Assembly: GCA_030018495.1 (NCBI GenBank)
Contig: JASEFS010000001.1
Coordinates: 1-64,000, forward strand
Reading direction: 5' to 3'
DNA from: Deltaproteobacteria bacterium
Lineage (GTDB): Bacteria; Desulfobacterota; Desulfobaccia; Desulfobaccales; 0-14-0-80-60-11
DNA: 64,000 nt
Shown: in pieces, positions 1 to 64,000 of the stretch
How positions within the stretch are numbered: the stretch's first letter is position 1
Layout of the letters: each line of letters starts with the position of its first letter
The notes under the pieces: generated by a model
The model's input: the letters and a program-made list of their open reading frames with translations, nothing else
Told to the model about the DNA's origin: nothing
Database searches by the model: none
Made by a program: the position numbers and the translations under genes

Positions 1-584
1 CGAGGCCTTTTAAAGGAAAACTCCCGTGATCATCGTTTTCCTTCCTCTCCCCCAGAAATGGGGGAGAGGATTTGAGGTGAGGGGGTTTTGAAATGTCTTC
101 CAGCAAGCTGTGGAAAAACTCATAAAACTATTCGGCCAAGAGCGGTAAGGTCCTGCCTTTCCTCTCCGTTTCCCAAATTCTGATCCTTGTATTTCGCCAG
201 CACCGGCGTCCTGCCCGCGCCAGCGCGGCGCTGGAAGCCCTGGAGTGGGGGAAGGAGATTTGGAGGAGCGGTCTCCCCGGCCTTCCCCTTGATTCAAGCT
301 ATTTCATGCTCCCCCTCTCCTGCTTGTTGCCGCCCCCTACTTGACACCCCTATTTCTCCGGTTATTGGTAAATATCATGCGAAGGGTGACTCGCCTCGTT
401 TTCTCTCCGGTACACTGAGCCCCTTGACAACGCGCCAAGATTCAGACCCCGCATGGAAGAATTAACCGGCGCTTTGCCGCCGGCCGGATGAGTCAGCGGA
501 GAAAGAAACGTTGGCGCTGCCAAGCTTTCCCTGAAAGCAGCGTTGCAGTTGCCGCGAATATTTAAGTTTTTCAGGAGGTGAACC
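1..584. other. Non-coding leader with C-rich palindrome
   Basis: I see no convincing gene in this stretch; the open frames here have the composition of repeat DNA and no ribosome binding sites. A perfect 10-bp inverted repeat (CCTCTCCCCC at 44-53, GGGGGAGAGG at 60-69) belongs to a family with two more copies near 31.2 and 31.3 kb. Two TTGACA hexamers (341-346 and 425-430) could be promoter -35 boxes for the downstream four-gene cluster, but neither has a good -10 box at the right distance. Confidence 0.6.
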
Positions 585-935
585 ATGGAAGAGAGTTGGA
601 GCGCCGGCAAATATGGCGAACCTGCGATAGAAAGGGAACGTCCCCTTGAATCTTCCGGTGTGGAAAGAGCCAAGAACAGCATCGCGGACATGCTCCATAA
701 TCTGGCAATGACCATATCCAGTAAAACCGCGACCGCAGAGGCAAGACCTCAAGTGGCCCACTACGGCAGGCAGGCATCCCAAATGCTGGAACAATCGGCG
801 GACTACCTCCGGGAGTGGGATTATGAGGCCACGGAGGCCCAAGTGCGTCAATACGTCAAAGAGAAGCCCGGTCGCAGTCTCCTTATCGCCGGAATAGCCG
901 GCCTGGTACTTGGAGCATTAATGCGACGGCGTTGA
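585..935 (+). CDS. DUF883/ElaB-YqjD-like protein
   Basis: A 116-residue protein with a long amphipathic helical body and a C-terminal glycine-zipper membrane segment (about residues 98-113, SLLIAGIAGLVLGAL) ending in three arginines. This layout is that of the ElaB/YqjD/DUF883 family, inner-membrane proteins that in enterobacteria are induced in stationary phase and can bind ribosomes. A clear AGGAGG site lies upstream of the ATG. It heads a compact group of four small proteins, the next starting 14 bases after its stop. Family membership is a motif call; the role here is unknown. Confidence 0.75.
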   Translation: MEESWSAGKYGEPAIERERPLESSGVERAKNSIADMLHNLAMTISSKTATAEARPQVAHYGRQASQMLEQSADYLREWDYEATEAQVRQYVKEKPGRSLLIAGIAGLVLGALMRRR

Positions 936-949
936 GGAGGCAGCCCATC

Positions 950-1336
950 ATGAATGAAAAAACCATTAGCCGCGGTCCTGGTTTGCAACAGGAATCCCTG
1001 ACGGATTTATTGGGGCAGCTGGCCTCGCATTCAGCCACCCTGGTGCGTGAAGAAATGGCGCTGGCCAAGCAGGAGTTCAGTGAGAAGATGCAGGCTCTGC
1101 GCAACGGCGGCATCCTGGTTGCCGTCGGTGCAGTTGCCGGCCTGCTTGCCTTCGCGACCCTCTGGGCGGCGTTGATTATCTGGCTGTCGGATTTTCTGGC
1201 ACCTGAAGTTGCGGCTGCCGTTACCGGGGGCGGATTGGCCATGATCGCTGCAATCATCGGCTTTACGGGGGTCAAAAAGCTCAGGAAAACCACCGCCGAA
1301 CCCATCAAGACGGTGGAGGTACTGCAAGGGAGGTAA
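950..1336 (+). CDS. Phage-holin-superfamily (YqjE-like) membrane protein
   Basis: A 128-residue protein with an N-terminal amphipathic helix (LVREEMALAKQEFSEKM) followed by two hydrophobic segments, the pattern of the Phage_holin_3_6/YqjE family of non-phage membrane proteins usually found beside DUF883 proteins. I start it at the ATG at 950, which has AGGAGG at 935-940 with a 9-base spacer. A TTG at 932 would give six extra residues but lies on the ribosome binding site itself. The pairing with the preceding DUF883-like gene mirrors the yqjC-yqjD-yqjE order of enterobacteria. The biochemical role is not known. Confidence 0.75.
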   Translation: MNEKTISRGPGLQQESLTDLLGQLASHSATLVREEMALAKQEFSEKMQALRNGGILVAVGAVAGLLAFATLWAALIIWLSDFLAPEVAAAVTGGGLAMIAAIIGFTGVKKLRKTTAEPIKTVEVLQGR

Positions 1337-1340
1337 TGGC

Positions 1341-1817
1341 ATGGCTGAGATAATGAATGAGACTGCTGCGGAACATGAACGCAGCGCCGAAGAAATCCGG
1401 CAGGACATAATTGCCAAGGAAGAAGAGATCGCCGAAACGTACGAAGAGATCAGTGAAAGAATCAAGGAAAAACTGGACTGGCGCGGCTATGTGGCCCAGG
1501 CTCCTTTCTTGTCATTGGGAGTTGCGGCGGGCGTCGGCTTTCTGGCCTCGATGATGCTGCTGCCCAGGGCCTGTACGCCCATGGAAAGGATCACCGGGAC
1601 AATAAAGGAAGAAATAGGCCGCGGGATCAGCGGGTTCCTCGGCGGAACAAGAAGGAGCACGCTTATATCGAGCCTCTGGGGTCTCGCGGCGACGTTAGGA
1701 ATGGGCCTGGTTAAAAAAGCCGCCACAGGGGCCGTTTTGGGCGGTGCAGGCTACGGCTCGCCGGCCCGGCGGCCTTTTTCGCCCAAGGTCGAAGAGCAGA
1801 TGACCGTAAATCCATAA
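1341..1817 (+). CDS. DUF3618-like membrane-anchored protein
   Basis: 158 residues. The N-terminal part, with AEEIRQDIIAKEEEIAETYEEI, matches the DUF3618 pattern (a short coiled coil starting with EEIR), and a hydrophobic segment follows (about residues 52-72). The C-terminal half contains a second glycine-rich apolar stretch (about 115-140). It begins 4 bases after the holin-family gene, so the two are probably co-translated. DUF3618 proteins often accompany YqjE and DUF883 homologues. No enzymatic motif is visible. Confidence 0.65.
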   Translation: MAEIMNETAAEHERSAEEIRQDIIAKEEEIAETYEEISERIKEKLDWRGYVAQAPFLSLGVAAGVGFLASMMLLPRACTPMERITGTIKEEIGRGISGFLGGTRRSTLISSLWGLAATLGMGLVKKAATGAVLGGAGYGSPARRPFSPKVEEQMTVNP

Positions 1818-1839
1818 TTACAGCAATAGGAGGGAAAAC

Positions 1840-2196
1840 ATGAATTCGAAAGACATACCGATGGCAGGAGAACCGGGCAGCGCCGGGTCGATGTCTGAAC
1901 ACGGCGAAGAGGTTTATGAAAAGGCGAGGCAGACCGCCGGGGAAGTTTATCAAAAAACCACGGAAGCAGTAGGTGAGGCTTACGAAAAAACCTCCAGAGC
2001 GGTAACCGGGGCTTATGAGGAAGCCGTCAGCTACGGCCGGGAAAATCCGGCTATGATGACGCTTATTGCTTTCGGCATAGGGGTGGGGGTGGGACTTCTG
2101 TTGGCGAGCAGCATGCGTCGCCCGCGCTATGGAGGTTTTGCCGAACCGCTGATCGGCGCTTTTCAGGATTTCGCCAGAGATTATCTCAGATATTAA
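1840..2196 (+). CDS. DUF883-like glycine-zipper protein
   Basis: 118 residues with a repetitive Tyr/Glu-rich helix: units like EVYQKTTEAVGEAYEKTSRAV recur with a period near 11, a late-embryogenesis-abundant (LEA)-like pattern. A single membrane helix follows (about 70-88, MTLIAFGIGVGVGLLLA), then a basic cytoplasmic end. The ribosome binding site AGGAGGG is 8 bases before the ATG. It closes the four-gene cluster. The 11-mer helical repeat suggests a desiccation or membrane-stress protein, which is inference only. Confidence 0.7.
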   Translation: MNSKDIPMAGEPGSAGSMSEHGEEVYEKARQTAGEVYQKTTEAVGEAYEKTSRAVTGAYEEAVSYGRENPAMMTLIAFGIGVGVGLLLASSMRRPRYGGFAEPLIGAFQDFARDYLRY

Positions 2197-2320
2197 TTTC
2201 TTACGGTAAAAACGGCAAAGAAAATTCCTATGGGCAGGGGGTACCTGGGGGGCCTGTCAAGGGGTGGGCTGGGGCTGGAGAAAGTGTGCCTTTTCCGGCC
2301 CCTCTCTCATTTCAACATCT

Positions 2321-3109
2321 TCAAGTCCGCGGTCCCCGTGAGGCGCCTTGAGCGGCGATTTGCTCCTGGGTCAGGCCATAACGTCGTTCCCGCTGCTGGT
2401 ACTCCCACACCGCTTTCATAAATTCCTCTTCCCGGAAATCGGGCCACAGGGTGTCGGTGAAATAGAGCTCGGTATAGGCCGATTGCCACAGAAGGAAATT
2501 GCTCAGGCGAAATTCTCCGCTGGTGCGGATCAGGAGATCCGGGTCCGGCATATCGGCGGTGAAGAGGTGGCGGGCAAAAAGGTCATGATCTATGTCCTCA
2601 GGGCTCAAGCGTCCATCTTTCACTGCCCGGGCGATGGCTTGGGCCGCCGCGACGATTTCACTTCTGGCGCCGTAGCTCAACGCCAGGGTGAGAACCATTT
2701 GCGCCCCTGCGGCCGTGGCGGCCGCGGTTTTGGCCAATTCCTCCTGCACGTCCTGAGGCAGACGGCTTAAGTTGCCGATGGCCTGGAACGCGATCTGGTT
2801 GTCCTGCATTTCTTTAAGCTCACGCTGCAAATAGCGGCTGAGCAGGGCCATCAGAACCCGGATTTCCGCGCCGGGGCGCTGCCAGTTTTCTTCGGAAAAG
2901 GCATACAGGGTGAGAAAGGAAATGCCGACCTTGCGGGCTTGGCGCACCACCAGGCGCACGGACTCGGCCCCCGCGGCATGGCCGCGTACCCGCCGCAGGC
3001 CCTGGCGTTGGGCCCAGCGGCCGTTGCCGTCCATGATAATGGCTACATGCCGGGGCAGACGGTTGTTATCAAGGGGATAGCGCGACTCAGGAGGGATTTC
3101 GGCGGACAT
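2321..3109 (-). CDS. uppS: Isoprenyl transferase (undecaprenyl diphosphate synthase)
   Basis: 262 residues, typical for cis-prenyltransferases. Makes undecaprenyl diphosphate, the lipid carrier of cell-wall synthesis, from farnesyl diphosphate and isopentenyl diphosphate at the membrane face. The signature HVAIIMDGNGRWAQRQGL is present near residues 21-38, with the catalytic Asp in IMDGNG, and RTSGEFRLSNFLLWQ (about 194-208) gives the conserved Arg/Ser diphosphate-binding block. The start codon lies against the frr stop, consistent with translation coupled to the rpsB-tsf-pyrH-frr operon. cdsA, a frequent next gene, is not present here. Confidence 0.97.
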   Translation of the reverse strand: MSAEIPPESRYPLDNNRLPRHVAIIMDGNGRWAQRQGLRRVRGHAAGAESVRLVVRQARKVGISFLTLYAFSEENWQRPGAEIRVLMALLSRYLQRELKEMQDNQIAFQAIGNLSRLPQDVQEELAKTAAATAAGAQMVLTLALSYGARSEIVAAAQAIARAVKDGRLSPEDIDHDLFARHLFTADMPDPDLLIRTSGEFRLSNFLLWQSAYTELYFTDTLWPDFREEEFMKAVWEYQQRERRYGLTQEQIAAQGASRGPRT

Positions 3110-3666
3110 CAGAAGGACATAATCTCCTTTTCCTTCTCAGCGGCAACCTGGTCCACTTTCTTGATGAACTCGTCGGTGATTTTCTGGACCTCGTCCTGGG
3201 CTTTGTGGGATTCGTCTTCGGAAAGCTGCTTGTCGTTTTTCAGCTTTTTGAACTGCTCGTTGGCGTCCCGCCGGATGTTGCGCAGAGCCACTTTGGCGTC
3301 TTCGCTCATTTTCTTTACGGTTTTGACCAGCTCCTTGCGCCGTTCGGTGGTGAGCGCGGGGATGGGGAGGCGGATCACTTTGCCGTCATTAGTAGGGGTC
3401 AGGCCCAGGTCTGATTTGAGGAGGGCTTTTTCGATATCGCCCAAAATGGCGGAGTCCCAGGGCTGCACGGTAAGCAGCCGGGGTTCCGGGGCGGCCAGGG
3501 AGGCCACCTGGGGCAGCGGCATGCTGGTGCCGTAGCAGTCTACCTTGATGCCTTCGAGCAGGGCCACCGAAGCCCGCCCGGTGCGCACCCGTGACAGGTC
3601 CTGGCTCATGACCTCCAGCACCTTGTTCATTTTGCGCCTGGTTTCATCCAGTATCTCCGCTTTCAT
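3109..3666 (-). CDS. frr: Ribosome recycling factor
   Basis: 185 residues, the normal length. Splits post-termination ribosomes together with EF-G. The N-terminal helix with [20 protein letters not shown], the central [21 protein letters not shown] segment and the C-terminal [17 protein letters not shown] helix are the usual RRF signatures. It overlaps the 3' end of pyrH by 4 bases (ATGA), so the two genes are translationally coupled. Confidence 0.98.
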
Positions 3667-4391
3667 CGCTGACCCTCCACAATTGTGCCCACCTCCCGGC
3701 CCAGGAGAACTTTCACCATGTTGCCCGGTTCCAGGAGCTTGAAGACGATGATGGGGATGTTCTGTTCCATGGACATGGTGACCGCGGTGGAATCCATCAC
3801 TTTGAGCGAACGCTCCAGGACTTCAAAATAGGTCAGGCGGGGGATCATTTGGGCCGTCTGGTCCAGCATGGGGTCCCGGTCGTAAATACCCGCCACCTTG
3901 GTGCCTTTGAGGATGGCCTGGGCGTGGATTTCCGTGGCTCTGAGAGCCGCCGCGGTGTCCGTGGTGAAATAAGGGCTGCCGGTGCCCGCCGCGAAAATGA
4001 TCACCCGGCCTTTTTCCAGATGCCTGAGGGCCCGGCGGCGGATGTAAGGTTCGGCCATCTCATGCATGGCGATGGCGGACATGACCCGGGTGGGGATGTT
4101 CTCCCGCTCCATGGCGTTCTGCAGGGCCAGGGCGTTGATGACGGTGGCCAGCATGCCCATATGGTCGGCCACGGCCCGGTCCAGGCCCATGGCCGGGGCC
4201 TCCAGTCCCCTGAAGATGTTGCCGCCGCCCACGACCACGCCGATTTGCACTTTAAGTTCCAGGGCGGCTTTGATTTCCAGGGCGATGGCCTTAAGGGTGT
4301 CGGGGTCCAAGCCGAAGGGCTTGCCGCCGGCCAGGGTCTCCCCGCTGACCTTCAACAGGACCCGCTTATACCTTGGTTGGTCGGGATGCAA
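3663..4391 (-). CDS. pyrH: UMP kinase
   Basis: 242 residues. Phosphorylates UMP to UDP with ATP; a hexameric amino-acid-kinase-fold enzyme distinct from eukaryotic UMP kinases. Visible motifs: the N-terminal [11 protein letters not shown] (about 12-22), the glycine loop [12 protein letters not shown] (about 52-63), and [17 protein letters not shown] (about 136-152), which binds UMP and the gamma phosphate. It sits between tsf and frr as in many bacteria, 10 bases downstream of the tsf stop. Confidence 0.98.
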
Positions 4392-4401
4392 GGCTTTTCC
4401 T

Positions 4402-5253
4402 TTAAGCGCCTATCTGGTAGCGCACGAAGCGTTTGACCTTGAGGTCCCCCCCGGCCTTGGCGCCGGCCTCTTTGAGCAACTGGGCCACGGTGATGTCGGG
4501 GTTCTTGACGAAGGGCTGCTCCACCAAACAGACTTCCTTGAAGAATTTATCCAAACGCCCGGTAACCATCTTCGCAATGATATGATCGGGCTTGCCGGAT
4601 TCTTTGGCTTGGGCCTCGTAAACGGCTTTTTCCCGGTTTACCACTTCCGCATCCACTTCGTCCCGGCTGACCGCCAAGGGATTGGTGGCGGCTACCTGCA
4701 TGGCTAAATCTTTGGCGATAGCCAGGGTTTCGGGAGTGGCCGGCGCGCCCGTCAACTCCAGGAGCACCCCGATTTTGCCGCCGTGGTGGATATAAGCGGC
4801 CAGCGGCCCGGCCTGAGCGAAGCGGGCAAAGCGCCGCACCCGAATATTTTCACCCACTTGGCCGATGATCTCGTTCAAGTATTCCTGCACCGTCAGTTTG
4901 GGTTGGGGTTGGAAGGGCTGGGCCAACAGGGCCTGTACATCCTCAGGGCCGGTCGCGGCAATCTGGGCCGCCAGACTCTCGCCGAACTGCTGAAAGGCCT
5001 CGGTTTTGGCCACGAAATCGGATTCGCAGTTCACTTCCAGCAACACGCCTGCGGCGTTCAGGTAAGCCCAAATGGCGCCTTCACTGGTGGCGCGTTCGGC
5101 CCGCTTGGTGGCCACGGCAATGCCTTTTTGGCGCAGGTAGTCCACCGCGGCTTCCAAGTCGCCGCCGGTTTCCTGCAAGGCCTTTTTGCAATCCATAAAA
5201 CCGCAGTTGGTTTTGTCTCTGAGTGTTTTTACCAGTTCCGCCGTGATGCTCAC
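4402..5253 (-). CDS. tsf: Elongation factor Ts
   Basis: 283 residues. Nucleotide exchange factor for EF-Tu. The N-terminal module ([19 protein letters not shown]) and the TDFVAKT-like core (here [13 protein letters not shown], about residue 78) identify the family. The gene is separated from rpsB by 189 bases, an unusually long gap for this pair, which leaves room for a separate promoter. The ribosome binding site GAGGAAG precedes the ATG. Confidence 0.98.
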
Positions 5254-5442
5254 TGTTCTTCCTCCTGAACGCGCCTTGCGGCAGCCATGCCGCCCGGCAC
5301 GGGTTTAGCTGATATGGTGCGGCAGTATTGAAATTGCCCGTTCAGGGCAGCGCCGCAGCCTGCTTTTTCTGCAAACAGGCGTCCATGCATATAGCCAGCA
5401 CAGATTTGCGGTTGCCCGGATTTTTATGCTTACAGCCGCGGT

Positions 5443-6267
5443 CTATTCTTCCGCGGCCGCTTCTGTTTCTTCCGGCTCCGGGGCCGGGGCTTCCGCGGGG
5501 GCAGGAGCCTCAGCCGCCGCAGGCGGAGCCTCGGCCTGAGCCTCCATCATTTCCTTATCCACCAGTCCCTGGAGTTTCTCCTCCCGCAGGCGGTTGCCGT
5601 CGATGCAGGCGTCGGCCATGCGGGACGTCAGCAGGCGGATGGCCCGGATGGCATCGTCGTTGCCGGGGATGGGGTAGTCAATCACCGTGGGATCGCAGTT
5701 GGAGTCCACGATGGCCACGAGAGGAATCTTCATCTTCCGGGCCTCTTTGACCGCGATGTCTTCCTTGCGGGGGTCCACTACATAAACCAGGTCCGGCAGC
5801 CTGCCCATATTCTTGATGCCGCCCAGGGCCCGCTCCAGTTTGGCCGCCTTCTTTTCCATGACCAGCACTTCCTTCTTGGGAAAGCGCCTGAGGCTGCCGT
5901 CCTCTTTCATGGCCTCGAAATTTTTGAGACGCTCGATGGACCGGGAAATGGTTTCAAAATTCGTGAGCATGCCTCCCAGCCAACGGTGGTTGACATAGAA
6001 CATGCCGCAGCGGCTGGCCTCTTCCGCGATAGCGTCCATGGCCTGCTTTTTGGTGCCCACAAAGAGCACGATGCCGCCGTCGGCCACCGTTTCCATGACA
6101 ACTCTGTACGCGGTTTTGAAAAATTGGACGGTCTTCTGGAGATCGATGATGTGGATGCCGTTTCTGGCCCCGAAGATGTAGGGCGCCATCTTGGGGTTCC
6201 AGCGCCGGGTCTGGTGGCCGAAATGAACCCCGGCCTCCAGCAGTTCCTTCATGGTGACGTATGACAT
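5443..6267 (-). CDS. rpsB: 30S ribosomal protein S2
   Basis: 274 residues. The core matches S2 with [15 protein letters not shown] near the N-terminus, the FVGTKKQA motif and [24 protein letters not shown] near residue 170. The protein carries a C-terminal tail of roughly 30 residues rich in Ala, Pro and Glu, ending EETEAAAEE, which is longer than in E. coli but common in Desulfobacterota. First gene of the translation operon. A well-placed AGGAGG precedes the ATG. Confidence 0.98.
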
Positions 6268-6371
6268 GATTCCTCCTGGTTTTGCCGCCGCTCCGCATTT
6301 TCACCGAAGGCCTGGTCGGGACGCCCGCCCTTCGGCACCAAGGAACGCAGAGCGTGTGTATTTTGGGATTT

Positions 6372-6400
6372 AATTTACAAATCTATTTTATATATCACAA
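6372..6400 (-). promoter_or_regulatory. Candidate sigma70 promoter for rpsB
   Basis: On the minus strand TTGTGA (6400-6395) is followed by a 17-base spacer and TAAATT (6377-6372), in an AT-rich island within GC-rich DNA. The position, about 105 bases before the rpsB ATG, suits the long leaders that allow S2 autoregulation. A second reading with TTGTCA just upstream and TATATA at an 18-base spacing is also possible. Confidence 0.4.
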
Positions 6401-6429
6401 GGAATCGAAGATTGACAAGGAGGTATTTT

Positions 6430-6496
6430 GGCAGTCAGCAGCGAGCAGTGAGCAGACAGCAGTCAGCAGTCAGCAGTCAGCAGTCAGCAGTCAGAT
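6430..6496. repeat. Degenerate heptanucleotide array (CAGTCAG type)
   Basis: About nine tandem copies of a 7-base unit close to AGCAGTC, with variants such as AGCAGTG and AGCAGAC. It lies between the rpsB promoter region and the end of the MFS gene. Related 7-base arrays with different unit sequences recur near 18.1, 33.5, 39.9, 40.9, 60.8 and 64.0 kb. Confidence 0.8.
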
Positions 6497-6545
6497 ATTG
6501 AAACACGTTAACCTTGAACTTTGAACCTTGAACCTTGAACTCACC

Positions 6546-7829
6546 TCAACTGCTGGCCCCGGGGAAGCTGGGCGGCGGCGCGGCCGCAGGAGGCGGGGCT
6601 TTCAACTCACTGAAATCCAGGCGCAGGAGGCCCGGATAGCGCAAGAGAATGAATCCGGCCACCGCGGCTGCGGCCAGGCTGCCCACGGTCATGGCCCGGG
6701 CCGGCCCCAGGTAGTGGGCGACGGTGCCGTAAAGCATGCTGCCGAAGGGCACGGAGCCCATGATGATGAGGCCGAACAGGCTCATAATGCGGCCCCGCAG
6801 GTTGTCCGGCACATTGAGCTGGAGCAGACTGTTGGCGGTGGAGAGCTGGGTCACCATGCCGAAGCCCACGAAAAAGATGGCAGCCAGGGCCAGCCAGTAG
6901 GTCTGCACCAGGGAGAGGGCCAGCAATCCGGCCAGGAAAAGGGCCAAGCCGCCCAGGAAAGAGGGCATGGGCGGACGGTGGCGCAGTCGGCGGGCCAGGG
7001 CCAGGCCCCCGATGAACGCCCCCAGACCGTTAATGCCCATAAGCAGCCCGTAGCCCTTGGGGCCGGCGCTCAGCGCGTCCCGGGCCAGCATGGGCAGGAG
7101 CACATAATAGGAGTGGCCCAGGATGGAGACCGAAGTAAGCAGGAGCAGGACGAGGCGCAGCTCCCGGCGTTCTCCCAGAAAGTCCACCAACTGCCGCAAG
7201 GCCTGACGAAAGCCCAGGCGGACCTGGGGCTCCACCGGCGGGAGCTTCATCCAGAACAGGGCCAGGAGCACGGCCAGGTAGCTCAAAGCGTTAATGAAGA
7301 AGCAATTTGCCATGCCCACCGCGGCGATGAGAATGCCCGCCAGGGCCGGGCCCATGACCCGGGTGCCGTTGAACAAGGTGGAGTTGAGCGCGATGGCATT
7401 GGGAAGATCAGGCTTGCCCACCAGGTCCACAATAAAAGCCTGGCGCACCGGGATATCGAAGGCGAACGCGGTGCCCAGCAGGAAAACGAGAACGCACAAC
7501 AACCAGATGGGCAGAGACTGCCAGGCCACCAGCGCGCCCAGGACCGCAGCCAGCAGCATCATGCTGCCCTGGGTGAAGAAGAGCACGTGGTATTTGCTGC
7601 GATTGTCGGCCACCATGCCGCCCCAGAAGGAGAAGAACAGGATGGGCAGGGTCTGGAGCGCGCCCACCAGGCCCAGGTAAAAAGAGGAATCGGTGAGGAT
7701 CAGGACCAGCCAGCTCAGGGCCACGGACTGCATCCAGGAGCCCAGCAGCGAGATGGACTGGCCGGCATAGAACAGGCGGAAATTGCGGTGGCGCAGGGCC
7801 GCGAAGGTATCGAAGCGCAAAGGGTCCAT
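6546..7829 (-). CDS. MFS transporter, EntS/MFS_3 family
   Basis: 427 residues with about twelve hydrophobic segments. The N-terminal AALRHRNFRLFYAGQSISLLG and the central LRGRIMSLFGLIIMGSVPFGSMLYG block are hallmarks of the MFS_3 group that includes the enterobactin exporter EntS. It is probably a proton-driven exporter of a small molecule; the substrate cannot be read from the sequence. The gene stands alone. No Shine-Dalgarno site is visible before the ATG, and a -10-like TATACT ends only 12 bases upstream, so the mRNA may be nearly leaderless. Confidence 0.85.
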   Translation of the reverse strand: MDPLRFDTFAALRHRNFRLFYAGQSISLLGSWMQSVALSWLVLILTDSSFYLGLVGALQTLPILFFSFWGGMVADNRSKYHVLFFTQGSMMLLAAVLGALVAWQSLPIWLLCVLVFLLGTAFAFDIPVRQAFIVDLVGKPDLPNAIALNSTLFNGTRVMGPALAGILIAAVGMANCFFINALSYLAVLLALFWMKLPPVEPQVRLGFRQALRQLVDFLGERRELRLVLLLLTSVSILGHSYYVLLPMLARDALSAGPKGYGLLMGINGLGAFIGGLALARRLRHRPPMPSFLGGLALFLAGLLALSLVQTYWLALAAIFFVGFGMVTQLSTANSLLQLNVPDNLRGRIMSLFGLIIMGSVPFGSMLYGTVAHYLGPARAMTVGSLAAAAVAGFILLRYPGLLRLDFSELKAPPPAAAPPPSFPGASS

Positions 7830-7841
7830 AACTAGAAGGTA

Positions 7842-7869
7842 AGTATATCAGTTCGCCGCGCCAGGCCAA
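7842..7869 (-). promoter_or_regulatory. Candidate promoter of the MFS gene
   Basis: On the minus strand TTGGCC (7869-7864), a 16-base spacer and TATACT (7847-7842). Transcription would begin only a few bases before the ATG at 7829, consistent with the absence of a ribosome binding site. Confidence 0.35.
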
Positions 7870-8000
7870 AGGGGGCGGGGGAGAGGGGAGAGGGCGAAAG
7901 GGAAAAAGGGGAAAAGGAGAAGAGCGACATTCTTAATGGGGCGCGGCCTTGCCCGCCTTGAGGCGGTGACTTTTTCGGAATAGAAAAGTTCCTCAGCAGG

Positions 8001-8050
8001 TGGCACAGGCTTTCCAGCCTGTGCAGGCGCAGGCTGAAGCCTGCGGCTAT
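8001..8050. repeat. CACAGGC-type palindromic repeat
   Basis: Two adjacent hairpin-forming palindromes: GGCACAGGCT with AGCCTGTGC, then GCAGGCTGAAGCCTGC. Close copies occur at 34403-34422, 56711-56757, 59221-59270 and 60168-60190. Confidence 0.75.
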
Positions 8051-8327
8051 AAACGGCGCGGCAATGCAGGGTGGGCATTGCCCGCCGACTGCTACTGCAT
8101 GTTAAGATATTAAGACAATCTGCCCGAAAAGGTTCTTGAGACCTTTGACAAAATTGCTTATGCTTCAGTGTGGTCGGCTTGTGGATAAAACATGGTTATG
8201 GCCATCTGAGCCCCGGCAAGGGTTCGAAGTGGCAGAAATTGCCGGATTCCCGGCCGGGCGTTTTGAGTCATAACGGCAGATATCCGGAGGCTTGCGACTC
8301 CTCATCTTTTAACTAAGCCGGTGAATT

Positions 8328-8627
8328 ATGATCGCTTTGCGTCATTTTGTGGAAGCCCTGGCCACCTTGCTGAGCTGGGGTTTGGATATTTACATGTGGC
8401 TTATCATTGCCCGCGCGATCCTCTCCTGGGTCAGTCCTGATCCCTACAACCCTATTGTCCGGTTTCTCTATAACGTCACCGAACCGGTGTTGTCTTACAT
8501 CAGGCGGCGTCTGCCCCTGGTCTTCGGCGGGCTGGATCTGTCGCCTCTGGTAGTGCTGGGGGCGATTCTTTTTCTCAAGGTATTTCTGGTGCAGACCTTG
8601 TTTGAATACGCTCGCATGTTGGGTTAA
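8328..8627 (+). CDS. YggT family membrane protein
   Basis: 99 residues with two hydrophobic segments (about 10-30 and 65-90) joined by the conserved RAILSWVSPDPYNPIVRFLYNVTEPVL stretch (about 27-53), the YggT/YlmG signature. YlmG-type proteins are linked to septum and photosystem or secretion functions in other organisms, but no activity is established. The following DUF167 gene starts 12 bases after the stop, a classic yggT-yggU arrangement. Confidence 0.9.
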   Translation: MIALRHFVEALATLLSWGLDIYMWLIIARAILSWVSPDPYNPIVRFLYNVTEPVLSYIRRRLPLVFGGLDLSPLVVLGAILFLKVFLVQTLFEYARMLG

Positions 8628-8638
8628 AATGCGCGGCT

Positions 8639-8944
8639 ATGGCAGATTTTTTTCAGGCCACCTGCCAGGGCTACATCCTGTTTGTTCACGTGGTGCCGGG
8701 AGCCTCCCGGACCGGAGTGGGAGGCCTGCATGGCGACCGGCTCAAGATCAAGGTGGCGGCGCCCCCGGAAAAGGGCGCGGCGAATGAGGCCCTCCTGGAG
8801 TTTTTGGCCAAGCGCCTGGGGCTGCCCAAAAAGGCTCTGCACGTGAGTGCGGGCGCGGCCAGCCGGGCCAAAACGGTGGCTATCCAGGACCTGTCGCCGG
8901 AACTGCGCGAGCGCCTGCGGTCTTTGGTGGATGCATCCGTCTAG
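8639..8944 (+). CDS. DUF167 (YggU) family protein
   Basis: 101 residues. The block VVPGASRTGVGGLHGDRLKIKVAAPPEKGAANEALLEFLA (about 18-57) is the DUF167/UPF0235 signature. The fold is known but no function has been established. It is probably co-transcribed with yggT. Confidence 0.92.
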   Translation: MADFFQATCQGYILFVHVVPGASRTGVGGLHGDRLKIKVAAPPEKGAANEALLEFLAKRLGLPKKALHVSAGAASRAKTVAIQDLSPELRERLRSLVDASV

Positions 8945-9063
8945 GTGCGGCCAGGGGGGAATCCACCTCAGCTTGACAACGGCGCCGCAGATGATAACAA
9001 TGAATAGTAGTCCATTTCGCATAGTTTTTAGTAGTTTTGCGTAACAGGAGCTTTCTCAGGGGG

Positions 9064-10119
9064 ATGTCGGAATATTACGAACTCCTCAGGGTGCCGCGCC
9101 ACGCCACTGCGGAAGAAATCAAAAGCGCCTATCGCCAGCTGGCCCTCAAGTATCACCCGGACCGCAATCCCGGAAACAAAGACGCGGAGGAACGTTTTAA
9201 GGAAATTTCGGAAGCCTACCAAGTGCTGTCCGATCCTGAGAAGCGTCAGCTATACGATCTCTACGGCAAAGCAGGCCTCGCGGACCTGGACCTGGGCGGG
9301 TTCGGGGGTTTCGAAGACATTTTCCGGGGCTTCGGAGATATCTTTGAGGATTTCTTCGGTTTCGAGCGCCGCGCCCAGCGCAGCCGTCAGCCTCAACCAG
9401 GCGCGGATCTGCGGCGCCGGGTGAGCCTGACTCTGGAAGATGTCATCCACGGGGTGGAAAAAGACCTGGAATTGACCCGCCGGGTGGCCTGCCGGGCCTG
9501 CAACGGCAGCGGCATGGAGCCGGGGACCCAGCGCCAAACCTGTCCCCGCTGCCAGGGCAGGGGCCAGGTGGCCTCAAGCCGCGGCCTGCTCCGGGTCTTC
9601 ACCACCTGTCCCACCTGCCGGGGCGAGGGGTTGGTGGCCAAAACGCAGTGCGCCTCATGCCGCGGCCACGGAGTCGTCCAAGAACAAACCACCATACATG
9701 TCCGCATCCCGCCGGGGGTGGACCAAGGTACCCGTCTGCGCCTGCGCGGGGAAGGGGAGGCCGGCCGCAACGGCGGTCCGCCGGGAGACCTCTACATTGA
9801 GGTGCAATTGGCGCCGCACCCCGTGTTCACCCGTCAGGGCCGAAATCTGCATTACCAGGCTTCCTTGTCGTTTGTCGCCGCGGCCCTGGGGACGGAGATC
9901 ACCGTGCCCAAGCTTAACGGCAAGCCCGTCAAACTCAACGTCCCGCCCGGCACTCAGAACGGGGCGGTATTCAGCATCGCCGGCGAGGGTCTTCCCGACT
10001 TGAAAAACAGCCATCGGGGCGACCTATTGGTGGAAGTGCAGCTCAAGACGCCGGACAATCTCACCCCTCGGCAGGAAGAACTGCTCAGAGAGTTCCTGCG
10101 TCTGCAAAGCTCCGACTAG
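9064..10119 (+). CDS. dnaJ: DnaJ-type Hsp40 co-chaperone
   Basis: 351 residues. Stimulates the ATPase of DnaK and delivers substrate. The J domain has HPD at 31-33, followed by a Gly/Phe-rich region (about 75-100) and four zinc-binding repeats [24 protein letters not shown] and CASCRGHG (about 143-203), then the substrate-binding beta domains. I chose the ATG at 9064, since the upstream TTG would add nine residues before the usual YYELL start. No dnaK or grpE lies next to it, so it may be an additional rather than the main DnaJ. Confidence 0.93.
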
Positions 10120-10324
10120 ACCAAAAGGCTTAGTCTGTCTCCGATCCTGTTTTCCGCCTCTCCCATTCGGTTGGTTAAGAATACAGGCAGCCTTCACCTC
10201 TTATTCTTTCCCCCGTTATTGACGCCCCCAAGAGGGCTCACCTCTTGCCAGTACGTCCCCTGCGGTTACTTTCTAGGTAGATTGTCTCAAAAAGCTCAAG
10301 AATTCTAACGCACGGAGAAAGCAA

Positions 10325-12256
10325 ATGAAGGAGGAAGGCGGAGGCTTGGCTGTCCGGCGTATGCCGATGGGGGCCGAAGTCATGCCTGAAGGAGGAGTGC
10401 ATTTTCGCGTCTGGGCCCCGGGACGGCGAAAGGTGGAAGTGGTCATCGAACCGCCGGAACCGGAGCCGGGGGCGGGGCCCGCGGGGTTCGCGCTGAAGGC
10501 TGAGAAACAGGGGTATTTTTCAGGCCTTTTCAGCCACCTTAATAGCGGCACGCTGTATCGCTTCCGCCTGGATGAAGAGCCTTCCCTTTACCCGGATCCT
10601 GCATCCCGTTTTCAGCCGAACGGGCCGCACGGCCCTTCGCAGGTAATCGACCCGGAGGAGTTCGCTTGGAACGATCAGGACTGGCATGGGGTAAACGCAG
10701 ACGACCCCCGCGGGCAGGTGATATACGAGATGCATGTCGGCACCTTCACCAAAGAGGGCACTTGGGAGGCGGCCAGCCGGGAACTGCCGGAGCTTGCCGG
10801 TCTCGGCGTCACGATTATAGAATTAATGCCGGTTGCCGATTTTCCGGGCCGCTTCGGCTGGGGCTATGACGGGGTGAATCTCTTTGCCCCCACGCGCCTT
10901 TATGGCACTCCGGATGATATGCGGCGCTTTGTAGACCAAGCCCACACCGCCGGCATCGGGGTGATTCTCGATGTAGTTTACAATCACCTGGGCCCGGATG
11001 GCAGATACCTCGATCAGTTTTCCAAGCATTATTTTTCGAAGCGTCACTCTACAGATTGGGGCGAAACTTTCAACTTTGATGATCGACATTCACAAGAAGT
11101 CCGGGAATATATTTTGGCAAACGCCGTTTATTGGGTTAAAGAGTTCCACCTGGACGGCCTGCGCCTGGACGCCACCCAGCAGATATTCGACGATTCAGAA
11201 GACCATATTCTGGCGGCCATCGTGCGGCGGGTGCGGGAAGCCGCCTGGCCCCGGTCGGTGTACATTGTCGCGGAGAACGAACCGCAAGACGTCAGGCTCG
11301 TTAAATCCCCGGGGCAGGGCGGTTATGGCATCGACGCCTTATGGAACGACGACTTCCACCACAGCGCCATGGTGGCCATGACCGGGCGCGCCGATGCCTA
11401 CTACACCGACTATCAGGGAACAGCCCAGGAATTTGTGTCTGCCCTGAAATACGGCTTTCTATATCAAGGCCAGTGGTACTCGTGGCAGAAGGCGCGCCGG
11501 GGAACCCCGGCCTTCGGTCTGCCTCCCGGCAAATTTGTCCATTTTATTCAAAACCACGATCAATTGGCCAACTCGGCCAGCGCCAAGCGGGTTCATTTAC
11601 TGACCAGTCCCAGCCGCTACCGAGCCTTTGCGGCTGTGCTGCTGCTGGGTCCACAGACGCCGATGCTTTTTCAGGGACAGGAATATGCTTCCTCCAGTCC
11701 TTTTTTCTATTTCGCCGACCACAAGGAGGAGATCGCCCTTTTGGTTGCCAAGGGACGGGCGAGTTTTCTGGCCCAATTTCGGGTGCTGGCCACCCCGGAG
11801 ATGCAGGCGAGATTGCCGGACCCTGACGATCCCATGACCTTCATGAAATGCAAGCTCGACCACCAGGAGCGTGTCAGCCACGCCGAGGAATATGCCTTGT
11901 ATCGCGACCTTTTGCGGCTGCGGCGGGAAGATGCGGTATTCCAAAGCGTGCGGCGAACGGGCCGCCTTGACGGCGCGGTTTTCAGCCATGATGCTTTTGT
12001 GCTGCGTTATTTTGGAGAAAATGAGGGGGACGATCGGCTGCTGCTGGTTAATCTGGGGCGGGAGTTCATATTGAGTCCTGCTCCCGAACCATTGTTGGCC
12101 CAGCCCGCAAACGCTGATTGGGCGCTCTTGTGGACCAGTGAGCATCCGCGCTATGGCGGGGTCAGCACCCCGGACTGGCCTACCGAAGGGTGTTGGCGCA
12201 TCATGGGGGAGACCGCGGTGGTGCTGTATCCTAATCCGCGTCAACCAGGGGAGTAA
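10325..12256 (+). CDS. treZ: Malto-oligosyltrehalose trehalohydrolase
   Basis: 643 residues, GH13 family. Releases trehalose from maltooligosyl-trehalose made by TreY. An N-terminal carbohydrate-binding domain (VHFRVWAPGRRKVEVV) precedes the barrel, with VIYEMHVGTFT, DVVYNHLGPDG, GLRLDATQQI (catalytic Asp), VAENEPQ (acid/base Glu) and FIQNHDQ. These match TreZ better than GlgB. The ribosome binding site GGAG lies upstream of the ATG. The partner treY is not in the window; the next gene is a glycogen debranching enzyme 7 bases downstream. Confidence 0.92.
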   Translation: MKEEGGGLAVRRMPMGAEVMPEGGVHFRVWAPGRRKVEVVIEPPEPEPGAGPAGFALKAEKQGYFSGLFSHLNSGTLYRFRLDEEPSLYPDPASRFQPNGPHGPSQVIDPEEFAWNDQDWHGVNADDPRGQVIYEMHVGTFTKEGTWEAASRELPELAGLGVTIIELMPVADFPGRFGWGYDGVNLFAPTRLYGTPDDMRRFVDQAHTAGIGVILDVVYNHLGPDGRYLDQFSKHYFSKRHSTDWGETFNFDDRHSQEVREYILANAVYWVKEFHLDGLRLDATQQIFDDSEDHILAAIVRRVREAAWPRSVYIVAENEPQDVRLVKSPGQGGYGIDALWNDDFHHSAMVAMTGRADAYYTDYQGTAQEFVSALKYGFLYQGQWYSWQKARRGTPAFGLPPGKFVHFIQNHDQLANSASAKRVHLLTSPSRYRAFAAVLLLGPQTPMLFQGQEYASSSPFFYFADHKEEIALLVAKGRASFLAQFRVLATPEMQARLPDPDDPMTFMKCKLDHQERVSHAEEYALYRDLLRLRREDAVFQSVRRTGRLDGAVFSHDAFVLRYFGENEGDDRLLLVNLGREFILSPAPEPLLAQPANADWALLWTSEHPRYGGVSTPDWPTEGCWRIMGETAVVLYPNPRQPGE

Positions 12257-12263
12257 CAGTATC

Positions 12264-14318
12264 TTGAGCGACGACGGCACGATTCGGCTTAAGTTCACCG
12301 GCAGCCCCGATGAAATCGATTCCATGCTGATGCGGGAGTGGATCGTGACCAACGGCCTGGGCGGGTACGCCTCAGGCACGCTGGCCGGCATAGCCACCAG
12401 GCGCTATCACAGTCTGTTGACCGCCAGTCTGACGGCGCCCCGCGGGCGGTACGTTATGCTCAGTAAAGTGACAGAACTGGTGCGGGTCGCCAGCGGCAAA
12501 AGCTGGCGGCTGGGCGGCAAGGAACTGGCAAAACAAGGGCCGGAACAACACAGTGCGGGAAATCTCCAGGAATTCCGCCTGGAAGCGGGGATTCCCATTT
12601 GGAGGTATCAATTCGGAGAAGTCGTGCTGGAAAAATGGATCCTGATGCCTTACCGACAGAACACGGTCCATATCGGTTATTGCCTGGTGGAAGGGGAGGG
12701 GCCGATCCGCCTCAAGCTGCGCTTGGGCATGCATATCCGCACCCACGATGCCCCCCTGGGACCGGGGCCCCCGGAAGAAGGCTATGCCCTCAATGCCTAT
12801 GAAGGCCGCTACGAGATCAAAGCCCCTGGTATGCCACCGTTGCGATTGCGCCTGGTCGGCGCCAAGCGGGCTTTCACCATTGAAGGGCAGCGGTTTGCCG
12901 ATATCCGCTACCGGATTGAGGAGTCGCTGGGGTATGAGGGGCAAGGCGACCTCTGGTGCCCCGGCTACTTCCGGGTCGATCTGCTGTCAGGCCAGGAAGC
13001 CGCGCTGGTGATATCCATGGAAAACTGGGAAACAATCCTGGCGCTGGACCCGGGAGCCGCGTTCAAAGCCGACCTGGCCCGGCGGCAGCGCCTGATCGAT
13101 GCCGCGCACCCGGCGCTGAGGCAAGGCGCGGCAGCCCAACTTGTGCTGGCGGCCGACCAGTTTATCATCACGCCCGTGGAACGGGTGGCCGAATCGACCC
13201 GGGCCCGTGCCGCAGGAGACGAAATTCGCACGATTATCGCTGGTTACCACTGGTTTACCGACTGGGGACGGGACACCATGATCAGCCTGGAAGGGCTTAC
13301 CTTGCTTACCGGCCGGGCAGCGGAGGCCGGCTATATCCTGCTCGCCTTCGCCCGCCACGTGCGGGACGGCCTTATCCCCAACATGTTTCCCGAAGGCAGC
13401 GATGAAGGCCTTTATCACACCGCGGATGCGACTTTATGGTTTTTCCACGCCTTGGACCGTTATATCGCGATGACGGGTGATCGCATGACTTTGCGGCGAT
13501 TCCTTCCCATGCTGCTCGATATAATCGAAAAACACCTGGCCGGCACCCGCTTCGGCATCGGCGTTGATCCGGCGGACGGGCTTTTGCGCCAGGGGGATGC
13601 GCGCCTGCCTCTCACCTGGATGGATGCCAAGATGGGTGACTGGGTGGTGACGCCCAGACGCGGCAAGCCGGTGGAAATCAACGCCCTGTGGTATAATGCC
13701 TTGTGCCTGCTGTCAGGCTGGCTCAAAGAGGAAGGGCAGGCTGGGCCGGCCGAGGAAATCGCCAAACTGGCAGCCCGCACCCGCGAGAGCTTCAATCAAC
13801 GCTTCTGGAACGAAGACGCGGGATATTTATTCGACGTGGTGGATGGAGAAACCGGCGACGACCCGGCCTGTCGGCCCAACCAGATCTTTGCCGTGTCTCT
13901 CCCCCATGCCGTGCTGGAAGAAGACCGCTGGCAGAAAGTGGTGGACGCGGTGCGCGAGCGCCTTTTGACTCCCGTGGGTCTGCGCTCCCTATCTCCGGAT
14001 CACCCGGACTACAAGCCCAATTACCGCGGCGATCTCCGCTCCCGCGATGCCGCCTATCATCAAGGCACGGTGTGGCCCTGGCTGATCGGCCCTTTTATTG
14101 ACGCCTGGCTCAAGATCTACCCTCAGGACAGGGGCAAGGCGCGCCGGTTTCTCAGCACCTTGATGGGCCAACATTTGCAGGATGCCTGCGTCGGTTCGAT
14201 AAGCGAAGTGTTTGACGCGGAGGCGCCGTTTACCGCCCGCGGCTGCATCACCCAGGCATGGAGCGTGGCCGAGGTGCTCCGCGGCTGGGTTAAGACGACT
14301 GAAGGAGATTTGTGGTAA
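12264..14318 (+). CDS. Amylo-alpha-1,6-glucosidase (glycogen debranching enzyme)
   Basis: 684 residues from a TTG start at 12264 that has AGGGGAG about 9 bases before it; the next in-frame start, an ATG at 12327, would begin too close to the conserved REWIVTNGLGGYASGT block. The N-terminal GDE_N domain is followed by an (alpha/alpha)6-barrel with YHWFTDWGRDTMISLEGL (about 325-342) and YHQGTVWPWLIGPF. It removes alpha-1,6 branch stubs of glycogen. Coupled to treZ, it suggests a route from glycogen to trehalose. Confidence 0.92.
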   Translation: MSDDGTIRLKFTGSPDEIDSMLMREWIVTNGLGGYASGTLAGIATRRYHSLLTASLTAPRGRYVMLSKVTELVRVASGKSWRLGGKELAKQGPEQHSAGNLQEFRLEAGIPIWRYQFGEVVLEKWILMPYRQNTVHIGYCLVEGEGPIRLKLRLGMHIRTHDAPLGPGPPEEGYALNAYEGRYEIKAPGMPPLRLRLVGAKRAFTIEGQRFADIRYRIEESLGYEGQGDLWCPGYFRVDLLSGQEAALVISMENWETILALDPGAAFKADLARRQRLIDAAHPALRQGAAAQLVLAADQFIITPVERVAESTRARAAGDEIRTIIAGYHWFTDWGRDTMISLEGLTLLTGRAAEAGYILLAFARHVRDGLIPNMFPEGSDEGLYHTADATLWFFHALDRYIAMTGDRMTLRRFLPMLLDIIEKHLAGTRFGIGVDPADGLLRQGDARLPLTWMDAKMGDWVVTPRRGKPVEINALWYNALCLLSGWLKEEGQAGPAEEIAKLAARTRESFNQRFWNEDAGYLFDVVDGETGDDPACRPNQIFAVSLPHAVLEEDRWQKVVDAVRERLLTPVGLRSLSPDHPDYKPNYRGDLRSRDAAYHQGTVWPWLIGPFIDAWLKIYPQDRGKARRFLSTLMGQHLQDACVGSISEVFDAEAPFTARGCITQAWSVAEVLRGWVKTTEGDLW

Positions 14319-14403
14319 TCAGGGTTATTAAATAAATGCGGGTTTGGAAAAATTCATGGATTCAGATACTGGTTGGCTGAGAGGCTTTTTTATGGTAAAT
14401 TGG

Positions 14404-14426
14404 CAGGCATTCTGCGAGAATGCCTG
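14404..14426 (+). terminator. Hairpin downstream of debranching enzyme
   Basis: CAGGCATTCT, loop GCG, AGAATGCCTG: a perfect 10-bp stem with a 3-base loop, 86 bases after the stop codon. The following sequence is AATTATTATG rather than a T-run, so it could be a factor-dependent end, a processing site or an operator. Confidence 0.4.
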
Positions 14427-14546
14427 AATTATTATGTAAAGTTATTTAAACAAAAAGTCTTTAATTATTAACAAATAACCGCGGATTTCATCTAATAGTT
14501 AGGTTTTTTATAGTGATATTTGCCACATAGTTTATGGCATAGATTT

Positions 14547-14555
14547 TGATATAAT
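14547..14555 (+). promoter_or_regulatory. Extended -10 promoter element
   Basis: TGATATAAT is a perfect extended -10 sequence (TGn followed by TATAAT). No good -35 box lies 16-18 bases upstream, as is usual for extended -10 promoters. It would give the response regulator mRNA a leader of about 220 bases. Confidence 0.45.
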
Positions 14556-14784
14556 CATAATAAGGTCCACAACCTCTCTTTATTATAAGCCGGTTTATCT
14601 CGCCATTGCTGCGGTGCAAGCCGCAGTCTGCTATTTCCAAATTTGCGCCAAGTTTCACTTTGAAGAAGACGACCCGGCTTTCAAGCCTGGCCGCCGGCGC
14701 CCGATAAGTCAAATTAGACTGAAAAGGCAAATTGAATTACGGTACTGGGGAAGCCTCACAGGAACAGGAAGAATAAAACAAAGC

Positions 14785-15426
14785 ATGATTAGGATTCTCA
14801 TTGTAGATGATCATAAAATTTTTCGGGTAGGACTTCGGGCCTTGTTGGAACAGGAGCTTGACCTGGAGGTGGTGGGGGAGGCCGGCAACGGCCATGAAGC
14901 CGTCCAGCAAGTAAAAAAATTGCGCCCCGACTTGGTCATCATGGATGTAGCCATGCCCGTTATGAACGGGGTTGAGGCCAGCAGCCATATCCTGTCCATC
15001 TTTCCTGAAACCAGGATACTGGCGCTGTCAATGTACAGTGACCGGCGCTATGTCCTGAACATGTTCCAGGCGGGCGTCTCCGGCTATCTTCTCAAGGATT
15101 GCGCTTATGAAGAACTTTCGCGGGCGATCCGCTGGGTAATGGCAGGCAAGATGTACCTCCCCCCTGACATAGCCAAGATTTTTATTCAAGGGTACAAAAA
15201 AGGGTTCATTTCGTCCAACACCGCGTTCTCCCTTTTAACACCGCGGGAGCGGGAGGTGCTGAAACTTATTGCAGAGGGCAAGAGCACCGCTGAGATCGCC
15301 GCATCTCTATCCATCAGCGAGAAGACCATCAATTCCCACCGGATGAATATTATGACCAAACTGGAAGTATCCAGTGTGGCGGAATTGACCAAGTTCGCCC
15401 TGCGCGAAGGCCTCACCTCTTTTTAG
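14785..15426 (+). CDS. NarL/FixJ-type response regulator
   Basis: 213 residues. The receiver domain (1-120) has the acidic pair in ILIVDDHKIFRVGL, the phospho-acceptor Asp in LVIMDVAMPVMNG (about residue 54) and the conserved Lys in YLLKD. A LuxR-type helix-turn-helix follows (LTPREREVLKLIAEGKSTAEIA, about 152-173). I start it at the ATG at 14785; the open frame extends upstream but that part has no domain. No histidine kinase gene is adjacent, so it is an orphan regulator and its signal is unknown. Confidence 0.92.
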   Translation: MIRILIVDDHKIFRVGLRALLEQELDLEVVGEAGNGHEAVQQVKKLRPDLVIMDVAMPVMNGVEASSHILSIFPETRILALSMYSDRRYVLNMFQAGVSGYLLKDCAYEELSRAIRWVMAGKMYLPPDIAKIFIQGYKKGFISSNTAFSLLTPREREVLKLIAEGKSTAEIAASLSISEKTINSHRMNIMTKLEVSSVAELTKFALREGLTSF

Positions 15427-15595
15427 CCCGATCGGGGGGAGGTAGGGGTCATAAACATCTGCCTCCGCCAAATTTCCGCCCCCGCCTCGCAACCGTAAGC
15501 ACATGTTCCAGCCTGTGCTGCACGGGCAAGATGCCTGTGCTCCGGAATCTTGGCTTTGCAGTAAAAATGCGAAAGCCAAAAGATGAATAAGGTAA

Positions 15596-15623
15596 AGGCG
15601 GGAGGCGCTTAGCTTTCCCGCCC
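15596..15623 (-). terminator. Hairpin terminator after tautomerase gene
   Basis: GGCGGGA (15597-15603) pairs with TCCCGCC (15616-15622); on the minus strand it lies about 50 bases past the tautomerase stop and is followed by TTTA. Its loop is almost identical to the hairpin at 15996-16026. Confidence 0.5.
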
Positions 15624-15674
15624 TGCAAGCTGAAGGGCGTTCTCAACCACAATCGGGAGCGAATGGATAATTTT

Positions 15675-15893
15675 CTATTTCATCTTAGCGAGCGCTTTAA
15701 CGTCGGCCGAGGAGATGGCTTTACCGCCGATGCCCCAGTCGCCGCTTTTCACTTCCTCGATGATCACCACGGTCACCGGGCGCATGTGTTCGCCTTCCAG
15801 ATCGGCCATGATATCGGTCATGCGTCTGATCATCTCCTGCTTGTGGTCCTGGGAAAAAACGCCCTCAATCAGTTTAACGTTCACCAGGGGCAT
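15675..15893 (-). CDS. 4-oxalocrotonate tautomerase family protein
   Basis: 72 residues starting MPLVNVKLIEGVF, so that processing exposes the catalytic Pro-1. The ATG at 15893 has a strong AAGGAGGT site; upstream in-frame codons would bury the proline. Members ketonize enol intermediates, as in aromatic degradation. The spread of charged residues (QEMIRRMTDIMADLEGEHMRPVTVVIIEEV) follows the family. The natural substrate is unknown. The single gene is bounded downstream and upstream by near-identical hairpins. Confidence 0.9.
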   Translation of the reverse strand: MPLVNVKLIEGVFSQDHKQEMIRRMTDIMADLEGEHMRPVTVVIIEEVKSGDWGIGGKAISSADVKALAKMK

Positions 15894-15995
15894 AAGACCT
15901 CCTTCTTTTATCTTGTCCCAAGTTGCACTTGGGACGACTTGAACTTGGCGGTTAAAGGTGTTCGCAAACACAGCTTGGGAACCAAAAGAAATGCC

Positions 15996-16026
15996 AAAGG
16001 CGGGATGCGCTTAGCTTTCCCGCCTT
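15996..16026 (-). terminator. Hairpin terminator after uvrB
   Basis: AAGGCGGGA (15997-16005) pairs with TCCCGCCTT (16018-16026), 9 bp with a 12-base loop, 26 bases after the uvrB stop on the minus strand. It is a near-copy of the hairpin at 15596-15623. Confidence 0.55.
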
Positions 16027-16051
16027 ACGGTCTTGATGATCCCGCAACATC

Positions 16052-18058
16052 TTAGCCCGCCTTTAAGCCAAATCTCAGTTCCGCTTTTTCCAGGGCCCGG
16101 AGACGGTCCCGGAGTTGGGCGGCTTTTTCGAATTCCAGCTTTTTGGCGGCGGCCTGCATTTCTTTTTTAAGGCGGGCGATCTGCTTGTCCAGGTCTTCGG
16201 TGAGGTAAGGGGCCTGCTCCTCCGCGGCCAGGGGCACGGTGACGTAGTCGGCTTCATAAACCGAGGCCAGGATATCCTTGATGCGGCTCTTGATAGTCTC
16301 CGGGGTGATGCCGTGCTCCCGGTTGTAGGCTTCCTGGAGCCGGCGGCGGCGGTTGGTTTCGGCGATGGCCGCCTGCATGGAGGGGGTTATTGCGTCGGCG
16401 TAGAACAGGACCTCGCCGTGCAGGTTCCGGGAGGCCCGGCCGATAGTCTGGATGAGGCTGCGCTCGGAGCGCAAAAAGCCCTCCTTGTCCGCGTCCAGGA
16501 TGGCCACTAAAGAGACTTCCGGCAAATCCAGGCCCTCCCTGAGGAGATTGATGCCGATTAGCACGTCGAAGACCCCCATTCGCAGGTCGCGGATGATCTC
16601 CATGCGTTCGAGGGTGCTGATGTCCGAGTGCAGGTAGCGGACTTTCAGGCCCAGCTCAGCGTAGTATTCTGTCAGGTCTTCGGCCATCCGCTTGGTGAGG
16701 GTCGTGACCAGAACCCGCTCGCCCGCGGCGACCCGCTTTCTGATTTCCCCCAACAGGTCGTCCACCTGGTGGGCGGCGGGTTTGACGGTGATTTTGGGGT
16801 CCATGAGGCCGGTGGGCCGGACGATCTGCTCCACCACCCGGCCCTGGGCCTTTTCCAGTTCATACGGGCCGGGGGTGGCCGAAACGTAAATGACTTGGTG
16901 AACCCGTTCCTCGAACTCATCAAAGCGCAGGGGCCGGTTGTCCAGAGCCGAGGGCAGGCGGAAACCGTAGTTCACCAAAGTTTCCTTGCGGGAGCGGTCG
17001 CCCCGGTACATGCCCATGAGCTGGGGGATGGTTATGTGGGACTCGTCGATGACCACCAGAGATTCCCGGGGCAGATAGTCCATGAGGGTGGGAGGCGGCT
17101 CGCCCGGCGCCCGGCCGGTGAGATGGCGGGAGTAGTTCTCGATGCCGTGGCAGAAGCCCAGCTCCCGCATCATCTCCAGGTCGAAAAGGGTGCGCTCCCG
17201 CAGGCGCTGGGCCTCAATGAGCTTGCCCTGGGCTTCGAATTCCCTCACCCGCTCCCACATCTCTTCTTCGATGGCTTTGAGGGCCCGAAGACGCACCTGC
17301 TCCGGGGTGACGTAATGCGACGCCGGATAAATGGTGATTTTTTTCAGGGACCTGGTGGTTTTGCCCCGCAAGGGGTCTATTTCCTTGATGGATTCGACAT
17401 AGTCCCCGAAAAATTCGATCCTGACGGCCCGGTCCTCTTCATAGGCCGGAAAGATCTCCACCCGGTCGCCCCGCACCCGAAAAGTCCCCCGGTGGAAGTC
17501 CAGGTCGTTGCGCTCATATAAAATTTCCACCAGCTTGCGCAGGACTTCCCGCCGATCCTTCTCCATGCCTTCTTCCAGGTAAAGGAGCATGCCGTGATAG
17601 GCTTCCGGGGACCCCAGGCCGTAGATGCAGGACACCGAGGCCACGATGATGACGTCCTGGCGGTCGAAGAGAGCCCGGGTGGCGGAGTGGCGCATCCGGT
17701 CGATGGCGTCGTTGATGGAAGCGTCTTTCTCGATGTAGAGGTCGGCTTGGGGGATATAAGCTTCGGGCTGGTAATAATCGTAATAGCTGACGAAATACTC
17801 CACCGCGTTGTCCGGGAAAAACTCCCTGAATTCACCGTAAAGCTGGGCCGCCAGAGTCTTGTTGGGGGCCAGCACCAGGGTGGGCAGGTTGACCTCGGCA
17901 ATGACGTTGGCGATGGTGAAAGTTTTGCCCGAGCCGGTGACGCCGAGAAGGACCTGGTGGGGATAGCCGCGCTTCACCCCGGCGACCAGTTCTTTGATAG
18001 CCCGGGGCTGGTCGCCTTTGGGCGTGAAGTCGGTGGTGAGAATAAAGCGGTCCGGCAT
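16052..18058 (-). CDS. uvrB: Excinuclease ABC subunit B
   Basis: 668 residues. DNA damage verification subunit of nucleotide excision repair. Walker A GVTGSGKT is at 39-46, the damage-probing hairpin region [12 protein letters not shown] at about 93-104, helicase motifs VVIDESH and GRASRN follow, and a C-terminal UVR motif (about 630-660) binds UvrC. I start at the ATG at 18058 (MPDRF) because upstream in-frame codons run into a degenerate heptanucleotide repeat. Confidence 0.97.
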
Positions 18059-18119
18059 ATATAACAAAGATTCGGCGGGTTTTTGGTTAAAATTAACCGA
18101 ATTATTATAACAGGACGCG

Positions 18120-18190
18120 GCAGAGGCAGGTAGTGGGCAGCGAGCTGTAACAAGTAAGCAGTGAGCAGCAAACAGTGAACGGCGAGGAAG
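18120..18190. repeat. Degenerate heptanucleotide array
   Basis: Short run of 7-base units related to AGCAGTG (for example AAGCAGTGAGCAGCAAACAG) just upstream of uvrB. It resembles the array at 6430-6496 but is more decayed. Confidence 0.6.
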
Positions 18191-18283
18191 GGCAATGGGG
18201 AGTGATCGTCGCCGCAACCAAACGCCGATAATAGGGCAGGGCGGGGGCGGCGTGAAACCAGGCCTGATTACAGGACGATAAGA

Positions 18284-18760
18284 TCAAGCCAGTTTCCGGC
18301 GCATGATATAAAAGCTTTCGTCCTCTTCGATATCAGGGGAGAAAACCTCCACCACTTCAAAGCCTAGTTTCTTGTACAGGTGAATGGCCCCGGCCTTGAT
18401 AATATCCACGTCCAGGTCCACTTCGCCCAGGTTCAATTCTTTGAGCTTGTCGAACGCGGCTTGGATGAGCTGGGTGCCGATGCCCCGGCCCTGATGCTCC
18501 GGATGGACCGCGATTCTTAAGATCATGCCCCGCATGGCGACCTTGCAGCAGCAGGCGACGATAAAGCCGACGATGTCCCCGGTTGAGGCATCCACGGCCA
18601 CCAGGAAGACATCTTCCAAAGAGGCCTTGAACTGGTAATAGTCCCATTGCTGGCCGAAAGTCAGGCGCTCGATCTCCAGGATTTGGGACAAATCCTGTTC
18701 TACGGCGGGTCGGATGCCGGTACTGTATTCCCGGGGCGCTTCGGCGAGAATCGTAGGCAT
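18284..18760 (-). CDS. GNAT family N-acetyltransferase
   Basis: 158 residues with the acetyl-CoA binding motif IAVHPEHQGRGIGTQLIQAA (about 82-101) and the C-terminal KAGAIHLYKKLGFE block. This matches RimI-type acetyltransferases that modify protein N-termini or small molecules. The ribosome binding site AAGGAGGT is ideal. Substrate not assignable. It is followed, after about 225 bases, by uvrB on the same strand. Confidence 0.88.
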   Translation of the reverse strand: MPTILAEAPREYSTGIRPAVEQDLSQILEIERLTFGQQWDYYQFKASLEDVFLVAVDASTGDIVGFIVACCCKVAMRGMILRIAVHPEHQGRGIGTQLIQAAFDKLKELNLGEVDLDVDIIKAGAIHLYKKLGFEVVEVFSPDIEEDESFYIMRRKLA

Positions 18761-19508
18761 GTGTACCTCCTTGGGAAAACTCAGGGAAAAGTTTTCCGGT
18801 CAGCCCCGGGTGTCGGGGCTGAGGTCTCGGGTTTGCTAAAAGTATCTTCCGCCGGAGGTTACAGTTAGGTTACGAGGTAGACTACGGGTGGGGAATTCGC
18901 TGCTGCTTCAGTCCTTAAACAGAATTAAAACTGAAGGATGCCTCAGGCTCGGGCGGAAGGCCGGGATATACTCCAAGTTTCCACCCCCTTTGAAATATTT
19001 TCTCGGCTAAGGCTTGTTGCCGCGTATCCAAATATAAAACAAACGGGATGAATTTGCAAGCCGGAACCATAGTTACGGGAATTGCGTGGAGGCAAGGAAA
19101 CAAAGTCTGTTTAGGGCAGGGCCGGGCAGCGGGTGACTGACAAAAGACCTGGTTCAGGAAGGCGCCTTTCCCGGTTCCCAGGCTAGCTTGGGAGCCGAGA
19201 TTTTTTGCCAGGCTGAGTTTGGGGCCAGCAGGCGTTCCCGAGTACAACTTGAGGACAAGAGCTAAAATGAAGAGCCGGCGCCCTCTCCGGCTTGGAACCG
19301 CCGGGGGGCGGCGGTTCTGCATTTGCCTGCAGGGCTTGATTTATCAGGCCCTCTCGGCCGAATCCAAACAGGACGCCATGAATGGCGCCCCTACGCCTGC
19401 AGGATACTTCTTTTCCTGATTCCGGTTCTTGGTTGAACAAAAAATACTGAAGAGGCTGGCTCTTTTATTCTAAAGCAATCCCAAGCGCGCTTGAGAATGA
19501 ATGGACCG
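18761..19508. other. Intergenic region with several palindromes
   Basis: About 750 bases without a convincing gene. Inverted repeats include GAACCGCCG (19295-19303) with CGGCGGTTC (19309-19317), a perfect 9-bp stem; CGCCAT..ATGGCG near 19374-19387; and TCCCA..TGGGA near 19177-19194. The open frame across 18915-19322 has repeat-like composition and no ribosome binding site. Confidence 0.6.
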
Positions 19509-20987
19509 CTATTTCACCTTCCAAATCGTGCCCTGGGGCGTATCCTCCAGCATAATCCCCATTTCCAGCAAATCCTTGCGGATTTTGTCCGCCCTGGCCC
19601 AGTCCTTGTTTTTCCTCGCCTCGGCGCGCTGGGCGATCAGGGCTTCGATCTCCTCGGGGGGAATGGGCAGTTCCGCGGGCTTCTGGCGCAGAGTGGTGAG
19701 CATGTCCGCAGGGTCGGACTGGAGGAGATTCAAGACGTGGCCCAATTCCAGGAACTGCTGGTGCAGGTGGGCCAGGAGGGCCAAATAGTTGGGTTCGGCG
19801 GAGGGGTTTTCCAGCAGGCGGTTGGCCAGGCGCACCGCGTCGAAAAGATACCCCAATGCTAAAGCGGTGTTGACGTCGTCTTCCAGGGCTTCGTCGAAGC
19901 GGGCGGCCAGCGTCTTGAGGCGCGCCGTTTCCTCTGAGGTGAGCACCGCGGGCGTAAAATCTTCGGGGGGCGGGCCGCCGGGAGCGGGGTGGGCCCGCAG
20001 CAGGTCTTCGATTTTGGCCAACGGCGTATAAAGGCGCACCAGCGCGGTTTCGGCTTCGGCCAGGGCCGCGTCCGAAAAATCCAGGGGGCTGCGGTAATGG
20101 TTGTTGATGAGAAACAGGCGCACTACTTCCGCGGGGAATTTCGCCAGAACCTCCTTGATGGTGAAGAAGTTGCCCAGGGATTTGCTCATCTTCTCCTGGT
20201 TGATGGTGAGGAGGCCGTGGTGCACCCAAAAACGGGCAAAGGGTTTGCCCGTGGCCGCTTCTGATTGGGCCAGCTCGTTTTCGTGATGGGGAAACATGAG
20301 GTCCAGGCCGCCGCCGTGGATGTCCAGGGTTTCGCCCAGATACTTCATGGACATGGCCGAGCATTCGATATGCCAGCCCGGGCGGCCCGGCCCCCAGGGG
20401 CTGGGCCAGGCAGGTTCGTCCGGCTTGCTGGCCTTCCAGAGCACAAAGTCCAGGGGGTCTTCCTTGGCTTCGGCCACTTCGATGCGGGCCCCGGCCTCCA
20501 GGTCCTCCAGGCTTTGGCCGCTGAGCTTGCCGTAGCCGGGAAAGCGGCGCACCCGGAAGTAGACGTCGCCGCCGGGCTCGCTCTGATAGGCAAAGCCCTT
20601 TTCTTCCAGACGCCGGATGATCTCGAGCATCTCCGGGATGTGCTCCGTGGCCTTGGGCTCGATTTGGGCCGGCGGGATGCCGAGGGCGGCCATATCTTCC
20701 TGGAAGGAGGCGATGTAGCGGGCCGCAATCTCGTCCCAGGCCGCGCCCTCCTGCTTGGCGCGGGTCAAGATCTTGTCGTCGATGTCCGTATAGTTGCGCA
20801 CCCAGGTGACGTCGAAGCCCCGGCGGCGCAGCCACCGCACCAGGACTTCGAAAAACACTGAAGAGCGGGCGTGGCCCAAATGGCAGTCGTCGTAGGCGGT
20901 AATCCCGCAGGCATAGAGGCCTATCCGGCCGGGGGTCTGCGGTTCCAGGAGCTCTTTCCGTCGGGTCAGAGTGTTGTAAAGTTGCAT
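19509..20987 (-). CDS. cysS: Cysteinyl-tRNA synthetase
   Basis: 492 residues. Class I synthetase: the zinc ligand Cys in GLYACGITAYD (about 24-34), the HIGH variant HLGHARS (about 36-42), the signature WHIECSAMSMKYLG and KMSKSLGN (about 265-272). The zinc site that selects cysteine is intact. The gene stands alone on the minus strand, divergent from the PC4-like gene. Confidence 0.98.
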   Translation of the reverse strand: MQLYNTLTRRKELLEPQTPGRIGLYACGITAYDDCHLGHARSSVFFEVLVRWLRRRGFDVTWVRNYTDIDDKILTRAKQEGAAWDEIAARYIASFQEDMAALGIPPAQIEPKATEHIPEMLEIIRRLEEKGFAYQSEPGGDVYFRVRRFPGYGKLSGQSLEDLEAGARIEVAEAKEDPLDFVLWKASKPDEPAWPSPWGPGRPGWHIECSAMSMKYLGETLDIHGGGLDLMFPHHENELAQSEAATGKPFARFWVHHGLLTINQEKMSKSLGNFFTIKEVLAKFPAEVVRLFLINNHYRSPLDFSDAALAEAETALVRLYTPLAKIEDLLRAHPAPGGPPPEDFTPAVLTSEETARLKTLAARFDEALEDDVNTALALGYLFDAVRLANRLLENPSAEPNYLALLAHLHQQFLELGHVLNLLQSDPADMLTTLRQKPAELPIPPEEIEALIAQRAEARKNKDWARADKIRKDLLEMGIMLEDTPQGTIWKVK

Positions 20988-21118
20988 AAGAGGTTTATCC
21001 CTTTTCTATAGGTTCAGCCCAAGCGCCTAAACGCCTCCCGGGGGCTTGACAAAACCGCCCGGATAGGCGAAGTCAATGGCGTACCGCTTCCTATTTAAGC
21101 CAACGATCATCAGGGGGA

Positions 21119-21382
21119 ATGATGTCCGAAGTCATCGCCAAAGTTACCAAAAACGCCCGGGAGACCGTATTTTTCTCATTATCGGAATTTCGGGGCCATC
21201 GTCTCATAGACATCCGCGTCCATGTGCCGGGGGACAAGGAGGACGAGTGGGTCCCCACCCGCAAAGGGGTGTCCCTGGCCGTGGGACTCTATCCCGAATT
21301 CAAGCAGGCCATGGCCAAGGTGGAGCAGGCGCTGCTTGACCAGAAGCTGCTGGATCCCGAAGACCTGGAGCCGGCCGGCTGA
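21119..21382 (+). CDS. PC4/p15-like transcriptional coactivator protein
   Basis: 87 residues. The core FFSLSEFRGHRLIDIRVHVPGDKEDEWVPTRKGVSLAV (about 19-56) matches the PC4 fold: SLSEFRG, DIR and the WVPTRKGV strand are its hallmarks. PC4-like proteins bind single-stranded DNA as dimers; in bacteria they are assigned only loosely to transcription or repair. Two adjacent ATG codons (21119 and 21122) follow AGGGGG at 21112-21117. Confidence 0.82.
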   Translation: MMSEVIAKVTKNARETVFFSLSEFRGHRLIDIRVHVPGDKEDEWVPTRKGVSLAVGLYPEFKQAMAKVEQALLDQKLLDPEDLEPAG

Positions 21383-21563
21383 AGGTTATAGTTTATCGCA
21401 CCGAAGCCGGTAAAGTAAACAGCGGCAACCAGCTTAATTCGAAGGGCGATTTTCCGAAAATCACCGGTATCCTGCCATTAATTTGCCCTCTGAGTATTGC
21501 TTCGCCGCTAACAGGCACTATCTTTTGGATAATTCTAAAAACCGGTGTTCGAAAGGAGCGGCG

Positions 21564-22151
21564 ATGAAAAAATATCAAGTGCTGGATTATAAGCACCTGC
21601 TGGGCATGGAAGGTTTCAGCGACAACCTGCTTAACAACCATTTCACTCTGTATCAGGGCTATGTCAATAATACCAACAAGGTCATGGAAACCCTGGAGAA
21701 CATGCTCAAGGAAGGCAGGCAGGGGGACTACGAGTTTGCCGAGCTGAAACGCCGCTTGGGCTGGGAATGGAACGGCATGCGGCTCCATGAGCTTTATTTT
21801 GAGAACTTGGGAGGCAGCGGCGATCCCACCAAGGCCCCCACCGTGATGAAAGCCGTGGAAGAGCAGTTCGGCTCTTTTGACGCCTGCGCCAAGGATTTCA
21901 TGGCCACGGCCGGCATGCGGGGCATCGGCTGGGTCATCACCTACCAGGACATCGCCCAGGGCATCGTTTTCAACCAGTGGATAAACGAGCACGATGTGGG
22001 GCATCCCTCCGGTCTCAATCCTCTCCTGGTGCTGGACGTCTTCGAGCACGCCTTTATGATCGACTACGGCCTGAAAAAGGCTGATTATGTGGGGGCTTTT
22101 TTCAAAAACGTCAAATGGGAAGAAGTGGAGAAGCGCTACGTCAAAAAGTAG
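21564..22151 (+). CDS. sodB: Iron/manganese superoxide dismutase
   Basis: 195 residues from the ATG at 21564 with a GAAAGGAG site. Metal ligands are H26, H75, D158 and H162 (DVFEHAF). It differs from E. coli SodB in the first helix, where NNHFTLYQGYVNNTN replaces the usual H-H-x-Y motif, and has GGSGDPT rather than the typical loop. Such divergent forms occur in anaerobes and archaea. It probably converts superoxide to peroxide during oxygen exposure; metal preference cannot be judged. Confidence 0.88.
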   Translation: MKKYQVLDYKHLLGMEGFSDNLLNNHFTLYQGYVNNTNKVMETLENMLKEGRQGDYEFAELKRRLGWEWNGMRLHELYFENLGGSGDPTKAPTVMKAVEEQFGSFDACAKDFMATAGMRGIGWVITYQDIAQGIVFNQWINEHDVGHPSGLNPLLVLDVFEHAFMIDYGLKKADYVGAFFKNVKWEEVEKRYVKK

Positions 22152-22349
22152 CTTCTCAAAACATAATACCAAATAAAGTGGGTCGGGGCTTGGGGGAGGG
22201 GCCGGGGCTTCGGTACCCCTGCCCCTCCGAAAACATAATTTTCTTAATTTCTCGCGATGACCTAATCCTGCCATTTTTTCTTTACACCCTGGGAAAATTG
22301 CGGTAGGTTAGCCTCGCCGTCCGGGTGGGCGGCGGGTGGAGGAGAATCA

Positions 22350-23303
22350 GTGGTACTTGGAACTGGCCTGGTTTACGACGAGCGCTATCTGCTGCACCGA
22401 CCTGGGGAATTCCATCCGGAGCGCCCCGCCCGCCTGGAGGCGATTATCCAACGCCTGCAGGACACCGGCTTGATGGAGAAGCTGGTAAGAATTCATCCTT
22501 ATGAGGCGCCGCTCCCCTGGGTCCAGCGCCTGCACGATGCGGATTATATAAAACGCTTTCAGGAGGCCTGCAAAAAAGGCCTGAGCATTTTCATGGTGCC
22601 TGATTGCGGCATTTGCCCGGAATCTTACGACATCGCCCTGTTGGCCGCGGGGGGAGTAATGGCAGGCGTCGAGGCGGTCATGCAGGGCCTGGTCAAAAAC
22701 GCCTTTTGCGCGGTGCGGCCGCCGGGCCACCACGCGGAGCACAATCGGGCTTTGGGATTTTGCTTTTTCAACAATATAGCCATTGCTGCGGTTTATCTCC
22801 TGGAAAACTTCGGCCTTTCCCGGGTGGCCATCATCGACTGGGACGTGCACCACGGCAACGGCACCCAGCATCTTTTTGAAGAGGACCCCCGGGTTTTTTA
22901 CCTGTCTCTGCATGAAGATCCCACCATGTGCTATCCCGGCACGGGCTTTGCCAGGGAGATCGGCAGAGGACCCGGCAAAGGCACGGTTCTGAACCTGCCC
23001 CTGCCGGGAGGCAGCGGGGATAAAGAATACCTGACCGCTTTGGAGAGGGAAGGCCTGCCCAAAGTGAAGCGCTTTGCGCCTGAATTCGTGTTGGTTTCCG
23101 CGGGATTCGACGCCCATGAGGATGACCCGTTGGCCCACCAAAACCTTACCCGGGAAGCCTATAAAGCTATGGGGAGCATGATCCTGGACCTGGCCCGGGA
23201 GACCGCGGGCGGGCGCCTGGTGAGCGTCTTGGAGGGAGGGTACAACCTGACGGCCTTGGCCGATTGTGTGGAGGACCACCTGCGCCAGCTAATGGCGGCA
23301 TAA
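22350..23303 (+). CDS. Histone deacetylase-family amidohydrolase
   Basis: 317 residues, starting at GTG 22350 with GGAGGAGA upstream. Zinc-dependent arginase-fold deacetylase: RPPGHHAEHN (charge-relay His pair), DWDVHHGNGTQ (zinc ligands Asp and His) and SAGFDAHEDDP (third zinc ligand Asp) are all present. Bacterial members remove acetyl groups from acetyl-CoA synthetase, polyamines or acetoin-related substrates. Substrate is unknown here. Confidence 0.92.
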   Translation: MVLGTGLVYDERYLLHRPGEFHPERPARLEAIIQRLQDTGLMEKLVRIHPYEAPLPWVQRLHDADYIKRFQEACKKGLSIFMVPDCGICPESYDIALLAAGGVMAGVEAVMQGLVKNAFCAVRPPGHHAEHNRALGFCFFNNIAIAAVYLLENFGLSRVAIIDWDVHHGNGTQHLFEEDPRVFYLSLHEDPTMCYPGTGFAREIGRGPGKGTVLNLPLPGGSGDKEYLTALEREGLPKVKRFAPEFVLVSAGFDAHEDDPLAHQNLTREAYKAMGSMILDLARETAGGRLVSVLEGGYNLTALADCVEDHLRQLMAA

Positions 23304-23515
23304 TAAAAGAAATTTTCTTGACAACCGCTTTAAAGTGTGCTACCAGGAGACATTCTATCTAATGCTCTCTTGTTCGGGTTGAAAAGCAGTGGTTGGGGTA
23401 ATTTGTGGGTAAAAGAGATATTCGGTTTGGCTGCCGCCAGGCCTTTTTTTTTGGCCTGCACCCCGCTCCAAGCCGGACAAAAGCAGGAACGTGAACTTAA
23501 GCAGCAGGAGGTAGC

Positions 23516-23731
23516 ATGCGGTACACCGGCAAAGTTAAGTGGTTCAACGATGCCAAAGGTTACGGCTTTATCCAGCGGGAAGAAGGCCCGGACCTGTTTG
23601 TCCACTACACCAACATTGATGGCCAGGGGTTTCGGTCCCTGAAAGAAAACGAAGAAGTGGAATTCGAAGTGAACGAAGGGCCTAAAGGTTTGCAGGCCGT
23701 CAATGTCACCAGGATCGGGTCGGGAACCTAG
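23516..23731 (+). CDS. Cold-shock domain protein
   Basis: 71 residues, a single five-stranded OB fold. RNP1 KGYGFIQ and RNP2 DLFVHYT are intact, so it should bind single-stranded RNA and DNA. A leader of about 210 bases separates it from the preceding gene; a TTGACA at 23318-23323 in it might be part of the promoter, and long leaders are typical for cold-regulated csp genes. A strong terminator follows. Confidence 0.95.
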   Translation: MRYTGKVKWFNDAKGYGFIQREEGPDLFVHYTNIDGQGFRSLKENEEVEFEVNEGPKGLQAVNVTRIGSGT

Positions 23732-23754
23732 GCTTGGCCCGGCCGCACGGCAAC

Positions 23755-23781
23755 AAAAAGGGCGCTCAAGGCGCCCTTTTT
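23755..23781. terminator. Bidirectional terminator (cold-shock gene / glgX)
   Basis: A perfect 11-bp stem, AAAAAGGGCGC and GCGCCCTTTTT, with a 5-base loop. T-runs on both strands let it serve the cold-shock gene on the plus strand and glgX on the minus strand. Confidence 0.9.
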
Positions 23782-23798
23782 GATGGGTTGCGACCGTC

Positions 23799-25925
23799 TT
23801 AACGTTCAGCGGGAAGCTGTAGGCGGAACAAGGCCGTGGAGCGCGCCTCGGCCTCAAATAGGGATTTTGCCTCAAACCGCCGCTCTTCCTGGGGCACTTC
23901 ATATTCCCGGGTGTCGAAGACCAGTTCCCAGGAAGCGGGTTCGGGCGCAACGGGCAGAGTAAAAGTCAGCGGCTCATGATGCCCGTTCAAGACCCAGAAA
24001 AAAGTGTCATCCATGACCCGGTTGCCCTCGTGGTCCACTTCCTCAATGGCGTCACCGGCCAACCGCAGGCCCAGAGAACGGACGAAACTCTCATTCCAGT
24101 CCTGATCGGACATCTCATTGCCATCCGGGCGGAACCAGGTGAGGTCCTTCACGTCGGAGCTGCGAATCTTCCGTCCCTGGAAAAATCTGCGGCGCCTGAA
24201 TATGGGGTGCTTGCGGAACAATTGGATCAGGAACCCGGTAAACTCCAGTAAATCTTTGTTTTCCTCCGCCAGTTTCCAGTCCAGCCAAGAAAGTTCGTTG
24301 TCCTGGCAATAGGTGTTATTGTTGCCCTGCTGGGTGCGCCCGAATTCATCGCCGGCCAGGAGCATGGGCACGCCCTGGGACAACAACAGGGTGGCCAGAA
24401 AATTGCGCTGCTGGCGGGCCCGGAGGGCCAGAATGGCAGGGTCGTCCGTAGGCCCTTCGGCGCCGCAGTTCCAGCTTATGTTGTCCTCAATGCCGTCCCG
24501 GTTGTCTTCCAGGTTGGCTTCATTGTGTTTGAAGTGATAGCTTACCAGGTCCCGCAAGGTAAAGCCGTCATGCGCGGTGATGAAATTGATGCTGGCGTAA
24601 GGCCGCCGTCCGGTGCTTTCATAAAGATCGCTGCTGCCCGTGAGGCGATAGGCCAGGGTGGCCGCTTGACCGCCGTCGCCTTTCCAGAACCGGCGCACCG
24701 TGTCGCGATATTCCCCGTTCCATTCCGCCCAGAGGACCGGGAAGTTCCCCACCTGGTAGCCGCCTTCGCCGAGGTCCCAGGGTTCGGCGATGAGCTTCAC
24801 CTGGGAAATAACCGGGTCCTGGTGGATGATATCGAAAAAGGACCCCAGCCGGTCCACTTCGTGGAGTTCCCGGGCCAGGGTGGAGGCCAGGTCGAAGCGG
24901 AAGCCGTCCACGTGCATCATCAGCACCCAGTAGCGCAAGCTGTCCATGAGAAGCTGGAGAGCCCGGGGATGAACCATATTCAGGGAATTGCCGGTGCCGG
25001 TATAATCCATGTAATAGCGGCGGTCGGCGTCTACCAGGCGGTAATAGGCCGAGTTGTCGATGCCCCGGAAGCAAAGAGTGGGGCCGAGATGGCTTCCTTC
25101 CCCGGTGTGGTTGTAGACCACGTCCAGAATCACCTCAATGCCCGCCCGGTGCAGGGCTTTTACCATTCCCTTGAACTCCGCCACTTGCTGGCCCTCAACC
25201 CCGCGGCTGGCGTAGCTGACCTCAGGGGCGAAAAAGCCGATGGAGTTATACCCCCAGTAATTGCTCAGACCGCGCTCCACCAGGTGCCGGTCATTAACGA
25301 ACTGATGCACCGGCATGAGTTCCACCGCGGTGACGCCCAGCGACTGGAGGTATTCGATAACCGCGGGCGCAGCCAGGCCGGCATAGGTGCCGCGCAGTTC
25401 CTCGGGCACGCCCGGATGGAGCTTGGTAAACCCTTTGACGTGCATCTCGTAAATGAGGGTTTTGTGCCAAGGGGTGCGGGGGGGCGCCTCACCTTCCCAG
25501 TCAAAGGTCTGATCAACCACTACGCATTTAGGCAGGAAGGGGGAGCTGTCCCGCTCATCCTTGGACAGATCGCCATCCTGGTGGCCGATTGTATAGCCGA
25601 ACAACTCGTCACTCCACTTTATAGTCCCGGCGATAGCCTTGGCATAGGGGTCCAGCAGAAGCTTGGCGCGATTAAAGCGGTGGCCCTCCCGGGGGGCGTA
25701 AGGACCGTCCACCCGGTAGCCGTATAACTGGCCCGGGCGGACATCCGGCAGATATACATGCCAAACCATGTCGGTCTGTTCCGCCATGGGAACGCACTTC
25801 TCCCTGCCTCCGTCAAAGAGGCACAGCTCCACCCGGGCGGCATTCTCCGAGAAGAGGGCGAAATTGGTGCCGCTGCCGTCCCAGGTGGCGCCCAAAGGAT
25901 AAGGTCGGCCTGGATACTTTTTCAT
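23799..25925 (-). CDS. glgX: Glycogen debranching enzyme GlgX (isoamylase type)
   Basis: 708 residues, GH13. N-terminal CBM48 ([18 protein letters not shown]), then [35 protein letters not shown] (nucleophile Asp), [15 protein letters not shown] (acid/base Glu) and [11 protein letters not shown]. It cleaves alpha-1,6 branches of phosphorylase-limit dextrin. This is the second debranching system in the window, of a different family from the GDE gene at 12.3 kb. Single gene. Confidence 0.95.
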
Positions 25926-26103
25926 AGTGCCTCCGCCAGAACTAAATCTTTTGAAAATTAAGCATTGATTTATTTAAGTGCTGATAAAAAGGTAAGCCTT
26001 GATTTTCTAGAGGCAATCTTTCAAGAGGCGAAGTGTTTTATGCGGTGAGGCCTGCTTAGGCATCCGTGGGGCAGGGGGCCGGGTCAGTCGGCTGATCTCC
26101 GAT

Positions 26104-26176
26104 CATTGACATCTGCACTTAAGTTATTAATTTGAAGAAAAAGTCAATGTTCGAGCTTTTTGGGATTTCTCGAACA
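26104..26176 (+). promoter_or_regulatory. Nested inverted repeats and promoter before the 55-aa gene
   Basis: CATTGAC (26104-26110) pairs with GTCAATG (26143-26149), and TGTTCGAG (26148-26155) pairs with CTCGAACA (26169-26176), the latter ending immediately before the AAGGAGGG ribosome binding site. A TTGACA at 26106-26111 with TAATTT 16 bases later could be the promoter. The two stems overlap by two bases and so exclude each other, which would suit an RNA switch, or they may be operators. Confidence 0.45.
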
Positions 26177-26187
26177 AGGAGGGAACC

Positions 26188-26355
26188 ATGGCCCTGGAAT
26201 TAAATGACAAGGAGAAACAGATACTGAAGCACGCGCTTGAGACCTACCTCTCTGACCTCAGGGAGGAGATAGTAAAGACAGAAGCCCATCATTGGAAACC
26301 TCCCTTGCATGAGGAAGAGGAAATAATCAAAAAGATTATTGCTGATTTATCCTGA
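26188..26355 (+). CDS. Small charged protein, 55 residues
   Basis: A short gene starting ATG GCC with AAGGAGGG placed 4 bases before it, ending at TGA 26353-26355. The protein is two helices: MALELNDKEKQILKHALETY followed by a segment reading LSDLREEIVKTEAHHW and ending with EEEEIIKKIIADLS. It has no cysteine and no membrane segment. The strong ribosome binding site, upstream inverted repeats and an abutting terminator support a real single-gene unit. I do not recognise a function; two-helix proteins of this kind often accompany stress responses, which is only a guess. Confidence 0.72.
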   Translation: MALELNDKEKQILKHALETYLSDLREEIVKTEAHHWKPPLHEEEEIIKKIIADLS

Positions 26356-26374
26356 GGTATTCAGGATTTTCCCT
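26349..26374 (+). terminator. Terminator overlapping the stop of the 55-aa gene
   Basis: ATCCTGA (26349-26355, including the stop codon) pairs with TCAGGAT (26361-26367) and is followed by TTTCCCTTCTT. Confidence 0.5.
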
Positions 26375-26450
26375 TCTTGGTAGCATACTCGAGAATCAGG
26401 TCTGCCTTCCGTGCGTGGCAGACCCCGGATATCTCCGGTGCAGTCGAAGC

Positions 26451-26484
26451 AAAAAGGGTGGGCCCTTGCCCACCCTGCTTTTTT
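26451..26484. terminator. Bidirectional terminator downstream of ahbC
   Basis: GGGTGGGC (26456-26463), loop CCTT, GCCCACCC (26468-26475), flanked by an A-run on the left and a T-run on the right. On the minus strand it ends the ClpX-like/ahbC operon, 29 bases after the stop. Confidence 0.85.
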
Positions 26485-26512
26485 CTTGAACCACTGGCCC
26501 ACTGACCGCCGG

Positions 26513-27700
26513 CTACCGCTTCAGCCCGATTTCCTCATCCGTCAGGTAGCAGGCCGGGTCTGGGGCCCAGAGGTCGCCGGTGACGGCTTCGGCCCGGACC
26601 CGGAAGTTGCCGGCGCAGACGCTCAGCCACTGGCAGCCGGCGCAGCGTCCGGTGACGTGGCGCTTTTTGTCCTTGAGCTTGGCCAGGAGGGGATGGGAGA
26701 GGTCGGTCCAGATTTGGCTGAAGGGGCGCTCCCTGACGTTGCCGAAGGAAAAGTGCCGCCAAAACTGGTCGGCATGGACCTGCCCGTCCCAACTGACGCA
26801 GCCGATGCCCCGGCCCGAGTTGTTGCCTTCGTTCATTTTCAGAAGTTCCAGCACTTCCTTGGCCCGCTCCGGATTTTCTTTAAGGAGTTTCAAGTAAATG
26901 TAGGGGCCGTCCGCGTGGTTGTCCACGGTGAGGACTTCCACCTCGCGGCTCTGATCGAAAAGCCGCCGGGTGCGGGCGCAGATCAGGTCCACCAGGTCCC
27001 GGGTCTCGGCGTGGCTCAGGGCTTCGGACAACAGCTTGCTGCCGCGGCCGGTGTAGACCAGGTGGTAGAAGCAAATGCGGGGAATGTGGTACTCCTCCAC
27101 CAGGTCGAAAATGGCCGGCACTTCCCGGTAGTTGAGCCGGCTCATGGTGAAGCGCAGGCCCACTTTAAGTCCCGCCTCCTGACAATTCTTCACCCCTTCC
27201 ATAGCCGCCGCGAAAGAGCCGGGCTGGCCCCGGAATTTGTCGTGAGTGGCCTCGACGCCGTCCAGGCTGATGCCCACGTAGGAGAGGCCCAGCTTCTGGA
27301 GGTCCCGGGCCACCTCCCGGGTGATGAGGGTGCCGTTGGTGGAGATCACGGCCCGCATGCCGGATTTCACCGTGCGCTCCACCAGGGTGAAGAGGTCGTC
27401 CCGCATAAGCGGCTCGCCGCCGGAGAAGAGCACTACAGGGACGCCGAAATTTTTGAGGTCTTCAAGTAAGGCCAGGCCCTCGGAGTGGGTCAATTCATCC
27501 GGAGCCGCGGCCGCGGTGGCTTGGGCGTAGCAATGCAGACACTTCAGATTGCAGCGCTTGGTGACGTTCCACACCACCACCGGCTTTTTGTCCGCGGCGA
27601 ATTGCAGCAGATGGGAGGGCAGGTCTTGGGAGCGGCGGTGGTAGCGGAGTACGTCGCCGGCTTCCACCGCGCCGCAGTACAGTTTGGAAATGCCGATCAT
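26513..27700 (-). CDS. ahbC: AhbC: 12,18-didecarboxysiroheme deacetylase (radical SAM)
   Basis: 395 residues. In the alternative haem pathway of sulfate reducers and archaea, AhbC converts 12,18-didecarboxysirohaem to Fe-coproporphyrin III. The N-terminus MIGISKLYCGAVEAGDVLRY and LPSHLLQFAADKKPVVVWN are typical of AhbC; radical SAM cysteines are C50, C54 and C57 (CNLKCLHC), and a C-terminal SPASM-type region holds further cysteines (GCVSWDG, RCAGCQWLSVCAGNF, ACYL). The ATG overlaps the stop of the ClpX-like gene (TAATG), so the two are co-translated. ahbA, ahbB and ahbD are not in the window. Confidence 0.9.
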   Translation of the reverse strand: MIGISKLYCGAVEAGDVLRYHRRSQDLPSHLLQFAADKKPVVVWNVTKRCNLKCLHCYAQATAAAAPDELTHSEGLALLEDLKNFGVPVVLFSGGEPLMRDDLFTLVERTVKSGMRAVISTNGTLITREVARDLQKLGLSYVGISLDGVEATHDKFRGQPGSFAAAMEGVKNCQEAGLKVGLRFTMSRLNYREVPAIFDLVEEYHIPRICFYHLVYTGRGSKLLSEALSHAETRDLVDLICARTRRLFDQSREVEVLTVDNHADGPYIYLKLLKENPERAKEVLELLKMNEGNNSGRGIGCVSWDGQVHADQFWRHFSFGNVRERPFSQIWTDLSHPLLAKLKDKKRHVTGRCAGCQWLSVCAGNFRVRAEAVTGDLWAPDPACYLTDEEIGLKR

Positions 27701-29379
27701 TAGCGGTGTTCGCTGTCCCGGAACAGGGTGGTCTGATAGTACTCCCGGATGATCTGATTGAGATAAGAGTCCAGATTCAGGATGGCGTCCCGGGTTAGCA
27801 GGAAGCTTTCCTTGGAGGTGCGCTCCCTCACCAGCTTCAGGGCATGCTCCAGGTCCTTGGCTTGGCCCTGGCAGACGGAGTAGGCCGAGGTTTCCCGAGT
27901 GATCGCCTGCCACAGGATTTCATCCACCGCGTCCTCATCAAAGTGCATCTCCAATTCGTTCTCTTCCGAGAACTTTTCCTCAAAGCGGCGCACCTGCTGG
28001 TACATATGGCCCATTTCCTCGAACGCGCCTTTGAGGTCGCAGTCCCAGCGCAGGTACTGGTCGATGATGAGGTTCACCCGGGAATCGGTGAGGGGCAGCT
28101 GATAAAGGGTGAACAGCTCCTGCTCCCGCCGCCAGATGGATTCCCTGAGAAGGTCGCGCTCCCGCAGGCTGGCCTGCTCAAAGCGTCCGTGAAGGTCCGG
28201 ATCATCTGGATTTTCCAAAAGGCGCTGCAGTTCCTCGGCGGGATTCTCCACCACTTCCGGGGTGACCACGAATTCGGTGATATTGGTGGATGGCAGCCGT
28301 TTTTCGAACTGGATGAGGATCCGCTCAATTACACTGACCAGTCCCCGGGCGCCGGTCTTTTGCTGGGCGGCCTGGTCCGCTATGAGGCGCAGGGCCTTGT
28401 CTTCAAATTTGATGTCGATGCCGTAGGCCCGGAAATCCCGTTTTTTGCTGTTGATGATGGGGTTGTTGGGATTGATGAGAATCTCATAAAGATCGTCGGC
28501 CGTGAGCTCGTCCAAGACGGTGATGACCGGCAGCCGGCCGACGAATTCCGATTCAAAACCGAATTTGATGAGGTCCTCGGCGGTCACCTGCTTGAGCATC
28601 TGTTTGTCTGCTTCCTTGGTGGTGACGGACGCGCCGAAGCCGATTTCCTGCTTGGAGAGGCGCTCCTTGACGATCTTTTCCAGGCCGTTGAACGCGCCGC
28701 TGACGATAAAGAGGATATGGCGGGTGTTTACCGTGCGCTTTTCCTTTTTGCCGGTGCGGCGGTAGTGCTCGATGGCCTGTATCTGGGACACCGGGTCATG
28801 GGCGACTTTCAGGTCCACCTCGGTCTCTTCCATGGGCTTCAGGAGGGCCCGTTGGACGCCGGTGCGGGACACATCCGGTCCCCAGACGCTGCCGGAGGAG
28901 GCGATCTTGTCGACTTCGTCCAGGTAAATGATGCCGTATTGGGCCAATTCGATGTCGTCATCCGCGGCATGGACCAAATCCCGCACAAGATCCTCTACAT
29001 CGCCGCCCACATAGCCCGTTTCGCTGAACTTGGTGGCGTCGCCTTTGACGATGGGCACGCCCAGCTTCTTGGCGATGAGCTTGACCAAGTAAGTCTTGCC
29101 CACCCCGGTGGGGCCGACCAGGATGATGTTGTTCTTAATGGCGCCCACCCCTGATTCGGGCTCCCGGCCCTGCTCCAGAAAATGCCGGATGCGGTTGAAA
29201 TGGGTGCAGACTTTGGTGGCCAGAATGCTTTTGGCCTCTTCCTGCTTGATGACGTATTCGTTGAGGTAGGCCTCAAGCTCCTCAGGTTTCAAAGAGAAGT
29301 TAATCCGGCTGAGTTTGCCGGATTTGGTCTTGTCTTTTTCGGTTTTTTCCGGTTTGGGGATGAAATAAGGTGCAACCAC
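27700..29379 (-). CDS. ClpX-like AAA+ ATPase with C-terminal extension
   Basis: 559 residues, GTG start with AGGGAG upstream. Walker A GPTGVGKT (89-96), pore loop GYVG (122-125), Walker B IIYLDEVDKI (150-159) and sensor-2 GARG (343-346) are intact. It lacks the N-terminal zinc finger of ClpX but keeps IGFGA (246-250), the loop that docks ClpX onto ClpP. Residues about 380-559 form a helical extension not found in ClpX. Translational coupling to ahbC suggests a link to haem synthesis or haem-protein quality control. It is a paralogue of the AAA+ protein at 51.6 kb, which has lost the IGF loop. Confidence 0.85.
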   Translation of the reverse strand: MVAPYFIPKPEKTEKDKTKSGKLSRINFSLKPEELEAYLNEYVIKQEEAKSILATKVCTHFNRIRHFLEQGREPESGVGAIKNNIILVGPTGVGKTYLVKLIAKKLGVPIVKGDATKFSETGYVGGDVEDLVRDLVHAADDDIELAQYGIIYLDEVDKIASSGSVWGPDVSRTGVQRALLKPMEETEVDLKVAHDPVSQIQAIEHYRRTGKKEKRTVNTRHILFIVSGAFNGLEKIVKERLSKQEIGFGASVTTKEADKQMLKQVTAEDLIKFGFESEFVGRLPVITVLDELTADDLYEILINPNNPIINSKKRDFRAYGIDIKFEDKALRLIADQAAQQKTGARGLVSVIERILIQFEKRLPSTNITEFVVTPEVVENPAEELQRLLENPDDPDLHGRFEQASLRERDLLRESIWRREQELFTLYQLPLTDSRVNLIIDQYLRWDCDLKGAFEEMGHMYQQVRRFEEKFSEENELEMHFDEDAVDEILWQAITRETSAYSVCQGQAKDLEHALKLVRERTSKESFLLTRDAILNLDSYLNQIIREYYQTTLFRDSEHR

Positions 29380-29520
29380 GTTTTAAAAACTCCCTTATAG
29401 AGGCGAAAAGTCCGCTCGGTTTATGCTCATTTGCCGGCCGCCGGATTCTGAAAGCAGGTTTTCGGCAAAATTTCGATTCTTATTCGAAGAAAGATTATCT
29501 TAATTAAAACTAAAATTAAT

Positions 29521-29597
29521 TATAGTCAGTCCATTACTCTCACGCAAGTGCCGCCAGAAAAGGTCGGAAGGCCGGGAACTGCCGGCGGGCCTTTTTT
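29521..29597 (+). ncRNA. Possible small RNA ending in a terminator
   Basis: In the divergent gap between the ClpX-like gene and the cyclodeaminase gene, a TATAGT at 29521-29526 in an AT-rich stretch precedes about 60 GC-rich bases that end in a hairpin (GCCGG 29571-29575 with CCGGC 29582-29586) and TTTTTT at 29592-29597. A terminator with no gene before it suggests a short transcript. No -35 box is clear. Confidence 0.25.
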
Positions 29598-29668
29598 AAT
29601 TTTAAAATTTTCAAGAACTTAAGGTAAAATAAATTGGCTTTAGGCAAGAATCCATCTATACGGAACTT

Positions 29669-30268
29669 ATGAAAGAATCTTTTCTGACGGAACTGGCCAG
29701 GCCCCAGCCGAATCCCGGCGGCGGTGCGGCTGCCGCGTACGGGGCCGGAGTGGCGCTGGCGCTGCTGACCAAAGTGGTCAAGCTGGAACTGGGGCGCTCC
29801 CGGCACAGCGATTCGGACAAGAGTTTTTGGGAAGAGCGCCTGAGCCAGGTGCGCCGACTGGAAGAGGACTTGAAGCAGTTGCGGGACGCGGATGTCCGGG
29901 CCTATATGAATCTGGCCCGGGCTCGGCGGAAGGAAGGTTGGAGCCTGGCTGAGGCCCTGGAGGAGGCCATTGACTGTCCCCGGCGAATCATGGCGGCCGC
30001 TCTCCAGGGACTCAGGGAAGTAGTTGCGGCCGGAGAGAAATGCCGCAGCCACCTGATTGCCGATCTGCACGTGGCCGGCGAATTTCTGGGCGCGGCGCTG
30101 CGAGGGGCGCACTACATCGCCGCGGCCAACCTGCCGTTGCTGGCCCTGGGGGAGCTCAGGCGGGAGCATGCGGCCCGGCTCAAGGAGCTTCTGGAGCAGG
30201 CCGACCTGACGCTCCGGGAGGTGCGGAAGCTGTTGTCTGACAGAGGTTCCGCTCCGGGCGGCCGATGA
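29669..30268 (+). CDS. Cyclodeaminase/cyclohydrolase family protein (FchA-like)
   Basis: 199 residues. The start MKESFLTELARPQPNPGGGAAAAYGAG carries the P-x-P-G-G-G signature of the FTCD_C/FchA family, which acts on methenyl- or formimino-tetrahydrofolate. The all-helical length of about 200 fits. It overlaps the following pterin-binding gene by 4 bases (ATGA). The pairing points to methenyl-THF cyclohydrolase activity in a folate one-carbon route; formimino-THF cyclodeaminase is the alternative. Confidence 0.88.
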   Translation: MKESFLTELARPQPNPGGGAAAAYGAGVALALLTKVVKLELGRSRHSDSDKSFWEERLSQVRRLEEDLKQLRDADVRAYMNLARARRKEGWSLAEALEEAIDCPRRIMAAALQGLREVVAAGEKCRSHLIADLHVAGEFLGAALRGAHYIAAANLPLLALGELRREHAARLKELLEQADLTLREVRKLLSDRGSAPGGR

Positions 30269-31026
30269 TTTTAGCCGCAGACAATCTTACCGCCGCCAAT
30301 CCCATAGTGGCCGAGGCCATGGCGCGGCTCGATCCCAAGCCCCTGCAGGACTTGGCCAGGCGCTGCGAAGCCGCGGGCGCGCATCTTTTGGACCTCAATC
30401 CCGGCTATCTGCCAAAAAGACGTCAGGACCGTATGGCCTTCATGGTGGACGCGGTCCAGGCCGCGAGTTCCCTGCCTCTTATCCTGGACAGCCCCGATGC
30501 CGTCGTGCTGGCCCGGGGGTTGGCGGCCTGCCGGACTAAACCCATCCTCAGCGCCCTCACCCTGGAAGAGCATAAGCTTGCGGAAATTTTGCCCTTAGCC
30601 GCGGCCCATGACACCGACCTGGTGATATTGTTGCTGGATGAGCGGTCTTTTCCGCCGCCCACCGCGGAGGGGAAAATAGCCCTGGCGGTGGAGATAAGGG
30701 AGCGCGCTTTGGCCGAAGGCCTTAAGGATGAACAGTTGATTTTCGACCCGGTGGTCCCGAATTTGAGTTGGCCCGACGCCTGGCGGCAGACCGGCGAAGT
30801 CGTCAAGACGGTGCGCTGGCTGGCCGGGGGCCAGGTTTTCGGCGAGCCGGCCAGGACTATGGCAGGCATCTCCAATCTTCGCAGCGGCTTGCGGCGGCAG
30901 TACCCTATAGAGTTTGACGTGCTGTTAATGGCCATGCTGGCCGGCGCGGGACTGGAGGTCGCCTTGGCTGACGCGCTCAGGCCGGAGATAACGGAAGCCG
31001 TGCGATTTATCCGGCAGATGCATTGA
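30265..31026 (+). CDS. Pterin-binding (DHPS-like) methyltransferase
   Basis: 253 residues of a TIM-barrel pterin-binding domain: ADNLTAANPIVAEAMARLDP at the N-terminus, AGAHLLDLNPG (about 44-54) in place of the DHPS ADxxxINPG motif, LPLILDSPD, and GISNLRSGL (about 207-215), where GxSN is typical of the corrinoid/THF methyltransferases AcsE and MetH. It therefore probably moves a methyl group from methyl-THF to a corrinoid protein rather than making dihydropteroate. No corrinoid protein gene is adjacent. Overlaps the FchA-like gene by 4 bases. Confidence 0.85.
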   Translation: MILAADNLTAANPIVAEAMARLDPKPLQDLARRCEAAGAHLLDLNPGYLPKRRQDRMAFMVDAVQAASSLPLILDSPDAVVLARGLAACRTKPILSALTLEEHKLAEILPLAAAHDTDLVILLLDERSFPPPTAEGKIALAVEIRERALAEGLKDEQLIFDPVVPNLSWPDAWRQTGEVVKTVRWLAGGQVFGEPARTMAGISNLRSGLRRQYPIEFDVLLMAMLAGAGLEVALADALRPEITEAVRFIRQMH

Positions 31027-31464
31027 ATTTTGCCACCAGATGCATATATTATAAGATAAAAAGTAGTGGAAATTACTAAGTTAATTTTTTGGCTATGACC
31101 TTGGCTCCGAATTTATGGTGATGAGAGTTCAGCCTTAATGAGGGGCAACAGGATTGATATACGGCCCCCCTCACCCCGACCCTCTCCCCCCGCGGGGGGA
31201 GAGGGTGGATGCGGACTTGAACGCTATGGCTTCGGAACTTTCCCCACATTGTGGTAGGAAAGGGAGTGTATCACAGAAGTGCGGTGGGCGGTGGCCATTG
31301 GATTTTGTTCCCTCTCCCCCAGTTTGGGGGAGAGGGCAGGGTGAGGGGGAGCTAAGACTCCCGCAAAGAGGTTAAGGGCATAAACGGTTAGTTTATTCGG
31401 CGTTCTTGAATGGACGTATTGACTAACCAGCGAGGTAACGCTTATACATAAGCCTTTAGGAAAT
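31027..31464. other. Intergenic region with two C-rich palindromes
   Basis: No gene seen. Two palindromes of the CCCTCTCCCCC family lie at 31180-31205 (perfect 13+13) and 31310-31336 (11-bp stem, 5-base loop), arranged roughly as mirror images around a unique 100-base segment. Each is flanked by a C- or G-rich run related to CCCCTCACCC. Confidence 0.65.
31180..31336. repeat. Pair of CCCTCTCCCCC palindromes
   Basis: Copies at 31180-31205 and 31310-31336; the third copy in the window is at 44-69. The outer flanks (CCCCTCACCCCGAC on the left, CAGGGTGAGGGGG on the right) are inverted relative to each other, so the whole unit is a large imperfect inverted repeat. Confidence 0.7.
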
Positions 31465-33126
31465 TTGAATGGACTAAAACACGACCAGCAGAGGCGGCTG
31501 GAGCGGCTCTATCGCCGCCGGGTGCCGCCCAAGGACCTGGTCACGCCGGAACTGGCCCGCCAGATGGCGGAAATCTCCCAGGCCATCCGCCGCCAACTCG
31601 GCGTCCTGGTGGACCGTTCCGGCCAGGTAAGTTATGTCATCGTGGGGGATGCCAAAGGCCTCCTGATCCCCGCCCTCCCCCGGGAGCGGGGCGCCCGGGG
31701 CCGCCTCAAGGGCCTGCGCCTGATTCATACCCACCTGGATGACAGTCCCCTGAACCATGATGATTTTATGGACTTGGCGCTCTTGCGCCTGGACGCGGTC
31801 GCGGCGCTGGCGGTGACGCCGGAAGGGCTGCCCGGCGCCATCGAAGTGGCGCACCTATTGCCCCATGAAGAGGACGGCCGCAACTGGGCCGTGTTGAAGG
31901 AAGACCATGTCACCCGCCTGAAGCTGGATTTCGCCGCCATGGTGGAGTCCCTGGAGGCGGAGTTGGCCCGGGCCGGGGCCGAAGAGGCCCAAAACGGCAA
32001 AGACCGGGCCATTCTCATCGGGGTGACGGGCAAAAGCCGCCTGGCCGCAGAGGAGTCCTTGGAGGAACTGGCCGAACTGGCCAGGTCCGCGGGGCTTACT
32101 GTGGCCGCAACCATTCTTCAGAAGCGGCCCAACTTTGATCCCCGGTTCCTCATGGGCAAGGGCAAACTGTCGGAATTAATGATTCAAGCCCTGCAGTTGG
32201 GTTCGGATTTGCTGGTGTTCGACGCCGAACTCACGCCGTCCCAGGTGCGGTCCATCACCGATTTCACCGAACTCAGGGTCATCGACCGCACCCAGTTGAT
32301 TCTGGACCTCTTTGCGCAGCGGGCCCGGAGCCGGGAGGGCAAGCTTCAGGTGGAGATGGCCCAGGTGAAATATCTCCTGCCCCGCCTTCGGGGCCGGGAC
32401 GACGCGCTCTCCCGCCTGACCGGCGGCATCGGCGGCCGGGGGCCGGGCGAAACGCGGCTGGAGATCGACCGCCGACGCATGCAGACGCGTCTTTACCGGC
32501 TGCAGCGGGACCTGGAAAAGGTGCGGGCCGAGCGCCGGGTGCGCCGCGAAGGGCGCCAGCGCCACCAGCTTCCCATTCTGTCTATCATCGGCTACACCAA
32601 CGCGGGCAAATCCACTTTGTTCAATGCCCTGACGCACGCCAGCGTCCTGGCGGAAGACCGGCTGTTCGCCACCCTGGACCCCACCACGCGACGCCTCCGG
32701 TTTCCCCAGGAGCGGGAGGTCATCATCACGGACACCGTGGGCTTTATTCAGGACCTGCCCAAGAATCTCCTGGAGGCCTTCAAGGCCACCCTGGAGGAGC
32801 TGGAGGAGGCGGACCTGCTCATTCACGTGATTGATTTGAGCAACCCCCGCTTCATGGAGCACATGGCCGCGGTGGACGAGATTCTGGCCTCCCTGGACCT
32901 GATGGACAAGCCCGTGCTCAAGGTGTTCAACAAGATGGACCTGGCCCCCGCCAACCTGGCGGCCCTGCAGGCCCGCATTCATAACGGGGTGGCTATTTCG
33001 GCCATTGATGAGGCCACCCTGCCGCCCCTGATCGCCCGGCTGGAGGAGCGGGTGGAGGAGATACTGGCAGGACCGGCCCCGGAGCCGCCGCAGGAGAGGA
33101 TCCTGCCCGCCGGGGTGCGGGAGTAA
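31465..33126 (+). CDS. hflX: GTPase HflX
   Basis: 553 residues from a TTG start with TAGGAAA upstream; starting at the next in-frame ATG would remove the conserved LERLYRRRVPPKDLVTPELA block. HflX splits stalled 70S ribosomes. The N-terminal domain with QKRPNFDPRFLMGKGKLSEL, the linker with GGIGGRGPGETRLEIDRRR (about 332-350), and the G domain (GYTNAGKST, DTVGFIQDLP, NKMD) are all present. The protein is longer at the N-terminus than E. coli HflX, as in the archaeal/long type. Confidence 0.95.
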   Translation: MNGLKHDQQRRLERLYRRRVPPKDLVTPELARQMAEISQAIRRQLGVLVDRSGQVSYVIVGDAKGLLIPALPRERGARGRLKGLRLIHTHLDDSPLNHDDFMDLALLRLDAVAALAVTPEGLPGAIEVAHLLPHEEDGRNWAVLKEDHVTRLKLDFAAMVESLEAELARAGAEEAQNGKDRAILIGVTGKSRLAAEESLEELAELARSAGLTVAATILQKRPNFDPRFLMGKGKLSELMIQALQLGSDLLVFDAELTPSQVRSITDFTELRVIDRTQLILDLFAQRARSREGKLQVEMAQVKYLLPRLRGRDDALSRLTGGIGGRGPGETRLEIDRRRMQTRLYRLQRDLEKVRAERRVRREGRQRHQLPILSIIGYTNAGKSTLFNALTHASVLAEDRLFATLDPTTRRLRFPQEREVIITDTVGFIQDLPKNLLEAFKATLEELEEADLLIHVIDLSNPRFMEHMAAVDEILASLDLMDKPVLKVFNKMDLAPANLAALQARIHNGVAISAIDEATLPPLIARLEERVEEILAGPAPEPPQERILPAGVRE

Positions 33127-33245
33127 AAAGGTTAACCACAAAGACACAAAGATAGACAAAGCAAGAAAAGGAGGGTTGCGGAAGCAGCCCTCCTTTCTTA
33201 TTTCTGGGAAAACTTTGCGCCTTTGCGCCTTTGTGGTTTTATACC

Positions 33246-34250
33246 TTATGCCGCGTCCCAAAGGCAGGGGCCATAAGTCCAGGAGGATCTGTGCACACTC
33301 AGGAGGCCCCAGCCGCAGCCCTGGGGGGCGAGACCGGGTTGAAGGCGGCGCGGCGTGCCCTCAAGAGGCGAGGGCAAAGGCCAGGCGGTGGCAGGGATGG
33401 GGAGGTTTTTGGTTTTTGGTTTCTGGTTTTTGGTGGTAAATGTTGTAGTAAAAAGCAGTTTGCTAAAAAGGTCGCCTTCTGACCACTGACCACTGATCAC
33501 TGACCACTTCTCTATTCCCGGCCACTGACCACTATCCACTGGCCACTCACTCCTGGCACCTGGCACCTGGCACCTGACACCTGCATGGTGAACATGGCCG
33601 TGGAGAAAAATCACGCGCCGGAACCGGGCCAGGTGCGGCGCCAGGCGGTGGGCGTCCGCGGTCCACTGCCGCCAAGGCTGGAAGATGGGGTTTAAGGGCG
33701 CGTGGGACAGGATAATGAGGGGTGCGGCGGGGTCCAGACGCCGGAGCTCCTGGGCCAGCCAGCGCAGTTGGCCCTCGCCTAAAGTGAAGGCACGGCCGTC
33801 AGGGGGCCGGCCCAGGGCGGTGTTGAGGCCGATGATATGAACGCCCTGAGAATTGCGGGCGAAGCGGTCCTCACCGAATAAGAGCTTCCAGGCCGTGGAT
33901 TCAGCGGGGCCGTCGCCTTCGCCCCGCACCGGGAGAAGAGGGAACGGGAGTTCGGAGAGGATTTCCCGGCCTAAGGCCAGGGCCTGGGGGTTGCCGTTAT
34001 GGGCCAGGTCCCCGGCGAAGAGCACCAGGTCCGGGGCGGCCTTGAGGACCTTGATCTCAGCCACCGCCCGGGCCAAAGCCAGGGCTTCGGCTCGGGCCGG
34101 GTCGCCGTTTTTCAAATGCGCATCGGCCAGGAGGGCCAGTCGCAGGGGCGGGCTGCCGGCTTCGGTGGGGCGGGGGCAGGGGAGGCGGGTTATGCCCCAG
34201 GCTGAAGTCAGGGCCAGGCAAACATCTCTAAGGAAATCTCGGCGGTTCAT
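33246..34250 (-). CDS. Metallophosphoesterase with in-frame repeat insertion
   Basis: 334 residues. The N-terminus MNRRDFL followed by a hydrophobic stretch looks like a Tat export signal. Calcineurin-like motifs: LLADAHLKNGD (about 40-50), LVLFAGDLAHNGNP (76-88), ILSHAP (180-185) and HGHVHH (217-222). From about residue 225 to 283 the sequence is low-complexity (SGQWP/SGQWS units, then KNQKPKTKN), encoded by heptanucleotide repeats at about 33402-33578; afterwards family-like sequence resumes (PATAWPLPSPL). The insertion keeps the frame. Substrate unknown. Confidence 0.75.
   Translation of the reverse strand: MNRRDFLRDVCLALTSAWGITRLPCPRPTEAGSPPLRLALLADAHLKNGDPARAEALALARAVAEIKVLKAAPDLVLFAGDLAHNGNPQALALGREILSELPFPLLPVRGEGDGPAESTAWKLLFGEDRFARNSQGVHIIGLNTALGRPPDGRAFTLGEGQLRWLAQELRRLDPAAPLIILSHAPLNPIFQPWRQWTADAHRLAPHLARFRRVIFLHGHVHHAGVRCQVPGARSEWPVDSGQWPGIEKWSVISGQWSEGDLFSKLLFTTTFTTKNQKPKTKNLPIPATAWPLPSPLEGTPRRLQPGLAPQGCGWGLLSVHRSSWTYGPCLWDAA
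33402..33590. repeat. Heptanucleotide arrays inside the phosphoesterase gene
   Basis: Two adjoining arrays: TTTTTGG units (about 33403-33436) and CCACTGA units (about 33480-33545), followed by CCTGGCA units (about 33552-33582). On the minus strand they are read as part of the phosphoesterase. The same unit types occur between genes near 39.9-40.9 and 50.7 kb. Confidence 0.85.
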
Positions 34251-34519
34251 TGATTACCGGAAATGATGACCCACACCTATCGGCACAGGTGAGGACACCT
34301 GTGCCACCAGGGGCTTGTTATTATAGGTGAAGATTCTTTGTAATAAGATAGTGACCGCCCTCCGCGAGGGTTTTTTCCGGCGGGCGGTGCCCGCCGTGCA
34401 TGCACAGGCTGGAAAGCCTGTGCCACCGTGGGGTGTGGGGGGAGGGCAGGGGGGTTCCACGGGCTGGAAGCCCGTGCTACCTGATCAATGGCCCTTCCCC
34501 ACAAGCTTATTCGCCTTCC
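34251..34519. repeat. Cluster of CACAGGC/CACGGGC palindromes
   Basis: Three hairpins in 200 bases: GGCACAGGTG/CACCTGTGCC (34282-34305), CACAGGCT/AGCCTGTG (34403-34422) and CACGGGCT/AGCCCGTG (34458-34476). No gene is present. They lie between two minus-strand genes, hisB and the phosphoesterase. Confidence 0.75.
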
Positions 34520-35104
34520 CTATAGTACTCCCTTAGTCGAAGGCGTCCCCTGGGCCCGGGGTTCGGGTTGGGTGGCCGCGTCCAGGGCCCGGCCCGCGGC
34601 CTTGAAGACGGCTTCGATGATGTGGTGCGTGTTTTCTCCGTAGGGCACCTCGATGTGCAGGGTCATGCCGCCGTGGAGGCTCACGGCCCGCCAGAACTCC
34701 TTGACGAGCTGGGGGTCCAGTCCCGCGCCGCCTGGCGCAAAAGTCACGTCAAAGTGGAGGTAGGGGCGGTTGCTCAAATCCACGGTGACCTCAGCCAGGG
34801 CTTCGTCCATGGGCACCCGGGCGTGGCCGAAGCGCCGGAAGCCGGGACGGGCCAGCAGGGCCTCCTTGAAGGCGTGGCCCAGGCAGATGCCGATATCCTC
34901 CACGGTGTGGTGTTCGTCCACTTCCAGGTCGCCCATGGCCTTGACCTTGAGGTCGAAGTAGCCGTGGGCCGCAAAGAGATGCAGCATATGGTCCAGGAAA
35001 GGGATGCCGGTGTCGATTTCCACGGCGCCGGCGCCATCCAGTTCCAGTTCCAGGTCAATGTCCGTTTCCCTGGTTTTGCGGGTGATGCGGCTTTTGGGCG
35101 TCAT
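34520..35104 (-). CDS. hisB: Imidazoleglycerol-phosphate dehydratase
   Basis: 194 residues, monofunctional. Sixth step of histidine synthesis. The Mn-binding motifs FLDHMLHLFAAHG (about 37-49), DEHHTVEDIGICLG (about 64-77) and the C-terminal GENTHHIIEAVFKA (about 155-168) are complete. No other his gene is adjacent, so histidine genes are scattered in this genome. Confidence 0.97.
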   Translation of the reverse strand: MTPKSRITRKTRETDIDLELELDGAGAVEIDTGIPFLDHMLHLFAAHGYFDLKVKAMGDLEVDEHHTVEDIGICLGHAFKEALLARPGFRRFGHARVPMDEALAEVTVDLSNRPYLHFDVTFAPGGAGLDPQLVKEFWRAVSLHGGMTLHIEVPYGENTHHIIEAVFKAAGRALDAATQPEPRAQGTPSTKGVL

Positions 35105-35457
35105 CGGCGCTCCCCCTTTGACTCGGTAAGGTCCTGCCCGAAATATTTTAAGACGGCACCAGATTGCTCCCCCTCACTCCAACCTGCTCCCAAAGGCAGA
35201 GGGGCCACATATTGCACGGGTAGGCAGCCATGATTATATAACATCTTAATAACACTTACCAATGCAGTTTTTCATTTATGGTTCCGGTTTTTAGCCCAAA
35301 AAAGGGCAAAGGAGGTGCAGGAAAAAGAATCGGGGAATTTTCCATAACGACGCGTCCTGGTTTTGTGGTAGAATGCACTTGCAAAGAAACGCTTTCCTGA
35401 AGGCGGTGCCGCCAGGGCATCAAGGCACTAGCAAAAAATTTCGGCGGGATTACTCGA
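35105..35457. other. Intergenic region, no feature recognised
   Basis: About 350 bases between divergent hisB and the DUF1573 gene. I see a short AT-rich stretch near 35233-35280 that could hold promoters, but no clear hexamer pair, repeat or open frame. Confidence 0.5.
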
Positions 35458-36204
35458 GTGGCGAAAACGACCAATTCTCACCTTAACCAGGGAGCACGCC
35501 TTGTGGCATTTGCCGCAATGGCGGGATTTTTTCTGGCTTTAACCCTTCTTTTTGCCGCGGGGGCGCGGGCGGCCCAACCCAAGGCGGAGATTTCGGAAAC
35601 CACCCACGATTTCGGGGAAGCCCTCCAGGACAAGGAATTTTCTCACACCTTTATCATCAAGAACACCGGCACGGCGCCCCTGAAAATTCTGGAGGTGGAC
35701 CCTGACTGCGCCTGCACCGTGCCTTCCTATGACAAGGAGATTGCGCCGGGCAAGGAAGGCAAAATCACCTTAATGCTCAAACCCTTTTCGGTGGTCAAGA
35801 AATTCACCAAAAAGACCAAGATCAGGTTCAACGACCCGGACAAGCCCCAGGCGGTGCTGATATTGACCGGGTACGCCAAGCCGATTATTGAAATAACTCC
35901 CAGCCATATCGTCCGGTTCAGGGGTGGGTTGAATGAAGAGCACCAGGCCGAGGTGCGGTTTATTTCACATATGACCGAACCCTGGGAAATAAAGGCGTAC
36001 GAGACCAACATCCCGGAGAAAATTGAAGTCAGCATTAAGCCTGAGCAGGCCGGCAAGGTTTACGTGGTCCGGGTGAAAAACAAGCAAAAAGAGGCGGGCC
36101 ATTATGCCGGCAAGATTTACCTGACCACCACGTCTCAAAAACGGCCCCGGTTGCTGCTAAGGGTGTTCGCCGATCTCTTCATCGCGTCGGCGGTCAACCC
36201 GTGA
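35458..36204 (+). CDS. DUF1573 domain exported protein
   Basis: 248 residues, GTG start. A hydrophobic signal segment (about 15-37) precedes an Ig-like DUF1573 domain: the HDFGEALQDKEFSHTFIIKNTGTAPLKI block, the CACT motif (DPDCACTVPSYD, about 81-92) and IAPGKEGKITLML. Such proteins are exported beta-sandwiches of unknown function. An ATG at 35518 is an alternative start but would shorten the signal. Its last 70 bases overlap the end of the convergent lipoprotein gene. Confidence 0.85.
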   Translation: MAKTTNSHLNQGARLVAFAAMAGFFLALTLLFAAGARAAQPKAEISETTHDFGEALQDKEFSHTFIIKNTGTAPLKILEVDPDCACTVPSYDKEIAPGKEGKITLMLKPFSVVKKFTKKTKIRFNDPDKPQAVLILTGYAKPIIEITPSHIVRFRGGLNEEHQAEVRFISHMTEPWEIKAYETNIPEKIEVSIKPEQAGKVYVVRVKNKQKEAGHYAGKIYLTTTSQKRPRLLLRVFADLFIASAVNP

Positions 36205-36758
36205 AGCAGAAGTTCATTTAACACGCGGTGCGCCATTTGCCGGGAGAGCTGCCGGAGCAGGAGCTCGGTTTCCCTGGGAGCGGGAGGTCCCGGGTTCACC
36301 GGAGACTCCAGAGACAGGCGGTCGGTAAAGGCAAAAAGGACGCGGCCGTCGCAGGTAATGACGCCTGAAGTAACGATGCTGGCGGAGATGCGGCCCGTTA
36401 AAAAGCGCCAGCGGCCGCTGCTGACTTTCAGGTGATGGATGGTGGCGGTGAGCCGGCACCCGGGTTTTTTATCCCCCAGTTTAAGGCCGTTGGCCTCCCA
36501 AGCCTGGAGCAGCTCGGTTTGGAAAACGGCCAAAAAGTCTGCGGCACTCACTCCTTGAGCCTGCTCCACGGTGAACGGGCCTAGAACGTAGTTCACTTCT
36601 CCCGGGGCGAAATCGGGAGCAACAAAATACTCTTTGACATAACTACCCGGTCTCAAAGCCACCCCGGCCGGCGGAGGCGGCAGTTGCCAGGAAGCGCAGC
36701 CCCCGGCCAGGGAAAAAACCAACCAGAACCACACAATCGCGTAACCTCTTAACCACAT
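36135..36758 (-). CDS. Putative lipoprotein
   Basis: 207 residues with a lipobox LAGGC (Cys about 21). The mature part has an alternating strand/helix pattern, including a segment starting RLTATIHHLKVSSGRW and a later VITCDGRVLFAFTDRLSLE, reminiscent of LptE/DUF4136-like lipoproteins, but I cannot assign it to a family. The start has a GAGAAGG site. Convergent with the DUF1573 gene and overlapping it by 70 bases. Confidence 0.75.
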   Translation of the reverse strand: MWLRGYAIVWFWLVFSLAGGCASWQLPPPPAGVALRPGSYVKEYFVAPDFAPGEVNYVLGPFTVEQAQGVSAADFLAVFQTELLQAWEANGLKLGDKKPGCRLTATIHHLKVSSGRWRFLTGRISASIVTSGVITCDGRVLFAFTDRLSLESPVNPGPPAPRETELLLRQLSRQMAHRVLNELLLHGLTADAMKRSANTLSSNRGRF

Positions 36759-36827
36759 GACCTTCTCATTACCATAACCTCAACCCGGATACCAAAAATA
36801 ATTTGGATCTTAAAGAAAGGAGCTCTT

Positions 36828-38750
36828 ATGGGACCTGAGAAAAAACTCACCCTTTCGGTCATCAAAGCGGATGTCGGCGGTTGGGTCGGCCACTGCGCCA
36901 CTCACCCGGAAATGCTGGCCCGGGCGCAGGAGCATCTCCATAAAGCCGTGGAGCGCGGCTTTCTCATCGATGCCCAGGCATTAAACGTGGGGGATGATAT
37001 CGAGTTGATCATGACCCATAACCGGGGTGAGGACAATTCGGAGATCCATCAGTTTGCCTGGGACACCTTCCTTGATCTCACGGAATTGGCCAAGCGGCTC
37101 AAGCTTTACGGCGCGGGCCAGGACATGCTGGCCGACGCGTTCTCGGGCAACGTCAAGGGCATGGGCCCCGGCGTGGCGGAAATGAGCTTCGTGGAGCGCA
37201 AAAGCGAGCCTATTGTCATTTTCATGGCGGACAAGACCTCGCCCGGGGCTTGGAACCTGCCTCTCTTCAAAATTTTCGGCGATCCCTTCAACACCGCGGG
37301 CCTGGTCATCGACCCCTCCATGCACCGGGGCTTCCGCTTCCGGGTCCTGGACGTGTTTGAAGAAAAAGAGTGGTTCCTCTCCTGCCCGGAGGATATGTAC
37401 GACCTGCTGGTGCTTATCGGGGCTTCAGGGCGCTACGTGATTGAGAATATCTATCGCAAAAAGGACAACGAAGTGGCCGCGGTGGCCTCTTCCCAGAAGC
37501 TGGGCCTGATTGCCGGGCGCTATGTGGGCAAGGACGACCCGGTGCTGGCGGTCCGGTGCCAGTCCGGCTTTCCTGCGGTGGGTGAGGTGCTGGAGCCTTT
37601 TGCTTTCCCCCACTTGGTGGAGGGCTGGATGCGCGGGTCCCATCACGGCCCGCTGATGCCGGTATCTTTTGCCGATGCCCGGCCTATCCGCTTCGACGGC
37701 CCGCCCCGGGTCATCGCTGCGGGCTTTCAGCTCTGCGAGGGCAAGCTCATCGGGCCGGTGGACCTCTTCTCGGACGTGGCCTTCGACGAAGCCCGGAAGG
37801 AAGCCAACCGCATGGCCACCTACATGCGCCGCCACGGCCCCTTTGAGCCGCACCGCCTGGGCCTGCATGAAATGGAGTACACCACCCTGCCCCAGGTCAT
37901 GGCGTTCATCTTCGAGAAGTCGGCCATCCCGCGGCGCAGCGATTTGGAGGACGAACTCCAGAAGCTCTTTCCGCACCTCAGAGAGCTCCGGGTGGTGGAC
38001 CCCGGCATTAAGGACCTGGGCGCCATCCAGAAGACCGTGGCCCGGGAAGGGGCCCACTACGTGGAAGAGATTGCCTGGCCCGGCGCGAAAATCGGCCTGT
38101 CCGGCGGCAAGACCCTCTATTTTCTGGTAACCTATCTGGAACCGGAGCGGCTGAGCGGCATTCATATTTATCCTTTGACCCTGACGCCCATCCTGACCAT
38201 GCCGGGTCTTACGGCCAACGCCATGGTGGGCATGATGAGCACCAAATACCCGGATGCCACGGCTTACAATCTGCCCACCATCCCGGTGACTTCCCGGGAG
38301 GAATACGAGAAGCGGATGGCCGCCAACCCGGAGATGCTCAAGATTTACAAGGACATCTGGGATGTGGACATTATGGTTTTGGGCATCGGCTACCTCACGG
38401 GTCCGCTGCCCGGATTCAGGGCCCTGGCCCAGCAGGAAATGGGTTTGACGGCCGAGGACTTGGCGGCCAAAGGGGTGGTGGGCGAAATCAACCACACGCC
38501 CATCAATGCCGAGGGCGAGCCCATGCTGGACACCGAGGACAAGGACCTCGCGGCGCTGACCCGGCGGGTCATCGGGGTAGGAGCCTTGGAATTGCGGGAA
38601 CGGGCCGCGCAGGAAGGCAAGTACGTCGTGGCCGTGGCCGGCGGCTTGGAGAAGATCGAGGCCATCAGGGCGGCGCTCAAGGGGCGCTATTTCAACGTGC
38701 TCATCACTGACGCCTATGTGGCGGAAGCCCTGGTGCGTAAAACTGGCTAA
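36828..38750 (+). CDS. Fructose-1,6-bisphosphate aldolase/phosphatase fused to SorC-like sugar-binding domain
   Basis: 640 residues, with AAAGGAG before the ATG. Residues 1-365 match archaeal-type FBP aldolase/phosphatase, a gluconeogenic enzyme: SVIKADVGGWVGH (10-22), GAGQDMLADAFSGNVKG (95-111), FMADKTSPGAWNLPL (132-146), and GRYVGKDDP (230-238), which holds the Tyr232/Lys235 pair for the Schiff base. Residues about 367-640 are an extra domain resembling the effector domain of SorC/CggR regulators: LSGGKTLYFLV (424-434), LGIGYLTG (518-525), GVVGEINHTPIN (549-560) and YVVAVAGGLEKIEAIRAALK (599-618) then NVLITD. CggR binds fructose-1,6-bisphosphate, so self-regulation by substrate is a reasonable inference. 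The usual enzyme ends near residue 365-400. Confidence 0.87.
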   Translation: MGPEKKLTLSVIKADVGGWVGHCATHPEMLARAQEHLHKAVERGFLIDAQALNVGDDIELIMTHNRGEDNSEIHQFAWDTFLDLTELAKRLKLYGAGQDMLADAFSGNVKGMGPGVAEMSFVERKSEPIVIFMADKTSPGAWNLPLFKIFGDPFNTAGLVIDPSMHRGFRFRVLDVFEEKEWFLSCPEDMYDLLVLIGASGRYVIENIYRKKDNEVAAVASSQKLGLIAGRYVGKDDPVLAVRCQSGFPAVGEVLEPFAFPHLVEGWMRGSHHGPLMPVSFADARPIRFDGPPRVIAAGFQLCEGKLIGPVDLFSDVAFDEARKEANRMATYMRRHGPFEPHRLGLHEMEYTTLPQVMAFIFEKSAIPRRSDLEDELQKLFPHLRELRVVDPGIKDLGAIQKTVAREGAHYVEEIAWPGAKIGLSGGKTLYFLVTYLEPERLSGIHIYPLTLTPILTMPGLTANAMVGMMSTKYPDATAYNLPTIPVTSREEYEKRMAANPEMLKIYKDIWDVDIMVLGIGYLTGPLPGFRALAQQEMGLTAEDLAAKGVVGEINHTPINAEGEPMLDTEDKDLAALTRRVIGVGALELRERAAQEGKYVVAVAGGLEKIEAIRAALKGRYFNVLITDAYVAEALVRKTG

Positions 38751-38861
38751 GCGGGAGAATCCCCCATGAAGGGGCGCTTCAAGGTTGTTAACCGGTTCAT
38801 CTGTAACATTTATGTTCATTCAGCCGGCGGCAGGGTCCAGATTTCCTCTCTTTAAAAACGC

Positions 38862-39857
38862 ATGGACACCCTGAAACGCATCCTGCTCTGGGCCGTGAGT
38901 CTTTTGGTATTCATGGTGCTCGGCGCCGTCGGCTTTGTGTGGCTGGAGGGCTTCAGTTTCTTTGACGCCCTCTACCTCACGGTGCTCTCGCTGACCACGG
39001 TGGGGTTCGGCGACATAGTGCCCGTCACCCGCCTTGGCCGCGCTTATACCATGGTCCTGGTGCTCTCCGGCATCGGATTAATGTTTTATATCGTCACCGC
39101 CTTGGCCCGGGTGGTGGTGGAAGGGGAGATCAAATCAGCTCTGGGGAAGCGCAAGTTGCTCAAACACATCAAAAAACTGCATGGCCACTACATCATTTGC
39201 GGCTTCGGCCGCATCGGGGAGATCATCGCCCGCCAGCTCAAGGAGCGCAAGATTCCCCTGGTCATTATCGAAAACAATCCGGAACTGCTCTCCTTGCTGG
39301 AGGAATCCAGCTATTATTTTATCAACGGCGATGCCACCAAGGAGGAAGTGCTCCTGGAGGCGGGCATCGACAAGGCCAAGGGACTGGTGGCGGTGGTCTC
39401 TTCGGATGCCAGCAACGTCTTCATCACCCTCACGGCGCGAAGCCTCAACCCCAATCTTTTCATCGTGGCCCGGGGGGTGGAGCCGGGGTCCGAACAGAAG
39501 CTCCTCCGGGCCGGGGCGGACCGGGTGGAGTCCCCCTACGAGCTGGGGGGCCGCAAAATGGCCCAAACCATTCTGCGGCCCAACGTCACCACCTTCATCG
39601 AACTGGCCATGAAGGAGGACGTGGATTTGTGGATGGAGGAAATCGTCGTGAACCCCGCGTCGTCGCTGGTGGGGCTGGCCCTCAAGGACTCGGGCATCCG
39701 GCAGCAACTGAACACCATTGTGGTGTCCATCAAGCGGGCCAGCGGCGAAATGCTCTTCAATCCCAGCCCCGGGACGCAGATTTTTGCCGGGGACACGTTG
39801 ATTGCCTTAGGGATGCGTCAGAGCCTGGAAGCGCTGGAGAAAATCGCAGGAGTTTAA
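38862..39857 (+). CDS. Two-TM potassium channel with RCK domains
   Basis: 331 residues, MthK-like. TM1 (about 7-28), pore loop with the filter TVGFGD (46-51), TM2 (about 60-80), then an RCK_N Rossmann domain (HYIICGFGRIGEIIA, about 108-122; the strand-end acidic in IENNPE) and an RCK_C domain (about 255-331). A ligand-gated K+ channel; the ligand (Ca2+ or nucleotide) is not readable. The preceding gene ends 111 bases upstream, so it probably has its own promoter. Confidence 0.93.
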   Translation: MDTLKRILLWAVSLLVFMVLGAVGFVWLEGFSFFDALYLTVLSLTTVGFGDIVPVTRLGRAYTMVLVLSGIGLMFYIVTALARVVVEGEIKSALGKRKLLKHIKKLHGHYIICGFGRIGEIIARQLKERKIPLVIIENNPELLSLLEESSYYFINGDATKEEVLLEAGIDKAKGLVAVVSSDASNVFITLTARSLNPNLFIVARGVEPGSEQKLLRAGADRVESPYELGGRKMAQTILRPNVTTFIELAMKEDVDLWMEEIVVNPASSLVGLALKDSGIRQQLNTIVVSIKRASGEMLFNPSPGTQIFAGDTLIALGMRQSLEALEKIAGV

Positions 39858-40139
39858 AGACGGTTTTCGGTTTTCGGTTGGAGGAGGGTAAGCTTTAAGC
39901 TGTAAGCTTTAGGCTTTAAGCCTTAAGCTTTAAGCTCTAAACTAAGCCAAAATCTTGTTCGTGAAAGGCCATAAAAAAAACAAAAAAACCAAAAACTTAA
40001 AACTAAAAACCAGTAACGTGAAGATGCGCACCGCGCCCCATATAACTATAGTTTTGTAGCTCAAGGATTAAAGCTCAGAACTGCTTTTTTGCCAAAAACC
40101 AAAAACGAAAAAACCAAAAACCGCTTTTTGGAGGAAGGT
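39858..40139. repeat. Heptanucleotide arrays (AAGCTTT and CCAAAAA types)
   Basis: Units of 7 or 8 bases related to AAGCTTT/AGGCTTT at about 39889-39943, then CCAAAAA/CTAAAAA units at about 39980-40012 and again at 40091-40122. The second array abuts the GGAGGAAGG ribosome binding site of the next gene. No gene lies in this gap. Confidence 0.75.
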
Positions 40140-40856
40140 ATGACCCGGAAAATCATGGGCCGCGGGGTGAGCGTCACCTTTTACGGCCATGCCGCATTTA
40201 AACTGGCGGGCGGCGGCAAAACAGTGCTCATCGACCCCTGGCTGACCAATCCCTTGCTGGCAACGCCCGTAAGCCGGGTGGGCCAAGTGGACTACATCCT
40301 GGTCACCCACGGCCATGCCGACCATGTGGGCGACACCGTGGAGGCCGCCAAACAGACCGGAGCCCATGTGGTGGTGATTCATGAGCTTTCCGTGCTGCTG
40401 GCCAAGCAAGGTGTTGCCAAGGTGGTGGGGATGAACAAAGGCGGCACTTTCAAGACCGACGGCCTGGAAATCACCATGACCCAGGCGGTGCACTCCTCCA
40501 CTATTGAGGACGAAGGGCGCATGGTGCCCGCGGGGGACCCGGGCGGCTTTGTAATAAAGTTCCCCAACGGCTTCACGGCCTACCATGCCGGAGACACCGC
40601 GGTGTTCCGGGACATGGAGCTTATCCGGGAGCTTTACCGGCCGGAACTGGCCATGCTGCCCATCGGCAGCCATTACGTCATGAGCCCGGCCGAGGCCGCG
40701 CTGGCCTGCCGGCTGCTTAAACCCAAGTGGGTCATTCCCATGCATTACGGCACCTTCCCGGTGCTCACCGGCACCCCGGAAGAACTGAAGGAGCATTTGA
40801 AAGGCGAGCCGGATATCGAGGTCATCGCCCTGAAACCGGGGGAGACGGTGGAGTGA
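40140..40856 (+). CDS. UPF0173 metallo-beta-lactamase-fold hydrolase
   Basis: 238 residues. The start VTFYGHAAFKLAGGGKTVLIDPWLTNP is typical of the UPF0173/YtkL group; VTHGHADHVGD (about 59-69) is the metal-binding HxHxDH motif, followed by TAYHAGDTAVF and the C-terminal PMHYGTFP. Ascorbate-6-phosphate lactonase UlaG is a relative, but substrates of UPF0173 are unknown. I start at the ATG at 40140 because of the strong GGAGGAAGG; the open frame upstream runs into repeats. Confidence 0.92.
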   Translation: MTRKIMGRGVSVTFYGHAAFKLAGGGKTVLIDPWLTNPLLATPVSRVGQVDYILVTHGHADHVGDTVEAAKQTGAHVVVIHELSVLLAKQGVAKVVGMNKGGTFKTDGLEITMTQAVHSSTIEDEGRMVPAGDPGGFVIKFPNGFTAYHAGDTAVFRDMELIRELYRPELAMLPIGSHYVMSPAEAALACRLLKPKWVIPMHYGTFPVLTGTPEELKEHLKGEPDIEVIALKPGETVE

Positions 40857-40959
40857 GGAGGACAGTGGTCAGTGGTCAGCGGCCAGCGGCCAGGGAAAGA
40901 GTTTAATTTTGCAAAATAGCTGAAAGCGCCAACCGAAACGGAAAACTGAAAACTCACTC

Positions 40960-42669
40960 ATGCGGCGGCGAAAAGTCTGGCAGGTTTACCCGGAGCGCCC
41001 GGAACTGGTGCAGGAGGTGGCGGCGCGCCACGGCCTGCCGCGGTTAGTGGCCCGCCTGCTCTTAAACCGCGGCTTGGCCGAAGCGGAAGATATCCTGGCC
41101 TTTTTGGCTCCCGAACTCTCCCGTCTGTCCTCCCCCTTTGATCTGCCGGATTTGCAGAAGGCCTCCGCCCGCCTGGCCCGGGCGGTGAAAAACCGGGAGC
41201 CCCTCATTATCTATGGCGATTATGACGCGGACGGCCTTACCGCTACCTGCCTGCTTTACCAGTTCTTTCAAGAACTGGGAGTTCCCTGCACCGCGTATGT
41301 CCCGGACCGGTTGACGGAGGGCTATGGCCTGAATGTGGCGGCTCTGGAGGCCTTGGCGCCCCATGGCCGGCTGTTGGTGACGGTGGACTGCGGCGTGAGC
41401 GACGCGGCGGAAGTGGCGCGGGCCGGGGACCTGGGTCTGGAAGTCATCGTCACCGACCATCACGAGCTGCCCACGGAGCTGCCGGCGGCCCTGGCGGTGG
41501 TCAACCCTAAGCGGAACCTGGAAGACAGCCCCTTTGCCGAGCTGGCCGGCGTGGGGGTGGCCCTGCTTTTGGCCTTGGGGGTGAGGGCCGAATTGCGGGA
41601 GGCCGGCTGGTTTGCCTCGCACCCGGAGCCCAACCTGCGGTCCTATTTGGATCTGGTGGCCCTGGGGACCGCCGCGGACGTGGTGCCCGTCGTAGGGGAA
41701 AACCGCATTCTGGTGCGCCAGGGTTTGCATGTCATGGAGGAGACCCGGCGGCCGGGCCTTATGGCTTTGAAAGAAGTAGTGGGGCTGGAAAACAGGCACG
41801 TCTCTTTCCGTGATCTGGTCTTCCGGCTGGCGCCGCGTTTGAACGCAGCCGGCCGGCTGGGTCAGGCCCGGGGCGCGCTGGCTCTGCTGTTGGCCGCAGA
41901 CATGGCTCAGGCCAGGACCCAGGCCCGCTACCTGCATCAGCTTAACCGCCAGCGCCAGGGTCTGGAAGAAGATGTGCTGCGTCAGGCCGCGGCCCTGATC
42001 AGCAAGCAGGGCCTTGGCAACCGGCCGGTGCTGGTCCTGGCCCAGGAAGGCTGGCATCCCGGGGTGCTGGGCATTGTCGCGGCCCGCCTGGCCGAAGACT
42101 ATCATAAGCCCGTGGCCCTGGTGAGCCTCAAGGACGGCCAGGGCCGGGGTTCAGCCCGCTCCATCGAAGGCTTTCACCTGTTCGAGGGGCTGCAAGCCTG
42201 CAAGCAGTGGCTGCTTAAGTTCGGCGGGCACGCGGCCGCGGCAGGTTTTTCCATGCGGGCGGACAACCTGAAAGCCTTGCAGGAAAATCTGGAGGAGGCT
42301 TTTTACCGCCAGATGGGGCGGGAACCGGTTCGTCCGGTGCTCAAAGTGGACGCGGCGGTGAATTTTCCCGAGCTTAACGACGCCTTTTTTAAACACCTTG
42401 AGCGTTTGAGGCCATTCGGGCCGGGGAACCCCGAGCCGGTGTTCACCTCCAAGGGCATTGCCTGCCTGTCGTCCCGGGTGGTCGGCGACCGGCACCTGAA
42501 GGTGCAACTGGTGCAGCAGGACTGCATTCGGGAGGCCATTTATTTCAACGGCGCGTCTCTTCATCCCCTTTGCGGTCCATTGGAGGCGGCTTTCAGCACC
42601 AGGATCACTTATTACAACGGCCGCCTGATCCCCGAAATCAAGCTGCTGGACTGGCTGCCGGAAAAGTGA
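40960..42669 (+). CDS. recJ: Single-stranded-DNA exonuclease RecJ
   Basis: 569 residues. 5'-3' exonuclease in recombination and mismatch repair. DHH phosphoesterase motifs: GDYDADGLTATCLLY (about 86-100), VTVDCGVSD, VTDHHELP (about 165-172), the DHHA1 segment GHAAAAGFSMR, and the C-terminal OB domain (about 460-560) with RPFGPGNPEPVF. Mn2+ ligands are intact. Flanked by heptanucleotide debris on both sides. ssb follows on the same strand. Confidence 0.96.
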   Translation: MRRRKVWQVYPERPELVQEVAARHGLPRLVARLLLNRGLAEAEDILAFLAPELSRLSSPFDLPDLQKASARLARAVKNREPLIIYGDYDADGLTATCLLYQFFQELGVPCTAYVPDRLTEGYGLNVAALEALAPHGRLLVTVDCGVSDAAEVARAGDLGLEVIVTDHHELPTELPAALAVVNPKRNLEDSPFAELAGVGVALLLALGVRAELREAGWFASHPEPNLRSYLDLVALGTAADVVPVVGENRILVRQGLHVMEETRRPGLMALKEVVGLENRHVSFRDLVFRLAPRLNAAGRLGQARGALALLLAADMAQARTQARYLHQLNRQRQGLEEDVLRQAAALISKQGLGNRPVLVLAQEGWHPGVLGIVAARLAEDYHKPVALVSLKDGQGRGSARSIEGFHLFEGLQACKQWLLKFGGHAAAAGFSMRADNLKALQENLEEAFYRQMGREPVRPVLKVDAAVNFPELNDAFFKHLERLRPFGPGNPEPVFTSKGIACLSSRVVGDRHLKVQLVQQDCIREAIYFNGASLHPLCGPLEAAFSTRITYYNGRLIPEIKLLDWLPEK

Positions 42670-42862
42670 CCGGTGGCCAGAAATCAGTGAACAGCGGCCA
42701 TTGACCAAGGGACAAGGGAAAACGGAAAACGGAGAACCCAAAAGCCTCTGCAAGGCTCAATCCGCCTTTCGCCAAATCTTTGCGCAGCCATTCATTAGCC
42801 CTTGCCGCGTGCCCGGTTCTGTGATAAGGGAAGATGATAATTCACACTCCTGAGGAGGAGTA

Positions 42863-43261
42863 ATGGTCAACAGAGTGATTCTGGTGGGCCATCTGGGGGC
42901 TGACCCGGAGTTGCGCTACACCGCCAGCGGCGCGGCCGTGGCCAAGTTCAGGATCGCCACAAATGAGGTATTTACTGACCGGAGCGGGACACGGCAAGAG
43001 CGCACGGAGTGGCACCGCATCGTAGCCTGGGGCAAACTGGCGGAAATTTGCGGTCAGTATCTCTCCAAGGGGAAGTTGGTCTTTATTGAAGGCCGGATCC
43101 GCTCCGACACCTGGGAACAGGAGGGAGTCAAGCGGTATTCTTATGACATTGTGGCAGACACCATGAAGATGCTGTCAGGGGGCCGCGGCCCGGACCGTGA
43201 GGCGGAGCCGCCGTTCCCGCCTCCAGAGGGGGAGGTGCCGGAAGATGATATTCCCTTTTAG
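42863..43261 (+). CDS. ssb: Single-stranded DNA-binding protein
   Basis: 132 residues, one OB fold ([19 protein letters not shown], and [17 protein letters not shown]) and the acidic C-terminal tip EDDIPF that recruits partners such as RecJ. The linker is short. GAGGAGG precedes the ATG. It lies directly after recJ, with which SSB interacts in other bacteria. Confidence 0.97.
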
Positions 43262-43363
43262 CTGACGAGGGAACCGGGCAAAATCGGCAAGAACTGCAGT
43301 TTCCCGGAATTGCCCCCAAAATTGACCAGCACGGCGGAACCAGGCGCGGAAGGCTGCTGAGCA

Positions 43364-44041
43364 ATGCCCTGCGCCGCTGCCGTAACCCAGACCCCGATTA
43401 CCAGGATGTCCCGACGCCGACTGCGGGAAAAACTAGCCGCTTTTTTGGAAGAAAGAAATTTCGCGGCTGTGGTTGACTTGGCCAGCCAGGAACAGGCAGT
43501 GGCTGACGTGTTGCTGCAATTTCTTTATGACCCGCACGACATTTTGCAGTGGCGGGCCCTGGAAGGCCTGGGACGCGTGGCCGAAGCCCATCCGGACCAG
43601 GTACGGAAGGTGATCACCCGGCTCTTGTGGCTCCTGAATGAAGATTCAGGGAGTTTTGGCTGGGGGGCCGCAGCCGCGCTGGGAGAAATCGGCCGTCAGC
43701 AACTCTCCCTGGTGCGGGACGTTATCCCCATGTTTTGCGGCTTTTTACGGGAGGATTTTTCCCGCGAGCCCATGCTGTGGGGGATAGGGCGGCTGGCGGA
43801 AACCCACCCGGAGGTCTTGGCAGAGGTGGTGCCGGATATCATGGCCTGCCTGACCGATGCCAACCCCCAGGTAAAGGCCCTGAGCGCCTGGTCATTGGGC
43901 AGAATCGGGGCCAGAGAGGCTCGGGAGGAGCTTCAGGGTTTGGCGGCGGATAACGAGGCTGTCCTCCTTTACGACCAGGGTGACTGGCGCCGGACTACGG
44001 TGGGGGAATTAGCCCGGGAGGCCCTGGCCCGGCTGGACTGA
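43364..44041 (+). CDS. HEAT-repeat protein, DVU0298-like
   Basis: 225 residues of paired helices in repeats of about 38: QWRALEGLGRVAEAHP, FGWGAAAALGEIGRQQ, MLWGIGRLAETHPE, VKALSAWSLGRIGARE. This is the PBS-lyase/HEAT pattern of the DVU0298 family in sulfate reducers. It is probably a protein-binding scaffold, role unknown. The ATG at 43364 has GGAAGG upstream; the ATG at 43406 (MSRRRLREKL) fits the family start better, so the exact N-terminus is uncertain. Confidence 0.82.
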   Translation: MPCAAAVTQTPITRMSRRRLREKLAAFLEERNFAAVVDLASQEQAVADVLLQFLYDPHDILQWRALEGLGRVAEAHPDQVRKVITRLLWLLNEDSGSFGWGAAAALGEIGRQQLSLVRDVIPMFCGFLREDFSREPMLWGIGRLAETHPEVLAEVVPDIMACLTDANPQVKALSAWSLGRIGAREAREELQGLAADNEAVLLYDQGDWRRTTVGELAREALARLD

Positions 44042-44117
44042 CCGGAAAGCATTTTTTTTGCATGGCCTGCTTTGCCGAACTCGTACCGAATATTCAACGA
44101 GAGAGAGGATAACGCTT

Positions 44118-44267
44118 ATGCTGTTTTGGCTGTTGGTCGGTTTTCTCATCGGAGTTTTCGTAGGCTATAAATATCCACGTCAGGTGGATCAGGTGCTGGA
44201 TAAGACCAAACAAACTTACGCGGACGTAAAAAGCAAAATCAGCAAGAAGGAGACCCCCTCGTCATAA
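44118..44267 (+). CDS. Small membrane protein, 49 residues (YtxH-like)
   Basis: Starts ATG CTG with AGAGGAT upstream. The sequence MLFWLLVGFLIGVFVGYKYP forms one membrane helix with Gly spacing, followed by a charged amphipathic tail (QVDQVLDKTKQTYADVKSKI). The layout is like YtxH or the tail-anchored DUF883 proteins. The role is unknown. An upstream in-frame ATG at 44058 lacks a ribosome binding site. Confidence 0.65.
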   Translation: MLFWLLVGFLIGVFVGYKYPRQVDQVLDKTKQTYADVKSKISKKETPSS

Positions 44268-44330
44268 GCAATAGTGCAGAAAGGAGAGGCCCCCCAGCCT
44301 TGGATATGAAAACCTGTGCGGGACTTCTCC

Positions 44331-45101
44331 CTAGCGCTGCAATCTGAGGGCGATAACCGCACCCTGGCGGCCGGTCAGGCCGTCGCGGCGGTAGGAATAA
44401 AACTCGGGATTGCATTTGGTGCAGACTCCCGCCAGGTTAATATGGTCCGGCCGGAGGCCGGCGGCGCACAATTGGTCGCGGCTCAACTGCCAGAGGTCGA
44501 AATAGTCGGGGCGCACCTGATACTGCCAGAACTGCCGGGGAAATTCCTGCCGGAAATGGCGGAATTCGGCGCAGCACGGCCCGAGCCCCGGCCCTATGCC
44601 CGCGATGAGCCGGTGCGGCTGAGTTTTGAAGTTTTTTCTCAGCCGCACCACGGTTTTTTCCAGGATGCCGGCCACCTGGCCGCGCCAGCCGCAGTGGATA
44701 TTGGCCACTACCCCATGTTCCGGGTCGTAGAGCATCACGGCCTGGCAATCGGCCTGCTTGATGAGAAGGCCCAGACCGGGGGTCTGGGTGATAAGGATGT
44801 CCACTTCCGGGATTTCATAGGCCGGCGCCGGGTTGCCTGCGTGAAGCACCGACTCCTTAAGTCCGTGCACCTGGTCGGCGCCTGCCAGAGCGGACAGCCC
44901 TAACGCCTGGATTATGCGGCGGCGGTTTTCCTGGACCAGCTCCGGTTCATCGCCCACGGCAAAGCTCAGGTTGAGGCTGGCAAACGGCCCTGCACTGACC
45001 CCGCCCCGGCGCGTGAAAATTCCATGCACCACCTCCGGGAATCGGGCCAGGTTGGGAAAGCGGTAAAACTTCAGTCCCTGTCGGGCGGTTTCCATGGTCA
45101 T
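44331..45101 (-). CDS. pgeF: Peptidoglycan editing factor PgeF (laccase domain)
   Basis: 256 residues. Motifs FTRRGGVSAGPFASLNLSFAVGD, the Cys/His zinc site with ADCQAVMLYDP (about 136-146) and HCGWRGQVAGI (about 155-165) identify the YfiH/PgeF/DUF152 family, which removes mis-incorporated L-Ser from muropeptides; other members act as purine nucleoside phosphorylases or polyphenol oxidases. Divergent from the amidotransferase gene. Confidence 0.93.
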   Translation of the reverse strand: MTMETARQGLKFYRFPNLARFPEVVHGIFTRRGGVSAGPFASLNLSFAVGDEPELVQENRRRIIQALGLSALAGADQVHGLKESVLHAGNPAPAYEIPEVDILITQTPGLGLLIKQADCQAVMLYDPEHGVVANIHCGWRGQVAGILEKTVVRLRKNFKTQPHRLIAGIGPGLGPCCAEFRHFRQEFPRQFWQYQVRPDYFDLWQLSRDQLCAAGLRPDHINLAGVCTKCNPEFYSYRRDGLTGRQGAVIALRLQR

Positions 45102-45215
45102 CCGGGCAGTCGCTCCATCTTTGGCATTTTATCCAACTTGTCTGCCAGCCTAAATTTTAACTGATTTTTTCCGCGGAATTTTGCTTTTTGCCGGGGGAAA
45201 GAATAAAATCCGATC

Positions 45216-45941
45216 ATGGCGGCGAAAACCCTGCTGATTGTCCAGCATATGCCTTGGGAGGGACCGGGGGAGCACCTTCTGGCGGCGCTCAAGGAGCTGG
45301 GCCTGTCATATCAGGTGGCGGAGGCCTGGCATGAACCTCTGCCGTCCTTGGACCGCTTTGCCGGCTTGATCGTTCTGGGGGGTTCTCCCAACGTGGATGA
45401 AGACGAGGGGTTTCCTTATCTGCGTCCCTTGAAGGCCATGATCCGGGAAACCATTGACCGCGGGCGGGCCTATCTGGGATTCTGCCTGGGGCATCAACTG
45501 CTGGCCCACGTCTTGGGAGCCGCGGTCGGCCCCCTGGCCAAAAAATCCGTAGGGTTCATCACCGGCCGGCTCACTCCTCGAGGTCTTGAACACCCCGCTT
45601 TTCAGGGCTTGGACACGGAGTTGGAACTGTTCAAGTGGCACGGCCAGGGGGTTCTTATGCCGGTGCCGCACGGCCTTGCCATTCTGGCCACCTCCCCGGC
45701 GGCCAAGGTTGAGGCTCTGGGAATTATCGGCAATCCCCGGGTCGTGGGACTGCAATTCGACAATCACGCCGGGCCCGAGGATGTCAAACGCTGGCTGGAA
45801 AATGATGCCGACTGGGCCTTGAGCGGCTCCGGCGCGGATCCCGAAGCGATTATGCGCCGGGCCTCCGTCGCCGCGCCGGAAATTGGTAGGAATTTCCGCA
45901 GGTTCATGCTTAACTTCTGCCGGATCGCCGATTTGCTTTAA
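45216..45941 (+). CDS. Type 1 glutamine amidotransferase (GuaA-like)
   Basis: 241 residues. The nucleophile elbow GFCLGHQLLAHVLG (Cys about 90) and FKWHGQG (catalytic His about 145) fit a class I GATase; the Glu of the triad is expected near residue 190 in the LQFDNHAGPED segment, where an Asp/His is seen instead of the usual FQFHPE, so activity may be altered. Stand-alone GATases of this type act on gamma-glutamyl compounds or other amines. Substrate unknown. Confidence 0.87.
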   Translation: MAAKTLLIVQHMPWEGPGEHLLAALKELGLSYQVAEAWHEPLPSLDRFAGLIVLGGSPNVDEDEGFPYLRPLKAMIRETIDRGRAYLGFCLGHQLLAHVLGAAVGPLAKKSVGFITGRLTPRGLEHPAFQGLDTELELFKWHGQGVLMPVPHGLAILATSPAAKVEALGIIGNPRVVGLQFDNHAGPEDVKRWLENDADWALSGSGADPEAIMRRASVAAPEIGRNFRRFMLNFCRIADLL

Positions 45942-46185
45942 GCCGCGGGACCGGAAATTTCGCCCTGCCTTCAAGCCGGTGACTCCTTGTTGGCCTTGCA
46001 TCCGGCTCCATACCCTCACATCGGCAATTTTTTCCTCTTCCCAAGCCGGTCGGCCCGGATAGGGATTTTTCCGGCAAGGCCCGCGTCCGCTCCAAGCCAG
46101 GGTTTTACCTGTTAAGAGCCGACTTCGCCGGGCTGGCACTGAAATTGAAATTTTGCCGAACTAAATTGCCGACAAGTGGGGAAAT

Positions 46186-46383
46186 ATGAAACGGAACAAG
46201 AAAACCATAGTTCTGGCCCATGAAGAGTTGACGCCGCTTACCGAATATATTCTGGCCAATATGGGCAAAGAGGGCAACCTTATACGGAAGCGATTGAAAT
46301 CCTTTTACCGGGAGCGGGCCTCTCTCAAAGAAGAGTCTTTCGAGCCGCCCCTGGAAGGGCGCTCCTGCGAGGCTCCGGGTTAA
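46186..46383 (+). CDS. Small basic protein, 65 residues
   Basis: Starts MKRNKKTIVLAHEELTPLTE with a GTGGGGAAA stretch before the ATG. The protein is basic at the N-terminus, helical in the middle (ILANMGKEGNLIRKRLKSFY) and has no membrane segment. I do not recognise it. A real gene is plausible from the composition and the start, but there is no operon context. Confidence 0.45.
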   Translation: MKRNKKTIVLAHEELTPLTEYILANMGKEGNLIRKRLKSFYRERASLKEESFEPPLEGRSCEAPG

Positions 46384-46712
46384 GTAAGCGGCTTTGGTGA
46401 AAATCTGCCTAGTTGGGAAGAAGGCCGAAGGCTCATGAACTTCTGCCTTTAGTCCCGACCTCGCCCTTGAAAGTCTAGGCATAAAATTCAAGGTCTAGAC
46501 TTTGCCCGGCCAAAATTGCCTGCGTTAAAGATGTAAGAGCCAGCCCCAGATATGCTCAAACCCGCCGCCGATTCCATAATGTTTAGTTAAATTGGCGGTT
46601 ATTAAGTTTGACATCGCAATTAGTGATTATATATTGAACATAAGGGAGCATCCGGCCGCGCCCCGCAATCAAGCCGACTGGAACCCGCAACTACTGCAAA
46701 TTTGGGGAAGAT
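46384..46712. other. Intergenic region with competing hairpins and a promoter
   Basis: CTTGAA (46466-46471) pairs with TTCAAG (46487-46492), and AAAGTCTAG (46470-46478) pairs with CTAGACTTT (46495-46503). The two stems share two bases and so exclude each other. A strong promoter follows at 46608-46635. Confidence 0.55.
46608..46635 (+). promoter_or_regulatory. Sigma70-like promoter of the lipoprotein gene
   Basis: A perfect TTGACA (46608-46613), 16-base spacer and TATATT (46630-46635, five of six matches to consensus). The predicted transcript would start near 46642, about 70 bases before the lipoprotein ATG. Confidence 0.65.
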
Positions 46713-47108
46713 ATGCATTATCTGGCCTTGGTGCTTGTGCTTGGTTGGTTGGCCGCCGGATGCGGCGAGACGGTCCTCACTCAGTGGCCCAGAGAGCAGA
46801 TATTCAGCAAATATTTTCGGCTCCAGGAAATTCATTTGGGGCAGAGCCAGGCCGAAGTGGAGAGCATCATGGGGCCGCCGGCAGTCCAGGAAACCGCGGA
46901 TTACCGGGGGGGCCAGTACACTTTTTATTTTTATCGCACCCACAATATGGATTATGAGGGCAGCGGCACCGTGCGGGGCGGCTATACCCCTCTGGTTTTT
47001 CAGGGAGGCAGGTTAGTGGGTAAAGGCAAGCGCGATTATTACCGGGCCGCGGACCGCCTCGAGGAGGATGAGGCGCGGGAAGCGCCCTGGCAGAAACGCT
47101 CCTGGTAG
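46713..47108 (+). CDS. Small lipoprotein, SmpA/DUF3192-like
   Basis: 131 residues with a signal and lipobox LAAGC (Cys about 17). The mature part IHLGQSQAEVESIMGPPAVQETADYRGGQYTFYFYRT has the alpha-alpha-beta BLIP/SmpA-like pattern: a GQSxxEVxxxMGxP helix pair followed by strands. The tail is rich in charged residues. Probably outer-membrane associated; the function is not assignable. Confidence 0.78.
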   Translation: MHYLALVLVLGWLAAGCGETVLTQWPREQIFSKYFRLQEIHLGQSQAEVESIMGPPAVQETADYRGGQYTFYFYRTHNMDYEGSGTVRGGYTPLVFQGGRLVGKGKRDYYRAADRLEEDEAREAPWQKRSW

Positions 47109-47234
47109 GCGGACATCGCCAAATCCCGCCAGTAAACCATGCTGCATAGTTTGACCTTAAATTCCCGGACCACGACAGCCGCGGGAACTGTTGGTATCCG
47201 GCTTGCATAAATCAGGGCCGGAAAGGGGTTCACA

Positions 47235-47342
47235 ATGCTCGCGCACACGTTCTACTGGTTTCTCTTGGCCTGCGAATTAGCTGCAATCATCTTCCTTATC
47301 TGGGGGATTTTCTATAAAGTGAGACGCATCATAGAGCGCTGA
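47235..47342 (+). CDS. Membrane microprotein, 35 residues
   Basis: Starts ATG CTC GCG with AAAGGGG 6 bases before it. The reading frame gives a single membrane helix (FYWFLLACELAAIIFLIWGI) and a basic tail (YKVRRIIER) ending at TGA 47340-47342. Hydrophobic core, positive-inside tail and ribosome binding site together support a real small membrane protein. Function unknown. Confidence 0.5.
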   Translation: MLAHTFYWFLLACELAAIIFLIWGIFYKVRRIIER

Positions 47343-47489
47343 CCCGCGTCTTTCCATGTTCGAAATCTTGTTCAAAAGGATAAATTATTGTTTCAGCGGC
47401 TTTACATCCGTTGAATCAGGAGAGCCGGCTTTTACTGGACCCACAGCTTTATCCGATTCTGACCTGAGTGACAAGATGGGTAGACGCAA

Positions 47490-49031
47490 TTAAGAGGTGG
47501 AAGTCTCCGGCGTGGGTTTGCCCAGGAAGTCCCGGGCCATGCGGCTGGCCTCGGCCACCCGCTCTTTTAAGGGAAGACCCATGAGATCAGGGTGAAAATT
47601 GACGTAGTTTTTCAAGCAGTAATACAGCATTTCCACTTTGCGCCGGTCCCCGGCCAGATCGGGATTTTCTTCAAGGCATTCCTGAATGACGGCCTCGACT
47701 TCCTCGTCCTTTTGGGATTGTTGCGCCCTCTTTTTCAAGGTATCGTTTAATTCGTCCAGCGCGCCCGGCTGAAAACTGGAAAAACTTTTTAAAATAGCTT
47801 CCTGCTGGTCGTCGGACAGATCTGCATCAGGCAGGAAATTATCCACCAGTTCGGCAACTTGGCGTTCCAAATCCGACCAATCATGCATAAATCCAAGGTG
47901 GTTGCCTTCCAACTGTTCGAAAACGGCGGTTTGGCCTCCTTCTGCAGGTAAGGGTTCATGAAAATAATCCTGGGCCCATTTGGCCAGTTGCTGCTCCAAT
48001 TCGGCCGCCCGGCTGGACAATTTCCGCAGCTCCGCGAGCATGGCCTCATAACGGCGCCGCTCAATGACCACCGGTTCGTCTGATAGCGGGGCATTCGGCC
48101 CGGCTTCGGCGCGGGACTTCGGTTCAGCGCATTCCTGGGTGCCGGCGGTCACCAGTTTCACCAGATAATCCCAGTTTTCATCCCGCTTGCGGGCATCGCC
48201 GTGGGGGGCATGCCAGAGAAGGCCCAGAAGCAGGTTAGGGTCGTTGAAACCCTCTTCCACGGCCGTTTCAACCAGGTTCTCATAATATTTTTCAGGAGAA
48301 TCGGCAGGAGCCAGCAAGGCCTGGAGTAAAGCCGCCCGAGAGGCCACCAGAGGGAAAACTTCCTCCCACGTAGGGATTTCAGCTTTGGAGGCGATTTCAA
48401 GCATCCCCGGGACTTGCTCCTCGAGAAATCGCCACAGCGCGGGCGGGGGATATTGAGGCGGGCTCTCCCAGGGAGGAATCAGCCATAACCAGGCTTCTTC
48501 GTCCGGGGAATCGGCTTCGAGCGGGACTTCAACCAAACCGCCTTCTCCATAAATTGTGACCAGGGCGTCCTGCAAAATCGAAGCATTAGGGACGCGCCGC
48601 CCCTGGGGGATGGCATAAAAGTGCCGTTCCAGGCTGCCGCCGTGCCTGGCCACACAATCGGCCCGCCAAATGCCCAAGCGGTCCAAAACCGCATCACCTT
48701 CTCCAACAGCTACTTCCACGACAAATATATTGGACCGGACCCCGGTATGAACTGCCAATCCCAGAGAACTGCCGCGTTCTTCAAAATCGGCAAGCTGGAA
48801 GGACCATAAGTCCTGGGGCTGCTGAAAATCCACCGGCAGTTCGGCGGCCGAGGCGGTATCCAGCGCGGCCAGGTCCCAGCCAAGCAGGAGGTAACGGGAA
48901 GCACAAGCCGCCACCCGGCTTTCCTGCTTCTGCCGTTCCTTTAAGCTTAGGATGCGGCCCAATTCGTCTTCCCCAAGACGAGGAGAGAAAATTGACACCT
49001 TCTTATCGCCCTCAGAGCCCATATTTGCCAC
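47490..49031 (-). CDS. Prim-Pol-like protein, active site degenerate
   Basis: 513 residues. The first 210 residues read like the primase-polymerase fold of replication proteins: ASRYLLLGWDLAAL (44-57), SSLGLAVHTGVRSNIFVVEV (88-106), RHGGSLERHFYAIPQG (129-144), IYGEGGLVEVPLE (160-172) and LIPPWESPPQYP (184-195). The acidic DxD expected after the HTG strand is replaced by VEVA, so catalysis is doubtful. The rest is helical, with a C-terminal domain (about 445-505). It follows the E1-like gene after a 396-base gap. It could instead be a bespoke protein of the Ubl system. Start GTG 49031 or ATG 49022. Confidence 0.5.
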   Translation of the reverse strand: MANMGSEGDKKVSIFSPRLGEDELGRILSLKERQKQESRVAACASRYLLLGWDLAALDTASAAELPVDFQQPQDLWSFQLADFEERGSSLGLAVHTGVRSNIFVVEVAVGEGDAVLDRLGIWRADCVARHGGSLERHFYAIPQGRRVPNASILQDALVTIYGEGGLVEVPLEADSPDEEAWLWLIPPWESPPQYPPPALWRFLEEQVPGMLEIASKAEIPTWEEVFPLVASRAALLQALLAPADSPEKYYENLVETAVEEGFNDPNLLLGLLWHAPHGDARKRDENWDYLVKLVTAGTQECAEPKSRAEAGPNAPLSDEPVVIERRRYEAMLAELRKLSSRAAELEQQLAKWAQDYFHEPLPAEGGQTAVFEQLEGNHLGFMHDWSDLERQVAELVDNFLPDADLSDDQQEAILKSFSSFQPGALDELNDTLKKRAQQSQKDEEVEAVIQECLEENPDLAGDRRKVEMLYYCLKNYVNFHPDLMGLPLKERVAEASRMARDFLGKPTPETSTS

Positions 49032-49427
49032 AAACTAACTTTCGAAAAAAACTTGAAAATTGTTAGCCAGCCATGACCGAGAGTGGAGGAGGAAGGCGCC
49101 TGGCAAGCCATATCCCTCCCCACTCTATCTGACTATTACCACAGACGTTTCGTAAATGCCAATAATTTTCACCTGCTTAACCGTAAGCAAACCTTGGCCA
49201 AAGGTCTTCCCCGGCCGATCCGCAAGATAAACAGGCCCGGCAAGGACGCCTGCCCGCTTTTGATTATCCACTTAATTTTACTGCAAATTACAAGCCTGAT
49301 AAAGAAACTCTTTCAGGCTTTTCGTGATGTCACAAAATTTTTCTGGACAGTATCAGGGGCCGCTTCACCGGAAATTCCGTGGTCCGAGGCTGACAATGAA
49401 AGCGGCTGGCTTGGGATTGAGAGGGTT
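49032..49427. other. Gap between E1-like and Prim-Pol-like genes
   Basis: About 400 bases with no credible gene. AAGCCTGA (49292-49299) pairs with TCAGGCTT (49313-49320), a candidate terminator for the Ubl operon on the minus strand. CTAAC/GTTAG flank an A-rich run just upstream of the Prim-Pol-like gene. Confidence 0.5.
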
Positions 49428-50696
49428 TCACATAACAACGGCGCCATTTTCATAAAAAACATTGGGCGGCCGCACCCCGGCCAAGAGCTGGCAGCCGGCG
49501 TCCACCATAAGGCCGGCCACGATCTGGTTGGTCATTATAACTGCGGGATTGGGCTGGTAAATGCAGGCCAGCCGGGAGCGGTCATAGGGGCCCGGGTCCC
49601 TCTGTTCTATAATCTCCGACAGCCCCAATAACTCCGCGGGGGTCAGGCGGTCCCGGGCCGGGTCATATACTATCACCTGGCCGGCGGCCGCGCCGGTGCC
49701 GCCGCTGATGAGCAGTTTGCCGTGGTCTCTGGCCTTTTCACTGAGAACTACCCTGGTCTCAAAATTGTCCACGCAATCGATGATAATGTCATAGGGGGAG
49801 ACGTCGGTGTCTGCCCCGAAATAGCCGATCAAGCCGCGAGCCCGAGTGCCGTAGTGTTGGTTAAGGCGTTCGGCCAGCGCCGGGGCTTTGTTCCGGCCTA
49901 CGGCATCATAGAAAAAAATCTGCCGGTTCAGGTTGGTGGGCTCCACCACATCCGGGTCCATGAAGGTAAGGTTGGAAAAACCTGAAAACGCCAGGCCCAA
50001 ACCCACGAAATTTCCCAGGGCGCCGGCGCCCACCACCAGGATGGAGCGGTTTTGCGAACCAGGCGGGATTTTTTTCCTAGAATAGGTGATAAGGTCAGGC
50101 GACACGGCGCGGCCCATCAAATAATTTTTGGCTTCCTCCAAGGCGATCCCGGCGCCGATGATTCCCAGCACCGGGTCATGGGAGAGGGGTCCCGGCAGGT
50201 TCCGAGGCGGCATCACCTGCTCGAGCTCCTGCCATTCCCGTCCCTTGAAATAGGTGAAAATTTGCAGCCCTTCATTGTCGCAGTCTGTGATGAAAGACCC
50301 TCGGATAACCGCGCGGTTTTCGCGGAAAGCCTTTCCTAAGGCCAGCTTGGCGGCCAAGCCGTAAGAGCTCAGATCCACGATGATGCGGCAGTCCGAAAAG
50401 AAGTCGCCTAAAAAAGGGTGACTGTAAAAACCTTCCAGTGCACTAAGGCGCAGTTCCGGGTTGAGCTGGGCGGCAATTTGGGTCAAGGTGGCGTCCAGAT
50501 AAGGCGCGATGACTTTCAGGCGGTTAATCCCCAGGGCGGCGGCGGACAGCAGGAAGAGCGAGGCCGCGGCATCAGTGTCGCCCACTACGCCGACGGCGGC
50601 CTGCTCCAAGGCCTGCTGATTCCAGCCGTCGATGCGCAACTGCCGGTCCAGCCTTAAGGCAGAAGCACGATGAGAAGGAGCCTGGTTTTGGGTCAT
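49428..50696 (-). CDS. E1-like ThiF-family enzyme with two Rossmann halves
   Basis: 422 residues. The C-terminal half is an active-looking E1/ThiF domain: nucleotide loop GAGALG (223-228), acidic D247, R258 in NLNRQ, K270, DCVDN (307-311) and a Cys (C378) before a segment reading QPNPAVIMTNQIVAGL, the expected place of the thioester cysteine. The N-terminal half begins RQLRIDGWNQQALEQAAVGVVGD, an E1-type start, but has GDTDAA in place of the glycine loop, so it looks inactive. Two unequal halves recall eukaryotic UBA1. Probably adenylates and transfers the Ubl at 54.4 kb. 66 bases, partly CAAAAAC-type repeat, separate it from the JAMM gene. Confidence 0.85.
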   Translation of the reverse strand: MTQNQAPSHRASALRLDRQLRIDGWNQQALEQAAVGVVGDTDAAASLFLLSAAALGINRLKVIAPYLDATLTQIAAQLNPELRLSALEGFYSHPFLGDFFSDCRIIVDLSSYGLAAKLALGKAFRENRAVIRGSFITDCDNEGLQIFTYFKGREWQELEQVMPPRNLPGPLSHDPVLGIIGAGIALEEAKNYLMGRAVSPDLITYSRKKIPPGSQNRSILVVGAGALGNFVGLGLAFSGFSNLTFMDPDVVEPTNLNRQIFFYDAVGRNKAPALAERLNQHYGTRARGLIGYFGADTDVSPYDIIIDCVDNFETRVVLSEKARDHGKLLISGGTGAAAGQVIVYDPARDRLTPAELLGLSEIIEQRDPGPYDRSRLACIYQPNPAVIMTNQIVAGLMVDAGCQLLAGVRPPNVFYENGAVVM

Positions 50697-50762
50697 TTTG
50701 ACTGCGGTTTTTGGTTTTTAGTTTCCTGTTTTCGGTTAAAAGCTAAGGTGAATATACTTGCA

Positions 50763-51560
50763 TCACATTCTTTCAATTACGTCCGGCTTATAAGGAACGG
50801 GCCGGATTTTCTCAAGCACTTCCGCTCTGAGAAGCCTGACATCATCCTCCGATAAGCGCCTCTCAGATTCGACATAGCGCAACTCCGCCGCCCGGCTGCG
50901 GATCGCGGCATGGCCGGAGAGGATGCTGCGCTTTTTATAATGAATCTCCTGGTGATGCCAGCCGCCGTCCCCGACCACGATGGCGTAGCAGAAGCCGCCG
51001 ATGATGGTTTCCAAAAGAACGGCCTCCTGAACGGGCCTGTCGGTGATCAAACTGACGCTCCCTTTGGCCAAATCGGTTTCCTGATAGCGGCCTTCGACCA
51101 GGCAGACGAGATCATCAATCACAATTTCCCGCTTCGCCACGGGTTGCCGGAGCTTGGTGGTGACGTAATCCAGGACGGTGCGCTGGTTGGCTTCGTCCAC
51201 CGCGGAAAACTTGCGCAAATCCATGCTGCCATGGGAGTGAATCCAGCCGTTAATGACCAGGTCGGGGGGGAGTTCTTCCTGAAACGCGGCGATTTTCTCC
51301 GGAACAAGGCTGGCGTACTCCAAGATGTTTTCTTCATTGACGGGGAGGCCGATGTCAATAATGGTCTCCGGCCGGTCGCGGGCCGCCAGGGTGAAGCCGT
51401 ACCATTCAAAGCTGTCTTTAAAAGACTTGCGCACCAGTTCGTTGATCTTGAAGGCTTTGTCCAGGGCGAAGCGGGTGATGGCAATATCTTCGGGCAATGC
51501 AGCCAGCATGATTTCCCGGGGTTCCCGCCGCTTCAAGCCGGTCAGGGACTTGAACCTCAT
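50763..51560 (-). CDS. JAMM/JAB metallopeptidase
   Basis: 265 residues. The full JAMM zinc motif is present: E52 (FEWYGF), then H108-S-H110-G, seven residues, S119, two residues, D122 (IHSHGSMDLRKFSAVDEAN). This is the isopeptidase signature of Rpn11, CSN5 and bacterial Cap3/BilC-type enzymes. The rest of the protein has no recognised domain; the C-terminal third is helical. Overlaps the AAA+ gene by 4 bases (ATGA). Inferred role: trimming the Ubl precursor and removing the Ubl from targets. Confidence 0.88.
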   Translation of the reverse strand: MRFKSLTGLKRREPREIMLAALPEDIAITRFALDKAFKINELVRKSFKDSFEWYGFTLAARDRPETIIDIGLPVNEENILEYASLVPEKIAAFQEELPPDLVINGWIHSHGSMDLRKFSAVDEANQRTVLDYVTTKLRQPVAKREIVIDDLVCLVEGRYQETDLAKGSVSLITDRPVQEAVLLETIIGGFCYAIVVGDGGWHHQEIHYKKRSILSGHAAIRSRAAELRYVESERRLSEDDVRLLRAEVLEKIRPVPYKPDVIERM

Positions 51561-52660
51561 GCCAGTTTTTCCCTTACATAATGCCGGTCCAGGTGGAGCT
51601 TGCCGGTGAACGTGCCGGGAAGCCGATACATGTCTTCCAGGAGGATGCGGTGCAGAATGCTGATGAGACCACGGGCCCCGGTGCCCTCCTGTTTGGCCTG
51701 CTCGGCGATGAGCCTTAAGGCTTCATCATCGAATTCCAGGTCGATGCCCCAGACCTTAAGGTCATTGCCATAGGCCAGCAAAGGGCTGTCCGCGCTTTTG
51801 GTCATGATGTCCATCAGATCTTGGATAGTGAGGGGGTCGTACACCACCTTCACGGGAAACCGGGCCATGAGTTGGCGTTCCATGCCGAAGGACACCAGGT
51901 CTTCGTTCAACAAAAAGTTCTGCCATTCCCCGGCCAGGCTCTGCTTGACCATGCGCCGCTTGACAATATTTTTCAGGTCTTCGAACACACCGCCGGCGAT
52001 AAACAGAACGTGTTTGGTGGAAATAGAGATTCTCTCCTGGCCCCACTCAAAGGTGTTCTCGACGCCCTCAACCAAGCGGAGAAGCCCCTTTTGAACGCCT
52101 TTGCCGGAGACATCCCGGGTGCTGACGCTTTCGGCGGCGATTTTATCGATTTCATCGAGATACACCATGCCCATTTGGGAGATGAGGGGATTGCCGCCGC
52201 CGGCGACCAAAAGATCCACCAGGATGTCCGTGACGTTTTGGCCCACATAACCCACTTCGCTGAACTTTGTCATATCTTCGACCACGAAGGGCACGCCCAC
52301 TTGTTCGGAAAAGGTTTCCGCGGTGTAGGTTTTGCCCACTCCGGTGGGGCCGATGATGAGGATGTTGGCCTTCGGGGTGCGGGTGTTCTTCAGGGCCTGC
52401 TCCAGGTCGCCTTTGTATTCCCCTAAAACCTGCTTGAGCGCGGAGGCCAGCCGGCGATAGTGGAAGGCCACCGCGGTCGCTATGATCTTTTTGCCTCTTT
52501 CCTGGCCGATGACGAACTTGTCCACATCTTCTTTGAGGTCGACCGGGGTCTTGTTGAATTCCAGAATGTGCTGAATGGTGCCGCCGGTTTTCTGGTCACG
52601 GAATGCTTCCAGTTTTTCCTGGATGCGGCGGCGGCTTCGTTCTGAAGTGCTTTGGCTCAT
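51557..52660 (-). CDS. ClpX-like AAA+ ATPase without ClpP-docking loop
   Basis: 367 residues. Walker A GPTGVGKT (104-111), pore loop GYVG (137-140), Walker B VYLDEIDK (166-173), sensor-2 GTGARG (326-331) are intact. It has no zinc-binding domain, and where ClpX has the IGF loop this protein reads RRMVKQSLAGEWQNFLLNED (235-254), without IGF. It should be an unfoldase that does not use ClpP. Position between the unknown 176-aa protein and JAMM, with 4-base overlaps on both sides, makes a stoichiometric complex likely. Confidence 0.87.
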   Translation of the reverse strand: MSQSTSERSRRRIQEKLEAFRDQKTGGTIQHILEFNKTPVDLKEDVDKFVIGQERGKKIIATAVAFHYRRLASALKQVLGEYKGDLEQALKNTRTPKANILIIGPTGVGKTYTAETFSEQVGVPFVVEDMTKFSEVGYVGQNVTDILVDLLVAGGGNPLISQMGMVYLDEIDKIAAESVSTRDVSGKGVQKGLLRLVEGVENTFEWGQERISISTKHVLFIAGGVFEDLKNIVKRRMVKQSLAGEWQNFLLNEDLVSFGMERQLMARFPVKVVYDPLTIQDLMDIMTKSADSPLLAYGNDLKVWGIDLEFDDEALRLIAEQAKQEGTGARGLISILHRILLEDMYRLPGTFTGKLHLDRHYVREKLA

Positions 52661-53187
52661 AAATGTTCCTGCTGTTTATTGTTAATAATGGCGTTCAGCC
52701 GGTGCAGGAGGCTTCCCCAGGCAGCGGCAAGCTCTGGGTTGGCTTCCGCCTCACCGGCCGATTCTAAACGGGAAATTTCCCGTTGGATGATTTCCCGAGC
52801 CGCCAGGGTGCGGAAATGCACGCGGGCCAGGGCGGCCGGCGCCAACTCGGGATTCAGGCGGAAAAGCGGCCCGGAGAGCAACAATTCCTCCGGAGAATGG
52901 GCGAACCTGAGATAAGGATTGTCGGCAGCCGCTAAAATTTCCTGGGTTAACCAATACCCTGGTGCACCGGTCAGAGAAAACAGCGGCGCTTCAAAGGAAT
53001 CCTTTTCTACCAGGCCCAGGGCCAGCAGTTCTGCCGCTCCCGGCAGGGAAAAATCCCGGAGTTGGGCCAAAAAGCCGTGGTCAAGACCATATTCCCGCAC
53101 CAAGGCGCTGACCACCGTAAAAGCGGTCCTGGCGAAAGGCTTTTTGGTCCTGGTCCGAGCCTGTTTAAGGTGCCGGCGGATATCCAT
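52657..53187 (-). CDS. Unknown helical protein of the Ubl operon
   Basis: 176 residues from ATG 53187, one base after the upstream stop (TGATATG). Basic N-terminus (MDIRRHLKQARTRTKKPFAR), then mostly helix. It contains no cysteine, so it is neither a RING nor an E2/HECT-type ligase, and shows no motif I recognise. Conserved position between the E2-like and AAA+ genes suggests an adaptor or substrate-recognition subunit. Overlaps the AAA+ gene by 4 bases. Confidence 0.7.
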   Translation of the reverse strand: MDIRRHLKQARTRTKKPFARTAFTVVSALVREYGLDHGFLAQLRDFSLPGAAELLALGLVEKDSFEAPLFSLTGAPGYWLTQEILAAADNPYLRFAHSPEELLLSGPLFRLNPELAPAALARVHFRTLAAREIIQREISRLESAGEAEANPELAAAWGSLLHRLNAIINNKQQEHL

Positions 53188-53188
53188 A

Positions 53189-54364
53189 TCAGTCAAAAAT
53201 GTTTTTTATTTCGACCTCCCCTGAGACCATTCTGGGATCATCAGGAGGCACCCGGTAATCATCAAAACTAATCAGCCGCTCCTGGTGAATGCGGTCCAGG
53301 CTGTGGTAGCCGTTGCGCCGACGGGCGTTGTAGCCGTAATAAAGCGCATTGATGCCGGTTTCCAGGGCCTTGATAATGTTGGCGGCGCTGAAGGTCAGGG
53401 ACGGCTGAAAATCTTTGGGCGTGCAGATGTCCTGGCCGGAGCTGTGGCGGCGCAGCAGCGGGTGCTTGTAATGCTCGATAACAAAAGGGGTGAGGCGCCT
53501 GGCGGTGGAAACCGCCACCCGGCAGTCGGGAAAAATATAGGGGCGGCCGTAGAAGTCTTTGAGGGCGTAGACGCCGGTGCGCTTATAAATGCGGTACTCG
53601 TTTTTGCCGCGCCCGCGGGCAAAGCCGAAGCCGTCCACCTCCAGCGAGCCTTTTTCAACCAAATAAGTCAGGAGGCCGCTATGCCTGCGGTATAGGTCGG
53701 CCCATTTTTCTTGTTCAGCCAAGGCCTGGCTGAGGCGGGCCCGTTCCTGGGCCGAGATTTTTGCGGCTAGAGCCTGAAAAAACCATTCTTTGAGAACGTC
53801 GGCCGGCACCAACCCTGAGGGCGGCGGGCCCGGGCTGCGTTCGGCCCGATCGGCCAGGCGGGCGATGGCCGCACGCAGGTTTTTATTCTCCGGCAGCTTA
53901 CCGCTTTGCCTGGCATAGGGCGGCGGGAGCTGCACATGTTCCTCAATCAATTCCAGCAACTCCTTCCGGTCGAGGCCGCGCCGGGACAAAGACCGGCTGC
54001 GCTTCAGAAAATAGGGCATTATCTGGAAAAGGATGACCGCAAGCACAGGGTCCGGAAGGCTTGGATTATCCCGGTTGGACTCGGGGATATCGCCCAATAC
54101 GGACCGGCGCATCTCCTCCCACCCTACGGGGTCAAAGTCGGCATACTGCTCAAGCAGCGATTCCAGTTTGACGGTCTTTATAAAAGCGGAATCCTGGGCC
54201 TTGATTAACAGGGGGCTGGAAGGAACAGGATTGCCTTGGGAATCCAGCTCGGCGGGTGGATTGGCTTCAAGTTCCTGGGCTATGTAGGGATCGAAGACAA
54301 GGGGCAGATATAAGAAATTCCCGGCCACCAACAGACCGGGATGGCAGTTCCACAGTCGCCGCAT
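53189..54364 (-). CDS. E2-like (UBC-fold) protein with N-terminal extension
   Basis: 391 residues from ATG 54364, which overlaps the stop of the Ubl gene (TGATG). The C-terminal region reads like a ubiquitin-conjugating core: a strand pair (NEYRIYKRTG, YIFPDCRVAVST), then RRLTPFVIEHYKHPLL, and HSSGQDICTPKDF where H301-P302 and C314 match the HPN..G.ICL motif of E2 enzymes; PSLTFSAANIIKALETGI then resembles the E2 helix after the active Cys. Residues 1-230 are an extension of unknown role with a helix-rich centre. The E2 call is by motif alignment only. Confidence 0.6.
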   Translation of the reverse strand: MRRLWNCHPGLLVAGNFLYLPLVFDPYIAQELEANPPAELDSQGNPVPSSPLLIKAQDSAFIKTVKLESLLEQYADFDPVGWEEMRRSVLGDIPESNRDNPSLPDPVLAVILFQIMPYFLKRSRSLSRRGLDRKELLELIEEHVQLPPPYARQSGKLPENKNLRAAIARLADRAERSPGPPPSGLVPADVLKEWFFQALAAKISAQERARLSQALAEQEKWADLYRRHSGLLTYLVEKGSLEVDGFGFARGRGKNEYRIYKRTGVYALKDFYGRPYIFPDCRVAVSTARRLTPFVIEHYKHPLLRRHSSGQDICTPKDFQPSLTFSAANIIKALETGINALYYGYNARRRNGYHSLDRIHQERLISFDDYRVPPDDPRMVSGEVEIKNIFD

Positions 54365-54762
54365 CAAATGAATCTCGAGGCTCCTGCCGGCCGACCGAAC
54401 CCTCCTTCCTGGGGTTTGATAGCTCGTATCGGCACATAGAGATATTTTTCCCCTGCTTCGGTTTCTTCTATGACTGCGCCTTCCAGGGCGCCGCCTTTGA
54501 TTTCCCGGCCGCGAAAAAGCAGTTTGCCGCCTTGGAGCTGGCGGTTGATGTCTTCGAGAATGACCTGCTCTTCAATGCTGAGGTTCTGGCGGTGCAAAGC
54601 GTCGTCGACCAATTCCTTGAGGGGGAGATGTTCATAGGTGCCGGGGTCATACACCACGACCAGCCCTTCGCCGGCCTGGCCCGGTAGAATTTCCAGAACC
54701 AGGGGCAGTTTTTCCCGGCGCTCTCCAGGGCGCCGCTCTTTTTGCAATACAGTTTCCGTCAT
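54364..54762 (-). CDS. Ubiquitin-like beta-grasp protein (precursor with Gly-Gly)
   Basis: 132 residues; first gene of the operon, with CTGGAG about 6 bases before the ATG. Predicted strands LPLVLEIL (19-26) and GLVVVYD (33-39), a helix (47-75), then GKLLFRGREI (79-88), which parallels QRLIFAGKQL of ubiquitin, and EKYLYVPIRAI (105-115), parallel to its last strand. The chain continues to EGG (119-121) and then an 11-residue tail FGRPAGASRFI. Cleavage after the Gly pair by the neighbouring JAMM would expose a mature C-terminus. An N-terminal extension (1-18) is charged. The assignment is by pattern, not by search. Confidence 0.55.
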   Translation of the reverse strand: MTETVLQKERRPGERREKLPLVLEILPGQAGEGLVVVYDPGTYEHLPLKELVDDALHRQNLSIEEQVILEDINRQLQGGKLLFRGREIKGGALEGAVIEETEAGEKYLYVPIRAIKPQEGGFGRPAGASRFI

Positions 54763-54847
54763 GTCAGGCTCCAGAGTATGGTGACCAGCCCACCGACAAA
54801 GGCGAGCGGCATCATTTTCTCTAAAATTTCCAAATAATTATAAGCTA

Positions 54848-54876
54848 ATAATAATGTGAAAAGTCAAATATGTCAA
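54848..54876 (-). promoter_or_regulatory. Promoter of the Ubl operon
   Basis: On the minus strand a perfect TTGACA (54876-54871), 17-base spacer and TATTAT (54853-54848, five of six). The surrounding 54815-54880 is strongly AT-rich compared with the genes on either side. A transcript would start near 54841, leaving a leader of about 80 bases, and separates the Ubl operon from the HdrA genes upstream. Confidence 0.65.
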
Positions 54877-54912
54877 GGAGGTTAATAGCCGCATGCCGCC
54901 CCATGGCCTTGG

Positions 54913-56541
54913 CTAAGGGGTCATTTTATTTTTTGGGGAAAGCAGACGCATCACCCGGGCGGCCGCGGCGCTCCCCTGGCAGACGGTTTCCGAGATATCC
55001 TGGGGGCCCTGGCAGGTGCCGGCCAGAAAAACGCCGGGCAAAGTGGAGTCCACGGGGTACAGAGTGGGGTGGCGCCCGCGGAGAAAGCCGAAAGCATCCC
55101 GCTCAGGGAAGGCTTCCTCAAAAACCGGCAATTCTTTGGGCGCCTGAAGGCCCGCGGCCAGAACCGCCAGGTCCACGGTGAGCTGCGCCCGCTGACCGGC
55201 TTGCTGATCATCATAGTGGATCACCGGGCGGCCCAAGGCATCGGCTTCGACGCGGCCGGGCAGGCCTTTGATGAAGCGCACTCCGGCCTTTTTCGCCCGC
55301 AGATAGAGTTCTTCAAAGCCCTTGCCGGAAGTGCGGATGTCGTTGAAAAAGATGGTGGCCTGAATCTCAGGGTCATGCTCCAGGGCCAGCATGGCCTCCT
55401 TGATGGACGCGGTGCAACAGATTCCGGAACAATACGGCAGAAAACGCCGGTCCCGGGAACCGACGCATTGGATAAAGGCCAGGGACTTGACCGGGGTCCC
55501 GTCCGGGGCGATGAGGCTGCCGCCGGTGGGCCCGGTGGCGCACACCAGACGCTCGTATTCCAGAGCGGTGAGGACCCGGGGAATCCTGCCGTAGCCGTAC
55601 TCGCTTTTGACGGCGGGGTCCAGGGGCCGGGCACCGGTGGCCAAGATGACGGCTCCCACCGCGAGCTTTTTTTTGACCGGTGCGACTCCCAGGTCAATGG
55701 CCTGGTGGTCGCAGGCCGCCACGCACATCTGGCAGTCGATGCAGTACTCTTTTTCCAGGGTGGCGCTCAGGGGCACGGCTTGGGCGAAAATGATGCGGAT
55801 GCATTTTCTGGGTTTGAGGCCCAAATTCCAGCGGCTGGGCACAATAACCGGGCAGACTTCGGCGCAGGAGCCGCAGCCCACACATTTGGCCATGTCCACA
55901 TAGCGGGGTTTGAGGGTGACCGTGACTTCAAACGCGCCGGCCCGGCCGCTGATAGAGTCCAGGTCGGCAAAAGTAAGAAGTTCGATGTTATTGTGGGTGG
56001 CCACCTCCACCAGGCGGGGGCCCAGGATGCAGATGGAGCAATCCAGAGTCGGGAAGGTCTTGTCCAGTTGGGCCATGGTCCCGCCGATGCTGAGGGAGGA
56101 GTCCACCAGATAGACCCGGTGGCCGGCGTCGGCCAGGTCCAGGGCGGCCTGACAGCCGCCGATGCCGCCTCCCACCACCAGGACGTCTCTAGATGCAGGG
56201 GCAGGCCTTGGGGCGGCTTCGGGAGGAGCCGCGCAGGCCAGAGTGAGGACTCCCGCCGCGGTCTCCGGATCGGAAATGGAAAGGAGGTCGATTACAGGCG
56301 GGGCTTTTTCTCCGAACACGCGGCGGAACAAATCGGCATTCACTTCCGGACCGCAGGCCGCGATGAGGAGCCCTTCCGGTTCGCTGGCAAGATAGTTCTT
56401 CAATTCCTTGAGGCCGGCAGGAGTGCACAGGGGTGCCGGCAGGCGCGCCGCCAGTCCGCCCCGGGCCAGGTACTCTTGCAGGACCCGGAGGTCGATTTTC
56501 AAGTCCGGACAGGGACAGATAAGGACTTTGTTTATCGTCAT
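54913..56541 (-). CDS. HdrA-type flavin/iron-sulfur oxidoreductase subunit
   Basis: 542 residues. FAD-binding GGGIGG (124-129), the HdrA cysteine block TMAQLDKTFPTLDCSICILG (155-174) that binds an extra cluster, two ferredoxin motifs CVGCGSCAEVCP (220-231) and CIDCQMCVAACD (267-278), and the C-terminal GVFLAGTCQGPQDI FAD segment. It resembles QmoA/HdrA and would pass electrons between a donor and HdrBC-like or membrane partners. Good GGTGGGAA before the ATG. Last gene of a five-gene HdrA cluster on the minus strand. Confidence 0.92.
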   Translation of the reverse strand: MTINKVLICPCPDLKIDLRVLQEYLARGGLAARLPAPLCTPAGLKELKNYLASEPEGLLIAACGPEVNADLFRRVFGEKAPPVIDLLSISDPETAAGVLTLACAAPPEAAPRPAPASRDVLVVGGGIGGCQAALDLADAGHRVYLVDSSLSIGGTMAQLDKTFPTLDCSICILGPRLVEVATHNNIELLTFADLDSISGRAGAFEVTVTLKPRYVDMAKCVGCGSCAEVCPVIVPSRWNLGLKPRKCIRIIFAQAVPLSATLEKEYCIDCQMCVAACDHQAIDLGVAPVKKKLAVGAVILATGARPLDPAVKSEYGYGRIPRVLTALEYERLVCATGPTGGSLIAPDGTPVKSLAFIQCVGSRDRRFLPYCSGICCTASIKEAMLALEHDPEIQATIFFNDIRTSGKGFEELYLRAKKAGVRFIKGLPGRVEADALGRPVIHYDDQQAGQRAQLTVDLAVLAAGLQAPKELPVFEEAFPERDAFGFLRGRHPTLYPVDSTLPGVFLAGTCQGPQDISETVCQGSAAAARVMRLLSPKNKMTP

Positions 56542-56767
56542 ATTCCCACCTAAAAATCCACGGCGAAAAGGGGAAAAGGGGAAAAGGCGAAAGAGGTCAG
56601 AAAAAAATATTTTCTTGTCAAAACCATTTGCTTCACCAGAAAAAAGTTAACTCCTTCAAGCCGAAAGGAAACCTGATTGAGAGATATCACCAAGTGGCGA
56701 TTGAGCCAGGTGACACAGGCGTCTCTGCGAGAGCGGAGGTTGAAGCCTGCGGCTGCAAATAACACCT
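56542..56767. repeat. GGGGAAAA runs and CACAGGC palindrome
   Basis: A GGCGAAAAGGGGAAAA-type tandem run at 56561-56592 and a decayed CACAGGC..GCCTGCGGCT palindrome at 56711-56757 separate the two HdrA genes. The same repeat pair recurs in the next gap (59141-59307). Confidence 0.7.
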
Positions 56768-59140
56768 CTATTCTGGGTTTCCCTTTTCTCCTTTTCCCCT
56801 TTTCGTCTTTTCCCCCTTCTCCAGGGCCTCGGCCATTTCCCGGATAACCTTTTGAAATACCCTCCCCTCGGTGGCGGATATCCAGGCCAGGCGCAGGCGG
56901 TCGGGATCGATGCCCTTTTTGGCCAGTTTGGTTTTCAGTTTCTCCACCCTCTCCCGGGCGCGCAGATTGCCGGACACGTAATGGCAGTCCCCCGGGGGAT
57001 GGCACCCGGACACCAGGACCAGGCCGGCGCCCTTCTCAAAGGCGTGCAGAATGAAATTGGGATGCACCCGTCCGGCGCACATGGTGCGGATGATGCGCAC
57101 CTGGGGGGAATATTGCAGGCGCGAGACCCCGGCGAAATCGGCCCCGGCATAGGAGCACCAGTTGCAGCAAAAGGCCAGGATTTTGCTTTCGGGGTCGGAG
57201 GCCAGGGCCTCGTCGATCTGCGCCAGAAGCATGGCATCGGTAAAGCCCAGAGAAGTGATGGCGCCGCTGGGACAGGTGCCGGCGCAGATGCCGCAGCCCT
57301 TGCAGGCCGCGGTTATGACCCGGGCTTTGGGTTCCTCCTCGGTGCCCGCCATGACAATGGCCTGAAACGGACAGTCCTCGGCGCAGAAGCCGCAGCCCAG
57401 GCAAAGCTCTTCGTTGACTTCGGCGACCAGGCCTTCCAGCGTGATGGCGTCGTGGGCGAACAGGGCCAGCACCTTGGCCGCCGCGCCCGAGGCCTGGGTC
57501 AGGGATTCGGCGATGTCCTTGGGGCCCTGGCAGGAGCCGGCCAGATAAATGCCGTCCAGGACGGTTTCCAAGGGCTTGAGTTTGGGGTGGGACTCCAGGA
57601 AAAAGCCGTCCGGCCCCACGGGCAGTTTCAGCACTTCTCTCAAGGGCGCGCCGTTGCCGGGAGTCAGCCCCACCGCAAGAACGGCCAAATCAACCTGGTC
57701 TTCGGAAGTTGACCGGAACAATTCATTGTGCGCTCTAATCAGGAGCCGGCTGTCACCCGCGGCTTGAATATCTTCAACTTTGCCTCTTAAAAACAGGATG
57801 CCTGCGTCACGGGCGGCGTTGTAAAGCGCTTCCCAATCCTTTTTGACCGTGCGGATGTCCCGGTAATAAATGCGGATGCGGGCTTCGGGCAGGCGGTCCT
57901 TGAGCTCCAAAGCCTGGCGCAGGGCGGTGGGGCAGCAGATGCGGGAGCAGGCCCGGTTGCCGTCTTCCTCCCGGGAGCCCACGCACATGATAAAGGCGAT
58001 ATCCCGGGGTTGCTTTTCGCTGTAGGGCAGGAGCACCCGGCCCCGGGTGGGGCCGTCAGGGGCCAGGAGGCGTTCCAGATTTAAGGTGGTGACGACTCCG
58101 GGAAGTGCGGCCCAGGCCTCATAACGGGTGCCAACGGGGTCAAACGGCTTGAAACCGGTGGCCACTACCATGGCCCCCACCGTAAAGCGGTGCTCCGTTT
58201 CTTGAAAATCAAGGCTGACAGCCCCCTGGGGGCAGGCCTGGAGGCACCGGGCGCAACGGTCGCAGTGGGCCGCATCCACCACATAGCGGGCCGGAAACGC
58301 GGTGGGGGAGGGCAGGAAGATGGCCGTCCGGAAGGCCAACCCGGCTTGGCGTTCGTCCGGCACCTGAATGGGGCAGGCCGAGGCGCAAAGGCCGCAAAGG
58401 TCGCAGGTATCGGCCACGGCAGGGACTGATTGACGCACAACAATGTCAAAGTTGCCTAAGTGGCCGGAAACCTCGGTTATCTCGCCGCCGGTGAGCACCG
58501 TGATACCGGGATGGTGGGCGACCGCAGCCATGAGCGGGTTGATTAAGGAAAGTGCGGTCTGACCGTGAGGGAAGGTGCGGTTCAGCAGATTGGCCATGCC
58601 GCCCAGGATCGGCTCCCGCTCCACTATGATAACGGGATGTCCGGCGTCGGCGATGTCCAGGGCGGCCCTCAGGCCTGCGGGGCCGCCGCCGATGACCAGG
58701 GCCCGGCGGGTGACGGGCACCTGGCGGTCGGCCAGGGGGCGGGCCAGGCGGGCCTTGGCCAAGCCCATGCGGATTAGTTCCAGGGCTTTGACCGCAGCCG
58801 CGTCAGGTTCGCCGCTGTGGACCCAGGTGCAGTGTTCCCGGAGGTTGACAAGTTCCAGCAGGTAGGGATTGAGGCCGCTCTCTATTAACAAACGCCGGAA
58901 GGTGAGCTCGTGGAGCTTGGGGGAGCAGGCCGCGATGACCACCCTGTTTATACCGAAGTGCTCAATATCCTTTTGTATCTCCTTTTGGCCGGCCTCGGAG
59001 CAGGTGTACAGGTGGTGGCGGCAGACCGCCACATCGGGAAGATGCTGCGCCTGGTTCACCAGGGCCTCAGGGTCGACGGTCCCGGCGATGTTCAGGCCGC
59101 AGTGGCAAATGTAGAGTCCGAGGCGCAAATCTTCGGTCAT
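56768..59140 (-). CDS. HdrA-MvhD fusion (QmoB-like)
   Basis: 790 residues. N-terminal HdrA domain with FAD loop GGGPAG (151-156) and ferredoxin motifs CDLCGLCASACP (246-257) and CDRCARCLQACP (293-304); later CLGCGFCAEDCP and CKGCGICAGTCP; then an MvhD domain (about 650-765) with FCCNWCSYAGAD and MCAGRVHPN. MvhD accepts electrons from hydrogenase or formate dehydrogenase. The cysteines of the HdrA block are replaced (NRTFPHGQTALSLINPL), so one cluster is missing here. The last 19 residues (EKGEKTKRGKGEKGNPE region) are encoded by a GGGGAAAA repeat. Confidence 0.9.
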   Translation of the reverse strand: MTEDLRLGLYICHCGLNIAGTVDPEALVNQAQHLPDVAVCRHHLYTCSEAGQKEIQKDIEHFGINRVVIAACSPKLHELTFRRLLIESGLNPYLLELVNLREHCTWVHSGEPDAAAVKALELIRMGLAKARLARPLADRQVPVTRRALVIGGGPAGLRAALDIADAGHPVIIVEREPILGGMANLLNRTFPHGQTALSLINPLMAAVAHHPGITVLTGGEITEVSGHLGNFDIVVRQSVPAVADTCDLCGLCASACPIQVPDERQAGLAFRTAIFLPSPTAFPARYVVDAAHCDRCARCLQACPQGAVSLDFQETEHRFTVGAMVVATGFKPFDPVGTRYEAWAALPGVVTTLNLERLLAPDGPTRGRVLLPYSEKQPRDIAFIMCVGSREEDGNRACSRICCPTALRQALELKDRLPEARIRIYYRDIRTVKKDWEALYNAARDAGILFLRGKVEDIQAAGDSRLLIRAHNELFRSTSEDQVDLAVLAVGLTPGNGAPLREVLKLPVGPDGFFLESHPKLKPLETVLDGIYLAGSCQGPKDIAESLTQASGAAAKVLALFAHDAITLEGLVAEVNEELCLGCGFCAEDCPFQAIVMAGTEEEPKARVITAACKGCGICAGTCPSGAITSLGFTDAMLLAQIDEALASDPESKILAFCCNWCSYAGADFAGVSRLQYSPQVRIIRTMCAGRVHPNFILHAFEKGAGLVLVSGCHPPGDCHYVSGNLRARERVEKLKTKLAKKGIDPDRLRLAWISATEGRVFQKVIREMAEALEKGEKTKRGKGEKGNPE

Positions 59141-59307
59141 AGTAATCTAAGGCGAAAAGGGGAAAAGGGGAAACGAGTAAAACACATTCATCATAGAGTT
59201 AATCCTTAGGCATAGCCAAGTGGCACAGGCGTCTCGCCTGTGAAAACCGCAGGCTAAAGCCTGCGGCTACATGATGGTAGCCTTTTTCGCCTTTTCCACT
59301 TTTTGTC
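59141..59307. repeat. GGGGAAAA runs flanking CACAGGC palindrome
   Basis: A GGCGAAAAGGGGAAAA run at about 59152-59175 and a decayed reverse copy at about 59281-59304 bracket the palindrome at 59221-59270 (CACAGGCG/CGCCTGTG, then GCAGGCTAAAGCCTGC). Confidence 0.75.
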
Positions 59308-60150
59308 CTATCCTTCGAGGAGTTTTCCTACCGCATGACTCCAAGCCTGGGAAAATTCCCCCGGCACGGCCACAACTTCCTCCCGGACCAGGGTAATCGC
59401 ATCCTGGTCGCAAATGTTGGTGCAGACGCCGCAAAAGCTGCAGACCCCGAGCTTGGGAAAGACCCGATCGCCTTCCCGGACGATGGCCTTGACCGGGCAG
59501 AGGTTTACGCATTTCAAGCAGTTATCCGGGCATTTTGTATCATCAATGCTGAGATGGCCGATAAATTGGGGCGTCACGCGGATGGAGCCGTACTCGCAGA
59601 CCGTCAGACACTGAGTGCAGCGCAGGCACAGGTCCGGCTCCGGCATGGTCTGGCCCGCGGCCTCGTCCAGGACAATGGCCTGGCGGGGGCAAATATCCAG
59701 ACATTTGTGGCAAAGCTTGGGGCATTCATCAAGGCTGTTCGTTACGAGCTGCAACTGCTGGCGGCACCAGTGGACGTCGCCCTCCGGCAGGGGAGGGCAG
59801 GGCTCCGGGCACTTGCCCTTGTCCATGTCCATCTTGGGATAAAACGGTGCCAGGCCCTCGTGGTCCGCGAAGATGGTCTTGGGTTCGCCGTTCACCGTAA
59901 GAGTGATCGCGGCCGCAGGGCAGAAGTGGGAGCAGATTTCACAAAGCACGCAGAGCCGGGGGTCGATGTCGATGTCCAGGTCGTCCTCGCCGGGGATGAT
60001 GCTGACGGCCTGGCGGGGGCATACCAGCATACATATGTCGCATTTCAGACAGGCCTTCCTGTCCAGACGCAGGCGCACCTGGTCCACGAACATCCTGAGG
60101 GTCAGCTCCAAATAAGCGTCAGTCTCGCGTTTGACAACCTGAACGTGCAT
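59308..60150 (-). CDS. Polyferredoxin with six [4Fe-4S] motifs
   Basis: 280 residues. Six cysteine clusters in series: CLKCDICMLVCP, CVLCEICSHFCP, CPKLCHKCLDICP, CLRCTQCLTVCEYG, CPDNCLKCVNLCP and CSFCGVCTNICD, with the middle pair separated by a Cys/Pro-rich insert (KCPEPCPPLPEG). It probably carries electrons between the HdrA proteins on either side. No Shine-Dalgarno site is seen before the ATG. Nothing indicates a membrane anchor. Confidence 0.88.
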   Translation of the reverse strand: MHVQVVKRETDAYLELTLRMFVDQVRLRLDRKACLKCDICMLVCPRQAVSIIPGEDDLDIDIDPRLCVLCEICSHFCPAAAITLTVNGEPKTIFADHEGLAPFYPKMDMDKGKCPEPCPPLPEGDVHWCRQQLQLVTNSLDECPKLCHKCLDICPRQAIVLDEAAGQTMPEPDLCLRCTQCLTVCEYGSIRVTPQFIGHLSIDDTKCPDNCLKCVNLCPVKAIVREGDRVFPKLGVCSFCGVCTNICDQDAITLVREEVVAVPGEFSQAWSHAVGKLLEG

Positions 60151-60360
60151 TTGGGAAAAACCCGATCACAGGCTGAAGCCTGCGGCTATAGTTATGCCCC
60201 TTGCCTGCAGCGCGGCGACAGATGAAAGCCGGGCACGGCCCGCGGCAGCTTACTCTCTGACAAAGCCGGGGGCACAAGGCGTGTCGCCCGGGTTGCAAAA
60301 AAGCTGTTGCGACTGCCGGGGCCATTCAGTAATTGCGATAAGCAGGGCGGAGGCCATGAA
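60151..60360. other. Gap with CACAGGC-type half repeat
   Basis: Contains the half unit CACAGGCTGAAGCCTGCGGC at 60167-60186. No gene. Confidence 0.6.
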
Positions 60361-60780
60361 CTATTTCCGGTTGCCCTCCAGGCGCTTATGGAATTCCCGG
60401 GCCTTGAGCTTCAACCGGCGACGGCGCAGGTTGATCTTGACGTCGGGAAATTCCGCCAAGAGGAAATCAAATTTGTCGCACGGCTCCAAATCCGGGCACA
60501 AGGAGCAGTTCTCGAACCCGCGAGCCGTGGCGCAGTCGCGGATGGGGCAGAGTTCGGTGCCGCGGCCACCCTTGCAACTGGGGCAATCCTTGTGCACCAG
60601 GAACCAGTCCAGGCCTTTGCGGAATTCCACAAAATCGAAGGTCTCATCGCCCGGGAAGCAGTGAATCCACCAGTTGGCCCGGAAGCGGGTCACATATTCC
60701 TTGAGCCGGGCCACGGTTTGCAAAAACCCGTGGTGGCCCAACTGGCAGTCATCACACAAGCCGCAGTAACTTTCTCTCAT
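60361..60780 (-). CDS. DUF3795 cysteine-rich protein
   Basis: 139 residues with cysteines in CGLCDDCQLGH, CPSCKGGRGTELCPIRDCATARGFENCSLC and CDKF: the DUF3795 pattern of a zinc- or cluster-binding protein. AAGGAGAAAC precedes the ATG. It lies between the polyferredoxin and the double HdrA. It may be an assembly factor or a redox sensor; the role is unknown. Confidence 0.85.
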   Translation of the reverse strand: MRESYCGLCDDCQLGHHGFLQTVARLKEYVTRFRANWWIHCFPGDETFDFVEFRKGLDWFLVHKDCPSCKGGRGTELCPIRDCATARGFENCSLCPDLEPCDKFDFLLAEFPDVKINLRRRRLKLKAREFHKRLEGNRK

Positions 60781-60913
60781 GGCGTTTCTCCTTCGGAAGC
60801 TGTCAGCCGTCAGCTATCAGCTTTAAGCTTTCAATTTTGGCCCATATAATGAATCGTAAATTAAATTTATTTAATCTTTCATTAATTTTTTCATATAGCT
60901 GACAGCTGACAGC
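60781..60913. repeat. Heptanucleotide debris around an AT-rich core
   Basis: AGCTATC/AGCTTTA units at about 60797-60835 and AGCTGAC units at about 60896-60913 border 60 AT-rich bases. The AT-rich part may hold a promoter for the DUF3795 gene, but no hexamer pair is convincing. Confidence 0.6.
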
Positions 60914-63900
60914 TCACTGCAAGGCCGCCTGGATCTGGCCAAAGAGTTCCGGTTCGGTGAAGCGGCTCATACTGATGGCCAGAGCCGGGCAGGCCGCCGT
61001 GCAGGTGCCGCAGCCGCGGCAGGCCTCCTGCTGCACTTCCGGCACGCCAGAAGTGCTGAGCCTGATGGCGCCGTAAGGGCACAAATTAATGCAACTCAAG
61101 CAGCGGCGGCATTTGCCAGCGTCTATCCGGGCATAGATTTCGCCGCTGGTGAGCTCGGTTTGGAACAGCACCGCGGCGGCGCGTCCGGCGGCAGCCTGAG
61201 CCTGAGCCACAGCCTCGCCCAAATTTTTGGGATAATGCGCCAGACCGCAGAGAAAAACCCCTTCGGCCACGGTCTCCAAGGGGTGCAGCTTCAGGTGGAT
61301 TTCCTGGAAAAAGCCTCCTGCAGTCTGCGGAATTCCCAGGAGCTTGGCCAGTTGTTCACTGCCCGGTGCGGCTTCGATGCCGGCGCTCAACACCAAAAGA
61401 TCCGCGGCCACTTCCACTTCCCGATTAAGGAGCTCGTCCCATACCCGGATGGCCAGGGGCCGGCGTCGCGGGGACTCCACCTGAGGTGGCTTGTCCGGGT
61501 CGAAGGGGATGAACTCCACGCCCATGTCCTTGGCCTGCTGATAAAAATCCTCCCGGAAACCATAGGTGCGAATATCGCGGTAGAGCACCGTGATGTCCAA
61601 AAACGGGTAGCGCTGCTTCAGCAAAATGGCGTTTTTGACGGCTTCGGAGCAGCACAGGCGGCTGCAATAGGGGTGGTCGGGCTCCCGGGAGCCCACGCAT
61701 TGGATCATTACCAGGCGCCTGGCTTTTTCAAGGACAGGGTCAAGCTCATTGATTTTTTCTTCCAGTTCCAATTGGGTGACGACCCGGAGGTCTTGGCCGT
61801 AAAGGTAGCGGCCTGCCGGGGAAATTTCCCGGCCGCCGGTGGCCGCCAAAATAACGCCGTGGACAAGCTGGCGCTCCTCGCGGCCGCCGGTGCGGCGGCG
61901 GACCCGGCTTACAAAACGGCCCACGTGGCCTTCGGTCTTTACCAGCTCGGTGTTGGTCAAGACTTCAATGTTGGGATGACGCCGAACTTCGGATTCCAGC
62001 TGAGCCACCATTTTCTTGGGGTCATGGCCTGCCAAGGTAAAATGAAGTTTTCGGGCCAGTCCGCCGAGTTCGCGCTGCCGTTCCACCAGATAGGTATGGA
62101 ATCCCTGCTGGGCCAGGGTCAGGGCGGCGGTCATACCCGCGACGCCGCCGCCCACCACCAGGGCCCTGGGAATGACGGGGAAGCGGTGTATTTCCAAAGG
62201 CGTGAGGGCCGCGGCCCGGCGTACGGCCATAGCTATAATATCGCGGGCTGCAGCCAGCGCGCCGGCCGGGTTGTCCGAATGCACCCAGGCGCACTGCTCC
62301 CGGATGTTGGCAAAGGAGAGATAGCCCGGATTGAGGCCCGCGGCTGCCAGCACCTCCCGGAAGACCGGCTCATGGGTGCGGGGCGTGCACGCGGCCACCA
62401 CCACGCGGTTCAGGTTATGGCGCTCAATGGCCTCCCGGATGCGCCTGGCGGCATCTACGGAACAGAGAAAGAGGTGATCTTCCACCAGGGCGACCCCGGG
62501 CATCTGCCGCACCATGACGGCTAATTGCTCCAAGTCAACGGCCGCGGCGATGTTGGCGCCGCAATGGCACAGGAATACGCCCAGGCGCAAGGGTGCCGCG
62601 GTTGCCGCGGGCTCGGGAAAAACCGTGGGAGCCGGCCAGGTGCGGGGGCTCAAGGCCAGCAGTTGGGCCGCGGCTTGGGCCGCCGCGCCGGCGGTGGTCA
62701 CGCTCTCCGGGATATCCATGGGCTCCCGCAGCGCGCCGCAGACAAAGACGCCCGGCCGTGAAGTGAGGACCGGGTTTTGAGGCAAAGCCCTGATAAAGCC
62801 GTGGGCATTGAGTCCGACCCCCAGGCGGCGGGCCCAGTCGGCCACGTGCGCCCTTGGTCTGAGGCCCACCGCGAGCACCGCCATATCGAAGCCCAGGGTT
62901 CGGGGGCGGCCATGAACGTCCGTGTAATGGACCAGGACGCCGCCTGCCTCCCGGGGTGCGACCCGGGTCACCCGGGAGCGGATCAGCCGGAGACCCTCCT
63001 GTTGGCCGCGTTCCAAATATTCTTCACAGCTCTTGCCGTGGGCCCGGAAGTCCATGTAGAACATGGCCGCCTCCAGGCCGGGCGGGCTTAATTCTTTGGC
63101 CACCAGGGCTTCTTTGAGCGCGGCCAGGCAGCAGGTGGCCGAGCAGTAGGCCGCGCCGTTTCTGCGGTCCCTGGAGCCCACGCATTGAATGAAAGCGATG
63201 CGGCGCGGTAAGGTTTGGTCAGAGGGGCGGAGCAGCTTCCCGGCGTAGGGGCCGGTGGCGCTCAGGAGGCGTTCAAATTCCAGGCTGGTGACCACGTCCG
63301 GGTGGGCCGCGCCCGGAAACCCGTTTACCGGCGCCGGACTTACGCCCCCGGCTAAAATAACCGCGCCGACGTGCTGAATCAGAAATTCCCGGTTCTGCTC
63401 CAGATTGACGGCGTTTGCGGCGCAGACTTTGAGGCAGGCTTCACAGGGCTTGCCCTGGAAAACGCGGCAGGCCTCCGGGTCGAGATACGCGGCTTGGGGC
63501 ACGGCCTGGGGGAAGGGCACGTGGATGGCCTTGACCACGTTCAGGCCGAGATTGTAAGGGTCGGGGATGCTTTTGGGACAGACCCGGGCACATTCGCCGC
63601 AGCCGGAGCATTTGTCCGCGTCCACGTACCGGGGCCGGCGGCTCAACAGAGCCTGAAAATCGCCGGCCTCCCCGGCCAGGTCGGTGAGGCGGGTCAAGGT
63701 GAGGATGTCGATCAGGGGGTGGCGGGCGATCTCCAGCATGCGGGGCGACAAGATGCACATGGCGCAGTCGTTGGTGGGAAAAGTCTTATCAAGCTGCGCC
63801 ATGATGCCGCCGATGGAGGGGCCTTCTTCCACCAGGGTGACGGGCAGGCCCACCGCGGCCAGATCCAGGGCGGCCTGGATGCCGGCGATGCCGCCGCCCG

Positions 63901-63952
63901 CCACCAGGACCCGGCGGCTGGCGACGCGGTGGAGGGGCTTAAGCAGGGGCAT
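60914..63952 (-). CDS. Tandem double HdrA protein
   Basis: 1012 residues: two HdrA units in one chain. Unit 1 has GGGIAG (19-24), LDKTFPTNDCAMCILSP (the cluster block) and CSGCGECARVCP; unit 2 begins about residue 460 with LGVFLCHCGANIA, has GGGVAG and ends with CRRCLSCINLCP and CRGCGTCTAACP ferredoxin motifs. Double HdrA proteins are known in syntrophs and sulfate reducers. The ATG has no ribosome binding site and an in-frame stop lies only 20 bases upstream, inside heptanucleotide repeat. Partners such as HdrB/HdrC may lie beyond the window end. Confidence 0.88.
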   Translation of the reverse strand: MPLLKPLHRVASRRVLVAGGGIAGIQAALDLAAVGLPVTLVEEGPSIGGIMAQLDKTFPTNDCAMCILSPRMLEIARHPLIDILTLTRLTDLAGEAGDFQALLSRRPRYVDADKCSGCGECARVCPKSIPDPYNLGLNVVKAIHVPFPQAVPQAAYLDPEACRVFQGKPCEACLKVCAANAVNLEQNREFLIQHVGAVILAGGVSPAPVNGFPGAAHPDVVTSLEFERLLSATGPYAGKLLRPSDQTLPRRIAFIQCVGSRDRRNGAAYCSATCCLAALKEALVAKELSPPGLEAAMFYMDFRAHGKSCEEYLERGQQEGLRLIRSRVTRVAPREAGGVLVHYTDVHGRPRTLGFDMAVLAVGLRPRAHVADWARRLGVGLNAHGFIRALPQNPVLTSRPGVFVCGALREPMDIPESVTTAGAAAQAAAQLLALSPRTWPAPTVFPEPAATAAPLRLGVFLCHCGANIAAAVDLEQLAVMVRQMPGVALVEDHLFLCSVDAARRIREAIERHNLNRVVVAACTPRTHEPVFREVLAAAGLNPGYLSFANIREQCAWVHSDNPAGALAAARDIIAMAVRRAAALTPLEIHRFPVIPRALVVGGGVAGMTAALTLAQQGFHTYLVERQRELGGLARKLHFTLAGHDPKKMVAQLESEVRRHPNIEVLTNTELVKTEGHVGRFVSRVRRRTGGREERQLVHGVILAATGGREISPAGRYLYGQDLRVVTQLELEEKINELDPVLEKARRLVMIQCVGSREPDHPYCSRLCCSEAVKNAILLKQRYPFLDITVLYRDIRTYGFREDFYQQAKDMGVEFIPFDPDKPPQVESPRRRPLAIRVWDELLNREVEVAADLLVLSAGIEAAPGSEQLAKLLGIPQTAGGFFQEIHLKLHPLETVAEGVFLCGLAHYPKNLGEAVAQAQAAAGRAAAVLFQTELTSGEIYARIDAGKCRRCLSCINLCPYGAIRLSTSGVPEVQQEACRGCGTCTAACPALAISMSRFTEPELFGQIQAALQ

Positions 63953-64000
63953 GATAATTGGCTGTAAGCTTTAGGCTATAAGCTTTAAGCTGAAAGCTGT
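63953..64000. repeat. Heptanucleotide array (AAGCTTT type) at the window end
   Basis: Units such as AAGCTTT, AGGCTAT and AAGCTGA, 7-8 bases long, the same type as at 39889-39943. The array continues beyond the window. Confidence 0.7.

Follow-up and report, generated by a model that had tools for sequence, protein, structure and literature searches.

In-frame heptanucleotide arrays in a metallophosphoesterase and other genes of a family of Deltaproteobacteria

The metallophosphoesterase gene and its insert

The window analysed here, from a member of a family of uncultured bacteria, is a 64,000-nucleotide stretch of one contig, whose minus strand encodes a metallophosphoesterase that carries an insert containing seven-base-pair tandem repeats (Table 1). 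The protein scored 37.8 bits against the Pfam profile of calcineurin-like metallophosphoesterases (cut-off 21.5), and its metal-ligand motifs (D43, H45, G80-D81, H183 and H217-G218-H219-x-H221) were invariant in 16 aligned rows. Judged from the sequence, the MNRRDFL start resembles a Tat signal. The solved folds nearest to the model of the protein were the phosphodiesterases GpdQ and Rv0805 (Foldseek E 4e-11 to 3e-9), a likeness of fold at about 17–25% identity that concerns the host protein only. In the AF2 model (mean pLDDT 63.5; 9-row alignment), pLDDT was below 50 at residues 220–311, and strands were modelled at 312–319 and 324–331 in the part that follows the insert. From this model, the insert region is best read as a disordered loop adjacent to the active site.

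Table 1. The metallophosphoesterase gene and the parts of its insert (positions in the window)
Feature	Position	Strand	Basis or remark
Metallophosphoesterase gene with insert	33246..34250	minus	334 aa; ORF list and Pfam PF00149, E=3.6e-9
HGHVH metal-site motif	33588..33602	minus	directly before insert; HGHxH in all aligned orthologues
Whole insert region, 65 codons, HGHVH to ATAWP	33393..33587	minus	16 codons in f2 (sister family) orthologues
First K-orientation array, gene-sense CAGGTGC, 4.6 copies, read QVPGAR	33552..33583	minus	Tandem Repeats Finder
Degenerate copy beside second K-orientation array	33522-33541	minus	
Second K-orientation array, gene-sense CAGTGGT, 4.3 copies, read SGQWSVISGQW	33479..33508	minus	Tandem Repeats Finder
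Non-repetitive core, 44 nt, between K and M arrays	33435..33478	minus	
M-orientation array, gene-sense CCAAAAA, 4.4 copies, read TKNQKPKTKN	33404..33434	minus	Tandem Repeats Finder
Conserved C-terminal part (ATAWP...GCGW), in frame	33249..33392	minus	after insert; alignment

We call K the array orientation that is rich in G and T on the gene strand, and M the complementary orientation. Along the gene strand, HGHVH is followed by the CAGGTGC array, a degenerate stretch, the CAGTGGT array, the core, the CCAAAAA array and finally ATAWP; the K and M units within the gene are not complementary to each other. The initial annotation had marked about 59 codons between HGHVHH and PATAWPLP as an in-frame insertion, and we found that 33402-33578 is exactly codons 225–283 (59 codons) of the reading frame and keeps that frame throughout, although the region from HGHVH to ATAWP is 65 codons long. 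Both of the repeat readings that it gave, SGQW and KNQKPKTKN, are present in the translation. Its description of these codons as made of heptamers is only about half right by strict count, because the three clean period-7 arrays cover 93 of the insert's 195 nt and the remainder consists of degenerate copies and spacer. The repeat score of the insert was never equalled in 500 codon shuffles. As 7 shares no factor with 3, a unit lacking stops reads as one cyclic heptapeptide in every frame; an array of this sort can therefore be translated in whichever phase it falls, provided that its total length is divisible by three. We set aside the stop-free units as a sign of selection, as an open frame requires them and their presence is therefore survivorship.

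Heptamer arrays between genes

Scanning 224 kb of this contig at a score of 14 or more returned 22 period-7 arrays, against none in any of three third-order Markov copies. Over the same sequence periods 4–6, 9–11, 13 and 15 gave none, period 8 gave four, period 12 one and period 14, which is two units, 11; the period-7 arrays are not due to chance. The claim that the units in the gene also occur between genes elsewhere was borne out: related intergenic arrays are abundant, with 42 exact 18-mer matches of the TGGTTTT-type unit in this genome (the reversed-pattern control, at 27, is unfair because this pattern reads nearly the same backwards) and 100 matches of the CAGTGGT type at two or fewer mismatches (reversed pattern, 0). 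In eight sampled genomes of the family to which this genome belongs (f1; 680 kb, score threshold slightly below 14) we found 70 arrays, and the commonest size in these whole-contig samples was four full units (31/70). One f1 genome, G006, had no period-7 array in the 80 kb scanned. Three genomes of the sister family f2 (280 kb) held two arrays at score 14, and exact 18-mers of one unit, searched genome-wide, matched in four of 148 genomes sampled from the phylum. Arrays of AAAACAG occur in some f2 genomes (G025 and G028), and arrays are thus not confined to f1.

The orientation of these arrays follows the ends of genes. Most units here are not runs of G, and orientation was therefore scored by keto content. 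On the gene strand, f1 arrays no more than 12 nt from a stop codon were keto-rich in 51 of 60 cases, the stop itself often lying within the array; for arrays no more than 30 nt from a start codon the figure was only 4 of 41, the other 37 having the opposite orientation (stops versus starts, Fisher p=1e-14). This sample was partly picked by repeat pattern; in whole contigs alone, which were not, the counts were 17/23 at stops and 0/13 at starts (p=1e-5). Gene ends were called with a simple hexamer-based program, so single array-gene distances may be off, and two arrays were counted twice in the array and polarity tallies owing to overlapping stretches of contig C9. Of the neighbouring arrays with opposed orientation, 16 pairs had the order K-M and a single pair the order M-K. 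The K-core-M layout within the phosphoesterase gene copies this polarity of the intergenic arrays, K after stops and M before starts. We did not adopt the idea that K and M arrays are chosen to pair with each other, for which the signal was weak (10 of 16 K-M pairs with at most one mismatch versus 7.3 expected, p=0.08).

Intergenic heptamers of this class have already been described. Cyanobacterial genomes contain scattered heptanucleotide tandem repeats (STRR), which by description alone share the heptanucleotide tandem form with the f1 arrays and differ in unit sequence and host phylum. The GGGNATC-type heptamers of Xanthomonas and Nostoc, in the available passages of Rehm et al. (2015, PMC4692102), are 7-bp, mostly intergenic repeats with four units preferred, the sense strand lying near or overlapping stops and the antisense strand upstream of ORFs, with inverted pairs; related species often carry them at the same gene, and a minority lie within or overlap ORFs. 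The f1 arrays resemble them, as those passages present them, in period, four-unit mode, strand rule and inverted pairs, whereas the unit sequences differ and many unit types coexist in f1. The G-rich, quadruplex-able unit of that class was not found: GGGAATC, GGGGATT and GGGGACT had no copies in 945 kb, four GGG tracts were present in 5 of the 70 f1 arrays and 33 had at most one GG tract, and we reject quadruplex formation as a general reason for the f1 arrays. In marine Beggiatoaceae and others, the portions available from MacGregor (2015, PMC4679880) describe short arrays of TAACTGA direct repeats adjoining genes, mainly just upstream of start codons, for which a role in translation regulation was proposed; some lie inside ORFs, mostly at protein ends, readable in one orientation (LSVISYQ). 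There, as far as those portions go, one unit dominates and no orthologue series is given; its tandem form (2.6 units) had no copies in 945 kb here. Rickettsia palindromic elements (Ogata et al. 2000, 2002, as excerpted from the review PMC10969869) lie in frame in metabolic genes, where they are tolerated, and also outside genes, but these are palindromes of about 150 bp rather than 7-bp tandem arrays. The in-gene unit here likewise differs from a palindromic element of about 100–150 bp with terminal inverted repeats (Rickettsia or MITE type), as it consists of a K array, a core and an M array whose units are not complementary.

The insert in orthologues and arrays in other genes

The first 222 residues of the phosphoesterase found matches in 25 of the 59 genomes searched, including 16 of 22 from f1, and 18 loci reached the insert site (13 in f1, five in f2). 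All 18 run in frame to the downstream GxGW motif. The initial annotation had proposed comparing close relatives for absence of the 59 codons, and the five f2 orthologues indeed have 16 codons and no array at the site; repeat-free orthologues sharing the inserted residues, which it had named as the refuting outcome, were not seen among the 18 loci. The insert is not specific to this genome, and we reject a recent one-off insertion here, as all 13 f1 loci have 34–66 codons at the site and 11 of them carry a period-7 array. The order K, core, then M was present in 10 of the 13. With 65 codons this genome's insert is among the longest, five of the other twelve f1 loci having 37, and its extra length is mainly an additional GTGGTCA array. 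The peptide differs wholesale among relatives (QVPGAR, QLSAFS, QVSGFR, QGSGAR), and a similar TENRKPKTEN peptide ends the insert in most f1 orthologues. G018 has a different repeat-like insert in place of the M side. Four f1 loci (G008, G018, G019 and G021) have a second in-frame insert, before the LGL strand, which ends in KTENRKPKT-like residues; a GAAAACC array is clear there in G021, and the others read as KTKNEKRKT- or TDNGKQKT-like. Separately, some 30 residues (SPLQGTLTAPRPGLGPRGSGW...) are duplicated in tandem in the C-terminal part of the G018 protein (L016), beside a repeat-like insert.

This distribution suggests that the K-core-M unit was likely gained at the base of f1 or close to it, probably in a single ancestral event. 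The point of gain is not fixed, because the tree of the protein core places G003 beside f2 with a support of only 0.58. The inserts of G003 and G006 are long without clean arrays, so the longer loop may have arisen from something other than a repeat. These two loops also speak for ordinary low-complexity protein sequence unrelated to the intergenic repeats, but that reading is refuted at the DNA level, where the period is 7, not a multiple of 3, and the units are shared with intergenic arrays; we give it almost no credence. An artefact of assembly or binning might be suspected, as tandem arrays are easily mis-assembled and the named records are metagenome bins, yet the layout recurs, always in frame, in independently assembled genomes from different projects, and we consider such an error exceedingly improbable.

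Outside the insert, dN/dS of the core was about 0.23–0.38 in seven pairs, with dS high in the distant ones, and dN was well below dS in all seven; these values would fit a working but fast-changing enzyme. They are not very low, and six of the 22 f1 genomes, some of them incomplete, gave no match, as might be expected of a decaying pseudogene left open by chance. However, all 13 f1 orthologues stay in frame to the end with metal ligands and GxGW kept, and together with the excess of dS in every pair this makes decay very unlikely. A more serious alternative is that the arrays encode a selected, functional linker, such as a basic, charged segment covering the active site or a flexible tether, to which the 7-bp repeat is incidental. 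Retention of the site and of the K-then-M order in most f1 loci, the recurrent TENRKPKTEN-like ending and the start of the insert beside HGHxH speak for it. Against it, the same units occupy non-coding gaps in their hundreds, the peptide is completely different from one relative to the next, two f1 orthologues have no arrays and the region is disordered in the model; we judge a selected linker improbable, and the insert peptide may well have no role.

Arrays in frame were not limited to the phosphoesterase. We scanned around 40 pattern-picked stretches and the contigs of one relative. RibD of this genome (L138) has an in-frame array in its interdomain loop, which is 93 residues long versus 11–13 in f2 and in genus g2; this RibD additionally contains fragments of an intergenic inverted repeat unrelated to the arrays, indicating that such loops accept several repeat kinds. 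The RibD loop was read for 14 of 22 loci (missed in G008, G013, G009, G016, G006, G027 and G025; cut by a contig end in G005; a false match in G029 excluded). In PurF (L126:3065-4549), a GAAAACC array is read as residues before the catalytic CGVFG. Twenty of 22 PurF loci were readable: among the 15 from f1, eight had clear arrays, three partial or degenerate ones and four none, and no array was present in the five f2 loci. PurQ (L130) and RimO of G007 each have an in-frame array at the N-terminus, and the two conserved parts of a Mu-like prophage protein I (L104:3328-4650) are separated by about 90 residues read from K-type arrays (SGQWPVASGQ), which shows that arrays can enter a phage gene. 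As regards entry, be it by movement or by growth in place, these cases strengthen the earlier statement that arrays can move or expand into genes.

Turnover and origin of the coding arrays

Comparison of congeneric genomes showed how the coding arrays change. In the M array of the phosphoesterase, all four differences between G009 and G013 were the same change at the same phase of the unit, as were three of four between G012 and G007 at one phase; in the PurF array, all five differences between G002 and G017 were the same change at one phase. The length of the phosphoesterase insert was equal within each pair (117 nt in G009/G013, 111 nt in G012/G007). In three congeneric pairs, whole arrays have thus switched unit as a block with length kept. 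We also counted in-gene unit types across genomes, the counts including the gene's own matches and overlapping registers. CAGGTTT had 42 and 50 matches in the two g9 genomes whose phosphoesterase carries it, 6 and 2 in two of the other 20 f1 genomes and none in eighteen. The TGGTTTT type, with its 42 matches in this genome, had at most 11 in each of 21 others, and the AAAACAG type was most frequent in G009 (46 matches, the highest of 22 genomes). In-gene unit types thus tend to be common in their host genome, with exceptions: the match is not general, because CAGCTTT, the unit of g7 phosphoesterase genes, is about equally common in g9 and g5 genomes, whose own gene lacks it, and the lead of AAAACGG in G012 is slight (8 matches, one of them its own gene, versus 7 in G010).

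The best explanation overall, which we regard as quite probable, is that an old intergenic heptamer element resides in a loop of the phosphoesterase and is still turning over there. Its source would be the genome-wide 7-bp tandem arrays, usually of about four copies, which normally lie in gaps between genes with a fixed polarity, K starting at or just after stops and M ending just before starts. A K-core-M unit would have joined the gene near the base of f1, between HGHxH and the last strands, where a loop predicted to be disordered may tolerate it. Selection would preserve the reading frame as well as the C-terminal part, and the arrays would continue to be expanded, swapped and homogenised, presumably through whatever process drives change in the intergenic arrays, whether slippage, ectopic conversion or both. 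We suggest more tentatively, and with less than even confidence, that coding arrays are rewritten from the genome-wide intergenic pool by ectopic conversion or an unknown copying process. Were this so, a shift of the repeat fashion between genes would edit residues of core enzymes at several sites together while length and frame are kept.

The family-wide, in-frame occupation of several enzymes together with block rewriting looks new. The available passages of Rehm et al. report no family-wide in-frame occupation of enzymes, and among open-licence papers we found no report of these arrays in frame in this family, none that combines family-wide in-frame occupation with block turnover, and no papers for the peptide or repeat strings. 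The phosphoesterase offers a natural series, one site in 13 species with the outgroup state known, in which a non-coding tandem repeat became lasting protein sequence. The repeat in this series is still evolving as DNA and the reading frame records every surviving length change, which allows the origin and homogenisation of heptamer arrays, long described without a cause, to be asked about. For annotation, peptides such as ENRKPKT, SGQW and QLSAFS in f1 proteins should be taken as repeat readings and not as conserved domains.

Further repeats lie in the window. At 6431-6540, adjacent arrays of GCAGTCA (9 copies) and AACCTTG (4 copies) are situated just past the stop of a minus-strand gene. Between HflX and the phosphoesterase stop (33127-33245), another kind of intergenic repeat forms an inverted pair of sequences resembling AACCACAAAG and CTTTGTGGTT, which starts within a few bases of either stop codon. 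Upstream of the phosphoesterase, at 34262-34460, are cacaggctggaaagcctgtgccacc-type repeats, a kind that is also found in frame in this genome's RibD.

Follow-up and report, generated by a model that had tools for sequence, protein, structure and literature searches.

We conclude that the six-gene operon described here probably encodes a reversible ubiquitin-like conjugation system together with a dedicated unfoldase that acts independently of a protease; conjugation itself is inferred, and there are no biochemical data. The window analysed was the whole stretch of 64,000 nucleotides, and the six genes run head to tail on its minus strand between positions 49428 and 54762, coding in order for a ubiquitin-like protein (Ubl), an E2-like protein, a protein of 176 residues (P176), a ClpX-like AAA+ ATPase, a JAMM peptidase and an E1. 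The initial annotation, made from sequence alone, had claimed six tightly coupled genes, and this held, as all six open reading frames were verified where it had placed them. Of the five junctions, most of which it had described as overlaps of one to four bases, three are overlaps, of one base between the Ubl and E2 genes (TGATG) and of four bases at both the P176/AAA+ and AAA+/JAMM junctions (ATGA), one is a 1-base gap (E2/P176, TGATATG), and a true gap of 66 bases separates the JAMM and E1 genes. The strong promoter that it had proposed held as a match to consensus: the sigma-70-like site TTGACA-17-TATTAT, upstream of the Ubl gene at 54848–54876 on the minus strand, agrees at 11 of 12 positions and was the best consensus match of seven promoter-like sites in the region.

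The carriers form a group of sulfate-reducing bacteria: approximately 40 loci with the same gene set were found, nearly all of them in Desulfobacterota, and because both the set and its order recur across dozens of genomes a chance grouping can be rejected. A scan of genome_contigs with a single E2 sequence found no relatives, and an alignment-based search found 37 loci. Co-occurrence in related genomes, which had been set beforehand as a test of the initial annotation, clearly held: Ubl, E2, JAMM and E1 behaved as an all-or-none set, being present in the identical 18 of 99 relatives, and Ubl, E2 and JAMM did likewise in 20 of 395 members of the phylum. In every genome_contigs locus that holds a JAMM gene (28/28) the AAA+ gene immediately precedes it, with the 4-base overlap in 23. 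Where the operon has been broken up the complete set is retained, with E2, P176 and E1 at one site and Ubl, AAA+ and JAMM at another, and P176 mostly remains with E2 upon splitting. The pairwise distance matrices of all six proteins were also correlated (r 0.81–0.90). The existence of the gene set, its conservation and its co-inheritance are thereby shown.

A potential explanation for such a set is that it serves in anti-phage defence, as a system of the Bil or CBASS sort. In support of this, those bacterial E1/E2/JAB/Ubl sets whose function has been established act against phages (e.g. PMC10097602), and the distribution of the genes within families is patchy. Against it, a survey of the neighbourhoods of the loci revealed no recurring defence genes, and the flanking genes differ between loci and resemble ordinary metabolic genes. 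Moreover, the set was not found in the viral, phage and plasmid collections searched, PADLOC matches were limited to generic E1 and AAA domains, and all six proteins are inherited congruently. CBASS Cap2/Cap3 is further distinguished by a fused E1-E2 and a nearby CD-NTase gene, whereas here E1 and E2 are separate and no further gene family was common to the majority of the loci surveyed. We consider a role in defence unlikely.

The Ubl (132 amino acids, 54364–54762, minus strand) consists of a conserved core that runs up to the sequence PQEGG, followed by an 11-residue tail, FGRPAGASRFI. The five residues P117, Q118, E119, G120 and G121 are invariant in 35 sequences, and the GlyGly pair marks the end of the conserved domain, as it does in conjugated ubiquitin-like proteins. 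Beyond PQEGG the homologues carry tails of 0–151 residues, 31 of them distinct among 47 sequences; some terminate exactly at GG, and in others the tail is replaced by a fused GNAT acetyltransferase, an arrangement that we liken to the ubiquitin-ribosomal protein fusions. The tail, which adds to the initial annotation, indicates that the Ubl is synthesised as a precursor that extends past GG. PQEGG followed by a variable tail is a hallmark of a conjugated modifier, from which we infer conjugation, and we predict that FGRPAGASRFI is removed by cleavage.

No match to the Ubl above cut-off was found in Pfam, NCBIfam or PADLOC. The AlphaFold2 model has a core of order beta-beta-alpha-alpha-beta-beta-beta, with pLDDT >90, and its top Foldseek match in the PDB was SUMO/Smt3, at a weak E value of 0.06.

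The E2-like protein (391 amino acids, 53189–54364, minus strand) has a C-terminal UBC-like domain in which His301, Pro302 and Cys314 (HP...IC) are invariant in 38 sequences, so that a cysteine of catalytic type is preceded by an HP(N)-type motif, as in UBC E2s. We infer that Cys314 is the catalytic cysteine and, likewise by inference, that it forms a thioester. The AlphaFold2 model (mean pLDDT 84.8, and >90 across most of the UBC region) places a helix, four strands, the cysteine and a further helix in this C-terminal part. The predicted folds of the Ubl and of this protein formed the other test set beforehand for the initial annotation: both models are confident and the order of strands and helices fits a beta-grasp and a UBC fold, respectively, but the PDB matches are weak, the most repeated recognisable one for the E2-like protein being UBE2A/Rad6 (E 0.45). 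A search of PDB sequences with the E2 profile gave no match, and no E2-like family scored above cut-off in Pfam, NCBIfam or PADLOC. When the profile was compared by hhalign with four human E2s, HP and IC fell in register; however, 86 of 300 shuffled profiles scored equally high, and we do not count this comparison as proof. The E2 assignment has limited support, resting on the motif, the predicted strand order and the gene context. No function could be assigned to the N-terminal half of the protein.

P176 (52657–53187, minus strand), which lies between the E2 and AAA+ genes, is fast-diverging and belongs to no known family, with nothing above cut-off in Pfam, NCBIfam or PADLOC. Its profile matched ribosomal protein L20 in the PDB (E 0.025), which we judged to be a chance likeness of basic helices. 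The possibility that it is a recognisable E3 was rejected, as no such family was found in Pfam, and no recognisable E3 is present in the gene set.

The JAMM, E1 and AAA+ motifs claimed by the initial annotation were all present, and their residues could be located. The JAMM/JAB metallopeptidase (265 amino acids, 50763–51560, minus strand) has a complete metal site made up of E52, H108-x-H110, S119 and D122, all invariant in 15 sequences, although in this E...HxH...SxxD arrangement the spacing from HxH to the serine is one residue longer than usual. Seven of the 15 members matched Prok-JAB (PF14464), and the best PDB match, a weak one, was the Caldiarchaeum Rpn11-like protein 6fju.

The E1-like enzyme (422 amino acids, 49428–50696, minus strand) has an active ThiF domain in its C-terminal half (PF00899, 5.6e-32, residues 216–411), with GAGALG at 223–228, D247, NLNRQ at 255–259, DN..R at 310–315, and Cys378, which is invariant in 29 sequences. 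The residues by which a ThiF fold binds nucleotide and Mg are present. The N-terminal half is clearly related to MoeB (hhalign 3.4e-10) and only weakly to its own C-terminal half, 4 of 150 shuffles scoring as high. The enzyme is thus a fused pseudo-dimer, a degenerate half of MoeB/ThiF fold followed by an active one, which was not part of the initial annotation. Its best PDB matches were Uba1 (6e-20), Uba4 and MoeB. Like eukaryotic Uba1 it has an inactive and then an active adenylation domain in a single chain; it differs in order and length, lacks both a distinct large Cys domain and a ubiquitin-fold domain, and has Cys378 close to the C-terminal end of its active domain.

It might be argued that the Ubl, E1 and JAMM are of the ThiS/MoaD/CysO kind and carry sulfur in the synthesis of a cofactor or amino acid rather than tagging proteins. 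The E1 is indeed ThiF/MoeB-like, and Ubl, E1 and JAMM sets transfer sulfur in some bacteria (PMC1779556). However, the E2-like protein with its invariant HP..C and the AAA+ unfoldase are always present, and neither is known to take part in sulfur carriage; no rhodanese or sulfurtransferase family recurs around the loci, and the fused inactive/active E1 pair resembles that of conjugating E1s. We regard this explanation as very unlikely.

The initial annotation had also claimed a ClpX-type unfoldase, which held in part. The AAA+ ATPase (367 amino acids, 51557–52660, minus strand) is a ClpX-clade motor that shares with ClpX the AAA+ core, Walker A (at 104), the GYVG pore loop (at 137), Walker B (at 167) and sensor 2 (GARGL at 328), and it matched NF003745 of NCBIfam at 7e-78, its 262 bits lying below the 359-bit equivalog cut-off. 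It differs from ClpX in having neither the zinc-binding domain nor the IGF-type ClpP-docking loop. The zinc-binding domain is missing in every ortholog, and the docking motif [LIVM]GFG was found in 0 of 45, with a deletion at the loop position, while GYVG is present in 42 of 45. The genome's own ClpX has an N-terminal zinc-binding domain (CSFC...CDEC), and the docking loop is retained by the own ClpX in L080 and by the 28-kb paralog. Loss of the loop is therefore shown, and because it and the zinc domain are missing in every ortholog we conclude that the operon AAA+ is no ClpXP feeder.

A rival view is that the ring still passes tagged, unfolded proteins to ClpP or HslV, in a bacterial analogue of the ubiquitin-proteasome pathway. 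The protein is clearly of the ClpX clade, and the genome also has a ClpX of its own, as well as an HslU-like gene. Against this, the docking loop is deleted in all 45 orthologs with the pore loop retained, an HslU-type I-domain was looked for in the operon AAA+ and is absent, and no protease gene recurs in the neighbourhoods of the loci. Tagging for destruction is unlikely.

Among known systems, the type 6d operon (Iyer, Burroughs and Aravind 2006, PMC1779556) has separate Ubl, E2-like, JAB and E1 genes and a fast-diverging helical protein, as here. BilABCD shares these features. The type 6d E2 has no upstream histidine and an invariant histidine after the cysteine (PMC1779556), whereas here His301 precedes the cysteine and no invariant histidine follows it in 38 sequences. 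No AAA+ protein is described for operon types 6a–6e (PMC1779556), and none of the types that we could check includes an AAA+ unfoldase. The Caldiarchaeum subterraneum ubiquitin operon (PMC5654768) likewise groups Ubl, E1, E2 and an Rpn11-like JAMM. That operon has a RING E3 and a different E1 architecture, and is not known to contain a ClpX-type unfoldase. In the open-access literature searched, no paper joins ClpX, the JAB domain and ubiquitin-like proteins; an earlier mention cannot be excluded, as the 2009–2012 surveys of the Aravind group lay outside the search.

Under the proposal that we favour, of conjugation coupled to protease-independent unfolding, the Ubl would be made with a C-terminal tail or fused protein and the JAMM would cleave it after PQEGG. 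The exposed glycine would be adenylated by the E1, loaded on Cys378, handed to Cys314 of the E2 and joined by the E2 to target proteins, with P176 probably acting as a cofactor or specificity factor. The AAA+ ring would then recognise the tag and thread the target through the GYVG pore, and the JAMM, co-translated with the ring from overlapping genes, would strip the tag at the same time. Having no ClpP-docking loop, the ring would unfold or extract its targets in the manner of Cdc48 and would not feed ClpP. Overlap of the genes and their co-occurrence are the sole basis for inferring that the ring recognises the Ubl and forms a complex with the JAMM, and the non-proteolytic output is also an inference. 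Cooperation of the two is proposed by analogy with Rpt-Rpn11 or Cdc48: the 26S proteasome base and lid (Rpt ring and Rpn11) and Cdc48/p97 likewise combine an AAA+ ring, a JAMM and a ubiquitin-type tag, but here the AAA+ is of the ClpX clade, the set has no peptidase chamber gene, and the analogy is functional, the assembly not being homologous. The bacterial tag-and-unfold machine of the initial annotation is thus supported as an inference, with no activity shown.

A bolder reading, which could as easily prove wrong as right, is that the operon encodes a counterpart, evolved independently and without a protease, to the ubiquitin-processing head of the proteasome, in which a ClpX-derived ring without ClpP, partnered by a JAMM, would unfold or extract Ubl-tagged proteins and de-tag them in one step, the Ubl being a precursor that in some species is fused to GNAT. 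The set is carried by a cultured isolate, Desulfoferrobacter suflitae DRH4, and the proposal is therefore directly testable. The bacterial ubiquitin-like sets known so far are anti-phage or uncharacterised, and none that could be checked has its own unfoldase; the present set is conserved and housekeeping-like, has the components required to couple tagging to unfolding, and adds in the Ubl, E2 and P176 families without a Pfam model. If the proposal is true, the logic of tag, AAA+ ring and JAMM used by the proteasome and Cdc48 would have arisen more than once, also in bacteria and without a dedicated protease.

All six minus-strand reading frames proposed in the initial annotation were found in the window: Ubl (54364-54762), E2 (53189-54364), P176 (52657-53187; 176 residues, no known family), a ClpX-like AAA+ protein (51557-52660), JAMM (50763-51560) and E1 (49428-50696). 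The promoter it had placed at 54848-54876 also held, as a sigma-70-like match (TTGACA-17-TATTAT, minus strand, 54876-54848) agreeing at 11/12 consensus positions. Only the AAA+ and E1 proteins gave Pfam matches above cut-off.

Conservation of Ubl ends at GlyGly. All 35 aligned sequences share an unchanged PQEGG motif (residues 117-121 of the window's own Ubl), which is followed by 0 to 151 residues. Across 47 sequences, with some genomes counted twice, the tails take 31 different forms; several proteins end exactly at GG. At four loci from other genomes (L024, L025, L044 and L045) Ubl continues in frame, just past PQEGG, into a GNAT acetyltransferase domain, an arrangement like that of ubiquitin-ribosomal protein fusions. 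Judged by conservation to GG and the variable tails, we infer that Ubl is a trimmed precursor; trimming by JAMM is likewise an inference. The AlphaFold2 model (mean pLDDT 80.9, core above 90) has the order E21-27 E34-38 H48-56 H63-76 E80-83 E97-100 E106-115, and a PDB structure search ranked SUMO/Smt3 first, weakly (E 0.06).

In the E2-like protein, HP 301-302 and Cys314 are invariant (residue numbers in alignment A6 are 11 lower than in the window numbering). Its predicted model (pLDDT 84.8) runs helix, four strands, Cys, helix, which is the UBC order, and UBE2A/Rad6 was the best and most repeated recognisable class in Foldseek (E 0.45). Against human E2s its profile placed HP on HP and IC on IC, but scored no better than chance. 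For the beta-grasp and UBC folds that had been predicted, the element order in the models fits, but the PDB matches are only weak. We conclude that the protein is likely to be an E2, chiefly on site, order and context; a thioester relay is inferred.

Pfam assigns the C-terminal half of E1 to the ThiF domain (5.6e-32), and Uba1, Uba4 and MoeB score best in the PDB. All 29 sequences compared have Cys378. The N-terminal half has no Pfam match; in profile comparison it matched a MoeB sequence not drawn from a database (E 3.4e-10; score 69 against <=23 in 100 shuffles) and lacks the GxGxxG and DN..R residues. E1 therefore pairs an inactive adenylation domain with an active one in the same chain, as does Uba1.

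JAMM residues E52, H108, H110, S119 and D122 are invariant, and 7/15 members match Prok-JAB (best E 0.0027). The AAA+ protein is nearest to ClpX, but scores under the ClpX cut-off. Unlike the ClpX of the same genome, it has no zinc domain, and a deletion in it falls precisely on the ClpP-docking loop; among orthologs [LIVM]GFG occurs in 0/45 and GYVG in 42/45. The motor has therefore been retained in evolution and the ClpP interface lost. A second ClpX-like AAA+ protein in the window (27700-29379, minus strand, 559 aa), adjoining a radical-SAM-like gene, also lacks the zinc domain, keeps an IGFG docking loop and has a long C-terminal extension.

E1 relatives occur in 18/99 related genomes, and the JAMM, Ubl and E2 profiles mark precisely those 18; in a phylum-wide sample JAMM, E2 and Ubl each fall in one identical group of 20/395 genomes. 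The co-occurrence expected in the initial annotation thus held for four genes in the first sample and for Ubl, E2 and JAMM in the second. An E2 profile scan across genomes of 84,980 species gave 37 loci, nearly all from Desulfobacterota. One of the 37 belongs to Candidatus Methylomirabilota, and one comes from a cultured isolate, Desulfoferrobacter suflitae. The order is Ubl-E2-P176-AAA-JAMM-E1 or E1-Ubl-E2-P176-AAA-JAMM, and in a third group E1 does not adjoin the rest. JAMM immediately follows the AAA gene in 28/28 scan loci holding it, with a 4-base overlap in 23. Viral, phage and plasmid collections gave no matches.

The operon is split on one chromosome, with E2-P176-E1 at one site and Ubl-AAA-JAMM, adjoined by an E1 remnant, at another. 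The way in which the genes part here points to two modules, one for conjugation (E2, P176, E1) and one for read-out or removal (Ubl, AAA, JAMM). In two other genomes, G003 and G006, the set is complete though spread across contigs; G006 is an exception in that P176 sits with Ubl, AAA and JAMM. Pairwise distances of the six proteins correlate across 24 loci (r 0.81-0.90; observed value reached by 0/499 permutations), which indicates joint inheritance and not interaction, because host relatedness is common to all six. A second Ubl copy lies remote from the operon in G102, the genome of locus L054 (C1:98125-98457), beside an E2-similar stretch.

Flanking genes look metabolic and vary between genomes; upstream of the set in the window (54913-59140) are two large genes that show motifs of the FAD and iron-sulfur types. 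No recurrent defence or mobile-element gene family surrounds the set among the loci compared. A small coiled-coil-like family (89-117 aa) is next to or inside the set in 5/5 loci (L046:4949-5281, L067:5758-6090, L068:5874-6143, L071:5862-6197 and L077:12788-13141) and is probably an accessory component. A metallo-beta-lactamase-like plus TPR-like protein recurs near the set (L046:1813-3009, L048:3700-4935, L049:10765-12030, L052:8561-9841 and L074:3841-5031), and recalls the metallo-beta-lactamase of operon type 6a; in one case it directly precedes Ubl, and in another it precedes a displaced E2. The Ubl locus of four genomes (L058, L062, L063 and L064) holds an ArsR-like regulator gene, just upstream of Ubl at L063:7226-7585.

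The 2006 survey (PMC1779556) described five E1/JAB operon types, none with an AAA+ protein. No paper combining ClpX, a JAB domain and a ubiquitin-like protein was found in the open-access literature searched, so the suggestion that this pairing is undescribed met no earlier description; priority is not proven, because that literature misses later surveys by the same group and at least one paper on Bil, the bacterial Ubl anti-phage sets. The parts, their residues, the precursor tails, the co-occurrence and the loop loss are shown. How they act is inferred: E1 would pass Ubl to E2 by thioester relay with P176 as a conjugation cofactor, JAMM would both mature Ubl and remove it, and the AAA protein, cooperating with JAMM, would unfold without proteolysis.

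Follow-up and report, generated by a model that had tools for sequence, protein, structure and literature searches.

What does the open reading frame at 54364-54762 encode, on the minus strand of the window (the whole 64,000-nucleotide stretch of Deltaproteobacteria bacterium DNA that was analysed), and with which neighbours does its product work? An earlier note had read this frame as the precursor of a ubiquitin-like protein (Ubl), with an internal Gly-Gly, a removable C-terminal tail and an intact JAMM peptidase encoded four genes later. The sections below follow the precursor, the operon around it, the spread of that operon and its likeness to known systems.

The proposed Ubl precursor, its Gly-Gly and its tail

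The frame is a real gene, with homologues in 17 genomes of the same order (10 of 22 genomes in its own family and all 7 in a second family). Its 132-residue product has a charged N-terminus (residues 1-18, disordered over 1-15), a beta-grasp core (20-115), the sequence PQEGG (117-121) and a tail (122-132), and its stop codon overlaps the start of the following E2-like gene in the sequence TGATG. The landmarks on which the earlier note had relied, namely GKLLFRGREI (79-88), EKYLYVPIRAI (105-115), EGG (119-121, with the Gly pair at 120-121) and the tail FGRPAGASRFI (54367-54399, minus strand), lie at exactly the residue numbers that it had given.

Searches against Pfam, NCBIfam and PADLOC gave no meaningful family score for the Ubl, the E2-like protein or protein X of the same operon, the matches to LigD_N and TetR in these curated-family searches being noise. 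At the sequence level, no solved Ubl in the PDB was matched by the Ubl and no solved E2 by the E2-like protein. A PDB profile search with the Ubl alignment returned only GNAT acetyltransferases, because of tails fused to some homologues, and we therefore turned to fold comparison. The AlphaFold2 model, built from 36 homologues, reached a mean pLDDT of 81.6, with values above 90 in the core and below 50 for residues 1-15 and 121-132. It displays two strands (21-27, 34-38), two helices (48-56, 63-76) and three further strands (80-83, 97-100, 106-115), the last of which ends at residue 115, ahead of the Gly-Gly at 120-121. Nearly all of the best 50 VIA-align matches were SUMO, ISG15 or ubiquitin, headed by SUMO 5elu_B (Z 6.3, rmsd 2.6, 72 aligned) and including preSUMO-SENP2 and the Caldiarchaeum Ub-Rpn11 complex. 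Because Z scores of about 6 are modest and the Foldseek matches were weak (best E 0.05), the argument rests on the homogeneity of this list. The core is predicted to be a beta-grasp domain matching SUMO, ISG15 and ubiquitin, as the earlier note had supposed.

Alignment of homologues separated the Gly pair sharply from what follows it. Each residue of PQEGG is kept in 41/41 distinct Ubl cores, while pairwise identity over the first six tail positions is only 7-14% and tail length ranges from 0 to about 151 residues. Among these 41 cores, five have no tail and 12 carry a tail of 1-3 residues; longer tails of 34 and 48 residues (L045, L054) entered this count in shortened form. In three distinct genomes the Ubl frame stays open past the Gly-Gly and encodes a complete GNAT acetyltransferase (about 150 residues), joined exactly after the second Gly (L025, 11302-12111; L033, 4818-5633; L034, 3787-4602). 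The PDB matches of this fused GNAT are archaeal N-terminal acetyltransferases, and no GNAT was found in the remaining operon loci examined.

An invariant Gly-Gly followed by no tail, a trivial one or an entire foreign enzyme is, as read from the sequences, the pattern of a cleaved pro-modifier. One could propose instead that the tail stays in place as a neutral C-terminal extension and that the Gly-Gly serves a structural or binding function. Most homologues do have tails, the cut itself is deduced, and some tails run into the beginning of the following gene, so that their length might follow from drift of the stop codon. Against this stand the five homologues that end exactly at the Gly-Gly while PQEGG is kept in all 41 cores, from which we conclude that the tail is dispensable. 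Moreover, E1 and JAMM genes accompany the Ubl wherever the contig permits, and a Gly-Gly with a short variable tail recurs in divergent archaeal operons. We consider an uncut tail extremely unlikely. The earlier note's pro-Ubl with a di-glycine end is thus largely right, being borne out by the invariant PQEGG, the near-random tails, the beta-grasp model and a co-conserved JAMM. Neither of the two outcomes that the note had named as refuting it, homologues without the Gly pair or a predicted fold devoid of a beta-grasp core, was obtained.

A six-gene operon and its putative enzymes

Read 5' to 3', the operon encodes the Ubl, an E2-like protein, protein X, a ClpX-like AAA+ protein, a JAMM protein and an E1-like protein, and this order is repeated in most other genomes with a long enough contig. 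Of these neighbours, the earlier note on the Ubl had named the JAMM but neither the E2-like nor the AAA+ protein. In a Desulfobacterales-type subset (L048, L051, L058, L060, L076, L077) the E1 gene lies directly upstream of the Ubl gene. A 513-residue gene beyond E1 (47490-49031) was considered and rejected as part of the system, having no counterpart in other loci. Since that gene is unconserved and the flanks vary between lineages, we take the six-gene cassette as the unit; because the flanking genes differ in this way, the neighbours also give no hint of a role through guilt by association. Directly upstream of the Ubl operon in the window, large HdrA/Qmo-like flavin and iron-sulfur proteins are encoded (54913-63952, minus strand), and such proteins lie beside the operon in only few relatives.

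The E1-like protein (49428-50696, minus strand; 422 aa) appears to combine a degenerate adenylation-like N-terminal half with an active ThiF half. It scores 111 bits against ThiF and aligns with Uba4, UBA1 and ThiF. Fourteen sites are invariant in 33/33 members, among them the ATP-site residues, the NxNRQ motif, the DN pair and, where the crossover loop is placed, Cys378. The N-terminal half starts with RLDRQL, as in E1s, and has lost the GxGxxG motif; when it was compared by hhalign with the C-terminal half, the two aligned over their full length but weakly (E 0.0025, probability 12%). From these sequence features, the protein likely consists of one inactive and one active adenylation half.

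The E2-like protein (53189-54364, minus strand) counts 391 residues from its ATG, or 392 from an upstream TTG. Y299, H301, P302, L304, Q311, I313 and C314 are invariant in 35/35 members, with C314, downstream of the H301-P302 pair, as the candidate catalytic residue. In its AlphaFold2 model (pLDDT 83), about 120 extra residues, helical in structure, separate the first helix from the sheet. Foldseek found no significant match for this model; in VIA-align most of the best 50 matches were E2s, including Ube2w (at a modest Z of 6.1), Rad6/Ubc-1 types and UbcH7. The model predicts a UBC fold with a Cys placed after the HP pair. The next gene encodes protein X (52657-53196, minus strand), which has 179 residues, about 130 of them conserved, no known family and no conserved Cys, and which is possibly an adaptor.

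The JAMM metalloprotease (50763-51560, minus strand; 265 aa) is indeed the fourth gene after the Ubl, where the earlier note had placed it (51560-50763), and it is intact: E52, H108, H110, S119 and D122 are all present and are invariant in 41/41 members. In all bacterial members the second His and the Ser are separated by 8 residues (H-x8-S) instead of the usual 7, which is the spacing of the archaeal relatives. Recognition by known families was faint, with a weak match of Pfam Prok-JAB to 6/15 members (best E 0.0027) and CsRpn11 (6fju, E 0.8) as the sole sensible match in the PDB. The protein is fully conserved also at loci whose Ubl already ends in Gly-Gly (L022-L024, L029, L064, L067, L073), so maturation cannot be its only job. 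The same observation would suit a scheme in which the tail is cut by another protease and the operon JAMM acts in deconjugation alone. However, the operon holds no second protease, and in the Bil operon, a bacterial precedent, the JAMM protein BilC matures the Ubl BilA (PMC11354881). We regard cleavage by another protease as unlikely, and favour the operon JAMM as the enzyme of both maturation and removal.

The AAA+ protein (51557-52660, minus strand; 367 aa) finds ClpX as its best PDB match, with 249 bits, and keeps Walker A and B and the pore loop; GPTGxGKT (Walker A) and GYVG (pore loop) are present in 36/36 members. Aligned with the genome's own canonical ClpX, the protein shows no N-terminal zinc domain, and the IGF loop that docks ClpP is deleted, an IGF pattern being found in 1/36 members only. 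This loop is present both in that canonical ClpX and in a second ClpX-like protein encoded in the window, and genes for ClpP and an HslV-like protein are present in the genome as well. With the zinc domain and the IGF loop both missing, the operon AAA+ probably has no ClpP partner. The fixation in a Ubl operon of an unfoldase that lacks the ClpP contact suggests, at the sequence level, that the protein acts on tagged proteins as a segregase or remodelling factor.

Two further observations concern ClpX-like genes. The second one in the window (27700-29379, minus strand; 559 aa from a GTG start) encodes a protein that lacks the zinc domain, has an IGFGA loop and is extended at its C-terminus by about 180 residues; it is matched in Desulfoferrobacter suflitae by a gene of similar score and frame length. 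In two MAGs the operon's AAA+ gene is in two frames or pieces (L045, 7994-9082; L050, 2406-3358), owing to either decay or assembly error.

Taken together, the genes present and their order, the catalytic residues, the constant Gly-Gly and the turnover of the tails, all taken from sequence, and the predicted folds lead us to deduce cleavage, conjugation and unfolding in the following scheme. The tail after G121 would be removed, in the most firmly grounded step, to leave PQEGG-COOH, most likely by the operon JAMM. The E1-like enzyme would then adenylate the terminal Gly and take over the Ubl as a thioester, probably on Cys378, and the E2-like protein would receive it on Cys314 and pass it to target amino groups (lysines); no E3 is encoded in the operon. 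The JAMM would also take the Ubl off conjugates. More tentatively, the AAA+ protein may unfold or extract Ubl-tagged proteins in the manner of Cdc48, perhaps with protein X as adaptor, and would not feed ClpP.

The genes would also allow a reading without conjugation, in which the Ubl is a sulfur carrier of the ThiS/MoaD/Urm1 or PdtH type, its Gly-Gly ending in a thiocarboxylate destined for a metabolite and the JAMM serving only to expose that end. Sulfur-transfer cassettes do group an E1-like protein, a JAMM and a small beta-grasp protein (Iyer et al. 2006, PMC1779556, rows 4a-4e). However, the operon has a dedicated E2-like protein with an invariant HP...C and a ClpX-like unfoldase, while the conserved unit has no rhodanese, cysteine synthase or biosynthetic gene, and its flanks are unconserved. 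We judge the sulfur carrier very improbable. By contrast, we are quite confident that the operon is a self-contained ubiquitin-like conjugation and deconjugation system, in which the JAMM would mature and remove the Ubl and the AAA+ protein would probably remodel tagged proteins.

Spread of the operon and its archaeal relatives

When the operon JAMM was used to scan the contigs of GTDB genomes, 41 close loci emerged, from which 35 Ubls were read. The operon is conserved across the Desulfobacterota and occurs in one Methylomirabilota genome and one Woesearchaeota MAG, and an E2 of its family is encoded in 20 of 395 genomes of the phylum and in 1 of 95 Methylomirabilota. In the low-GC Woesearchaeota MAG (L072, 6011-12147) all six genes are present between flanks that look archaeal as recognised from the sequence itself, which suggests transfer between domains.

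This patchy presence (20/395 in the phylum, 10/22 in its own family) raises the question of whether the system serves anti-phage defence of the Bil, Bub or CBASS type, the Ubl being conjugated to phage or defence proteins. Such a role would leave the chemistry proposed above unchanged. Bacterial Ubl conjugation has so far been linked mainly to phage defence, and of the characterised bacterial systems the most closely related ones (BilABCD, Bub, CBASS Cap2/Cap3) have ties to defence. Nevertheless, PADLOC holds no model that recognises the Ubl, E2, X or JAMM, and its matches to the E1 and AAA+ proteins are only to shared catalytic domains. The JAMM found no match among plasmids, phages and viral contigs, and the operon includes no effector or nucleotidyltransferase gene. 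On balance, defence seems a doubtful role for the system, if one worth keeping in mind.

Distant kin of the conjugation system proposed here were found in other nanoarchaea, in Aenigmatarchaeota (L078) and on Asgard contigs (L079-L081). These loci have the arrangement Ubl-E2-JAMM-E1 or E2-JAMM-E1, without the AAA+ gene in most, indicating that the AAA+ protein is unnecessary for conjugation itself. The C-terminal sequences of their candidate Ubls are QEGG|L, DEGG|RSLEERV, EEGG|LEKKCKE, QQGG|FDGKIRA, GKGG|R and GGG|AVENFFMKI, where the bar marks the end of the glycines. By hhalign, the L078 Ubl matches the operon Ubl profile (E 3.7e-6), and the E2s of L078 and L081 match the operon E2 (E 4.7e-9 and 2.1e-7). 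The Ubl profile gave no significant hhalign match to the Asgard candidate of L081, whose assignment consequently rests only on gene order and its GGG with a tail; the Ubls of the other nanoarchaea were assigned by position and C-terminus only. From these sequences, the whole bacterial and archaeal lineage appears to share the Gly-Gly with a removable tail, and the AAA+ protein and protein X appear to have been added or kept in one of its branches.

Several of these loci have peculiarities of their own. Five nanoarchaeal loci (L127, L128, L129, L130, L131), mostly Ubl-E2-JAMM-E1 with Gly-Gly and short tails, contain extra genes without an assigned family, and L128 has two tandem related genes of 490 and 476 aa, only the first of which is matched by the E2 profile. 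In the Prometheoarchaeum-type loci L079 (3409-8500) and L080 (5222-10288), E2-JAMM-E1, with a single adenylation domain in the E1, is followed a short way downstream by an actin-like gene, and no Ubl was recognised near these three genes.

A broader reading joins these parts into a complete prokaryotic ubiquitin-unfoldase system, with a single-domain pro-Ubl, JAMM, E1, E2 and conjugates recognised and unfolded by a dedicated, ClpP-independent AAA+ protein, as a member of an ancient Ubl-E2-JAMM-E1 lineage common to Desulfobacterota, Methylomirabilota, nanoarchaea, Aenigmatarchaeota and Asgard archaea. We give this broader reading even chances. If true, it would provide a prokaryotic counterpart to part of the eukaryotic ubiquitin system. 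Archaea, including Asgard archaea, have the same core, and the six-gene operon makes it directly testable how modifier, deconjugase and AAA+ protein were brought into joint action, while the GNAT fused after the Gly-Gly offers a natural substrate for mapping the cut.

Comparison with known systems

The eukaryotic precursors of SUMO and the ubiquitin fusions share with this Ubl a beta-grasp core, a Gly-Gly about five residues past the last strand and a removable tail, which in some ubiquitin fusions is a whole foreign domain, as is the GNAT here. They differ in their ends (LRGG or QTGG instead of QEGG) and in their processing, by Ulp/SENP or other cysteine proteases where a metalloprotease presumably acts here. 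The AAA+ protein has the module and GYVG pore loop of ClpX without its zinc domain and IGF loop. The JAMM protein carries the HSH...S..D signature of Rpn11, including that of the Caldiarchaeum Ub-Rpn11 pair, but it stands outside any proteasome, has an extra residue in the motif spacing and differs in its C-terminal region.

Among bacterial systems, the peptidase of the Bub operons is of the serine-protease type, not a JAMM, and to our knowledge these operons have no ClpX-like gene. They do encode a bacterial Ubl, E1 and E2, and Citrobacter BubCD-BubB (PDB 9eae) is found in the structural list of the E2-like model (9eae_C, Z 5.0). Type 6d of Iyer et al. 2006 (PMC1779556) has a single small Ubl with a conserved C-terminal Gly, separate JAB, E1 and E2 proteins and a helical protein; unlike the operon E2, with H301-P302 invariant in 35/35, the 6d E2 is described as lacking a His before the Cys. 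BilABCD likewise unites Ubl, E2, JAMM and E1 genes in one operon; its E1 has an inactive and an active adenylation half, as is likely for the E1-like protein here, and its Ubl is matured by the JAMM (PMC11354881), as is proposed here. However, BilA has two Ubl domains as opposed to the single beta-grasp domain here, BilB uses a CEHH motif and BilD a separate Cys domain, and neither an AAA+ protein nor protein X is present. As for PRTRC, no NCBIfam match at E<=1 was obtained for the Ubl, E2 or JAMM, and the E1 match to PRTRC_ThiF, at 61.4 bits, is below the cut-off of 144.75, which led us to reject that identity.

A literature search, with most subscription journals and preprints outside its reach, found no description of this operon. 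An unfoldase of its own is missing from the described operon types compared, that is, Bil as reviewed and rows 6a-6e of Iyer et al. 2006, for which no AAA+ is described (PMC1779556). In conclusion, the operon would work like Bil and like the eukaryotic SUMO and ubiquitin precursors, yet it is not BilABCD, type 6d or, by NCBIfam models, PRTRC. If this reading is true, one bacterial cassette would unite a tag, its remover and an unfolding motor, in a logic near that of ubiquitin, Rpn11 and Cdc48 or the proteasome.
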